Shown here: positions 1-40,201 of the stretch, piece by piece
Layout of the letters: each line of letters opens with the position of its first letter
How positions within the stretch are numbered: position 1 is the stretch's first letter
Assembly (NCBI GenBank): GCA_035764505.1
Contig: DASTZC010000021.1
Span: 1-40,201, forward strand
From: Candidatus Polarisedimenticolia bacterium
GTDB lineage: Bacteria; Acidobacteriota; Polarisedimenticolia; Gp22-AA2; AA152
Reading direction: 5' to 3'
Length of the DNA stretch: 40,201 bases
Notes under the pieces: generated by a model
Databases searched by the model: none
Told to the model about the DNA's origin: nothing
Seen by the model: the letters and a program-made list of their open reading frames with translations, nothing else
Position numbers and translations under genes: made by a program

Positions 1-977
1 GTGAGCTTCGCGAACAGCGGCGCGTAGAGGTCATAGACCTTGAGGTACGAGGCCTGGGTCTTCGGGGCGACCTCGTCGGTGCCGAACAGGAAGCGGTCGG
101 GGTAACGGTTGATGAGATCGGCAGTCACTTTGAGGGTGTCCTCGGAGGCAACGACGTACTTGGCGGTCTCGTCCCAGGAGATGTCGAAGTGCAGATGGGC
201 GAGATCGGGGTTGCCCAGAGCACGCTCCAGGATGCCGATCTGGTCCTTCACCGGATGGACGATCCGTCCTACTCCCATGTGGGCCCAGATGATCTGGGTC
301 TTGGGATGGCGCTTGATGAGGTCGCGCAATTGCACGACCAGGTAGGGATCCTGCCCCGGCTTCGGAAAGGGCATGTCGACGTCGTTGTGGAGGATCACCA
401 CGAGACCCGCCTCGCCGGCGAAGTCCAGGATGCGATCCAGGGCGGGGTTCAGCAGGCTGGCGGTTTCGCCCGCGATCTTCGAAGAGACGAACTCCTTGTG
501 GATGGTGAACTCGCCGATGCCCGAGAAGACCCCGGGGAAGGTGAGGAGTACGCGCTTGATGTGGTCGGCGGCGTACATGTCGGCCGGATTGAAGCCGGTG
601 ATCATCGGATCGAAGCGCGCCTGCTCCGTTTTCGTCAGCGAGCGATAGGACATGGCGATGAACGCGTCGGTGAACGAATAGTAGTAAAGCGGCGCGTCGC
701 TTTGCAGGTAATAGGTCGGCGCAAAGTCGGCGGTGTTGCCGTACGCCCAGGTCTGCTGCAGCGGGATGCCGAACAGTGCCACGCGTCCCACCTTCGTCCC
801 CATGATCTTCAGGAACTCGTGGATGTCGGTGCCTTCCTGCACGTAGTTGGTGAGGTGGAAGTGCGAGTCGTTCACCACGGCCCCCGCGGGGACGCTGGAG
901 CTCTTGCCGCGCGACACGGCGGCCGGCGCGATGCTCACCGCGAGCGCCAGCGTGAGGCACATTATGGCCGGCTTCAT
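1..977 (-). CDS. Secreted amidohydrolase-family metal-dependent hydrolase (3' end outside window)
   Basis: The frame reads 325 residues from ATG at 977 and continues past the left edge, so the C-terminus is missing. The N-terminus (MKPAIMCLTLALAVSIAPAA) is a signal peptide, so the enzyme is exported. A His-x-His pair (H39, H41 in NDSHFHLTNY) opens a TIM-barrel amidohydrolase fold. Further candidate metal or catalytic residues are His in VVILHNDVD, His in IIWAHMGVGR and Asp in LFGTDEV near the window edge. This is the pattern of the amidohydrolase-2 (ACMSD-like) group, which hydrolyses or decarboxylates small acids; the substrate cannot be read from sequence. The ATG is 58 bases after the outer-membrane barrel gene, on the same strand, so it is probably the last gene of the sensor/porin operon. 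No strong ribosome binding site is visible. Confidence 0.85.
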   Translation of the reverse strand, partial: MKPAIMCLTLALAVSIAPAAVSRGKSSSVPAGAVVNDSHFHLTNYVQEGTDIHEFLKIMGTKVGRVALFGIPLQQTWAYGNTADFAPTYYLQSDAPLYYYSFTDAFIAMSYRSLTKTEQARFDPMITGFNPADMYAADHIKRVLLTFPGVFSGIGEFTIHKEFVSSKIAGETASLLNPALDRILDFAGEAGLVVILHNDVDMPFPKPGQDPYLVVQLRDLIKRHPKTQIIWAHMGVGRIVHPVKDQIGILERALGNPDLAHLHFDISWDETAKYVVASEDTLKVTADLINRYPDRFLFGTDEVAPKTQASYLKVYDLYAPLFAKL

Positions 978-1035
978 CGCATGCGTTCGTAGAGGGGGAG
1001 GGGAGAGGGGCCCGGGACCGGCCATGTCACGCTCC

Positions 1036-2673
1036 TCAGAAGTTCATCTCGGCGTTCACGTGATAGACATCGCCGTCGCCGCCCACCGGATAGGGGACGG
1101 CGGTGTAGCCCACCGGGCAGTGGTTCAGGTGGAGCCACTCCGTGTTGATCCGAAAACCCCGCTTCTTGAGCGGATACCAGTTCATCCCGGCGCGGATCTC
1201 AGAGCCGTCGCCATAGACGCCACGGATCTGCGATCCGCTCAGGTAGGCCTGGAGCACGTCGCGCACCACCATGCCGGAGGTCTGCACCTGGTAGCCGTAG
1301 TCGTCGATGTCGGCGATGGCGCCGGTGCCCGGCCCCTCGAAATCGCTCAGATGTCGCCAGTAGTACTCCGCCTCGAGTGAAAGCCCTTTGAACTTGAGGC
1401 CGCCGTCGATGCTGGCCATCTTGTAATGCACCTTGTCGACCTCGATCCCCGCGCCGAACAGATCCGGCGTGAAGATGACGTTCCCATCGGTGAGGCGAAT
1501 CTGGCTGTTCTCGATGCTGTTGGTGCCAGGCTGGCTTTGCTGGTCCTCGGTGCTGCTGGTGTAGTGCAGACCCAGCCGGGTCGCCAGCTTCTCGTGCCAG
1601 TCGTAATCGCCGAAGGTCCCGTACAGGCCGAACTCCCCGGTCGACGGGAGCCATTGCAGGCTGAAGGAGGTGGTGTCGATCGTGTTGTCGAGCTGCGAGG
1701 CGCTGACGCCCAAGGTGCTCAGGTTGTTGGCGAGCATCGCCATGTACTTGAGCTTTGTCGACAGCTCGCCCTTGAGCCAGATGCCGGTGGTGTAGGAGCC
1801 GCGGAAGAACTCGTCGGCGATCAGCCGATCGTCGACCCCGATCCAATACGGAAACTGCCCTTCGGTGCTGCGCACGCTCGGCAGGCTGGTGATGCCGCCG
1901 CCCAGCGTCACGAAGCGGTTGAAGTTCCAGCTGATGTTGCCGGCGCCCCCCACCTGCGCCGGGTCGCCCTGTGAAGGATTCGAGGACCAGACGTAGAGGT
2001 AGTAGCGCAGCTTGGGGCTCAGGAACCAGCCGGAGAAGGGGAGGAAGAACTTGTTCAGCTGGAAGTCCTGGCGCCGATCCACGGTCTTCGTAACGCCGAA
2101 GGAGTCTTCGTAGTGCTTGTCCAGCGATTTCTGGTTCAGGTAGCGGACGTAGGTGAACAGGCGCATGTAGATCTGGCCCTTCTCTCCATCGTAGAGCAGG
2201 AAGCCGGCGTTCGGGATGTACTCGGGTGCTTTCATCCGGGTTGCCGCCGCCTGCTGGAGCTCCGTCGGCACGCCGGCGAAGAACTGCCCGCTGCAGCCGT
2301 CGGAGACCCAGATCCCGGTATCGTCGTACCCCCAGGTCTTGCCGAGAAGGCAGGGAGCCTCTCCCTCCGATTTCACCAGGGAGACTCCCTTCGAAGTGTC
2401 GGCCGGACAATGGTTCCGCTCGCCGGGCTTGGAGGAGCACTTCAGCGTCAGCTTCGCCGCTGCTTCCCGCGCCCTGTCGCCCGGCGTCGAAGGATTCTCC
2501 GGCGGTCCCTGCGCCCGAGCGTCGTGCAGCGCCGGCAGGACGGCGGCGATCAGCGCCACGATCCAGGCGGTCCGCCGGTGGTGGGCGGCGACCCGCCCGC
2601 GAGGTCCGTCATAGCAGAAGATATCGGCTTTTCCATGGGTCAACTCGAGGTCGATTGGGCCTCGACGGCTCAT
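1036..2673 (-). CDS. DUF3011 domain fused to an outer-membrane beta-barrel (porin-like)
   Basis: 545 residues. After a long, basic 30-residue n-region comes a hydrophobic export segment (WIVALIAAVLPALHDARAQ). Residues about 75-125 contain Cys-rich motifs (KCSSKPGERNHCPADT, PCLLGKTWGYDDTGIWVSDGC) that match the DUF3011 pattern, a small domain of unknown role. The rest is rich in alternating aromatic beta-strands (YVRYLNQKS, KLRYYLYVW, LSLEAEYYWRHL) and ends in ...HVNAEMNF; a terminal Phe is the usual outer-membrane assembly signal. The barrel resembles phosphate-selective (OprO/OprP-like) porins, but selectivity is not shown. I chose ATG at 2673 because GGGAGG lies 9 bases upstream inside the end of the receiver gene and the stop and start share one base, suggesting coupled translation. 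The unusually long n-region could instead mean a later, unrecognised start. Confidence 0.8.
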   Translation of the reverse strand: MSRRGPIDLELTHGKADIFCYDGPRGRVAAHHRRTAWIVALIAAVLPALHDARAQGPPENPSTPGDRAREAAAKLTLKCSSKPGERNHCPADTSKGVSLVKSEGEAPCLLGKTWGYDDTGIWVSDGCSGQFFAGVPTELQQAAATRMKAPEYIPNAGFLLYDGEKGQIYMRLFTYVRYLNQKSLDKHYEDSFGVTKTVDRRQDFQLNKFFLPFSGWFLSPKLRYYLYVWSSNPSQGDPAQVGGAGNISWNFNRFVTLGGGITSLPSVRSTEGQFPYWIGVDDRLIADEFFRGSYTTGIWLKGELSTKLKYMAMLANNLSTLGVSASQLDNTIDTTSFSLQWLPSTGEFGLYGTFGDYDWHEKLATRLGLHYTSSTEDQQSQPGTNSIENSQIRLTDGNVIFTPDLFGAGIEVDKVHYKMASIDGGLKFKGLSLEAEYYWRHLSDFEGPGTGAIADIDDYGYQVQTSGMVVRDVLQAYLSGSQIRGVYGDGSEIRAGMNWYPLKKRGFRINTEWLHLNHCPVGYTAVPYPVGGDGDVYHVNAEMNF

Positions 2674-3065
2674 CAAGCACTGCCTCCCATGCGGTGGGGG
2701 GGACCTGCCTGGGCTTCGATCGCCATGCGAATCGCCTCCAGCAGGACTCGCCCTGGATCGGTCTTACGTACATAGGCGCATCCCGTGGAGTTTACCTGGG
2801 CGATCGTCTCGGGCTCGCCATGCGCCGTGAGGAAAACGATTGGAGGGGGGCTGCCCGCGGCCGAGAGCCAACCGTAGAGGTCGAACCCCGACATGCCGCC
2901 GAGCTGGATGTCCAGGACGAGGCAGTCGACCGGTGTCGCCTCGCGGGCCGCGATGTATTCCTCGGCCGAGACGAAAGTTACGGCCTGCATCCCCGAGGCC
3001 CGCAACAGGCGGGCGACGGCGCGGCTATGGCTCGCGTCGTCGTCGACGATCGCGATGGTGAGCAT
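2673..3065 (-). CDS. Stand-alone CheY-like receiver protein
   Basis: 130 residues comprising a single receiver domain with no output domain. The acidic pocket D8-D9-D10, phospho-acceptor D52 (VLDIQLGGMSG), T80 (VFLTAHG) and K101 (VRKTDP) are all present, so phosphorylation should be possible. It starts at ATG 3065 behind GGAG and its stop overlaps the porin start by one base. It lies 71 bases downstream of the FixJ-type regulator, in the same direction. Lone receivers can act as phosphate sinks or as switches on a partner protein. Here the likely phosphodonor is the kinase two genes upstream. Why a receiver should be translationally joined to a porin is not known to me. Confidence 0.88.
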   Translation of the reverse strand: MLTIAIVDDDASHSRAVARLLRASGMQAVTFVSAEEYIAAREATPVDCLVLDIQLGGMSGFDLYGWLSAAGSPPPIVFLTAHGEPETIAQVNSTGCAYVRKTDPGRVLLEAIRMAIEAQAGPPHRMGGSA

Positions 3066-3136
3066 GGGGGTTCTCCGACCACGCGGTACACAGCGACCGC
3101 GCAGCGGGGAAGCTACCAGTCGGAGGAAGGAGGGCG

Positions 3137-3793
3137 CTACTGCCCTTTAGGGAGGGTACGGCCGGCGGTCTGATCCAGCTCGGGAAGGAGCCCGGCTTCC
3201 TGGGCCCAGCGGGTCAGCTCGGCCACCGAGGAGACGCCGAGCTTGGCCGTGATGCTGGTGCGGTGGAGCTTGACGGTGCGCTCGTGGATCGACAGGTCCC
3301 AGGCGATCTCCTTGTTGGCTCGTCCCTGGACCACGTGGGCGAGGACCTCGCGCTCCCGGGCCGTCAGCCGATCGAATGTGGAGCGCGCCGCGCGGAGCTG
3401 GGCCCGCGCCCTCCGCTCGGCCACGTCGCGCGCCATCGCCCGGGTGACGGCGTCGAGGAGCTCGGTTTTCGGGGCCGTCTTGGTGAGGAAATCCTCCGCC
3501 CCCTGCTTGAGGGCGCGCACGGTCGTGGGGACATCGCCCCGGCCGGAGAGGAAGACGACGGGCAGTGGGTTTTCGGAGACGGCAACCGCCTCGTGCAGCT
3601 CCATTCCATCCATGCCGGGCATCTTCAGGTCGGCCAGGATGCAGCCTGACGCCTCCTGCCTCAGCCGCTGGAGGAGATCGCGCGCGGAGCCGAAGGTCTC
3701 GACGGCGTGTCCGCTGCCGCGCAGCAGGCGCGCCACGGCCTTCAGGAAGGAGCGGTCGTCATCCACCACGAAGACGGTTGGGGACGCGCTCAT
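3137..3793 (-). CDS. FixJ/NarL-type response regulator
   Basis: 218 residues. The N-terminal receiver (about 5-120) has D11-D12-D13, phospho-acceptor D55 (LADLKMPGMDG), the Ser of VVFLSGRG and the Lys of FLTKTAP. The C-terminal LuxR-type helix-turn-helix (about 140-200) reads LTAREREVLAHVVQGRANKE followed by IAWDLSIHERTVKLHR and a dimerisation helix. ATG at 3793 was chosen because it forms an ATGA overlap with the end of the histidine kinase gene and because the receiver fold starts at once; a longer reading adds 35 low-complexity residues. With the kinase it makes a FixL/FixJ-like pair that probably controls transcription of this operon and perhaps of other targets. Confidence 0.93.
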   Translation of the reverse strand: MSASPTVFVVDDDRSFLKAVARLLRGSGHAVETFGSARDLLQRLRQEASGCILADLKMPGMDGMELHEAVAVSENPLPVVFLSGRGDVPTTVRALKQGAEDFLTKTAPKTELLDAVTRAMARDVAERRARAQLRAARSTFDRLTAREREVLAHVVQGRANKEIAWDLSIHERTVKLHRTSITAKLGVSSVAELTRWAQEAGLLPELDQTAGRTLPKGQ

Positions 3794-5622
3794 GCACTGA
3801 CCCTCGCCATCGGCAGCGTCACGCGGAAAGTGGTGCCGCCGCCGGGATCGTTGGCCGCCTCGATCTCCCCTCCGTGGGCCTCGACGATCTGCCGGCAAAT
3901 CGCCAGCCCCATCCCCATGCCTCCCGGCTTCGTCGTATAGAAATTCTCGAAGACGCGCGGCAGGTCCTCGGATGGGATCCCCGGTCCCGAGTCGCTGACC
4001 GACATTTGGACCCGGTTGCCGCCGTTGGCGCCGATCTTCAGGCGCAGCCGGCGACCTTCGGATCCATTGCGCTCCATCGCCTCCATCCCGTTAATCAGCA
4101 GATTGAGGAGGACCTGCTGCAGCTGCACGCTGTTTCCGTGGATGTCCGGAAGGCCGGGGGCCACCTCGGCCGATACCTCGATACGCCGGGACTGAGCATC
4201 GGGCCGGATCAGGATCATCATCCGCTCCGCCATGCCCGCCAGCTCGATGCTCGAGAATTCCACCGGATGGCGGCGCAGGAGGCCGCGGATCCCATCGATC
4301 ACGCCGCCGGCACGCTGATCGTCCTCCCGGATGTCGGCCAGGATGGCGCGCACCTCCTGTAAATTGGGCGGTGTGGCGTCCAGGAAGATCTCGGCTGCTT
4401 CGGCGTTGCGCAGAATCGCTCCCAGCGGCTGGTTCAGCTCGTGCGCCAGGGACGAGGACAGCTGCCCCAGAGCGGAGACCCGGCCGGCGTGCGCCAGCTC
4501 ATGGCGCAGCCGCGCCGCCTCCTCCTCCGCCTGCAGCCGGCGGCGGCGCGAGATCAGCAGCCCGCTGATGGCGATCGCCTGGGCCGCGATCAGGAGCCCC
4601 GTGCCCAGGATCACCCAGCGGTACTTGCGCAGCAGCGAGGTTGGATGGAAGAGCACCGTGCTGCGGGACGGCAGAGAGGCCTCGTCGATCCCCCAGCGCC
4701 GCAGCTGCCGCCAGTCGTAGGAGGGGCGATCGGCCGCCAGCACCGGGGAGCGGACCTGCCCGGCCGGCTCCCCGGCGAGGACCCGCAGCGCGGCGCGCGC
4801 CGTCGCCCGTCCGACTTCCTTCAGCGGCAGCAGGGGACCTCCGACGATTCCGTGTCCCAGGAGGTTGTCCGACCAGCCGAACAACGGAGCGTTGGCAGCA
4901 TCCCGCAGCGCTTCCACGGCGGCTTCCTGCTCGTGGGGAACCCCGGCGGCGTCCTGCACCAGCAGGGCGAAGAAAATGGCCGAGTCGGACGGCAGCTGTG
5001 CCGCTCGCCGGACCATCTCGTCGAAGGGGACCTCGTTCCAGTAGACGAGGTTCACTTTCTTTTCGAACGGTCCCCATTCGCGACGGAGGTGTGCCAGCCA
5101 GTAACGCTCCAGCGGGCTGTCGCCGATGACGACGTAGACGTTGTGGGTCCCGGGTCGGACGGCGAGCAGGTTCTCGAGGACACCGGGCAGGTCAAGGCGC
5201 AGGGCCACAACAGCATCCTGCTCCGGCGGCTTTCCGTCGAAGTGGCGTTCCTCGACGGCGGCGATCAGAGCAGGGGTGTCCGGCAGGAGCTCGGCACGGT
5301 GACGCTCCCAGAACCGGTAGGCCGGCGAGCCGATTGCCACGACAAGGTCGATCGGACGCCTGGCGCACAGGGCGCCTACGTAATCGACTACAGGGGCCTC
5401 GTCGGCCGTGTCGAAGCGCATCGTTTCCAGCGAGATGTCGAGGAGCTCGACGGGCTTCGGGGAGAGGCGGGCGAGATCCTCACGGAACTTGGAGGTGACG
5501 GAGTTGTAAGGGGTGAAGTCGCGGCCGAATGAATTGAGAATCAGGATCCGGCGAGGTCCTTCGGACGCCCCAAGGAGCGGGACGCTGAAGATGATGAGAA
5601 GAAGGGGCGCGAAGCGTCTCAT
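3790..5622 (-). CDS. Membrane sensor histidine kinase with periplasmic-binding-like sensor
   Basis: 610 residues. Order: signal or first membrane segment (RRFAPLLLIIFSVPLLGAS), a periplasmic region (about 22-330) resembling the ABC_sub_bind ligand-binding fold (RRILILNSFGRDFTPYNS, LVVAIGSPAYRFW), a second membrane helix (335-358), then the kinase core. The phospho-acceptor is H394 in LAHELNQPLGAIL, followed by the N-box (NLLINGMEAM, N511), DSGPGIP (544-550), and GMGMGLAIC (568-576). The NQPLGA H-box is typical of FixL/DctB-type kinases. ATG at 5622 immediately precedes the export signal and has AGGAA upstream; an upstream extension of 36 residues is in frame but looks non-coding. The periplasmic domain probably binds a small solute, which would fit a porin and a secreted hydrolase in the same operon. 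Confidence 0.92.
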   Translation of the reverse strand: MRRFAPLLLIIFSVPLLGASEGPRRILILNSFGRDFTPYNSVTSKFREDLARLSPKPVELLDISLETMRFDTADEAPVVDYVGALCARRPIDLVVAIGSPAYRFWERHRAELLPDTPALIAAVEERHFDGKPPEQDAVVALRLDLPGVLENLLAVRPGTHNVYVVIGDSPLERYWLAHLRREWGPFEKKVNLVYWNEVPFDEMVRRAAQLPSDSAIFFALLVQDAAGVPHEQEAAVEALRDAANAPLFGWSDNLLGHGIVGGPLLPLKEVGRATARAALRVLAGEPAGQVRSPVLAADRPSYDWRQLRRWGIDEASLPSRSTVLFHPTSLLRKYRWVILGTGLLIAAQAIAISGLLISRRRRLQAEEEAARLRHELAHAGRVSALGQLSSSLAHELNQPLGAILRNAEAAEIFLDATPPNLQEVRAILADIREDDQRAGGVIDGIRGLLRRHPVEFSSIELAGMAERMMILIRPDAQSRRIEVSAEVAPGLPDIHGNSVQLQQVLLNLLINGMEAMERNGSEGRRLRLKIGANGGNRVQMSVSDSGPGIPSEDLPRVFENFYTTKPGGMGMGLAICRQIVEAHGGEIEAANDPGGGTTFRVTLPMARVSA

Positions 5623-5811
5623 TTCCGGAGTTCCTGGCCCGGTCGCGCCCATGTGCAACTGATTCGCCTGCGAGTGAGACGGACGGGCGAGCCGCGAGGT
5701 TTCGCCGGGACGCCGAAGCTTTCGCGGCATGGGCTCGAGACCGGATGGGAGTCTGGTGCCGAGGCTCGGATTCTATTGCAGCACAAGCACATTTGCCATC
5801 TGGACAGCAGT

Positions 5812-5832
5812 CCGGGCGCTCTTTCCGCCCGG
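5812..5832 (-). terminator. GC-rich hairpin just after the 5840-7087 gene
   Basis: A perfect 7-bp stem (CCGGGCG/CGCCCGG, 7-base loop) starts 7 bases after the stop of the upstream minus-strand gene. It has no U-tract, so it may be a weak, pausing or rho-assisted terminator. The remaining bases up to the kinase start at 5622 show no gene. Confidence 0.3.
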
Positions 5833-5839
5833 AAAGGCG

Positions 5840-7087
5840 TCATCGGGATTCGAGGGGCACCACGCAACCGGACTGGAGCAGGTAGTCGTACAGCAGGCCG
5901 AGCGGCTCCGGCAGGTCCAGCGATTTCGCAGAGGCGACCAACTGGCCGGCGGCGTAGAGCCTCACGTTCGCCGCGAGGATCTTCCCAAGCCCTTCCAGGA
6001 GACCACCTTCCAGACGCTCCCGGGCGACGCCGACGAAGATCGCCTTGAGGACCGCGTCGGTCAGGATGAAGCGGATCGGCTCCTGCGTGAAGCGTCTCAG
6101 GTAATCGGTGAGAGGAAAGGGCTCGCCGAAGCGGGTGAGGAGAACCGGCCCTTCCTGCCGCCTGGCCACGGTCCAGGAGACAGCGTCGTCGATCGTCGGA
6201 GGGGCGCCGTCCCGAGCGTCGGCAGCGCGAGTCGACTGAAGCGACAGCTCGCGCAGGAGGAGAGGCTCGGGTTCGGCGGCGCCGCCACGCTCCTCGACCA
6301 GCTGGGCCCGGGCAGTGGCGAGACGCTCCGCTTCTCCTTGCACCGGCTGGCGCGCCCACGATCGCTCCATGACGATGGGTCGCTTGCGCAGGATCTCGGA
6401 GGGAGGCAGGAGGCGATTCTCGGGGCCGACCAGCACCGCCTGGGCGAAACCGCCCTTCACCAGGCCGGTGCCGAGAATCGCCGGCCCGGGATCCTTTACT
6501 CCCGGGCCGCGCGCCTCGAGAACGTCGATCTCGATCCGGTCCAGCGACAATCCCGCGAGCAGCTCGGCCGTCCGCTTCTCCGCCGTTCCCTCGACCTGGA
6601 AGGCGGCGTACAGCAGGTTGACTCCTAGGAGTCCCAGCGCCTGCTGCTGCAGCAAGTTGGTCGAATCGCGCAGGTTGACGTGCATCACCAGGTCGTTGGG
6701 CTCGCCGCCGGGAGCGAGCTGGAAGCGCAGTCCCATCCAGCCGTGGCATTCGTTGGTTCCCGAGAAGTTCCGCGCCGACACCGTGTCGGCGAAGACGAAG
6801 AAGCGGGTCTCGGCGCCGCGCGACGCCTTCAGCCGGTCGAGCAGCAGCGTGTATTCGTGGTCGAGCATCGCCAGCAGCCGGTCGCGCGAAACGTAGCGGC
6901 CCGACTTGCCGTAGATGGCGTCGCTGAAAGCCATGTCGTAGGCGGAGATGGTCTTGGCGACGGTCCCGGAAGCGCCGCCGGCCTGCAGGAACCAGCGGGC
7001 CACCTCCTGGCCGGCGCCGATCTCGGCAAAGGTCCCGTAGGTGGTCTTGTCCAGATTGATGGCGAGCGTCCGCTCGTGGGTGTCCAT
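5840..7087 (-). CDS. Conserved protein of unknown function, 415 aa
   Basis: 415 residues with no signal peptide or membrane helix, so probably cytoplasmic. The N-terminus (ERTLAINLDKTTYGTFAEIG then AGQEVARWFLQAGGASGTVA) and the segment FVFADTVSARNFSGTNECHGWMG are characteristic of a widespread conserved family that I have seen carrying unrelated automatic labels such as TonB-dependent receptor or nicotinate-nucleotide adenylyltransferase. Neither label fits: there is no barrel or plug, and I see no HxGH nucleotidyltransferase motif. I therefore give no function. ATG at 7087 has GGGAG 6 bases upstream and a good promoter (7145-7174) in front, so it is probably monocistronic, lying between the Ser/Thr kinase and the two-component operon. 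Confidence 0.85.
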   Translation of the reverse strand: MDTHERTLAINLDKTTYGTFAEIGAGQEVARWFLQAGGASGTVAKTISAYDMAFSDAIYGKSGRYVSRDRLLAMLDHEYTLLLDRLKASRGAETRFFVFADTVSARNFSGTNECHGWMGLRFQLAPGGEPNDLVMHVNLRDSTNLLQQQALGLLGVNLLYAAFQVEGTAEKRTAELLAGLSLDRIEIDVLEARGPGVKDPGPAILGTGLVKGGFAQAVLVGPENRLLPPSEILRKRPIVMERSWARQPVQGEAERLATARAQLVEERGGAAEPEPLLLRELSLQSTRAADARDGAPPTIDDAVSWTVARRQEGPVLLTRFGEPFPLTDYLRRFTQEPIRFILTDAVLKAIFVGVARERLEGGLLEGLGKILAANVRLYAAGQLVASAKSLDLPEPLGLLYDYLLQSGCVVPLESR

Positions 7088-7144
7088 GCCATCTCCCGCC
7101 GCGACCGGGTCGGGCGCTACTTCTGGCCTAGTGGTTTTCCGGGC

Positions 7145-7174
7145 ATCTTAGGCCCGAGGGAGAGGAAGCGTCAA
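7145..7174 (-). promoter_or_regulatory. Sigma-70-like promoter of the 415-aa gene
   Basis: On the minus strand TTGACG (7169-7174) is followed after 18 bases by TAAGAT (7145-7150). Transcription would start about 50 bases before the ATG at 7087. The element is nearly the same as the one at 9876-9905 (shared CGCGTTGAC and GGCCTAAGAT). Confidence 0.6.
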
Positions 7175-7212
7175 CGCGCGGTCCCCGGGGCCGCGCACCG
7201 CAGGGGGTCGCG

Positions 7213-9855
7213 CTAGTTCTTCCGCAGCCGCCCCATCCAGTTCACCATCACCGCGGCGTCCTGGCTCCCCGGAACAGGAGAGCCCACGAGAAAGCGCTCC
7301 CCATCCCGACTGACCTCGTAACCCGGTCCTTCGGCCGAACCCTGTCCTACCAGAAAAAGCGCCAACGGCGCCGCAGGGGTCAGCTCTTTGCCCGGGGTGA
7401 CCGATACGGCCATCAGGTGGCCGTCCGCGCTCAGATAGAAAAGTTCCTTGCCATCGCGTCGCCAGCGCGGCGTCGAACCGCCCGACGTGGAGATACGGAG
7501 CCTCTCGCCGGGGTGCTGAAACGGCTGGGCATAAACTTCCGGTCGGCCCGTCTCATCCGAGGTGTAAGCAATCCAGCCGCCGTCGGGGGAGAAGCTGGCA
7601 TCCGTCTCGGATTGGGGCGTCCGTATGAGGGGAGTGGCACGCGGAGGGTCAGTGCCGAGAGGCAGGAGCCAGACATCCCAGCCGGTGGTCGGGTTCCGAT
7701 CCTCGAACAAGAGATACCGCCCATCGGAGGATATGCCGGTAGGACACTGCATGGTCCCGGTGGAAGGGAGCAACACCTCGTCCTCGCCCCCGGCGAGGGT
7801 CCGCGCGTGCAGGAAAGGAGGCGCATGGATGGCCTTGCAATAGACGATCTTCTTGCCGTCCGGAGACCACATGGGAGCATAGGAATCCAGTCCATCGGAA
7901 TCGACCCGGGTCGGAACCCCCCGATTGACATCGATCGTCCAGAGGTCTCTGACGCCACGCTGGTTCACGATGCCTGCCACAAGGCGGTTTCCGTCGGGCG
8001 AGAGGCGGATGCTGTCGTAGCTTGCGGGCGATCCCACCTGGCCGATTTCCGCACCCCGGCGGTCCCTCCAAATCAGGTCGGCTTCTCCTCCCGCCATCTG
8101 ATAGGCGAGCACACCATTCTCCGAAACGGAGAACTTGGGCGCGCCGATTCCCGCCCACTGCTCCATGCGCTCCGCGACCGGGGAAGGCGTTCCGCTCAGG
8201 CGAAGCGTTTCGAAGTCGAAATGCTGCGCGAACAGGGTCGATCCCTGGACGAAAAGGAGGTAGCCGGGAGGCGCGGGCAGGGCGTAGGAAGCCGCTTCGA
8301 GGAGCACGCTGGCCTGGAGGCTCTCCAGGGAGACCAGGCAGGTGGCGCGACTGTCATCCAAACCTGGCTTGAGCAGGCAAGGTCCGATGAAATGGCGGGA
8401 GTCAGGCAGGAAACCCGGCCAGCCCACCTGGATCTTGTTCCCCGAGCCGTCCCGGATGTCGAGACGCTCAACCTTGCCGCCGGAAGATGACACGCGAAAC
8501 AGCCCCTCTTCGTGGTCGGGTGCCTCGTCGACGCGCAGGAGAATGGTGCCGTCCCGTCCCCACGCGCCCAGCTGGAAGGGACCGGCGCCGGGTGCGTCGC
8601 AGACATCCGTGACGGACCCGTCGTTCACGTCGATCTTCTTGAGCTTGCCACCCGCGAAGAAAGCGATGAAGCGGCTGTCGGGGGACCAGAAATGCGCCCG
8701 CGCTCCTTCCGTGCCTTCAAGCGGCCTGGCGGAAAGCGCGTCGAGCGGCCGGATCCAGAGCCGGGTCTGATCGCCGTTTTTCGCGGTCTGAGAGATCGTG
8801 GTGCCGTCGGGTGAGACGCGGGTGAACAGGCTCACGGCGTGATCGGGCAGCGCAATGGAGAAGTGGGCGGGGCGCGAAAGGACTTCGGGCTGCCGGGCCA
8901 GCGCCAGCATCGCGAAGCCCAGGCCGACACATAGGGCCAGGATCGCGGCGACCCAGATGATCCTCTCGCCCCGCCTCGGCGTTGCGGCCGCGGCTCCTGG
9001 GGAATCGGTTTTCCGGGAGGCGATTCCCTTCATCTCGAACATCACGTCACGCGCCGATTGCCAGCGCTCCTCGGGGTCCTTGGCGAGGCAGCGCCCCACG
9101 GCGCGCTCCAGCGCGGGGGGCGTCATCGGTTGGAGCTCGGAAATGCGCGCTGGCTCGGCGGTCAGGATGGCGGAGATCAGGCCGGCCTGGCTCGCCCCCG
9201 AAAAAGCGGGCCGGCCGGTGAGCATCTCGTAGACGATCGCTCCAAACGAGAAGATGTCGCTTCGGGCATCGGCTTCTTTGCCTTCGAGCTGCTCGGGCGC
9301 CATGTAATCGAGCGTGCCCAGGATGGCCCCGGCGGCGGTAAGCGGCTCGCTCCGTGTTGGTGCACTGGAATGCCCGCCCTGAATCAGGCTCGCCGGCTCC
9401 TTTGCCAGACCGAAGTCGAGGAGCTTCGCGGCATTCTTGGTGATCATTACGTTGCCGGGCTTGAGATCGCGATGGACGATCCCGCGGCGGTGCGCAGCGT
9501 CGAGTGCCGCGGCAACCTCGGCGGCGATGCGCAGCGCCTGATCGGGGGGCACGGCGCCGCGCCGGAGGCGGGACGCCAGTGTCTCGCCTTCCAGGTATTC
9601 CATCACCAGGAAGTCGATGCCGTTCTCTCGTCCGACGTCATAGAGAGCGCAGATGTTGGGATGGGAAAAGCTTGCCAGGGCCCGGGCTTCCCGCTCGAAG
9701 CGCTGGCGCACCTCGAGGCTGTCCGAGAAGTGGGCGGGAAGCACCTTCACGGCGACGTCACGGCCGAGCCGAGTGTCGGAGGCGCGATACACCTCCCCCA
9801 TGCCCCCCGCCCCGATCCGCTCGAGGATTCGATAGTGGCCCAGCCGTTCCAGCAT
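7213..9855 (-). CDS. Transmembrane Ser/Thr protein kinase with TolB/PD40-like propeller
   Basis: 880 residues. The N-terminal kinase domain (about 8-275) is complete: glycine loop IGAGGMGEV (14-22), K37, E56, catalytic HRDLKPGN (D130), DFG (D147), and activation-segment GTLDYMAPEQL. A single membrane helix (299-320, IIWVAAILALCVGLGFAMLA) separates it from an approximately 550-residue extracytoplasmic region made of repeated beta-propeller blades, e.g. FSPDGGWIAYTSDETGRPEV, LSPDGNRLVAG and MWSPDGKKIVY. This architecture is common in Acidobacteriota and relatives, where the propeller is presumed to sense a ligand or cell-wall component while the kinase acts inside; the targets are unknown. The ATG at 9855 is preceded by its own promoter (9876-9905). 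Translation ends at 7213 with no linked gene. Confidence 0.94.
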   Translation of the reverse strand: MLERLGHYRILERIGAGGMGEVYRASDTRLGRDVAVKVLPAHFSDSLEVRQRFEREARALASFSHPNICALYDVGRENGIDFLVMEYLEGETLASRLRRGAVPPDQALRIAAEVAAALDAAHRRGIVHRDLKPGNVMITKNAAKLLDFGLAKEPASLIQGGHSSAPTRSEPLTAAGAILGTLDYMAPEQLEGKEADARSDIFSFGAIVYEMLTGRPAFSGASQAGLISAILTAEPARISELQPMTPPALERAVGRCLAKDPEERWQSARDVMFEMKGIASRKTDSPGAAAATPRRGERIIWVAAILALCVGLGFAMLALARQPEVLSRPAHFSIALPDHAVSLFTRVSPDGTTISQTAKNGDQTRLWIRPLDALSARPLEGTEGARAHFWSPDSRFIAFFAGGKLKKIDVNDGSVTDVCDAPGAGPFQLGAWGRDGTILLRVDEAPDHEEGLFRVSSSGGKVERLDIRDGSGNKIQVGWPGFLPDSRHFIGPCLLKPGLDDSRATCLVSLESLQASVLLEAASYALPAPPGYLLFVQGSTLFAQHFDFETLRLSGTPSPVAERMEQWAGIGAPKFSVSENGVLAYQMAGGEADLIWRDRRGAEIGQVGSPASYDSIRLSPDGNRLVAGIVNQRGVRDLWTIDVNRGVPTRVDSDGLDSYAPMWSPDGKKIVYCKAIHAPPFLHARTLAGGEDEVLLPSTGTMQCPTGISSDGRYLLFEDRNPTTGWDVWLLPLGTDPPRATPLIRTPQSETDASFSPDGGWIAYTSDETGRPEVYAQPFQHPGERLRISTSGGSTPRWRRDGKELFYLSADGHLMAVSVTPGKELTPAAPLALFLVGQGSAEGPGYEVSRDGERFLVGSPVPGSQDAAVMVNWMGRLRKN

Positions 9856-9875
9856 GGGTTGACCTCGGAGCAGGA

Positions 9876-9905
9876 ATCTTAGGCCTCCCGAGGAGGGAAG
9901 GTCAA
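9876..9905 (-). promoter_or_regulatory. Sigma-70-like promoter of the Ser/Thr kinase gene
   Basis: On the minus strand TTGACC (9900-9905) is followed after 18 bases by TAAGAT (9876-9881). The -35 lies in GTTGACCT, which is mirrored exactly by AGGTCAAC at the ribosome binding site (plus-strand positions 9858-9865 and 9899-9906). The 8-bp inverted repeat could be an operator or an RNA stem if transcription starts further upstream. Confidence 0.55.
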
Positions 9906-9998
9906 CGCGTCGAGGGAGCGCTCCGGCGCCGCTGACACACCGTCGTCACCGTGGATGGAAGATGCGGCGCTTGTTCAGGCCGGCCAGCCCCCAGGGGG

Positions 9999-10043
9999 TT
10001 GACAGCGTGAATCGAATGGCATAATATTTCGATTGTTCTCGAA
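9999..10043 (+). promoter_or_regulatory. Promoter and probable ArsR operator of the arsenic operon
   Basis: TTGACA (9999-10004), a 17-base spacer and TAATAT (10022-10027) form a near-consensus promoter. TTCGA (10028-10032), six bases, TCGAA (10039-10043) is an inverted repeat over the expected start of transcription, and a further half-site AATCGAAT (10010-10017) lies in the spacer. Placement over the promoter fits repression by the ArsR-family protein encoded immediately downstream and release on metalloid binding. A GGAGG ribosome site (10049-10053) precedes the ATG at 10058. Confidence 0.7.
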
Positions 10044-10057
10044 TAGTCGGAGGATTA

Positions 10058-10423
10058 ATGAAAGCACCCGAAGCCGTAACCGCCCTCGCCGCCCTGGCCC
10101 ACCAGTACCGCCTTGCCGTGTACCGCATGCTGGTTGAGGCCGGACCCGAGGGCTTACCGGCGGGCGGGATCGCGAGCCGACTGAAATTGCCGCCATCCTC
10201 GCTCACGTTTCACTTGCAGGCTCTGCAGCGCGCGGGACTCATCACCCGCCAGCGCATGAGCCGGCAGATTATCTATGCCGCCGATTTCGGGACGATGAAG
10301 GCCCTGGTCGGCTATCTCACCGAGAACTGCTGTGCGCAGAGCACGTCCGCCGGATGCGGTGCCAAACGCGTCCCGGCAGCGGAGCGTCCGGCAGCCTCTC
10401 GCAAGATCCGGAGGAGCGCATGA
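10058..10423 (+). CDS. arsR: ArsR-family arsenic-responsive repressor
   Basis: 121 residues. A winged helix-turn-helix (about 5-85: LAHQYRLAVYRMLVEAG, LPPSSLTFHLQALQRAGLI, wing SRQIIYAAD) is typical of ArsR/SmtB dimeric repressors. The usual CxCxxC in the recognition helix is absent. Instead cysteines C91, C92 and C100 sit just after the last helix (TENCCAQSTSAGC). This resembles the C-terminal three-Cys As(III)/MAs(III) sites known from the Acidithiobacillus ferrooxidans type of ArsR. The stop overlaps the arsI start as ATGA. It probably represses its own operon through the dyad at 10028-10043. The last 20 residues are basic and look disordered. Confidence 0.92.
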   Translation: MKAPEAVTALAALAHQYRLAVYRMLVEAGPEGLPAGGIASRLKLPPSSLTFHLQALQRAGLITRQRMSRQIIYAADFGTMKALVGYLTENCCAQSTSAGCGAKRVPAAERPAASRKIRRSA

Positions 10424-10890
10424 AACGTCTGCACGTCCATGTCAGCGTGAGCGACATCAAAGAATCGATTCGTTTCTATAGCGCGTTGTTCGCTGCCGAG
10501 CCGGTCGTTGTGAAAAACGACTACGCGAAGTGGATGCTCGAGGATCCGCGCGTGAACTTTGCAATCAGCAAGCGAGGTGCCGAGCCGGGTATCCGGCATC
10601 TTGGCATCCAAGTGGAAAGTCGGCCGGAGCTGGCCGAGGTCTACGCCCGGCTGCGCCATGCCAAGGGGCCGATTCGCGAAGAAGGAGCCACGACCTGCTG
10701 TTACGCAGAGAGCGACAAGAGCTGGGTCGCCGACCCGCAGGGCATTGAATGGGAGACGTTCCTGACGACGGGCGAGAGTACGGTCTATGGCGACGAAATC
10801 AGCGGTGCAGGTTCAAGCAGGTGTTGTGAGCCACAGTGCTGCGAGCCGCCTCCGGGCCCGGCAGCACCGGCGGCACCGTGTTGCACATGA
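10420..10890 (+). CDS. arsI: ArsI/CadI-type organoarsenical C-As lyase
   Basis: 156 residues of the vicinal-oxygen-chelate (glyoxalase) fold. The family uses Fe(II) and oxygen to cleave the carbon-arsenic bond of trivalent methyl or aromatic arsenicals, releasing As(III). The expected Fe ligands are visible: H5 (LHVHVSV), H60 (GIRHLGIQV) and E110 (GIEWETF). The Cys pair that binds MAs(III) is C93-C94 in TTCCYAESDKSWVADPQG, a signature of the family. ATG at 10420 follows GGAGG by 4 bases and overlaps the arsR stop. The C-terminus carries an additional Cys-rich tail (CC at about 133, CC at about 138 and CC near the end), which could bind metalloid. CadI-type cadmium proteins are close homologues, but the Cys pair and operon favour arsenic. 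Confidence 0.92.
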   Translation: MKRLHVHVSVSDIKESIRFYSALFAAEPVVVKNDYAKWMLEDPRVNFAISKRGAEPGIRHLGIQVESRPELAEVYARLRHAKGPIREEGATTCCYAESDKSWVADPQGIEWETFLTTGESTVYGDEISGAGSSRCCEPQCCEPPPGPAAPAAPCCT

Positions 10891-10967
10891 CGACGCGGAT
10901 TGACCGTGTGGCCACGACCGAGGACATGAAACGCCTTGGCCTGAGTCCCACCGAACCCAGCCGATGA
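10887..10967 (+). CDS. 26-codon micro-ORF joined to arsI and arsC by ATGA overlaps
   Basis: A 26-residue frame (MTTRIDRVATTEDMK... ending LGLSPTEPSR) exactly fills the space between arsI and arsC. Its ATG overlaps the arsI stop (ATGA, 10887-10890) and its stop overlaps the arsC ATG (ATGA, 10964-10967). Such double overlap is what translationally coupled genes show, and without it ribosomes would have to re-initiate 74 bases downstream to reach arsC. It has no membrane segment and no cysteine. It may be a coupling peptide, a real small protein, or the fused ends of a gene lost between arsI and arsC. I do not recognise the sequence. Confidence 0.5.
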   Translation: MTTRIDRVATTEDMKRLGLSPTEPSR

Positions 10968-11467
10968 GCGGCCGTCCTTACAACGTCCTCTTCCTGTGTA
11001 CGGGCAATTCCGCCCGGAGCATCCTCGCGGAAGCGCTCGTGAACCATTGGGGCACGGGCAAGTTTCGTGGCTTCAGCGCCGGGAGTCACCCGAAGGGAGC
11101 AGTACACCCGATCGCGCTCGAGCTGCTGAAGCGGATGAAGCTCCCGACCGAAGGCTTGCGCAGTAAGAGCTGGGATGAGTTCGCGAATCCCGGAGCGCTG
11201 CCGCTTGATTTCGTTATTACCGTCTGCGACAACGCCGCCGGAGAGGTGTGTCCCATCTGGCCGGGGCAGCCAATGAGCGCGCACTGGGGCGTCAACGATC
11301 CCGCTGCTGCAAGGGGAAGCGAGACCGAAAAGTGGTTGGCCTTCCGCGAGACCTTCACGGCGCTGGAGAGACGCATCAAGACCTTCACGAGTCTGCCGAT
11401 CGCATCGCTCGATCGCATGAAGCTCAAGCAGCGGCTGGACGAAATTGGACGCACACGCGACGATTGA
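10964..11467 (+). CDS. arsC: Arsenate reductase, low-molecular-weight phosphatase type
   Basis: 167 residues. The P-loop FLCTGNSARS (nucleophile C12, R18) is that of the LMW-tyrosine-phosphatase-like ArsC, which reduces arsenate to arsenite. C88 and C96 (VITVCDNAAGEVCPIWPG) are the usual resolving cysteines of the disulfide cascade, and the Asp of the general-acid loop is in GVNDPA. The enzyme is expected to be recycled by thioredoxin or a related reductant. It is the last gene of the operon; 18 bases later the convergent permease gene ends. Both this enzyme and ArsI produce As(III), yet no exporter follows. Confidence 0.93.
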   Translation: MSGRPYNVLFLCTGNSARSILAEALVNHWGTGKFRGFSAGSHPKGAVHPIALELLKRMKLPTEGLRSKSWDEFANPGALPLDFVITVCDNAAGEVCPIWPGQPMSAHWGVNDPAAARGSETEKWLAFRETFTALERRIKTFTSLPIASLDRMKLKQRLDEIGRTRDD

Positions 11468-11485
11468 CGGATCGGGATGGCGGAC

Positions 11486-14182
11486 TTATTCCCGGCGGAG
11501 CGATTCGATGGGATCGACGCGGGTGGCGCGGCGGGCCGGCAGGGCGCAGGCGAGGATGGCGACGCTCACCAGGACGACGACGACCATCGAATAGGTTGCC
11601 GGGTCGGTGGTCCCCACCTCGAACAGAAGGTTCTTCAGGAAGCGGGTCAGGGCAAGGGCTCCCAGGAAGCCGACCCCCAGCCCCGCCACGGCGAGCAGCG
11701 TGCCGCGCCGCAGGACCAGGGCGAAGACCTCGCGCGGCCGCGCCCCCAGCGCGATGCGGATGGCCATCTCCTTCAGGCGGCTGCTGACCTCCAGCGACAT
11801 TACGCCGTAGATGCCCGCGGCCGCCAGGAGCAGCGAGACGGCGGCGAACAGCGACAGCAGGATGTTGGTGAAGCGCTCGCGCGCCAGGCTCGAGTCCAGG
11901 TTCTGCGAAAGGGTCTGGACGTCGAAGGGAGGCACGCCGGGATCGATGCCGCGGATGGCGGCGCGGATGGCGCCGGCGGTGGCGGCCGGATCGCCCGCGG
12001 TCCTGACCACGAGTCCCATGCGTCGTTGCGGTCCCTGTCCGAGAGGAAGGTAGAGGTGCGGATCGGGCTCCTGCCCGGCGGTGATGGTGATGTCCCGGAC
12101 ATTCGCGACGACTCCGACGATCGTCATCCAGGCATCGGGCTCCTCGTTCCAGCCGTAGCGGATCCGTCCGCCCACGGGGTCGGCGCCGCCCCAGCGCTTT
12201 GCCATGGCTTCATCCACGACCGCCACGGGTTGTGAGCCGATCCGGTCGGTGTCGGCGAAATCGCGGCCCCGCAGCACCGGGATTCCCAGGGCGCGGAAGT
12301 AGCCGGGACCGACGGTCAGAAGAGGGGTGATGGTGGAGTCGGTGCCCGGCTCCGGCTCGTGTCCCTCGATGACGGTGCCATCGGAGTTCAGGTCGCCGGT
12401 GAAAGGCAGGCCGTCGACGAGCCCTGCGGCGGTGATGCCCGGGAGCGACCGCAGCCGCTCCTCGACGCTGCGATAGAAAGCCAGGGCATGCTCGCCTTCG
12501 GCCCCCTGTGCCGGGGCGAACGGGTTGCGGTAGCCGTCCGGGTGCTGAGGGGGAACATACAGGCGCATCGTCAGTACCTTCTCGGTCTCGAATCCCGGCT
12601 CGATAGCCGTGAGGCGATGGAAGCTCTTCAAGAGCAGGCCCGTGCCGACCAGGAGGATCAGCGACAGCGCGAACTGCACCCCGACCAGCGCGCCATGGGT
12701 GGCGCGGGTGCCGGCCGAGCTGGTGCCGCGTCCTTCGCCGTGCCACTCGTTGCGCGATCCGAGCCGCCCGATGCGCAGCGCCGGCAGCAGACCGAACAGC
12801 AGCGTGGCCAGCAGCCCCACACCTGCCGTGAAGGCCAGCACCCCCGGATCGAGCCGCACCTCCCCCAGACGCGGGATGCCCAGCGGCAGTCCCGCCAGCA
12901 ACTCGAGCCCCCATCCCGCCAGCGCCAGGCCGGCCGCCCCTCCGAGTGCGCCCAGAAGGAGACATTCGGTCATCAGCTGCCGCACCACTCGCGCGCGCGT
13001 GGCGCCGAGCGCGAAGCGCATCGCGATCTCGCGCTGGCGCACCGCGGCCCGGCCGAGCAGGAGATTGGCGACGTTGGCACAGGCGATCAGCAGGACCAGG
13101 GCGACGGCGCCCAGGAGGACCAGCAGAGGCGTGCGAGAGGCTCCGGAGACGGTGTCGTGAAGCGGCGTGACGACGGCATGCAGGTCGGAATCCGGTTTAG
13201 CGACCGCGTTGCTGCCGATGAACGACTGATCATTGGCGCCACGGACCTTGAGAAGATGCGTCGCTTCGGCCTCGGCCCGCGCCGCCTGGACTCCCGGCCG
13301 CAGCCGGGCCAGCCCGATCAGGTTGAAGGGGGAGGTCCTCTCGGGGCTCAGGTCGAGCGGCACCCAGACATCGACCGGCGGCCCGGGCCAGCGGAAATCG
13401 GCGGGCATGACACCGACGATCTCGGTGGGGACGTTGTCCAGGATGAGCGCCTTGCCGATGACTCCCGGATCGCTCCCGAACTGGCGCCGCCACTGGGCGT
13501 GGCTCAGCACGCAAAGGGCCCGCCGCCCGGGAGCGTCCTCGCCGGTGCGGAAGGCGCGGCCAAATTCCGGGCGCACCTGCAGGACGTCGAAGAAATTGGC
13601 GCTCACGCTCATCGCATCCAGGCGCGCCGGCTCGCCGGCGCCCGAGGCGTTGTAGCCGGTGCGGTTGTAAGCAGCCAGCTGCTCGAAGCTGCGCATTTCC
13701 TGGCGATAGGCCAGGAAGTTAGCCTGCGACATGCGCCAGGTCGCCAGGCCGCGCTGCGGATAGGACTGCCAGAAAGTCACCAGCCGCTCGGAGCCGGGGA
13801 AGGGAAGGGGCCGCAGGAGAACGGTGTTCACGACGCTGAACACCGCCGTGTTGGCGCCGATCCCCAGAGCCAGGGTCAGGATCGCGAGGAAGGTGAAGCC
13901 GGGAGACTTGCGCAGGATGCGCGCGCCGAAGCGCAGGTCCTGGAAGAAGGCCTCGATCCAGGCACCGGCACGGACATCGCGCACCGCCTCCTTGACCTGC
14001 TCGGGGCCTCCCATCTCGAGCAGCGCCACGCGCCGCGCCTCCTCCGGCGTCGCCCCTGCCTCGACCCTCTCGCGCACGAGCCCCTCGAGATAGTCATTCA
14101 TCTCATCGTGCAGGTCACGCTCCACGCGCGGCCGGCGGAACAGGTTGCGCAGGAGAGCGGAAAGGCGGCGGAGCAGAGCCAT
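11486..14182 (-). CDS. MacB/FtsX-type orphan permease (ADOP family)
   Basis: 898 residues. A short cytoplasmic N-terminal region (about 1-80, LRNLFRRPRVERDLHDEMND) precedes two FtsX-type units, each with membrane helices around a periplasmic MacB-like domain: the first helix is FTFLAILTLALGIGANTAVF, and three-helix bundles follow at VLLGAVALVLLIACANVANL, in the middle, and at the C-terminus (ILSLFAAVSLLLAAAGIYGV). The duplicated permease with no ATPase is the acidobacterial duplicated orphan permease family. It presumably works with an ABC ATPase encoded elsewhere in export or stress signalling; the substrate is unknown. ATG at 14182 has GAGGA upstream, 17 bases after the PadR gene, and this PadR-permease pairing is typical. 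Confidence 0.93.
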   Translation of the reverse strand: MALLRRLSALLRNLFRRPRVERDLHDEMNDYLEGLVRERVEAGATPEEARRVALLEMGGPEQVKEAVRDVRAGAWIEAFFQDLRFGARILRKSPGFTFLAILTLALGIGANTAVFSVVNTVLLRPLPFPGSERLVTFWQSYPQRGLATWRMSQANFLAYRQEMRSFEQLAAYNRTGYNASGAGEPARLDAMSVSANFFDVLQVRPEFGRAFRTGEDAPGRRALCVLSHAQWRRQFGSDPGVIGKALILDNVPTEIVGVMPADFRWPGPPVDVWVPLDLSPERTSPFNLIGLARLRPGVQAARAEAEATHLLKVRGANDQSFIGSNAVAKPDSDLHAVVTPLHDTVSGASRTPLLVLLGAVALVLLIACANVANLLLGRAAVRQREIAMRFALGATRARVVRQLMTECLLLGALGGAAGLALAGWGLELLAGLPLGIPRLGEVRLDPGVLAFTAGVGLLATLLFGLLPALRIGRLGSRNEWHGEGRGTSSAGTRATHGALVGVQFALSLILLVGTGLLLKSFHRLTAIEPGFETEKVLTMRLYVPPQHPDGYRNPFAPAQGAEGEHALAFYRSVEERLRSLPGITAAGLVDGLPFTGDLNSDGTVIEGHEPEPGTDSTITPLLTVGPGYFRALGIPVLRGRDFADTDRIGSQPVAVVDEAMAKRWGGADPVGGRIRYGWNEEPDAWMTIVGVVANVRDITITAGQEPDPHLYLPLGQGPQRRMGLVVRTAGDPAATAGAIRAAIRGIDPGVPPFDVQTLSQNLDSSLARERFTNILLSLFAAVSLLLAAAGIYGVMSLEVSSRLKEMAIRIALGARPREVFALVLRRGTLLAVAGLGVGFLGALALTRFLKNLLFEVGTTDPATYSMVVVVLVSVAILACALPARRATRVDPIESLRRE

Positions 14183-14199
14183 GGCTTCCTCGAGATCGT

Positions 14200-14526
14200 C
14201 TAGGTGGTTCCCAGGGCGGCCGACATCGCCAGCGCGATGCGCGCCCACTTGCCGGTCTCAGTGCGCAGCCGGCGCTGGCCGGAGGCGGTCAGGCGGTAAA
14301 ACTTGGCGCGGCGCCGGTTTTCGGATTCGCCCCACTGCGATGCGAGCCAGCCCCGCTCCTCCAGGCGGTGCAGCGCCGGGAACAGGGAGCCGGGCTTTAC
14401 CTGGAAGGTCCCGCGGGTGAGATGCTCCACGCGGCGGGCGATTCCCAGCCCATGGTCGGGGCCGGTCGACAGGGACTTGAGGATCAGGACGTCGAGAGTG
14501 CCTTGCAGCAGATCGGTGCGGGCCAC
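14200..14526 (-). CDS. PadR-family transcriptional regulator
   Basis: 108 residues starting at GTG 14526 behind AGGAGA. The sequence LLQGTLDVLILKSLSTGPDH followed by a winged helix with VKPGSLFPALHRLEERGWL and the wing RRRAKFYRLT is the standard short PadR form: a winged helix-turn-helix and one C-terminal dimerisation helix. It is the first gene of a two-gene operon with the ADOP permease. A strong promoter overlapped by inverted repeats (14553-14585) suggests that it represses its own operon, as is usual for PadR proteins; the effector is unknown. Confidence 0.93.
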   Translation of the reverse strand: MARTDLLQGTLDVLILKSLSTGPDHGLGIARRVEHLTRGTFQVKPGSLFPALHRLEERGWLASQWGESENRRRAKFYRLTASGQRRLRTETGKWARIALAMSAALGTT

Positions 14527-14552
14527 GGGCTCTCCTCTAGAAATTCGATAGG

Positions 14553-14585
14553 AGGATAGTCGTTGACCTATAGAATGTCAATAGG
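14553..14585 (-). promoter_or_regulatory. padR promoter with overlapping dyad operators
   Basis: Minus strand: TTGACA (14576-14581), 17 bases, TATCCT (14553-14558). Two interleaved inverted repeats cover the -35 and spacer: TTGAC/GTCAA (14563-14567 and 14577-14581) and CCTAT/ATAGG (14567-14571 and 14581-14585). Binding here would block RNA polymerase, consistent with autorepression by PadR. Confidence 0.6.
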
Positions 14586-14589
14586 AGAG

Positions 14590-16518
14590 CTAACGGGCAT
14601 CGGTGGAAGTTCCGGTAACTCGTCTCGCGGGTTTCTTCGGCTTCCCCGAAGCGGGATCCTTCGGGTCGAGGGAGAGGCTCTGTCTCTTGGCCCGCTCTTC
14701 GTGGAACCAGCGCAGCGGACGGATGATCTTGATATCTTTCCCTTCGGGCTTCAGATCGACTCCGAAGGCGAAGCCGTGGAACTTCAGAAAGAGGATTCCC
14801 TCGCGAGTGTTCCTGCCAAGCTTCAGGTCCGCCAGGGCGTGCAGCGACTTTCCGGTCAAATCGAGATCCCGGATCAGGACCTGATCGCCGCGCCCCTGCA
14901 ACTCGGCCATCCCCTGGATGTCGGGAATGGTCATCATCCGCTCCAGCCAGTCGGGCACTCCTTTGAGCGCATCGAACATGACCACCAGCGGCCGGGTGTC
15001 GTGCATCGCCAGGCTCAGCGAAGCGTCGATGCGCGTCGGATTGGTGAACTGCATGCGGGCCTGGGGGAAGGTGAAGGCGGCCGACCAGGGAGGATCGCGC
15101 TTGTGCACGACGACGCGGGTGCCGGCGATGTCGAACAGGAGCTCACGCGGGCTCGCCTGGCGCAGCAGCGCGTTGACCGAGAAGCCGCCTCGCATCACGA
15201 AATCGCGGAAGCTGGCCGATCCCTCTTCGATGTCGAGGTCGATCCTGCCGTGCAGGCTGCGCTTCTCCTGCGAGCCTTCGATGTGGTAGCTGATCGTCCC
15301 CGTGCCCGACAGGAGCTTGAAGTTGCTCCCCTCGGGGATGAGCGAGTTGTAGAAGGTGAGATCGAGAATCTCGGCGCGCGGCATGTCGAAGGTGATCTCG
15401 AGGTCGGTGAAAGGATCCGCCAGATCCAGCGAGCCGCTGCGTCCCGAAAGCGTGGCGACCTCGCCGCGCGCGAAGGCCTGGCTGCTGCCGACCGGGGCCA
15501 GCTTGAAATGAGTGAGCCGGGCGGAGAGGATCGATTCCACCTTGCCGCTCTTTTCCTCGACGCCGCCGCGGATAACCCCCTTGCCGGTCAGATGGCGGTC
15601 CAGGAAATCCATGTCGACCTGATCGTTCGCCATCTCGAGCTCCGTGCCGGGAGCGAGCCGCCCGTGGTCGAGAACAATCAGGAAGCGCCCCGACCCCCTG
15701 TCGTTGAACCGCACCCAGGGGGTCTTGCGGAAGTAGGCCTCGAGGAAGAAAAGGCTGGCGCTGTCGGAGTGCAGGGCGAAGCGCCCGGAGAGGTAGTGGA
15801 AGAACTCGAGATGCTTCAGGCCGCGTGGAACGAAGCGATGTATCTCCGCCTGCACGTCCATTCCCAGCCGCTCGAAGATCGGGTCCTTGCCGGCGCGCAG
15901 CTCCCCCGAGGCCATCGTCAAACGCACTCCGGGGAACTCCATTGCTTCGTGCGGCACCAGCATCATGCCGGTCGCAACGCGCATGGGTCCGATCAGGCGG
16001 AAGCGATCGATCCAGATCTGATCCACATCGCAGGCGATGTCGTCGGAGAGGATCGTCCAGCGCTTGCCGGGGCCTCTTCGAGGCGGCGAGGAATTCGCCT
16101 CTTCTTCCGTGAGACCGGGGATCGGTGGCAGCTCGGAAGGCGGCACGCGCGATGCCACTTGCGGAAGCGTCTTGTGCCGCTGCCGGTAGTCGACTCCGTC
16201 GGCGCGCACTCGGATCAGGTCGACGACGTTGTGACGCAAGGGGAGGAGATGAAAGGTGGCGTCGACTGAATCGAGATGGGTGTACCAGTCGATCCGCTTC
16301 GAGCTGCCGCCCAGATCGACGCCGCGCAGGGCGACGCTCCCGGGCCACCACGACCAGCCTCGCTGCCATGCGATGTGGAAGCGCTGCGGATTGCGGTTGA
16401 GGCGATCCTCGATCAAGGAGCGGTTCAGGGCGAAATTGGCGGCGGCGAGATAGAGTGCTTCCAGGATCGCCGCCGTGGCGAGGATTCCCAGCAGAATCTG
16501 CCTCGCCGCGCGTCGCAT
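14590..16518 (-). CDS. AsmA/TamB-like single-pass inner-membrane protein
   Basis: 642 residues. One N-terminal membrane helix (about 7-28, QILLGILATAAILEALYLAA) is followed by a long periplasmic beta-rich region. Repeated short motifs such as VALRGVDLGG, SGRFALHSDSASLFF, LTGKGVIRGGVEEKSG and LHGRIDLDIEEGSASFRDF resemble AsmA-like/DUF748-like repeats that form the groove of bridge-like phospholipid-transport proteins between the two membranes. The basic, Lys-rich tail is probably disordered. I assign the superfamily only; family membership and cargo are inference. It stops 5 bases before the padR operator region, so the padR promoter lies against its 3' end. It follows a small ORF (16565-16696) that may share its promoter. 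Confidence 0.6.
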   Translation of the reverse strand: MRRAARQILLGILATAAILEALYLAAANFALNRSLIEDRLNRNPQRFHIAWQRGWSWWPGSVALRGVDLGGSSKRIDWYTHLDSVDATFHLLPLRHNVVDLIRVRADGVDYRQRHKTLPQVASRVPPSELPPIPGLTEEEANSSPPRRGPGKRWTILSDDIACDVDQIWIDRFRLIGPMRVATGMMLVPHEAMEFPGVRLTMASGELRAGKDPIFERLGMDVQAEIHRFVPRGLKHLEFFHYLSGRFALHSDSASLFFLEAYFRKTPWVRFNDRGSGRFLIVLDHGRLAPGTELEMANDQVDMDFLDRHLTGKGVIRGGVEEKSGKVESILSARLTHFKLAPVGSSQAFARGEVATLSGRSGSLDLADPFTDLEITFDMPRAEILDLTFYNSLIPEGSNFKLLSGTGTISYHIEGSQEKRSLHGRIDLDIEEGSASFRDFVMRGGFSVNALLRQASPRELLFDIAGTRVVVHKRDPPWSAAFTFPQARMQFTNPTRIDASLSLAMHDTRPLVVMFDALKGVPDWLERMMTIPDIQGMAELQGRGDQVLIRDLDLTGKSLHALADLKLGRNTREGILFLKFHGFAFGVDLKPEGKDIKIIRPLRWFHEERAKRQSLSLDPKDPASGKPKKPARRVTGTSTDAR

Positions 16519-16564
16519 CGGCGTCGGCTCCGAGACCGGGCCGCCGCCCGGCGAAGGGGGATGG

Positions 16565-16696
16565 CTATTTGTTGTTCCCGGCCCGCGCCAGCGCCTGCAG
16601 GATCATGTCGCGCTCCATCGCCTCGAGCGTGGCGCCGGCGGAGGGCACCGGCAGGGAATCAGCGGGACCTTCAGGAGGGCGCGTAGATTGAGGCAT
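16565..16696 (-). pseudogene. Truncated NtrC/Fis-type activator C-terminus (43 aa)
   Basis: A 43-codon frame with a Pro-rich start and the end ERDMILQALARAGNNK followed by TAG. This motif is the first helix of the Fis-type DNA-binding domain of sigma-54 activators, where it is normally followed by SRAARLLGL and the helix-turn-helix. Here the frame stops exactly at that point, and the helix-turn-helix is not found downstream in other frames. No AAA+ domain is seen upstream. I read it as the remnant of a regulator gene left after a deletion or rearrangement. Against this, it has an ATG, a promoter-like element 48 bases upstream (16744-16774) and a same-strand gene 46 bases downstream, so a short expressed protein cannot be excluded. 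Confidence 0.5.
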
Positions 16697-16743
16697 GACG
16701 CTCCGCATGCAACTCGGATGTCCGGGATGAAATCGGCGGAACG

Positions 16744-16774
16744 ATCATAAGCGGGCGGAGGGAGGGGCCGTCAA
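16744..16774 (-). promoter_or_regulatory. Candidate promoter before the Fis-like ORF and AsmA-like gene
   Basis: Minus strand: TTGACG (16769-16774) and TATGAT (16744-16749), 19 bases apart, with the C/T-rich spacer also seen in the promoters at 7145 and 9876. It would start transcription just before the 43-codon ORF and could serve the AsmA-like gene. The remainder of the divergent gap (16775-17045) has a TACAAT (16961-16966) on the plus strand but no matching -35, and no gene. Confidence 0.45.
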
Positions 16775-17045
16775 CCGCTCCCGATTCCGTTCCCCGGTGC
16801 GCCGGCAGTCCGGAAAACCGGCGCGATTCCAGGCGATCAGCCTGCGGCCCTGAGGCGGAGGCACCGCGAAACGCCCGAGTGTCCTGTGGGTATCGCGGCC
16901 GTGATGCTGCGGCACCGCGGCGACAGCGCTTCGTGGGCGGCGGCCGGCCGGATTCGGCCCTACAATGACCCGCTCGAATTCTTCCGAGAGGAGCCGCTTT
17001 GGCCCATGCCATCGACTTCCCGGCGCATCGGATGGACATCGTCCG

Positions 17046-18494
17046 ATGAACGGTTGGACCCGCGTCGCGGCTTGCGTCCTCGCCCTTCTCGGCACCGCGC
17101 CCGTCAGCAAGCCGGACACCCTGCTGGTGATCACCCACGTCACCGTCGTCGACGTCGTGCACGGGAAGTTGAAGCACGATCGGACCCTGGTGATCCGTGA
17201 AGGGAAGATCGAGCAGCTCCGCCATGCCCGATCCTCGGAGAGCTTCCCGAAGGAGGCGACCGTCCTGGACGCGGCGGGCAAGTACCTCATCCCGGGGCTG
17301 TGGGACATGCATGCCCATCTGCGCGATCCGGACCGCGAGATGGCGCTGCTGGTCGCCAACGGCGTCCTCGGGGTGCGCGACATGGGGGCGGTGCCGGAGA
17401 AGATCTATGCCTGGCGCGAGCAGGTGGCGAAGGGAGAGCGCCTGGGGCCGCGCATCATCGCCTGCGGCCCGATCGTCGACGGGCCCGAGCCGAGCAACCC
17501 TCCCATCTCGGTCTCGGTCTCCGACGCCGCCTCGGGTCGCGCGGTCGTGACGGCGCTGCTCCTGGCCGGTTCCCAGTGCGTCAAGGTCCACGATCGCGTC
17601 CCTCTGGATGCCTACCGGGCGATTGCCGCGGAAGCGGATCGCACCGGCTTGCCGCTGGTGGGGCACGTGCCCCTGGCGGTGACGACGCTGGAGGCCACCA
17701 ACGCCGGCCAGCGCAGCCTCGAGCACCAGGTCGGGCTGCGCGGCTGCTCGTCCGCCGAGGCGGAGGTGATGCGCCAGGAAGCGGAGAGCAGCCCCATAGC
17801 TGAGGCGATGCGCACGGGAGATTTCTCCCTCATCCCCGAGACGATCGCGCGCCGCGGCAACCTCATCCTGGATGGCCTGGGCCCCGACCGCTGCCGCGCG
17901 CTCTACAAGACCTTCGCCCGCAACGGGACCTACCTCGATCCCACCCTGGTGACCCAGTACGCGCTCACCTTCGTCGACGATCTGGCGCGCCGCGAGGACC
18001 CGCGCATGAAATACATCCCCGAATCAGAGCGGGAGTACTGGAAGCCCGAGAAGGGGATGCTCACCCGCTACCGCACTCCGGCCTACATCGCCTATCGCAA
18101 GCGCGAGTATGCCGCGACCCTCGAGCACATCCCGATGGCGAGCGCCGCCGGGGTTTCTTTCCTGGCGGGCACGGACATGTGGCTTCCCTATGTCTATCCC
18201 GGGTTCAGCACGCACGACGAGATGCGGCTGTTCGTCGAGGCGGGACTCTCCCCGATCGAAGCGCTGCGCACGGCGACGATCAACCCGGCGAAGCTTCTCG
18301 GTCTGTCGGAGCGGACGGGAAGCGTCGAAGAGGGTAAAGCGGCCGACCTGGTCCTGCTGGACGCCGACCCGCTGCGGGACATCTCCCATACCACCGGCAT
18401 CTCCGCCGTCGTCGTCGCAGGCAGGCTGCTGCGCCGCGCCGATCTCGACCAGCTGCTGAGCGGCGCCGAGGAGGCGGCCCGGACCGCTCCCTGA
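17046..18494 (+). CDS. Exported amidohydrolase (imidazolonepropionase/prolidase-like)
   Basis: 482 residues starting at ATG 17046, where an export signal begins (MNGWTRVAACVLALLGTAPV). The amidohydrolase fold is complete: beta-sandwich start (ITHVTVVDVVHG), H89-x-H91 (LWDMHAHL), K180 as candidate carbamylated lysine (QCVKVHD), H207 (VGHVPL), H227 (SLEHQVG) and D377 (AGTDMW), ending in the returning beta-sandwich (GSVEEGKAADLVLLDADPL). The family hydrolyses C-N bonds in rings or peptides with one or two metal ions. The same architecture is seen in secreted Xaa-Pro and cyclic-amide hydrolases, and the substrate is not deducible. Its stop is about 105 bases before mprF. A TACAAT hexamer (16961-16966) may be the -10. 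Confidence 0.9.
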   Translation: MNGWTRVAACVLALLGTAPVSKPDTLLVITHVTVVDVVHGKLKHDRTLVIREGKIEQLRHARSSESFPKEATVLDAAGKYLIPGLWDMHAHLRDPDREMALLVANGVLGVRDMGAVPEKIYAWREQVAKGERLGPRIIACGPIVDGPEPSNPPISVSVSDAASGRAVVTALLLAGSQCVKVHDRVPLDAYRAIAAEADRTGLPLVGHVPLAVTTLEATNAGQRSLEHQVGLRGCSSAEAEVMRQEAESSPIAEAMRTGDFSLIPETIARRGNLILDGLGPDRCRALYKTFARNGTYLDPTLVTQYALTFVDDLARREDPRMKYIPESEREYWKPEKGMLTRYRTPAYIAYRKREYAATLEHIPMASAAGVSFLAGTDMWLPYVYPGFSTHDEMRLFVEAGLSPIEALRTATINPAKLLGLSERTGSVEEGKAADLVLLDADPLRDISHTTGISAVVVAGRLLRRADLDQLLSGAEEAARTAP

Positions 18495-18513
18495 TCGGCC
18501 GCATTCCCTGCGC

Positions 18514-18519
18514 TATGAT
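18514..18519 (+). promoter_or_regulatory. Candidate -10 element before mprF
   Basis: TATGAT at 18514-18519 lies 20 bases after the amidohydrolase stop and about 80 bases before the mprF ATG. No good -35 is visible at the right distance. mprF-acvB may have its own promoter here or be read through from the upstream gene. Confidence 0.3.
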
Positions 18520-18600
18520 GTTTCCTTCGCGGCGCGGGGGCGGGCAATCGGGCCCGGCAGATGCCCCGCAGCCAGGCCGGATAGGACCGGCAAGAGGGCC

Positions 18601-21156
18601 ATGAGGCGGAATCTCGCGGCGAGCATCCCTCCGGCCGTCGGCGTCGCGCTGTTCGGGGCTTCGCTCTGGGTCCTGTACCACGAGATCGAGCGGTACCACT
18701 ATCGCGAGATCGCGCAGGAATTCGCCGCCATTCCCTACGCGCGCCTCCTGCCGGCCGTCCTGGGCACCATCCTCGGATATCTCCTGCTGACCGGCTACGA
18801 TGCTTTGGCCCTGCGCCACATCGGGAAAAAAGTCCCTTATCGCCGGATCTCGCTCGCCTCCTTCATCGCTTACGCCCTGAGCAACAACGTCGGCTTCGCC
18901 ATGCTCTCGGGTGCCGCGGTGCGCTACCGCCTCTATTCGGCGTGGGGGCTGACGGGGATGGAGATCGTCAGCGTCATCGCCTTCTGCAGCTTCACCTTCT
19001 GGGTCGGGTTCCTGGCGCTGGGGGGAACCGTCTTCCTGATTGAGCCGCTGGTGATCCCCGCCGGCGCGCGGCTGCCGTTCCATTCCCTCCGCCCGCTCGG
19101 CGCGGCGCTCCTGCTGCTCCTGGCCGCCTATCTCGCCTTCTGCGCCCTGCGCCGGCAGCCGGTGCGTGTCGGAAGATCCGAGCTCGCGGTGCCGACGCCC
19201 CGGATGGGCCTCCTGCAGGTCGTAATCTCCTCGCTCGACTGGGCGGTGGCGGGGATGGTCCTCTACGTGCTGCTGCCCGACGGCGCTCGCGTCTCCTTCC
19301 CGCAGACCCTGGGCGTCTTCCTGCTGGCCCAGGTCTCCGGGCTCGTAAGCCAGGTGCCGGGCGGGCTGGGGGTCTTCGAGACGGTCGTCCTGCTGATGCT
19401 GGCGGGGACCGCTCCGGCGCCGGCAATTCTGGGAGCGCTGCTGGCCTACCGGGTGATTTATTACCTGATGCCGCTGGGTGGCGCGGCGGCGTTTCTCGCG
19501 GCGCACGAGCTCGGCAGGCAGAAGGAAAGCTTGCGCAAGGTGGCGCGCCGCACCGGCCGCTGGAGCGCGGCACTCGCTCCCAGCATCCTGGCCTTTACGA
19601 CCTTCCTGAGCGGCGCCATCCTGCTCCTTTCGGGGGCGGCCCCCGCGGTCCCCGGACGTCTCGACTGGCTGAAGGACGTTCTGCCGCTTCCGGTGATCGA
19701 GCTGTCGCACTTCCTCGGGAGCCTCGTCGGAATCTGTCTGGTCCTCCTGGCGCGCGGCATCCAGCAGCGCCTCGAGGCGGCCTACCATCTCACCGCCGCC
19801 TTCCTCACGGCGGGGATCGTCCTTTCGCTGCTGAAGGGGGCCGATTACGAGGAGGCGATCTTCCTGACGCTCATGCTGGCCGCCCTGCTCCCGTCGCACC
19901 GCCACTTCTACCGCCGGTCGTCGCTCATCGGCGAGCGCTTCACCCTGTCATGGACGGCGGCGGTCGTCGTCGCGCTGCTCGGCTCGATCTGGCTCGGCAT
20001 CTTCTCGCACAAGCATGTCGAGTACTCGAGCGATCTCTGGTGGCGCTTCACGGTGCGGGGCGATGCCCCCCGGTTCCTGCGCGCCACGGTCGGCGCCGGG
20101 GTGGCGGCCCTCGCCTTCGCAGTGGCCCGCCTCCTGCGCCCGGCACGTCCTGAGCCTCCCGCGCCCAATCCGGAGGACCTGGAGCGGGCGCGCTCTGTCG
20201 CCTCCGCTTCCCAGGACACCTATGCTTACCTGGCCCTGCTGGGCGACAAGCGCTTCCTGTTCAACGAGCCGGGCAATGCATTCATCATGTACCGGGTGCG
20301 AGGTCGCAGCTGGGTCGCGCTGGGCGATCCCGTCGGCCCCGAGGGGGAACGCGGCGACCTTGCATGGCGCTTCCGGGAGATTTCCGATCGGCATGCCGGC
20401 TGGGCCATCTTCTACGAGGTCGGGCGGCGCAGCCTCGATCTGTATGTCGACCTGGGGCTGACGCTGATGAAGATCGGAGAAGAGGCGCGCGTGCCGCTCG
20501 GCAAGTTCTCTCTCGAAGGGGGCAGCCGCAAGGGGCTGCGGGCCGTGGTGAACCGGGTGGAGAAGGAAGGGTGCAGCCTCGAGGTGGTCGGTGCCGAGGC
20601 CGTGCCGGCGCTGCTGCCCGAGATGCGCGCCATTTCGGAGGCCTGGCTGGCCGAAAAAAAGGTCCAGGAGAAGTCGTTCTCGCTGGGACGCTTCGACGAG
20701 ACCTACTTGAAGCAGTTCCCCGCGGCCATCGTCCGCCGCGGCAGCGAGCTCCTGGGGTTCGCCAACCTCTGGCCGGGGGCCGGCAAGGAGGAGCTCTCCA
20801 TCGATCTGATGCGCTACCATCCGAACGCTCCGGAAGGAGTCATGGAGTTCCTGCTGGTGCGCCTGATGCTCTGGGGGCGCGAGCAGGAGTATCGCTGGTT
20901 CAATCTGGGGATGGCCCCGCTGTCGGGGCTGGAGGGGCGGTCGCTGGCCCCGCGCTGGTCGCGCCTGGGCGCTTTTGTGTTCCGGCACGGCGAGCACTTC
21001 TATAATTTCCAGGGCCTGCGCCAGTACAAGCAGAAATTCCACCCCGTCTGGGAGCCGAAATACCTGGCCGCCCCCGGCGGCATCGCGCTACCCCGCATGA
21101 TCGGCCACCTGACCGCGCTGATCTCGGACGGCAGCCGGAGGACTCCCAAGTCATGA
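18601..21156 (+). CDS. mprF: Phosphatidylglycerol lysyltransferase/flippase MprF (LpiA)
   Basis: 851 residues. The N-terminal part (about 1-510) is a polytopic flippase domain with many helices (IPYARLLPAVLGTILGYLLL, NNVGFAMLSGAAVRYRLYS, GLVSQVPGGLGVFETVVLLM). The last two motifs (GAxVRYRLY and SQVPGGLGVFE) are typical of MprF. The C-terminal cytosolic DUF2156 domain (about 530-851) transfers an amino acid, usually Lys or Ala, from charged tRNA to phosphatidylglycerol (YLALLGDKRFLFN, VALGDPVGP, MRYHPNAPEGVMEFL, WFNLGMAPLSG). Both domains are intact and the length matches the family. The product lowers the negative charge of the membrane and gives resistance to cationic peptides and acid. The stop overlaps acvB as ATGA, a pairing known for lpiA-acvB in Agrobacterium and Rhizobium. 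Confidence 0.95.
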   Translation: MRRNLAASIPPAVGVALFGASLWVLYHEIERYHYREIAQEFAAIPYARLLPAVLGTILGYLLLTGYDALALRHIGKKVPYRRISLASFIAYALSNNVGFAMLSGAAVRYRLYSAWGLTGMEIVSVIAFCSFTFWVGFLALGGTVFLIEPLVIPAGARLPFHSLRPLGAALLLLLAAYLAFCALRRQPVRVGRSELAVPTPRMGLLQVVISSLDWAVAGMVLYVLLPDGARVSFPQTLGVFLLAQVSGLVSQVPGGLGVFETVVLLMLAGTAPAPAILGALLAYRVIYYLMPLGGAAAFLAAHELGRQKESLRKVARRTGRWSAALAPSILAFTTFLSGAILLLSGAAPAVPGRLDWLKDVLPLPVIELSHFLGSLVGICLVLLARGIQQRLEAAYHLTAAFLTAGIVLSLLKGADYEEAIFLTLMLAALLPSHRHFYRRSSLIGERFTLSWTAAVVVALLGSIWLGIFSHKHVEYSSDLWWRFTVRGDAPRFLRATVGAGVAALAFAVARLLRPARPEPPAPNPEDLERARSVASASQDTYAYLALLGDKRFLFNEPGNAFIMYRVRGRSWVALGDPVGPEGERGDLAWRFREISDRHAGWAIFYEVGRRSLDLYVDLGLTLMKIGEEARVPLGKFSLEGGSRKGLRAVVNRVEKEGCSLEVVGAEAVPALLPEMRAISEAWLAEKKVQEKSFSLGRFDETYLKQFPAAIVRRGSELLGFANLWPGAGKEELSIDLMRYHPNAPEGVMEFLLVRLMLWGREQEYRWFNLGMAPLSGLEGRSLAPRWSRLGAFVFRHGEHFYNFQGLRQYKQKFHPVWEPKYLAAPGGIALPRMIGHLTALISDGSRRTPKS

Positions 21157-22601
21157 AGCGTCTCGTTCTACCCTTGCTCCTCATGCTCCTGGCCGCACCG
21201 GCGGCCGCCAAAGCCTCCAAGCCCGCTGCTTCGCCTCCGGCGCGGACGGAAAGCTTCGGGCGCTTCGGCAGCGTGGCGCTGTACGGCGATGCCCAGCAGG
21301 CCTCGCAGGTGGTCCTCTTCTTTTCGGGCGACGGCGGCTGGAACCAGGGGGTCGTGGAGATGGCGAAGCGGCTGGGCTCCATCGATGCGCTGGTGGTGGG
21401 CATCGACGTCCCCCGGTATTTCGATTCGCTGAAGAAGTCTTCCGAGGAGTGCGCCTACCCGGCCGGCGACCTCGAATCGCTCAGCCAGTACATCCAGAAG
21501 AAGCTGGAGCGGCCGCATTACACGCCGCCGATCCTGGTGGGCTATTCCTCGGGGGCGACCCTCGCCTACGCGACGCTGGCGCAGGCCCCCGCGGGGACCT
21601 TCAAGGGAGCGATCAGCCTGGGCTTCTGCCCCGATCTCGAAGCGACGAAGAAGTTCTGCAAGGGGAGCGGGCTGTCCAGCGGGCCGTTGCCGCAAGGCAA
21701 GGGGATTCTCTTGGAGCCGGCGCCGAATCTGGAAGCTCTCTGGATCGCGTTCCAGGGGGAGATCGACAAGACGTGCGATGCGGCGCAGACGGAACGCTTC
21801 GTCAAGCAGGTTCCCGGCGCCGAGATCGTGCTGCTTCCCAAGGTGGGGCATGGCTTCTCGGTGTCGAAGAACTGGCTTCCGCAGCTCGAGGATGCCTACC
21901 GCCGCATGGTCCGCAAGACCTCACCACCCCCGGAGCCGGGCGAGGAGCAGCCGGCTATTGGCGCGATGATCCCCGGCGATCTCAAGGATCTCCCCCTGGT
22001 CGAGGTGCCCGCCGTGAAGCAGCCTTCAGGCACCTTGGCGGTTCTGGTCTCAGGGGACGGCGGTTGGGTGGGCCTGGATCGCAATGTTTCGAAGGTCCTC
22101 GCCGAGCGTGGCATTCCGGTGATCGGGCTGAACTCGCTGGCCTACTTCTGGAAGCGCCGCACGCCGGAGGAGGCGGGAAAGGACCTGGAGAGGATCATGC
22201 GGCACTACCTGGCGCAGTGGCATTGCGATAAGGCCTTGTTGCTGGGGTATTCGCGCGGCGCCGATGTCGTGCCCTTCATGGCCAGCCGCCTTCCCGATGA
22301 CCTCCGCGCCCAGGTGCGCCTGGTCGTCCTCATGGGACCCGATGACTCGGTCGATTTTGAGTTCCATCTCAGCGACTGGCTCGGAAGCGACCATCACGAC
22401 AACAACCTGCCGGTCCTGCCCGAGATCCGCAAGCTGGATGATTTCAGTGTCGTCTGCTTCTATGGGGAGCACGAAGACGACAGCCTTTGCCCCGCGCTGA
22501 AGGACGGTCCCATGCGCGTGGTCCGGTTGTCGGGCGGGCATCACTTCAGCGGAGATTACGAAGGAGTGGCCGAGCGGATCCTTCAGGAGGCGGAGCGGTA
22601 G
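21153..22601 (+). CDS. acvB: AcvB/VirJ-family exported lipid hydrolase
   Basis: 482 residues with a signal peptide (LVLPLLLMLLAAPAAAKA), so periplasmic. Two tandem alpha/beta-hydrolase-like halves each start with SGDGGW (58-63; 300-305). Each half has a nucleophile elbow, GYSSG (S132) and GYSRG (S367). The C-terminal half ends with a catalytic-type His in SGGHHFSGDY. Two halves is the AcvB form; VirJ has one. AcvB of Agrobacterium hydrolyses lysyl-phosphatidylglycerol made by LpiA (established knowledge), and the 4-base overlap with mprF strongly supports the same role here: periplasmic control of the level of aminoacylated lipid. Whether both halves are active cannot be told. Confidence 0.9.
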   Translation: MKRLVLPLLLMLLAAPAAAKASKPAASPPARTESFGRFGSVALYGDAQQASQVVLFFSGDGGWNQGVVEMAKRLGSIDALVVGIDVPRYFDSLKKSSEECAYPAGDLESLSQYIQKKLERPHYTPPILVGYSSGATLAYATLAQAPAGTFKGAISLGFCPDLEATKKFCKGSGLSSGPLPQGKGILLEPAPNLEALWIAFQGEIDKTCDAAQTERFVKQVPGAEIVLLPKVGHGFSVSKNWLPQLEDAYRRMVRKTSPPPEPGEEQPAIGAMIPGDLKDLPLVEVPAVKQPSGTLAVLVSGDGGWVGLDRNVSKVLAERGIPVIGLNSLAYFWKRRTPEEAGKDLERIMRHYLAQWHCDKALLLGYSRGADVVPFMASRLPDDLRAQVRLVVLMGPDDSVDFEFHLSDWLGSDHHDNNLPVLPEIRKLDDFSVVCFYGEHEDDSLCPALKDGPMRVVRLSGGHHFSGDYEGVAERILQEAER

Positions 22602-22613
22602 TTGGGGGGCCTC

Positions 22614-23315
22614 TCAGTGGGGCGAGGCTTCCTGCGGGTCGAGGCGCCACGCTCCCCGGCGGGTGGGGCGGCGCATGGCGCGGCGCAGCGCCTCCAGGTA
22701 GCGCCGGCGTGGCCATGACTGCGCCCCGAATCGCGCCAGGTGGGGTGTGGGGACCTGGCAGTCGATCAAGTGGATGCTCCAGAGTGCGAGCTGCTCCACC
22801 AGAGTGACGAAGGCAACCTTCGAGGCGTCGTCCTCGCGGGCGAACATCGACTCGCCGAAGAAGGCCGCCCCCAGCGACACGCCGTACAGTCCTCCCGCCA
22901 GCTCCTCACCGATCCAGGATTCGGCCGAGTGGGCGTAGCCCAGCTCGTGGAGGCGCGTGTAGGCCCGGATCATCTCCGGCGTGAGCCAGGTCTCGGTCGT
23001 GCCGGCGCGCGGCGTGGTGGCGCACCCGGTAATTACCTCACGGAACGCGGTATCGAGCGTGACCCGGAAGCGTCCCGCGCGCATTGTCCGGCGCAGGCTG
23101 CGCGGCACGAGCAGGTTGTCGGTGGTCAGAACGAAGCGGGGATCGGGGGAGTGCCAGAGGATCGGCTCCCCCTTCGCGTACCAGGGAAAGATCGACTCGG
23201 AATAGGCGCGCAGGAGGCGCTCGGGTCGTAGATCGCCGCCGATGGCGACGATTCCGTCTTCGGCATGCTCGACGGGCGGGAACAGGATCGCCTCACCGAG
23301 CCGGTAGATCGGCAT
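22614..23315 (-). CDS. aat: Leucyl/phenylalanyl-tRNA-protein transferase
   Basis: 233 residues, the family's normal length. The family motifs FPPVEHAEDGIVAIGGDL, RLLRAYSESIFPWYAKGEPI, LWHSPDPRFVL, WLTPEMIRAYTRLHELGYAH, SWIGEELAGGLYGVSLGAAF and FFGESMFARE are all present. The enzyme moves Leu or Phe from charged tRNA to proteins with N-terminal Arg, Lys or Met, creating a primary N-degron that ClpS then hands to ClpA. It starts two bases after the clpA stop, on the same strand, so adaptor, unfoldase and tagging enzyme are produced from one operon. The start ATG is at 23315. Confidence 0.97.
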   Translation of the reverse strand: MPIYRLGEAILFPPVEHAEDGIVAIGGDLRPERLLRAYSESIFPWYAKGEPILWHSPDPRFVLTTDNLLVPRSLRRTMRAGRFRVTLDTAFREVITGCATTPRAGTTETWLTPEMIRAYTRLHELGYAHSAESWIGEELAGGLYGVSLGAAFFGESMFAREDDASKVAFVTLVEQLALWSIHLIDCQVPTPHLARFGAQSWPRRRYLEALRRAMRRPTRRGAWRLDPQEASPH

Positions 23316-23317
23316 GC

Positions 23318-25621
23318 CTACGAGGCGCCCGCCGGCGCCGGCTTGCGCGTTTCCGACGGCGGCGGGGCCGGATCGACGTCGAAGGTCAGCTTTTCCCCGT
23401 CGAAGCCGATCACCGCCGTGCCCCCCGACTCGAGACGGCCGAAAAGGATCTCGTCGGTCAGCGGATCGCGCACCTCGGACTGGATCAGCCGGACCAGCGG
23501 GCGCGCCCCGAAGACGGGGTCGTACCCCTTGCCCGCCAGATGGGCGCGCGCCTCTGGGGTGAGCGACAGCGCCACATTGCGCTCGCGCAGCTGCGCCTCC
23601 AGCTCCAGGATGAACTTCTCGACGATCATCTCCATGACGTCGGGGGTCAGCGCGTCGAAGGTGACGATGGCGTCCAGGCGGTTGCGCAGCTCGGGCGAGA
23701 AAAGCCGCTCGATCGCCTGGCGCCCCTTGGCCCGGGCATCGCCGATCCCACGCTTGAAGCCGACGCTGCGGCCGCTCATCTCGCGCGAGCCGGCGTTGGA
23801 CGTCAGGATCAGGGTCGCCTGGCGGAAATCGGCCTTGCGCCCCGTGTTGTCGCTCAAGGTGGCGTGGTCCATGATCTGCAGCAGGATGTCGAACAGATCG
23901 GGATGGGCCTTCTCGATCTCGTCGAGCAGCACCACGCAGTAGGGGTGCGAGCGCACCGCGTCCACCAGCAGGCCCCCCTGCTCGAAGCCGACGTAGCCCG
24001 GCGGCGCCCCGATCAGGCGCGCCACCGCGTGCTTCTCCATGTACTCGCTCATGTCATAGCGGATGAACTCGTTGCCCAGGTGCCGCGCCAGCTGGCGCGC
24101 CAGCTCCGTCTTGCCGACCCCCGTCGGGCCGGTAAACAGGAAGCAGCCGGCCGGCTTTTCGGGATGTCCCAGCCCGGCGCGGGCGCGGCGCACGGCGCGC
24201 GCCACGATCCCGACGGCCGGGCGCTGGCCGAAGACCACCCGGTTGAGCGATTCTTCGAGGGTGCGCAGCCGCTCCTTGTCGGAAACCGAGGCCTGCTTCT
24301 CGGGGATGCGCGCCAGGCGCGCCACCACCTTCTCGACCTCGGCCACGTCCACCGTCGGCGTGTCTGCCGCCGGGGCCTGCAGCCGCAGCATCGCTCCCGC
24401 CTCGTCCAGGACGTCCACCGCGCTGTCGGGCAGGCGCAGCTCGCGCAGGTGGCGCTGCGCCAGGCGTACCGCCGCCTCCAGCGCCGCCGGCATGTAGCGC
24501 ACCCGGTGGTGCGCCTCGTAGCGCGGCCGCAGCCCTTCGAGGATCAGGACCGACTCCTCGAGGGAGGGCTCCTCCACCACGATTTTCTGCAGGCGGCGAT
24601 GCAGCGCGCGGTCCTTCTCGAGATGCTTGAAATCCTCGAAGGTGGTCGAGCCGATGAGCCGCACCTTGCCGGCGGTGAGCACCGGCTTGATCAGGTTGGC
24701 CAGGTCCATCGTGCCGCCGGTCGTGGCGCCCGCTCCCACCATGGTGTGCAGCTCGTCGATGAACAGCAGGGCTTTCGGCCGCTTCTCCAGGGCCGTGATG
24801 ACCGCCTTGAAGCGCTCCTCGAAATCGCCCCGGTAGCGCGTCCCGGCTAATAGCGAGCCCATGTCCAGGGCGAACATCTCGGCGCCGGCCAGGATCTCGG
24901 GCACTCTGTCGGCCACCAGCCGCTGCGCCAGCCCTTCGACCAGCGCCGTCTTGCCGACCCCCGCGTCCCCCACGAAGACCGGGTTGTTCTTGCGTCGCCG
25001 GCAGAGGACCTCGAGCGCGCGGCGCAGCTCCTTCTCACGCCCCACCAGCGGGTCGAGCAACCCCTGCCGCGCCTGCTCGGTCAGGTTCACCGCGAAGCTC
25101 CCGAGCGCGTCGGTGGAACGGCGCGGGGCTTCCTCTTCCGCCTCGCCCGCCGGCACCGGCTCCTCCGCGGGAGGGAGGCTGGGGAGCTTCGTCAGGCCGT
25201 GCGACACGTAGTTGAGCACGTCGAGGCGCGTCACCCCTTCCGCTTCGAGAAGCTTCGCGGCGTGCGAGCGCCCTTCCTGCAGCAGCGCCGCCAGGGCGTC
25301 CCCGACGCTCGCCTCGTCCTTTCCGGCGCTCTGCACGTGCAAGGCCGTCCGCTGCAGCACCCGCTGGAAGGCCAGCGTCTGGGCCGGCTCGTCATCCGAC
25401 TCTTCCGGGAGCTTCTCAATCCCGGTTTGCAGGAACTTCTTCATCTCGGCCCGCAAATGATCCATCCGGACCCCGCAGGCGATCAGGATCTCCTCGCCCG
25501 CCGGGTCATGGATCAAAGCGTAAAGGAGGTGCTCCAGCGTCAGGTAGGCGTGCCGCCGGGACGTCGCCTCGCGATAGGCGACGGTCAGGACAATCTCGAG
25601 TCGCGGACTGAACATGCTCAT
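23318..25621 (-). CDS. clpA: ATP-dependent Clp protease unfoldase ClpA
   Basis: 767 residues (E. coli ClpA has 758). A Clp N-domain (1-145, which docks ClpS) is followed by an acidic linker and two AAA+ modules. Walker A of D1 is GDAGVGKT (218-225) with Walker [12 protein letters not shown]; Walker A of D2 is GPTGVGKT in the second half with Walker [13 protein letters not shown]. The ClpP-docking loop, IGL in E. coli, aligns with SVGFKRG here, i.e. VGF. ClpA unfolds N-degron substrates and threads them into ClpP, which is not in this window. ATG at 25621 overlaps the clpS stop as ATGA and has GGAG upstream; ATG at 25615 is an in-frame alternative. Confidence 0.97.
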
Positions 25622-25932
25622 TCGGGCTCCAGGCTCGCGCGCAACGGATGGCCGGCGGAGCGCGCCAGCTCATGGACCGTGGAAACCTTGGTCTCCGCCA
25701 CCTCGTGCGGGTAGGTCCCGGCGATGCCCGACCCGCGCACATGGACCGACATCATGATCTGGTGGGCCTCCGCCGGCGATTTGGCAAAAAGTCCTTCGAG
25801 GAGAGTGACGACGAAGTCCATCGGAGTGTAATCGTCGTTGTGCAGGATGACGCGGAACAGCGGCGGTCTTTCGGTCTTCTGGCGGGTCTTCTCCAGGACC
25901 TGCCCGCCCCGCTGCCCCTCTCTCTCACCCAT
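25618..25932 (-). CDS. clpS: ClpS, N-degron adaptor of ClpA
   Basis: 104 residues. The flexible N-terminus is followed by the folded domain with the signature FRVILHNDDYTPMDFVV; Asn and Asp here line the pocket for the alpha-amino group of the substrate, and Met in TPMDF gates residue size. Then come LLEGLFAKSPAEAHQIMMSVH and GTYPHEVAETKV, the latter containing the conserved His of the binding pocket and the ClpA-binding face. It delivers proteins starting with Leu, Phe, Trp or Tyr to ClpA. It is the first gene of clpS-clpA-aat; ATG 25932 has GGGAG upstream. Confidence 0.96.
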   Translation of the reverse strand: MGEREGQRGGQVLEKTRQKTERPPLFRVILHNDDYTPMDFVVTLLEGLFAKSPAEAHQIMMSVHVRGSGIAGTYPHEVAETKVSTVHELARSAGHPLRASLEPE

Positions 25933-26272
25933 GAAACCGTCTCCCTGCGTGCTTATTCCGCATGGTCAGTATCGAGCAGCTACGATGAACCGCCCGATGA
26001 CGTTGCAGAAGGCTCACAGTTCTCACAAGCCCATTGCCCATTCTCTCCCAGGTTCGGGCCGAGCCTTTTCGATACGTATATTCCGCGCACTTTCTTCCGG
26101 CTCGCATGGTTAAACTGCGGCGTGCGGCCTCTGCGGGTTCTGCCTTAGCACTATTATGGCGCACGCCGTCAGTTTCAAGCATGCGCCAGCACCTCCCGCC
26201 GGTTAAGCAACCCCCATCATTAATTATAGGGAGTGGCCGACCGGCGGGGGCTATTTCCAGCGCCTGTAGAGG
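25933..26272 (-). other. Long leader / intergenic region upstream of clpS
   Basis: 340 bases, visibly richer in A+T than the flanks. A perfect TATAAT (minus strand, 26223-26228) lies downstream of the terminator at 26273-26310 and could start the clpSA-aat transcript, though no -35 is recognisable. An 85-codon frame (25925-26182) with a GGGAGG upstream covers the leader and ends inside clpS. Its codons lack the GC bias at third positions seen in the real genes, so I do not call it a gene. Confidence 0.35.
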
Positions 26273-26310
26273 AAAAAATCCAGGGCCAGCCGGTCGGCTG
26301 GAGCCTGGAT
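26273..26310 (-). terminator. Strong intrinsic terminator (minus strand)
   Basis: Read on the minus strand: ATCCAGG, a 2-base bulge, CCAGCCG, a 2-base loop, CGGCTGG, a 1-base bulge, CCTGGAT, followed by a run of T (26273-26278 are A on the plus strand). It lies 23 bases downstream of the frame ending at 26334 and insulates clpS from upstream transcription. Confidence 0.75.
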
Positions 26311-26333
26311 ACGAGGAAACGACCCCCGCAAGC

Positions 26334-26740
26334 TCAGCAGCGGAAGGCGACTCCGAGCGCCGGCCCCTGGTAGAGCATGTCATAGGCGAAGCGATCGGCG
26401 CTCTCGCCTGTCTCCTCCGCATGCGGGCGGAACAGGCTGTGCTATGGCTTGAACAGCGGTGGGTGTCAGGGCGCGGGCTGCAGCTTCAACCCGCGACTGT
26501 CCGGCTCAGGTCCCCGATCGCATGGATCAGGCTCGCGTGGGTTCCTTCGCAGACGAAGCTGAAGCTGGCCGTGTTGTAAACAAATCCCGAGAGTGCAGGA
26601 GGCTCCTTGCGCCGCACGTCCGATACCGTGCAGCCGAGGCCCTTGGCTACACAGGTTGGCGTGGGGATCACGCAATTCTCTGGGCTGTCTGAGCTTGAAC
26701 CTCGCAGCAAGCAATCTTCTTGAGAGAACCTCAAATCCTG
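26334..26740 (-). pseudogene. Decayed gene remnant, possible exported/outer-membrane protein
   Basis: Between two minus-strand terminators, protein-like stretches appear in different frames. One (about 26486-26680) reads NCVIPTPTCVAKGLGC, then FVYNTASFSFVCEGTH, with three or four cysteines and GC-rich third positions. Another (26334-26441) reads SADRFAYDMLYQGPALGVAF and ends in RC just ahead of the terminator. In-frame stops (e.g. TAG at 26442-26444, TGA at 26486) separate them. The final piece has the look of the last beta-strands of an outer-membrane protein. No start, signal peptide or continuous frame remains. I infer a gene broken by several frameshifts; a short non-coding transcript is the alternative. 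Confidence 0.35.
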
Positions 26741-26743
26741 ATG

Positions 26744-26772
26744 AAAAAGCCGCCGGAGATTTCCTCGGCGGC
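26744..26772 (-). terminator. Intrinsic terminator of the sulfatase gene
   Basis: Minus strand: GCCGCCG, a 10-base loop, CGGCGGC, then TTTTT (26744-26748 are A on the plus strand). It lies about 40 bases after the sulfatase stop. Confidence 0.85.
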
Positions 26773-26813
26773 TTCTCTTTGATGGGCAGCTCGTGGCGGC
26801 TGATACGCTCGCT

Positions 26814-28880
26814 TCAGAAACACCCCTCGCAGCTGTTGAATGGGCAGGGGTCAGGTGCGGTGCAGGTGGGGTCGGTGCTGCATTCGTGCATGCAGCAGTT
26901 GTTCGGTCCGAACCCGGTCGGGGTGCATCGTACGCCCACATCGCTGCAATAGCTGGAGCAGATAGGAGCATTCCACCTGATCTTGAAGCCGGAGTCGCTC
27001 ACGTCGAGACCCGTATTGCCGACGGAATTGTGCGCCAGCACCTTCAGGAAAGCAGTTGAGCCGCCCGTCGGTGGCGCGGCAACCGTCCATGAATACGACC
27101 CCGTATTTCCGATTCCTGCCGCGATCGACGTGAAGGGTCCATCCGGGCCCGACCGTGATAGAAGAAGATCGACATTGCTGATGCTGGCTCCGCCACAGTC
27201 ATCGGTTGCGCTCCAGGTCAGGGTAACCGTGCTGCCGATGTTCATGATCTGTCCGCCATTGGGATAATTCACGTGCACCAGGGGAACGTTCTTGGGGGAG
27301 TTGGAAACGAACGGACAGTCGTCGCAGGCATCGCCTTTTCCGTCCTCGTCATAGTCATGTTGGGTCAGGGGATCTTCGTCGTCTAGAACGAAATTCCTGA
27401 CTTCATCGCACTTGTCCTGGTCCGCGATGATCTCGTCGCCATCGCAATCGTGCAGAGGTGACGAGAGTATCGAATTGAGATGATCGCGAAGCGCGGCCAG
27501 ATTGCTGTCCTGCTCGGCTGTCAATGGAAGATGGAGCAAGAGGTTGTTGGAGTCAATCTCGGAAGATTGCAGGTCGTAATACTCTTCCGGTGCCGGGTTG
27601 GTATCGAACGTGCTCTTGCGGATGAGCTTGTAACGGCTGTTCCTGACGGCCTGGGCATTGAGCAGCTCACTGTACGCATACTGCCTCGTCCCCGCCCCGG
27701 TCGCATTGAGGATCGGAACAAGGCTTTCGGAATCGAGCACGACGCCCGGGTTGAGAGTGGAGGGTGAGCTCCCCGTCATCAGCTCGATCACGGTCGTGAA
27801 CAGGTCGGTCGTATTCACGAGTGCATCGGTTTCACGGTCCGGGTCGGTGACCTGGGCTCCCGAGATGATCACCGGCACGTTGATTCCTCCCTGGTAAACC
27901 GTCTCCTTGGAATGACCCGCGCATTCAGGCCGGTAGACGTCATCGCAGACTTCCTTTGGGGTGCCGTTGTCGCCCAGGAGGATGATGGTCGTGTGGTCCA
28001 GGACCTGCTGGCCAATCTCGGTCTTGAGGCGACCGAATTCCTTGTCCACAGCCTCTATCATCGAAAAGTAGCATTGGCGCCTCGCAGCGTTGCTGTGGTC
28101 CATTTCGTCGCATAGGTGTCCTGGATCGACCCCCGCAAGAGGCCGAGCAGAGCTCCGGAGATTCACAGGAGGCGCCTGAAAGGGGGCATGCGGGGCATTG
28201 AAAGCCAGCATGAGAAACCAGGATCCCGTTTGCTGGCCAATCCAGGTGCTTGCATCGTTCACATTATCGGTCGTGGAATAGACGCTGGTGCCAGGGCTCA
28301 CGCGGCCATCGATGGTCTTGATCCAGTTGAAGTAGTTGACAAGGTTGGAGTAGGCGCCCGTGTAATGCGGGAATCCGGAATCGTTGGGGCCGAGCGCACC
28401 ACCGTTCATCGTATTGCTGAGATGCCACTTGCCGACCGCCGCCCGTGCCGGCACGGGCGACGCCATTGCGAGGACCTCAGGGAGGGTGGACTCGCATCGC
28501 GGCAGCTCGTTCGCCGGAAGGCCTTGGTCAAAAGGATTGGAGTCGATCTGGGGTTTGGTGATGTCACGGACACCCGTCCTGAAGCCGTACCGTCCGGTCA
28601 TGAGCGTCGCACGCGTCGGGGAGCATATCGGGTTCGACCAGGCGTTGCGGAACAGCACCCCCGACGTCTTGAGAGCGTCGATATTGGGTGTGGCAGGGAA
28701 GTCGAGGGGTGGACAAACGTGGGGAGGAAGGCAGTAGGTTCCCAGCGCGTCTACCCCGACATCGTCGAGGACAATCATGAGGACATTATTCTGTGCTGCG
28801 GCCTCGCCGGAGCTGGCCAGGAGCGCGCACATAACGACCAGAAACCAGCCGAGAGTACGTAGCCTGAAGTGTCCTGACAT
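26814..28880 (-). CDS. Exported sulfatase with calcium-binding repeats and Cys-rich tail
   Basis: 688 residues. Signal peptide (LGWFLVVMCALLASSGEAAA) with mature start near Q30. The sulfatase domain (about 32-460) has metal ligands in MIVLDDVG (D39, D40), the modification motif CSPTR (C86, NPICSPTRATLMTGRYGF) in which Cys becomes formylglycine, the GKWHL motif, and LLGDNG. It is followed by Asp-rich thrombospondin-type-3-like repeats (HDCDGDEIIADQDKCD, DYDEDGKGDACDDCPF), an Ig-like domain (YPNGGQIMNIGSTVTLTWSA) and a tail with about a dozen cysteines. It should hydrolyse sulfate esters outside the cytoplasm and requires a maturase that is not obviously present here. ATG at 28880 has AGAGGGGGG upstream. 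Third-position GC is lower than in neighbours, a hint of transfer. Confidence 0.93.
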   Translation of the reverse strand: MSGHFRLRTLGWFLVVMCALLASSGEAAAQNNVLMIVLDDVGVDALGTYCLPPHVCPPLDFPATPNIDALKTSGVLFRNAWSNPICSPTRATLMTGRYGFRTGVRDITKPQIDSNPFDQGLPANELPRCESTLPEVLAMASPVPARAAVGKWHLSNTMNGGALGPNDSGFPHYTGAYSNLVNYFNWIKTIDGRVSPGTSVYSTTDNVNDASTWIGQQTGSWFLMLAFNAPHAPFQAPPVNLRSSARPLAGVDPGHLCDEMDHSNAARRQCYFSMIEAVDKEFGRLKTEIGQQVLDHTTIILLGDNGTPKEVCDDVYRPECAGHSKETVYQGGINVPVIISGAQVTDPDRETDALVNTTDLFTTVIELMTGSSPSTLNPGVVLDSESLVPILNATGAGTRQYAYSELLNAQAVRNSRYKLIRKSTFDTNPAPEEYYDLQSSEIDSNNLLLHLPLTAEQDSNLAALRDHLNSILSSPLHDCDGDEIIADQDKCDEVRNFVLDDEDPLTQHDYDEDGKGDACDDCPFVSNSPKNVPLVHVNYPNGGQIMNIGSTVTLTWSATDDCGGASISNVDLLLSRSGPDGPFTSIAAGIGNTGSYSWTVAAPPTGGSTAFLKVLAHNSVGNTGLDVSDSGFKIRWNAPICSSYCSDVGVRCTPTGFGPNNCCMHECSTDPTCTAPDPCPFNSCEGCF

Positions 28881-29067
28881 GGAACCCCCCTCTTGATCTG
28901 GCCCGTTTTTCCTCACCCCCTGAAGGGAGGTGTCTCAGGTTTCTTAGTCGGAGGAGCCCGAAGGAAGGTTCTCCTGAAAGGCAGAAAGGTGCCGAGTCAT
29001 GGCGGAGGGTTTGAAGAACGAATCGGTCGGCAGATGCGCCTAAGGCGGGAGGTGAAGTCTGGACGGA

Positions 29068-30375
29068 TTACTTCGGGGAATCCGACACCGGGGGGAGGTG
29101 GTGGGTCAGCAGCCCCTCGGCGCGCAGCTGCCGCTCTTCGGCATGCATCGACTCGACCCAGGACTCCAGGACGAGATGGGTTTTCAAGGCCTGCCATTCG
29201 GCGGGGGTGAAAGCGTCGAGGTCCTCGGATGGGACCCGGGGGATCGAGGCAGGCAGCGCTTCCGTCCCGGCATCGCGGTCGGACCTCCGGCCCAGGTGGC
29301 CGAGATCGATTCCCTGCCGGTCGGCCCACTCGCCGATCCTTACCTGGGGAAACGCGGCAATCTCCGGCACGCTCCAGGCGGGCAGATCGATCTCTTCCTC
29401 GAGCCATCCCGCCACCTCGCGCCCGAGGAAGAAGGGCTGGTGTCCCCCGGCGTCGACAATCTTCCAGCTGAAGATCTCCCCCCGCTTCCCTTCGAGCAGG
29501 TGGGCCACTCTATCCTGCAGGTCCCCGAGGAACAGGGCCCCGAGCCGCGGCGCCCGCACCACGGTGTCGTTCCCTCCGAGGACGATCAGACTGGGGCCGC
29601 GCTGGGCATGCATCGCGTACAGAGCCGCGGGCCGATCTCCCAGAAAGCGCAGCGCCTGGTAGGAAAACCCCTGGCACATCGGCCGGGAGCTGTCCCAGTA
29701 ACCCCCCGCGCCGTCCAGGTTGCCGCCTGACGCCATGACGGCGACCCAGGGGCGGGAATCGACGGCGCCCGCCAGAGCCGTGGCGTAGGAGCCCAGCGAA
29801 AACCCGAGCACGGCGATGCGCGACGGATCGATTTCCTCCCGCCTACGCAAATAGGAAACCCCCTGGAGCAGGTCGGTCACCATCAGCCCCGTCACGCGCC
29901 GCCCGTCCTCCGCGTCCGGGGAAAGCCGATCGTGCGCCTGGGATCGGGACCGATGTGTGTCGTTGCGCTCTCCCTCACCCACTGGATCGAAGGTCAGGAC
30001 GGCGGCGCCGGCGCGCGCGTAAAGGGCCCCCGCGTAACGGGCGTACCAGGAGTGCTTGTCTCCGCCATGACCCGGAACGATAAGGAGACCGGGAATCCTG
30101 CCGGCCGGATGCCGCGGCAAATAGAGGAGTGCGGGAATCCGCATCCCATACTGCGTGCCATAGGAGACTCTTTCGACCCGTACCGCATCGTCCAGGTCGA
30201 AGCCGCCATGCGAGGCAGGGCTCAGATCGGGAAGGGGATCGGGAATGGAGAGGGTTTCACGCATCTCCTGCCTCCAGGCGGACCAGGGGGCTGCGTGCGG
30301 CGGAGGAGGCGGGAGAGCGCCCGCTGAAGCCGCGAGCAACTGTGAAAGAAATGGAACAATGAGCAGGTAGGGCAC
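29068..30375 (-). CDS. Exported alpha/beta hydrolase (acetyl-xylan-esterase-like)
   Basis: 435 residues from GTG at 30375 (GGGAAG 8 bases upstream). Signal peptide LLIVPFLSQLLAASAGALPP. The hydrolase core has IPGLLIVPGHGGDKHSWYAR (oxyanion-hole region), VLTFDPVGEGER, the nucleophile elbow GFSLGS (Ser in AVLGFSLGSYATAL), and a late His in VDAGGHQPFF; an Asp in LGGNDTVV completes a likely catalytic triad. This matches the alpha/beta-hydrolase group that includes acetyl-xylan esterases and secreted dipeptidases; the substrate is uncertain. The approximately 100-residue helical C-terminal extension (from about EIDLPAWSVPEI) is not part of the core. It appears monocistronic: a perfect TATAAT lies at 30426-30431 and the sulfatase gene downstream has its own leader. 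Confidence 0.88.
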   Translation of the reverse strand: MPYLLIVPFLSQLLAASAGALPPPPPHAAPWSAWRQEMRETLSIPDPLPDLSPASHGGFDLDDAVRVERVSYGTQYGMRIPALLYLPRHPAGRIPGLLIVPGHGGDKHSWYARYAGALYARAGAAVLTFDPVGEGERNDTHRSRSQAHDRLSPDAEDGRRVTGLMVTDLLQGVSYLRRREEIDPSRIAVLGFSLGSYATALAGAVDSRPWVAVMASGGNLDGAGGYWDSSRPMCQGFSYQALRFLGDRPAALYAMHAQRGPSLIVLGGNDTVVRAPRLGALFLGDLQDRVAHLLEGKRGEIFSWKIVDAGGHQPFFLGREVAGWLEEEIDLPAWSVPEIAAFPQVRIGEWADRQGIDLGHLGRRSDRDAGTEALPASIPRVPSEDLDAFTPAEWQALKTHLVLESWVESMHAEERQLRAEGLLTHHLPPVSDSPK

Positions 30376-30425
30376 GGCCTGCGCTTCCCTGGAAGACCCA
30401 CCGGGTTGAACGACGGTGAGACATC

Positions 30426-30431
30426 ATTATA
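30426..30431 (-). promoter_or_regulatory. -10 element of the exported hydrolase gene
   Basis: TATAAT on the minus strand, about 50 bases ahead of the GTG at 30375. The -35 position is a poor match, so an activator may be needed. Confidence 0.45.
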
Positions 30432-30747
30432 AACGAGCGAGTCTCTGGGTTTGCAGGAGGGCCGGGGAAGCGCCGCATTTGCCGGTTCATACGGGCATTC
30501 CAGTGCTCTATCGACCGGGTGTGATCCGCATGCCCCGTGCGTGCTAAGATGCGGCCTCCAGAATCATCAGTCCGGCAGCATCCCGGCGGAAATCGGCGGG
30601 ATTACCACGAAAACCCCACCCTCAGGTTCGCGCCCGCAGCGCAGACTCGTCGGGATGGCGGTTCGACCGAGCCGTCGGGCGTAGAATCATCCATACGGTC
30701 GGAATAAAGCCCGCGGGACCCGGGGTTCGAGGCGCAAGGAGGCGGCA
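30432..30747 (+). other. Intergenic region before the RND efflux genes
   Basis: No gene is seen in these 316 bases. A TGC-TAAGAT extended -10 (30545-30550) on the plus strand could start a transcript with a leader of about 190 bases for the efflux operon; TAGAAT at 30682-30687 is a second, weaker candidate. A clear AAGGAGG (30736-30742) precedes the GTG at 30748. No linked regulator gene is present. Confidence 0.35.
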
Positions 30748-31875
30748 GTGGCGAAGAAACTGACCATCACCCTGGTGGTCGTCATCACGTTCATCGCGGT
30801 CCTCGGCCTCGTGAAGTACTGGCAGATCCAGGCCGCCATCTCCGCATCCACCAACTTCAAGATGCCCCCCGAGGCGGTCACCACCACGGTGGTGAAGGAA
30901 GAGCGCTGGCGGAACAGCCTGCAGAGCATCGGCAGCATCGAGGCGGTGCACGGGGTGACCGTCGCCGCCGATCTACCAGGCATCGTGGAGAAGATCGCCT
31001 TCAATTCGGGGGATAAGGTGCGCCAGGGGGACGTGCTCGTGACTCTGAGCACCCGCCAGGAGCAGGCCCAGCTCACGGCGGCCGAATCGCGCCTGGAGCT
31101 GACGCGCCTCAACCTGGAGAGGACGCAGGGCCTGCGGCAGGAGGGCATCACCGCGCAGGCTGATCTCGACCGGGCGATGGCGGAACACGACCAGGCCAAG
31201 GCGAGCGTCGGCGAGATCCGGGCCACCATCCAGCGCAAGGCGATCCGGGCCCCTTTTTCGGGAGTGCTCGGGATCCGGCTGGTGAACCTCGGCCAGTACC
31301 TGACCTCCGGCCAGCCGGTCGTCCCGCTGCAGACGCTCGATCCGGTCTACGTAAACTTCTCGGTGCCGCAGCAGGAGCTGCACCACGTTCCGATCGGCGC
31401 GGAGGTGCGGGTCACCTCGGACGACCTGGGGAAGGCCGCGCACACCGGCAAGATCACCGCGATCGACTCGGTGGTCGACCCTTCCACCCGGAACCTGCGG
31501 ATCCAGGCGACCTTCGCCAATCCCGATCTGACCATGCGGCCCGGGATGTTCGTCGACACCGAGGTCCTCCTCGAGGAGGGAGCCGCGGTCATCCCCATCC
31601 CGTCCTCGTCGATCCAGTACGCTCCCTACGGCGACTCGGTCTTCGTGGTCGAGCAGGTGAAAGGGCAGGACGGCAAGAGCTACCTGGGAGTGCGCCAGCA
31701 GTTCGTCAAGCTCGGCCCCGGTCGTGGCGATCAGAAGGCGGTCCTCTCCGGCATCAAGCCCGGCGAGGAGATCGTCACTTCCGGAGTCTTCAAGCTGCGC
31801 AACGGCGCGGCGGTGCTCGTCAACAACGAGATCCAGCCAGGCAACAATCCGGAGCCGAAGCCCGAGGAGAACTGA
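30748..31875 (+). CDS. RND efflux periplasmic adaptor (membrane fusion protein)
   Basis: 375 residues from GTG 30748 with AAGGAGG 5 bases upstream. A single N-terminal helix (LTITLVVVITFIAVLGLVKY) anchors it in the inner membrane. The HlyD-type order is visible: lipoyl half-domain (VHGVTVAADLPGIVEKIAFN), helical hairpin (about 95-150), second lipoyl half (IRAPFSGVLGIRLVNLGQYL), beta-barrel (VYVNFSVPQQELHHVPIGAE) and membrane-proximal domain. It links the pump to an outer-membrane channel; no channel gene is in the window. The stop shares one base with the ATG of the pump gene, so the two are translated together. Confidence 0.95.
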   Translation: MAKKLTITLVVVITFIAVLGLVKYWQIQAAISASTNFKMPPEAVTTTVVKEERWRNSLQSIGSIEAVHGVTVAADLPGIVEKIAFNSGDKVRQGDVLVTLSTRQEQAQLTAAESRLELTRLNLERTQGLRQEGITAQADLDRAMAEHDQAKASVGEIRATIQRKAIRAPFSGVLGIRLVNLGQYLTSGQPVVPLQTLDPVYVNFSVPQQELHHVPIGAEVRVTSDDLGKAAHTGKITAIDSVVDPSTRNLRIQATFANPDLTMRPGMFVDTEVLLEEGAAVIPIPSSSIQYAPYGDSVFVVEQVKGQDGKSYLGVRQQFVKLGPGRGDQKAVLSGIKPGEEIVTSGVFKLRNGAAVLVNNEIQPGNNPEPKPEEN

Positions 31876-34800
31876 TGAAGTTCACCGATCTCTTCATCCG
31901 GCGCCCGGTCCTCGCCATCGTCGCCAACCTGGTCATCCTGATCGGCGGCATCCAGTCGATCCGCTCCCTCGCCGTGCGCCAGTACCCGCGCAGCGATATC
32001 GCGGTCATCAACGTCACCACGGTCTACGTCGGCGCCAACGCCGACTTGGTGCGCGGCTTCATCACCACGCCGCTGGAGCGCGTCCTGGCGAGCGCCGACG
32101 GCATCGATTACATGGAGTCCTCGAGCGCCCAGGGCGTGAGCACGATCACCGTCCATCTCAAGCTCAACTACGACACCAACGCGGCGCTCACCCAGATCCA
32201 GGCGAAGGTGGCGCAGGTGCGCAACGACCTGCCCCCCGAGTCGCAGGCGCCGGTGATCGATCTGCAGACCGCCGACAACCAGTTCGCTGCCATGTACATC
32301 GGCTTCTCCTCCGCGGACCTCGACCAGGGCCAGATCACCGACTACCTGACGCGCGTGGTGCAGCCGAAGCTCAGCGCCGTTAGTGGCGTGCAGCGGGCCG
32401 ACATCCTGGGAGACCGCACCTTTGCCATGCGCATCTGGCTCAAGCCGGATCGCATGGCCGCCCTGCGCATCTCCCCCTCCGATGTGCGCACGGCGCTGGC
32501 CAACAACAACTACCTGTCGGCGCTCGGCCGGACCAAAGGATCGATGGTCTCGGTGAACCTGGTGGCCAACACCGACCTGAAGACCGCGGAGGAGTTCAAG
32601 CAGCTGGTGGTCAAGGAGGAGCAGGGGGTGGTGGTCCGGCTCGGCGAGATCGCCGACGTCGTCCTGGGGGCGGAGAACTACGACTCCGACGTGCGCTTCA
32701 ACGGCGAGGCGGCGACCTTCATGGGGATCTGGGTGCTGCCCACCTCCAACGCCCTGGAGGTAATCCAGCGGGTGCGCGACACCATCCCGGAGATCCGCTC
32801 GCAGCTGCCGGCCGGCATGAAGGTCGGCATCCCGTATGATTCGACCAAGTACATTCAGAGCGCCCTGGAGGAGGTGCTGAAGACCCTGGGCGAGACGCTG
32901 CTGATCGTGGTCATCGTCATCTTCCTGTTCCTCGGCTCGGTCAGGGCCGTGTTCATCCCGGTGGTCGCCATCCCGATCTCCCTCATCGGCGCCGTCCTTC
33001 TGATGCTGATGTTCGGCTTCACCATCAATCTATTGACCCTGCTCGCCATCGTCCTGGCGGTCGGATTGGTGGTGGACGACGCCATCGTCATGGTGGAGAA
33101 CGTCGAGCGCCACCTGCACCTGGGCGAGCCCCCGCTGCAGGCGGCGCTGATTGCGGCGCGCGAGCTGGTGGGACCGATTATCGCCATGACCATCACCCTG
33201 GCGGCGGTCTACACTCCGGTCGCGATCCAGGGAGGCCTCACCGGCGCGCTGTTCCGGGAATTTGCCTTCACCCTGGCGGGTGCGGTCATCGTCTCGGGGA
33301 TCGTGGCCCTGACGTTGTCTCCCATGATGGGCTCCAAGCTGCTGCGCGAGGGCGACTCGAAGCGCGGCTTCGCCGCCTTCGTCAACCACCAGTTCGAGAT
33401 CATCCGGCGTGTCTACTCGCGCCTGCTGGCGGTGACGCTGGCCAACCGGCCGATCCTCTTCGTGCTGTGGGTGGTGGTGGTGCTGCTCATCTTCCCCTTC
33501 TACATGTTCACGGCGCGCGAGCTGGCGCCGAGCGAGGACCAGGGGGTCGTCTTCGGGATCATCCAGGCCGCTCCCAACTCAACCCTCGATCAGACGAAGC
33601 TGTTCACGGCCAAGGTCTACGACGTCTACGCCGCGTTTCCGGAACACGACAGCATCTTCCAGATCACGACGCCCACGGGGGGCTTCGGAGGGATGGTGAT
33701 GAAGCCCTGGGACCAGCGGACCCGGAACGCGGCGCAACTCACCGTGGTGTCAGGCGCGGAGCTGTCCAAGCTGGCGGGGATCCGGGTGATCACCACGACG
33801 CCGCCGGCGCTGCCCGGCGGCGGGAACTTCCCGGTCGACTTCGTGGTCGCCTCGACGAACGAGCCGACGCAGGTGGCGGCCCTGGCGGGCCAGCTCGTGC
33901 AGAAGGCCTTCGCCAGCGGCAAGTTCATGTTCGCGGATTCCGACGTGAAGTTCGACCAGCCCCAAGCGGAAGTGGTCTTCGATCGCGACAAGGTGCGCTC
34001 CCTGGGAGTCGACCTGAGCCAGGCGGGCGGCGACCTTGCGACGCTGCTGGGCGGCAATTTCGTGAACCGTTTCAGCATTCAGGGGCGGTCCTACAAGGTG
34101 ATCCCTCAAATGGAGCGCTCCAACCGGCTCAACTCCGAGCAGCTTCAGGACATCTACGTCACCGGCCCCGAGGGGAAGCTGGTGCCCCTGTCCACCTTCG
34201 CCACTTTGAAGATGAGCACCCAGCCGCGCGAGCTGAAGCGCTTCCAGCAGCTCAATGCCGTGCGCGTCCAGGGGGTGATGGCGCCCGGCGCATCGCTGGA
34301 TACTGCGCTGCGGGTGCTCGAGGACGAGGCGAAGCGCATCCTTCCGCGCGGTTACACCGTCGACTACGCCGGCGAATCGCGGCAGCTTCGCACCGAGGGG
34401 GCCAAGTTCCTGGGGACCTTCATGCTGTCGGCCATCCTGATCTATCTGGTCCTGGCGGCGCAGTTCGAGAGCTTCCGGGATCCGTTCATCATCCTGATCG
34501 GATCGGTGCCGCTGGCCGTCTCCGGTGCTCTGATGTTCTCGTTCCTGGGCTTCACCACGCTCAACATATACAGCCAAATCGGACTAATCACGCTGGTCGG
34601 CCTGGTCTCCAAGAACGGCATCCTGATCGTCGAGTTCGCCAACCACCTCCAGGAACAGGGCCGCGACAAGCTCCACGCCGTCCTGGAAGCGGCCGCCACG
34701 CGGCTGCGCCCGGTGCTCATGACCACCGCCGCCACCGTCGTCGGGCACACGCCGCTGATCCTGGCGAGAGGTCCCGGGGCCGGCGCGCGCAACAGCATCG

Positions 34801-34961
34801 GCATCATGCTGGTCAGCGGCATGATCATCGGCACCGCCTTCACCCTGTTCGTGGTTCCCTCCATCTACATGCTGGTGGCCAAGACGCACAAGGCCATGGA
34901 TTCCGAGGGCGCGCCCGAGCGCGCCCCGGACATCGCCGGCGCCCAGCCCGCCGCTTCCTGA
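31875..34961 (+). CDS. RND-family (HAE1) multidrug efflux pump
   Basis: 1028 residues, normal for the AcrB/MexB family. The first helix (FIRRPVLAIVANLVILIGGI) is followed by a porter domain, the helix-4 motif GLVVDDAIVMVENVERHL with the two Asp residues of the proton relay, further helices, the second large periplasmic loop, and the C-terminal bundle with GLVSKNGILIVEFANHL carrying the conserved Lys. The pump uses proton influx to expel drugs or metabolites as a trimer. Its closest look is to the MexI/MdtB-like subgroup rather than AcrB itself (e.g. LAVRQYPRSDIAVINVTTVY), but this is a visual judgement. The substrate is unknown, and no TetR or LysR regulator is adjacent. Confidence 0.96.
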   Translation: MKFTDLFIRRPVLAIVANLVILIGGIQSIRSLAVRQYPRSDIAVINVTTVYVGANADLVRGFITTPLERVLASADGIDYMESSSAQGVSTITVHLKLNYDTNAALTQIQAKVAQVRNDLPPESQAPVIDLQTADNQFAAMYIGFSSADLDQGQITDYLTRVVQPKLSAVSGVQRADILGDRTFAMRIWLKPDRMAALRISPSDVRTALANNNYLSALGRTKGSMVSVNLVANTDLKTAEEFKQLVVKEEQGVVVRLGEIADVVLGAENYDSDVRFNGEAATFMGIWVLPTSNALEVIQRVRDTIPEIRSQLPAGMKVGIPYDSTKYIQSALEEVLKTLGETLLIVVIVIFLFLGSVRAVFIPVVAIPISLIGAVLLMLMFGFTINLLTLLAIVLAVGLVVDDAIVMVENVERHLHLGEPPLQAALIAARELVGPIIAMTITLAAVYTPVAIQGGLTGALFREFAFTLAGAVIVSGIVALTLSPMMGSKLLREGDSKRGFAAFVNHQFEIIRRVYSRLLAVTLANRPILFVLWVVVVLLIFPFYMFTARELAPSEDQGVVFGIIQAAPNSTLDQTKLFTAKVYDVYAAFPEHDSIFQITTPTGGFGGMVMKPWDQRTRNAAQLTVVSGAELSKLAGIRVITTTPPALPGGGNFPVDFVVASTNEPTQVAALAGQLVQKAFASGKFMFADSDVKFDQPQAEVVFDRDKVRSLGVDLSQAGGDLATLLGGNFVNRFSIQGRSYKVIPQMERSNRLNSEQLQDIYVTGPEGKLVPLSTFATLKMSTQPRELKRFQQLNAVRVQGVMAPGASLDTALRVLEDEAKRILPRGYTVDYAGESRQLRTEGAKFLGTFMLSAILIYLVLAAQFESFRDPFIILIGSVPLAVSGALMFSFLGFTTLNIYSQIGLITLVGLVSKNGILIVEFANHLQEQGRDKLHAVLEAAATRLRPVLMTTAATVVGHTPLILARGPGAGARNSIGIMLVSGMIIGTAFTLFVVPSIYMLVAKTHKAMDSEGAPERAPDIAGAQPAAS

Positions 34962-35026
34962 TCGGCTATCGGATCGACGCCTGGCCGGATGCGCGTCGGC
35001 AGTCGCGGCGAATCCGGCAGCCTCTC

Positions 35027-35055
35027 TTGCCCGACAGCGTGGGCTCGGCTATCAT
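35027..35055 (+). promoter_or_regulatory. Candidate promoter of the radical SAM gene
   Basis: TTGCCC (35027-35032), 17 bases, TATCAT (35050-35055); start of transcription would be about 35 bases before the ATG at 35098. It separates this gene from the efflux operon. Confidence 0.45.
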
Positions 35056-35097
35056 CCCTCGGTCCCGGGATAATCGAACGATCGCGGAGACCTTGCA

Positions 35098-36111
35098 ATG
35101 AGGCGCTTCGATGTCTTCCGCGCCTGGGGCCGCATCCTGAGCGGCACCCAGCCGACCCTTTCCATCGAAATCACCCGCGAATGTCCCCTGCGCTGTCCCG
35201 GCTGCTACGCCTACGAGCCGGAGCACCTGGGGAATCTCGGCCCTCTGCGATCGCTCGCCGATCGCCAAGGTCGGGACTTGATCGATGGCATCCTGGAACT
35301 GGTGCGACGCCATCGCCCGGTGTCGCTGTCCCTGGTGGGCGGGGAGCCGCTGGTGAGGTTCCGCGAGCTCGATGAGCTCCTTCCGCGCCTCAGCCGGATG
35401 GGCCTCACGGTGCAGCTGGTCACCAGCGCCGTGCGGCCGATTCCTGCTTCCTGGAGCCTCATCCCGCGCCTTTACCTGATGGTCTCGATCGACGGATTGC
35501 GCGAAGACCACGATCGCCGGCGCGCTCCCGCGACCTACGATCGGATCCTGAAGAACATCCAGGGACACCGGATCACCGTGCATTGCACGGTGACGGGCCA
35601 GATGGCCCGCCGGCCGGGCTCGTTCGGGCAGTTCGTATCGTTCTGGTCGGCGCGCGAGGAAGTGCGGAAGATCTGGTTCAGCCTCTACACGCCGCAGCGG
35701 GGGGAGCGCTCGGAGGAGATCCTGACGCAGGCGGAGCGCGCCGCAACCCTCGAGCAGTTGGCTCACCTTCGCAGCCGCTTCCCCAAGCTCTTTGCCCCCG
35801 ACCCAATCCTGGAAGGCTACCGGAAGCCGCCGTCTTCTCCGGACGAATGCCTGTTCGCGCGCACGACCGTTTCGGTGACGGCCGACCTGAAGGGACGAAT
35901 CACTCCCTGCCAGTTCGGCGGCGATCCCGACTGTTCGCAGTGCGGCTGCCTGGCTTCCGCGGGAATGAACTCGATCGGGGATGTCCGGCTGCTGGGGCTG
36001 CCTTTGAGAGAGATCTACGAGGCCTCGAGCCGGATTGGACGAGGCGTCTCCCGCTGGCGCAGCGCCAGGAGCGCGCCTGGCCCGGCGCAGGCGGGCCCGG
36101 CTTCGCCTTGA
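35098..36111 (+). CDS. Radical SAM protein with C-terminal Cys cluster
   Basis: 337 residues. The [4Fe-4S]-SAM motif is CPLRCPGC (C29, C33, C36) in a context EITRECPLRCPGCYAYEP, followed by the SAM-binding GGEP (SLVGGEPLVR, about 81-84). The C-terminal region has further cysteines C251, C271, C279, C282 and C284 (TPCQFGGDPDCSQCGC), similar to a SPASM-like auxiliary-cluster site. Such proteins modify peptides, proteins or cofactors, but no peptide substrate is encoded next to it and the sequence does not match a subgroup I can name. It is convergent with tusA, 19 bases away. Possible roles include maturation of a sulfatase or a cofactor step; both are guesses. Confidence 0.88.
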   Translation: MRRFDVFRAWGRILSGTQPTLSIEITRECPLRCPGCYAYEPEHLGNLGPLRSLADRQGRDLIDGILELVRRHRPVSLSLVGGEPLVRFRELDELLPRLSRMGLTVQLVTSAVRPIPASWSLIPRLYLMVSIDGLREDHDRRRAPATYDRILKNIQGHRITVHCTVTGQMARRPGSFGQFVSFWSAREEVRKIWFSLYTPQRGERSEEILTQAERAATLEQLAHLRSRFPKLFAPDPILEGYRKPPSSPDECLFARTTVSVTADLKGRITPCQFGGDPDCSQCGCLASAGMNSIGDVRLLGLPLREIYEASSRIGRGVSRWRSARSAPGPAQAGPASP

Positions 36112-36130
36112 AGCGCGTTCTGTGCGCGCG

Positions 36131-36385
36131 TCAGACGGTGCGCCGGACCAGGTGGACGTAGACCGACTTGCCGTCCTCTCCCGGAATCTGCTCCTGACCC
36201 ACCAGCTCCAGGTTCTTGGCGGCTTTGGCCCAACCCTTGAAATCGTTGACCGACCCGGGATCGGTGGCCAGCACCCTGAGGATCTGGCCCACGCCGAGCT
36301 GCTGCAGCGCCTGGCGGGCCTTGATGATCGGCTCGGGGCACTTGGCGCCGCGGACATCCAGCTCGCGGTCGTGCTGTTGCGTCAC
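36131..36385 (-). CDS. tusA: TusA-family sulfur carrier
   Basis: 84 residues from GTG at 36385, chosen because AAGGAGG lies 9 bases upstream and the fold starts with RELDVRGAKCPEP. C16 in the CPEP motif is the conserved persulfide-carrying Cys. The small protein shuttles sulfane sulfur between partners such as rhodanese and DsrE. It is the third gene of an operon with a DsrE2-like protein and a rhodanese/metallo-beta-lactamase fusion, a set that matches the rhd-tusA-dsrE2 clusters known from sulfur-metabolising prokaryotes. The stop is 19 bases from the convergent radical SAM gene. Confidence 0.93.
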   Translation of the reverse strand: MTQQHDRELDVRGAKCPEPIIKARQALQQLGVGQILRVLATDPGSVNDFKGWAKAAKNLELVGQEQIPGEDGKSVYVHLVRRTV

Positions 36386-36431
36386 CGTGGGTTCCTCCTT
36401 TGAATGAGCTGCACTCGATGCCTCGACGCCT

Positions 36432-37613
36432 TCAGCGTCCGTGGGAGGAGGCGGCACATTCGTTGCGCCCCATCTCCAGCTCGTTGGCGCGCTCCTCGTC
36501 GGCCGCCGCCAGCCCCGCGTTCACCCGCTTGATCTCCAGATATTCGGGAGGAAAATGCGGCAGCGCGGCCAGCAGGTCGCGGACGAACTCCTCCTCACCG
36601 CGCTCCCGCAGCTCGGGATTGTCGCCCTTCAGGTCGCCGAGCGTCGCGGCGTAGATTCCATCCTCGCGCGCCTCGCCCGGATCGCTGAAATGTCCCGGCA
36701 GGACCAGCATGGCCTCGGGAAGCCGCCGCAATCTTCCATAGAGCGAGCGATAGTGCAGCGGGGCCCAGGCTTCGCCGCGACCGCCCAGATCGGGGCGCGC
36801 GATCGACCGGAGGAAGATCGAGTCTCCGCTGAACAGTATCGTTCGTCCTGCATGCGCGAGCTCCATGGCCGTCATCCCCAGGGTATGTCCGGGGACGTGC
36901 AGGGCGCGCAGCCGGGCCTCCCCGAGCCGGAATTCGTGTCCGTCTTCGAGCCACTCGAAATCGATTCTCGCGGGAAGGACGTCGACGGGATGTATCCCGT
37001 CGTAAGGATGCAGAAAGTAAGGAGCGCTGGTGACACGTGCCAGCGCGGGGCCGCCGCTGAGATGGTCGGCATGGGCGTGGGTGTCGACGATCGCCCGGAA
37101 GGTCAGCCCCTCGGCCCGGGCTAAATCGAGAATAGGGCCCAGATGGCGCGGCGGGTCGATCGCGACGGCGTCGCCCTCCTTGCCGGCGGCGACGTAATGC
37201 AGGCAGCCGCGCGCCGGCCGCTCGACCTGCCAGACCGCGCAGCCTTGCGGCGGGTCGGGGAGCCGGCGAATGTCGTAGAAGCTGCCCCAGGCCTGCATCC
37301 CCCCCTGCAGATTGGCGACCTCGTAGCCCATCGGCCGGAGCACCGATTCGGCCACCCACGCCGACGAATCGCCTTTGGCGCAGATTGCCACCAGCGGCAG
37401 GTCGCGCGGCACCCGCGCCGCGCTGTTGTCGGGATCCTCCACGAAATGGAAGTAGGGAACATTGACGGTGAGCGGGGAGCGGCGGGCTTCCACGCGCCAG
37501 CGCGCGAACTCGTCCTCGTTGCGCACGTCCAGGATGCGCAGCGTCTCACCGGCGTCCAGCCGGCGCTTCAGCTCGGCGGGGGTCAGGACGGGGCTCGAAC
37601 CAGGCGAGGGCAC
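36432..37613 (-). CDS. Rhodanese - metallo-beta-lactamase fusion (persulfide dioxygenase-like)
   Basis: 393 residues from GTG 37613. An N-terminal rhodanese domain (about 8-115) has C78 (VAICAKGDSSAW) as the persulfide Cys and ends LQGGMQAWG. It is followed by a metallo-beta-lactamase domain (about 125-330) with THAHADHLSG (H179, H181, D183, H184), H243 (HVPGHTLG), D264 (FSGDSIF) and H308 (LPGHFS). The latter group resembles ETHE1/BLH persulfide dioxygenases, which oxidise glutathione persulfide to sulfite. The domain order is rhodanese first; many fusions known to me have rhodanese last. The approximately 60-residue C-terminal helical extension is charged. It lies between the dsrE2-like gene (16 bases upstream) and tusA (46 bases downstream), which supports a role in sulfane sulfur handling. 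Confidence 0.9.
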   Translation of the reverse strand: MPSPGSSPVLTPAELKRRLDAGETLRILDVRNEDEFARWRVEARRSPLTVNVPYFHFVEDPDNSAARVPRDLPLVAICAKGDSSAWVAESVLRPMGYEVANLQGGMQAWGSFYDIRRLPDPPQGCAVWQVERPARGCLHYVAAGKEGDAVAIDPPRHLGPILDLARAEGLTFRAIVDTHAHADHLSGGPALARVTSAPYFLHPYDGIHPVDVLPARIDFEWLEDGHEFRLGEARLRALHVPGHTLGMTAMELAHAGRTILFSGDSIFLRSIARPDLGGRGEAWAPLHYRSLYGRLRRLPEAMLVLPGHFSDPGEAREDGIYAATLGDLKGDNPELRERGEEEFVRDLLAALPHFPPEYLEIKRVNAGLAAADEERANELEMGRNECAASSHGR

Positions 37614-37629
37614 GTCGTTTCCCGGGAAA

Positions 37630-38208
37630 TCAGATGAAAAGCGAAACCTTGCTGCGGGCCGCGTCGCCCAGGAAGGTGGCTACGCCGCCGACCTCCAGTC
37701 CGTCGCACAGCTCGGCGGTGGTGATGCCCATGACGTCCATGCTCATCTGGCAGGCCACCGTCCGCACCCCAAGCTCCCGCGCCGTCGCGGCGAGGTCTTC
37801 GAGCGAGGCAATCTGCTTGTCGCGCATCATCTTCCGCATCAGCTTCGCGCCCACCCCGCCGAAGTTCATCTGCGACAGGCCCAGCGACGTGGTGGCGCCG
37901 GGAGTCATCAGTGCGAAGGCCTGCTCGAAGGGCTTCTTGCCTCGCAGCCGGCGCCCTTTCTTGAGGGCGCTGAGGCCCCAGAAGGTGAAGAACATGCTCA
38001 CCTCCATCCCCATCGCCGCCGCGCCGCTGGCGATCACGAAGGCCGCCAGGACCTTGTCGAGGTCGCCGCTGAACACGACCATCGAGACGCGGTTCTCGGC
38101 CACCTCGCCCGCCAGCTCCTTCTGGGCGGCCTCCAGCGCGCTGACCCGTGCCTGCAGCTCGGCCAGCTTCGATTCCAGACTGGCGTGGGAAGAAGGGGTC
38201 TCGATCAT
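37630..38208 (-). CDS. dsrE2: DsrE2-like sulfur-transfer protein
   Basis: 192 residues from ATG 38208. A predicted coiled coil (about 9-40, LESKLAELQARVSALEAAQ) precedes a DsrE/F/H-like domain with VSMVVFSGDLDKVLAAFVIA, EVSMFFTFWGLSALKK, and TVACQMSMDVMGI carrying C153, the probable persulfide site; C168 is also present. The FFTFWGL and CxMSMDVMGI motifs are those of the DsrE2 group, associated with the membrane or with TusA and rhodanese in sulfur-trafficking clusters. The start overlaps the stop of a 16-codon leader ORF (ATGA). An upstream in-frame ATG at 38289 overlaps a TATAAT promoter element and was rejected. Confidence 0.88.
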   Translation of the reverse strand: MIETPSSHASLESKLAELQARVSALEAAQKELAGEVAENRVSMVVFSGDLDKVLAAFVIASGAAAMGMEVSMFFTFWGLSALKKGRRLRGKKPFEQAFALMTPGATTSLGLSQMNFGGVGAKLMRKMMRDKQIASLEDLAATARELGVRTVACQMSMDVMGITTAELCDGLEVGGVATFLGDAARSKVSLFI

Positions 38209-38255
38209 GGGATTTCGCGGAGGATCGGCGTCGGGCGACCGGGTGGGTAAGTCAT
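38205..38255 (-). CDS. 16-codon leader ORF coupled to the dsrE2-like gene
   Basis: MTYPPGRPTPILREIP, stop. It has AGGAG (38265-38269 on the plus strand as CTCCT) 9 bases before its ATG and its stop overlaps the next gene's ATG as ATGA. The dsrE2-like gene itself has no recognisable ribosome site, so translation may depend on this leader. The peptide is Pro-rich (5 of 16), which can slow ribosomes, and could act as a regulatory or coupling peptide. Confidence 0.5.
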   Translation of the reverse strand: MTYPPGRPTPILREIP

Positions 38256-38287
38256 GGCCGTGAGCTCCTGGCTCGGAAAGTAAGCCC

Positions 38288-38293
38288 ATTATA
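38288..38293 (-). promoter_or_regulatory. -10 element of the sulfur-trafficking operon
   Basis: A perfect TATAAT on the minus strand places the transcription start near 38281, about 25 bases before the leader ORF ATG. The -35 is poor. Only 32 bases separate it from the stop of the gene that ends at 38326. Confidence 0.5.
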
Positions 38294-38325
38294 ACGCCGT
38301 CGCGGGAAGCTCGCGGACTCGGTAT

Positions 38326-38859
38326 TTATTCTTGCTGGCGGCGGCGCGGCTTCGCGGCTCGTGAGGGCGCTCTCAAGAAGTCGCTCTGGACGCCGACCGT
38401 ATCGTGAGACTCCTGGAGCCAGGACTTCAGCTCCGCGTCGAGGTCTCTCTGAGATCGTATTCCGACGACGTGGATTCGCCATCGAGGCCCAAAGTCCTCG
38501 GTCTTGACGATGCGGCGGCTGCGCAACCAGCGCCTGAGCGCGAAGCTGATCCTCAGACCATCTTTGTGCGGAACCAGCCCGCCGAAGCGGACGCGTGCAA
38601 CGCAGACCAGCCGCGTCTTCTGAGGAATGACCTGGACATCGCCGAGCGACTCGAGGAGCGCCACCGATTTCCTCGCCAGGCCGAGGGCGCCTGGGGAGGC
38701 CTTGGCGAACAGGTCCTCGAGCTTGAACCGGCCGCACGAATGCCACAGGTTGCGAGTGACCAGGCGCGCCCCGCACTTCGGGCATGTCCATAGGGGTCGA
38801 TGACTCCCTTCGCCGTCCGCTGCTTTCACAGCCACCTTCAGGTGCCTCTCGTTCTCCAT
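38326..38859 (-). CDS. Zinc-ribbon, DUF5655-like protein of unknown function
   Basis: 177 residues taking ATG at 38859; GTG 38862 or TTG 38877 in the same frame are possible and no ribosome site decides. A zinc ribbon C26-x2-C29 ... H40-x-C42 (TCPKCGARLVTRNLWHSCG) is followed by an alpha/beta region (LARKSVALLESLGDVQVIPQ, FGGLVPHKDGLRISFALRRW) that matches the DUF5655 type as I remember it, and a basic C-terminal tail (RAAKPRRRQQE). Proteins of this type are short, cytoplasmic and often found singly; a role in nucleic-acid or nucleotide binding is possible but not shown. It lies upstream of, and in the same direction as, the sulfur-trafficking operon, 32 bases from its -10 element. Confidence 0.75.
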   Translation of the reverse strand: MENERHLKVAVKAADGEGSHRPLWTCPKCGARLVTRNLWHSCGRFKLEDLFAKASPGALGLARKSVALLESLGDVQVIPQKTRLVCVARVRFGGLVPHKDGLRISFALRRWLRSRRIVKTEDFGPRWRIHVVGIRSQRDLDAELKSWLQESHDTVGVQSDFLRAPSRAAKPRRRQQE

Positions 38860-39080
38860 CACAATTTGCCGGACCAATCATGTAGCATCATCGTGCGAGC
38901 CATGCGCTTCCGGCACCCCAGGTGCTCGGAATTTGCGTCCGGGGGAGTATAAAGCTCATGGCATGCGGCGCGCTGCCGCCGCAGCCCTTTCTTTTTGGTA
39001 TTGAACGCGAAGGATGCCGTGGCCCCGCATCGAGCGAAGGAGCGGGCGACCAGTCGGCCAACAGGCAGGAGGAGACCGGC

Positions 39081-40187
39081 ATGAACGGGCGCGTGCGAAC
39101 CGAAGCCGAATACGAAGAGCTGTCGACCCGATTGCTCGACGTGCTGATCCGCGCAGGCCTGATTCTGATCATGGTCGTCCTGTGCTATCGCATCTTCTCT
39201 CCTTTCATCTCCATGATGGCCTGGGCCGTGATCCTGGCGGTGGCCATCTACCCGCTGCACCAGTCGCTCGCGCGCCGGATCGGGGCCAAGCAGGGACTGG
39301 CGGCGACCCTCATCGCGGTCCTCGGGGCCGTCGTGATTGTGGTGCCCACCGCCCTGTTGCTGAGCTCGCTGGGCGACTCGGTGCGTGAGCTCGTGCAGGG
39401 CGCCCAGAACAATACCCTGCAGGTCCCCGAGCCGCGTCCGGGCGTGGCCGACTGGCCGCTCGTCGGCGACAGGATCTATGGCGTCTGGTCACGGGCGAGC
39501 TCCGACCTGCCGGCGCTGGTCCAGAGCATGCAGCCGAAAATCGGCGAGCTGGCCCGCTCGGCCCTGCGCTTCGTGGCCGGAATCGGCGGCCAGATCCTGC
39601 TGTTTCTGGCATCGTTCATCATTGCCGGCATCATCATGGCGTTCGGTCAGGAGGGCTCCCGCAGCAGCGAGGCGATCTTCGCGCGCCTGTTCGGCCCGCG
39701 AGCGGGCGAGTTCATCAAGCTCTGCACCTCGACCATCCGCGCCGTGGCCCAGGGGGTCATCGGCATCGCGCTCATCCAGGCGATTGCCATCGGCCTGATC
39801 CTGCTCATCGCGGGAGTGCCGCTGGCCGGAGGGTTGGCGGTGATCGCATTGGTGATGGGGATCGCGCAGATTCCGCTATTGCTGATCGTGGTGCCGGTCA
39901 TCGCCTACCTGTGGATGAGCGGAAACTACGGCACCGGCGCGGCGATCGTTTACTCAATCGTGCTGTTGCTGGCGGGCATCGCCGACAACTTCCTCAAGCC
40001 CCTGCTGCTGGGACGCGGAGTCGATGCCCCCATGCCGGTGATCCTGCTGGGGGCTCTGGGAGGCATGGCGAGCAACGGGATCATCGGCCTGTTCATCGGG
40101 GCCACGCTGCTGGCGCTCGGCTACCAGCTCTTCATGAGCTGGGTTGCCAGGCGTCCGGGGGATTCGGCGGTTAACACTGCCGGCTGA
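39081..40187 (+). CDS. AI-2E-family membrane transporter
   Basis: 368 residues from ATG 39081 with AGGAGGAG just upstream. About eight membrane helices: AGLILIMVVLCYRIFSPFIS, MAWAVILAVAIYPLHQSLAR, AATLIAVLGAVVIVVPTALL, then a periplasmic/helical loop region, ILLFLASFIIAGIIMAFGQE, GVIGIALIQAIAIGLILLIA, AVIALVMGIAQIPLLLIVVP, AAIVYSIVLLLAGIADNFLK and the last helix near GGMASNGIIGLFIGATLLAL. The PxxG-type ends and the NFLKPLLLGRG motif are typical of the AI-2E (TqsA/PerM) family, which includes proton or sodium-coupled antiporters and putative AI-2 exporters. The substrate is not predictable. The upstream leader (38882-39080) shows no gene. Confidence 0.93.
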   Translation: MNGRVRTEAEYEELSTRLLDVLIRAGLILIMVVLCYRIFSPFISMMAWAVILAVAIYPLHQSLARRIGAKQGLAATLIAVLGAVVIVVPTALLLSSLGDSVRELVQGAQNNTLQVPEPRPGVADWPLVGDRIYGVWSRASSDLPALVQSMQPKIGELARSALRFVAGIGGQILLFLASFIIAGIIMAFGQEGSRSSEAIFARLFGPRAGEFIKLCTSTIRAVAQGVIGIALIQAIAIGLILLIAGVPLAGGLAVIALVMGIAQIPLLLIVVPVIAYLWMSGNYGTGAAIVYSIVLLLAGIADNFLKPLLLGRGVDAPMPVILLGALGGMASNGIIGLFIGATLLALGYQLFMSWVARRPGDSAVNTAG

Positions 40188-40201
40188 TTGTGGGCGTGGC
40201 C

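Follow-up and report, generated by a model that had tools for sequence, protein, structure and literature searches.

Gene content of the operon

The window, meaning the whole stretch of 40,201 nucleotides that was analysed, is a complete contig (G000:C21) of a 4.46 Mb assembly in 288 contigs. ORF calls and the window sequence place five open reading frames, all on the minus strand, in one operon:

3790..5622, minus strand: sensor histidine kinase, with HisKA and HATPase_c domains (Pfam/NCBIfam) and a predicted periplasmic ABC_sub_bind-like sensor (residues ∼22-348) followed by a transmembrane segment
3137..3793, minus strand: FixJ/LuxR-type response regulator (Response_reg and GerE)
2673..3065, minus strand: lone receiver of 130 residues (Response_reg alone), with acidic pocket, phospho-acceptor Asp, Thr and Lys all canonical
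1036..2673, minus strand: predicted outer-membrane porin (the barrel), modelled with an OprP/OprO-like fold and carrying an N-terminal, lectin-type DUF3011 domain
1..977, minus strand: Amidohydro_2-family metalloenzyme (Pfam), apparently exported, its 3′ part lying off the contig end

An ORF check bore out the five same-strand genes and the joins reported in the preliminary description: kinase and regulator overlap by four bases (ATGA), 71 bases separate the regulator from the lone receiver, the receiver stop and the barrel ATG share one base (TGATG), and 58 bases lie between barrel and amidohydrolase. Since the contig ends within the amidohydrolase gene, that protein is missing its C-terminal residues, and whatever lies further downstream falls outside the window. 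Upstream of the kinase, a 415-residue protein (5840-7087, minus strand) gave no Pfam match at E 0.1. Elsewhere in the window, N-end-rule degradation genes form a single set (22614-25932, minus strand), in which leucyl/phenylalanyl-tRNA-protein transferase, a ClpA-type ATPase and ClpS are grouped and the genes for the latter two overlap. On the plus strand (18601-22601), a lysyl-phosphatidylglycerol synthase gene overlaps one of the VirJ/AcvB family; together they suggest synthesis and removal of a lysyl-lipid.

The kinase sensor had been assigned to the ABC_sub_bind type (PF04392), which a Pfam search of the window kinase itself did not reach; the assignment is backed instead by a kinase homologue (L073) that matches ABC_sub_bind at E 4.7e-6, above the PF04392 cut-off, and by a sensor profile whose only matches in the PDB were 3lkv and 3lft, both ABC-substrate-binding-type proteins (E ∼0.001). 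The protein thus appears to belong, partly by way of the L073 homologue, among two-component systems with a solute-binding-protein-like sensor. The 3lft structure was solved with tryptophan (PMC9382623). Tentatively, we take the ligand most likely to be an amino acid or a close relative, a type that fits the partner enzymes of the barrel cluster described below. Because the sensor profile was built from four barrel-linked sensors, their own scores are circular, and the per-genome counts less so: 17 sensors were counted over 16 genomes, with seven in G329, two in G026 and one in the window genome, where the sole sensor of its kind found is the one on this operon.

The DUF3011 match of the barrel (residues 78-138) scored 47.5 bits against a Pfam cut-off of 25 bits. 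OprP and OprO, which are 16-strand trimeric porins with a phosphate-selective arginine ladder, were the best fold matches (E 1.2e-11, TM-score 0.44-0.57) to an AlphaFold model of moderate quality (mean pLDDT 61), and DcaP was also among the matches. A search of PDB sequences gave no usable relative and no sequence match to OprP/OprO or DcaP. On the strength of its model, the barrel is a candidate outer-membrane porin with an OprP/OprO-like fold. A DcaP relationship was also considered and rejected (no PF19577 match in Pfam; hhalign probability 0.1%). A barrel start at the ATG overlapping the receiver stop is possible and would place a hydrophilic extension of ∼32 residues, of weaker codon composition (third-position GC of 0.71 as against 0.89 in the remainder of the gene), ahead of the signal-like stretch. 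In G026, a genome of another family in the same class, the called barrel start lies 8 bases past the receiver, so the spacing is tight in two genomes, whatever the exact start. DUF3011 has one functionally characterised representative, the galacturonate-binding lectin AKL of Aplysia kurodai (PMC5484111). In G103, G353 and G318, a coiled-coil-like stretch takes the place of DUF3011 in the barrel, a substitution that points to a role as a periplasmic stalk or in glycan contact.

The amidohydrolase matched Amidohydro_2 at 45.8 bits (cut-off 26.4; E 8.7e-12), and its structural model (pLDDT 76) matched dihydroorotase, ACMSD and a COG3618 enzyme. Because HxH, E156, H197, H233 and D301 are invariant in an alignment of 17 sequences, the metal site appears to fit that of ACMSD. 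Amide hydrolysis does not follow from the family name; the clade has no sequence match in the PDB, and the reaction may thus be decarboxylation or lactone hydrolysis. Export was called from the N-terminus, judged by eye. The enzyme is present in 28 of 396 sampled Acidobacteriota genomes, and plasmids yielded no close relative (best 30%). At four loci of one genus with a conserved neighbourhood (L074-L077), a same-family amidohydrolase adjoins an Amt ammonium transporter.

The kinase-regulator-receiver triad in other genomes

A histidine kinase, a LuxR-type response regulator and a lone receiver occur as three adjacent genes, in the same order, in unrelated genomes. Such loci without a barrel are L106, L114 and L118-L124; at L106 (7729-12221) a sulfatase comes next, and at L114 (region 809-10944) a sulfatase lies nearby and a carbon-nitrogen hydrolase downstream. 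The barrel-free triads on Sinorhizobium, Ensifer and Rhizobium plasmids mostly adjoin arylsulfatase genes; the placement beside sulfatase genes is common to Acidobacteriota and rhizobia and apparently undescribed. Microvirga has all three genes, with the regulators on the opposite strand, and a second Microvirga kinase stands by itself. Across genomes, the kinase/regulator join measures −4 to +9 bases and the regulator/receiver join 26 to 168; L107, L109 and L110 were excluded because a simple gene finder gave no gene calls. The three genes thus form a portable triad conserved across phyla, and since the triad occurs barrel-free with similar distances, the receiver belongs to the kinase's signalling module rather than to the barrel. 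Because the same order and similar joins recur in other genomes, the five-gene arrangement does not appear to be due to chance. The best NCBIfam model for the window regulator is FixJ, at 176.7 bits; this lies below the 255-bit FixJ cut-off, and the protein is therefore not a FixJ equivalog.

Linkage of the sensor to the barrel, as had been proposed, recurs elsewhere. The sensor lies directly upstream of the barrel in the window and at one G026 copy (39% identity between the two sensors), and in G329 one sensor is convergent to a barrel (copy 2) and another lies ∼5.5 kb from another barrel. The comparison of sensors did not support a single clade of barrel-linked sensors, and the ligand may therefore differ between loci. 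In G026 the kinase has a HisKA_3-type core, and the lone receiver (L034, 952-563) has Glu at the phospho-acceptor Asp position and a partly lost acidic pocket, so that it may act without phosphorylation; the two barrel-adjacent receivers, of the window and G026, are unrelated (18% identity). The G026 module was thus reassembled from other components, with a similar sensor at its centre.

The barrel-amidohydrolase cluster in relatives

Of 396 genomes sampled from the phylum, 10 carry a homologue of the entire barrel, counting the window genome, with 46-78% identity to the window protein by alignment. The closest named relative carrying one is a Vicinamibacteria metagenome bin (L030), the only further locus from a scan of genome contigs, which places the window genome in the Acidobacteriota. 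Barrel and amidohydrolase are adjacent or in the same cluster at 11 of 13 loci, the amidohydrolases being ∼60-80% identical, and the amidohydrolase is thus the barrel's steady partner; the exceptions are G154, whose barrel lies elsewhere in the genome, and G333, in which no barrel was found. The G154 barrel, apart from the amidohydrolase (L104, 7218-9868, minus strand), is followed instead by a Putative cyclase (PF04199) family gene. An isolated 119-residue ORF in the window genome (L035 10484-10843; G000:C137 30483-30839), near a sigma-54-type regulator gene, resembles the barrel (29% identity) over the barrel's C-terminal part alone and may be the decayed remnant of a second one.

Within the closer clade, 10 of 11 informative neighbourhoods contain a glutaminase gene (PF04960) and 9 a gene for a DcaP porin (PF19577). 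Individual loci also contain asparaginase together with an aspartate-alanine exchanger (L067), an aspartase-type lyase (L031, L069), serine dehydratase (L070), or an exchanger and a malic-enzyme-like gene recognised by eye (L071). Most cluster enzymes have signal-like N-termini, again judged by eye. Among ten genomes searched for glutaminase, five have it, and all six copies (one each in G006, G024, G026 and G154, two in G329) lie inside the cluster; the same search found none in the cluster-free relatives G001, G003 and G004, nor in G273 or the window's own assembly. A search for DcaP elsewhere in the window genome gave only a 35% match, and in this genome both genes could lie in an assembly gap or be absent. 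The chemistry shared by the cluster partners is ammonia release from amino acids. Gene order, family membership, conservation and linkage are here direct observations, and they describe a recurring and apparently undescribed barrel-amidohydrolase gene cluster, rich in putatively exported ammonia-releasing enzymes. The literature searched, with most subscription journals outside its scope, yielded no paper on the kinase sensor, none describing the triad, and no description of the triad-effector combination and wider cluster; the families are already known, and the combination and wider cluster are apparently new to that literature.

Interpretation and comparison with known systems

We give about an even chance to the reading that the operon serves inducible scavenging in the periplasm, with the triad controlling a porin and an exported metalloenzyme. 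We infer phosphotransfer, autoregulation, ligand, export and enzyme reaction as follows. The extracytoplasmic ABC_sub_bind-like domain of the kinase would bind a small solute, for which an amino acid or a related compound is the likeliest candidate, and the kinase would phosphorylate the FixJ-type regulator, switching the operon on; the lone receiver would compete for kinase phosphate or bind the kinase, tuning or ending the response. The OprP-like porin, with its periplasmic lectin-type domain, would admit the solute across the outer membrane, and the exported, metal-dependent TIM-barrel (ACMSD-like) enzyme would convert it in the periplasm. The effectors of relatives extend to a DcaP porin and to signal-bearing glutaminase, asparaginase, aspartase or serine dehydratase, which would release ammonia and organic acids from amino acids outside the cytoplasm.

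This scavenging reading is supported by the operon architecture, the linkage of barrel to amidohydrolase, the glutaminase and DcaP cluster partners, and the confinement of all six glutaminase copies to the cluster with none in three cluster-free relatives. It also draws on the Amt transporter adjoining the amidohydrolase in a distant family, on the position of the genome's only such sensor, together with the sensors by the G026 and G329 barrel clusters, on the match of the sensor profile to 3lft and the conservation of the triad across phyla, and on the OprP/OprO porin fold and invariant metal-ligand residues. Against it, the barrel-linked sensors are not one clade and most barrel clusters lack a linked kinase; glutaminase was not detected in the window genome, where the DcaP match reached only 35%; and the amidohydrolase clade has no PDB sequence match, its export being called by eye. 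The preliminary description had the operon sense a solute, make an outer-membrane route for it and export a hydrolase to process it, with receiver and barrel as a unit; the operon does combine a solute-binding-type sensor with a predicted pore and a hydrolase that is apparently exported, and the sense-import-process idea is plausible, but the receiver-barrel unit is not supported. A wider proposal, which we put forward tentatively and as the less probable, is that barrel and amidohydrolase are part of an undescribed extracytoplasmic nitrogen-release pathway of Acidobacteriota, comprising two porins, a new amidohydrolase activity and exported glutaminase, asparaginase, aspartase and serine dehydratase, and placed here under an amino-acid-sensing triad with a tuning receiver.

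The arrangement might instead be a chance neighbourhood, in which a mobile triad inserted ahead of a porin-amidohydrolase pair expressed constitutively, the tight join reflects compaction, and the triad regulates something else. Such an origin would account for triads beside other genes, barrel clusters without a triad, linked sensors of more than one clade and the unrelatedness of the two barrel-adjacent receivers; however, we think it rather unlikely given the one-base receiver-barrel overlap in the window and the 8-base spacing in G026, the position of the window genome's only such sensor, and the renewed linkage to the same cluster in G329. Glycan use, in which the DUF3011 lectin domain and porin would take up uronic-acid oligosaccharides and the amidohydrolase would act on a sugar lactone (COG3618-like), is suggested by the galacturonic acid binding of AKL, by the COG3618 enzyme among the structural matches and by the sulfatases that adjoin sister triads. 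It seems improbable to us nonetheless, as the enzymes that accompany the cluster act on amino acids and not on glycans, and because a coiled coil replaces DUF3011 in some homologous barrels, a structural or peptidoglycan-facing role is the likelier one for the domain. Finally, the idea that receiver and barrel are a dedicated pair, the former acting through protein contact on the latter or on its assembly, is largely refuted by the comparative data and can have only the slimmest chance: a receiver does lie directly upstream of the barrel in the window and at L034, but these are 2 of about 12 barrel loci and their receivers are unrelated, that of L034 being of another lineage and without a phospho-acceptor; barrel homologues stand without linked two-component genes at L030, L032, L067, L070, L071 and L104, the very outcome that the preliminary description had named as refuting; triad receivers occupy the same place at the barrel-free loci; and the receiver is cytoplasmic whereas the barrel is in the outer membrane.

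If the scavenging reading is true, it would assign a function to the DUF3011 porin and to this amidohydrolase clade, both orphan families, point to a release of amino-acid nitrogen outside the cytoplasm in Acidobacteriota, and bring to light a sensory triad, common to Acidobacteriota and rhizobia, that is open to genetics in Sinorhizobium meliloti.

Among known systems, the triads of rhizobial plasmids (e.g., Sinorhizobium meliloti pSymA, CP140882.1) have the same gene order as the window and comparable joins (−4 to +9 bases, followed by 26 to 168), with sensors ∼26-28% identical to the window sensor; their targets are arylsulfatases and others, whereas those in the window would be a porin and an amidohydrolase. 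The window regulator best matches FixJ and the kinase core is near FixL/AtoS, but FixL/FixJ-type systems use a haem PAS sensor, in contrast to the solute-binding-protein-like sensor and extra lone receiver here. Single-domain response regulators with a phosphate sink or hub role have been described in alphaproteobacteria (LovK-LovR, MrrA; PMC5964349), and there too a lone receiver works with a kinase, as the window triad would have it; unlike these, the window receiver accompanies a FixJ-type regulator and an outer-membrane operon. OprP/OprO porins give the best fold matches to the barrel model and DcaP a further one, and DcaP genes neighbour the barrel in relatives, the N-terminal DUF3011 domain setting the window barrel apart from both. 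That domain is shared with AKL, which consists of three DUF3011 repeats, in contrast to the single copy fused to a predicted porin here. Lastly, Amidohydro_2 enzymes (ACMSD, COG3618 lactonases) share the TIM-barrel fold and the HxH, His, His and Asp ligands with the window enzyme, which differs from them in forming its own clade, in its apparent signal peptide and in having relatives clustered with glutaminase and porins.
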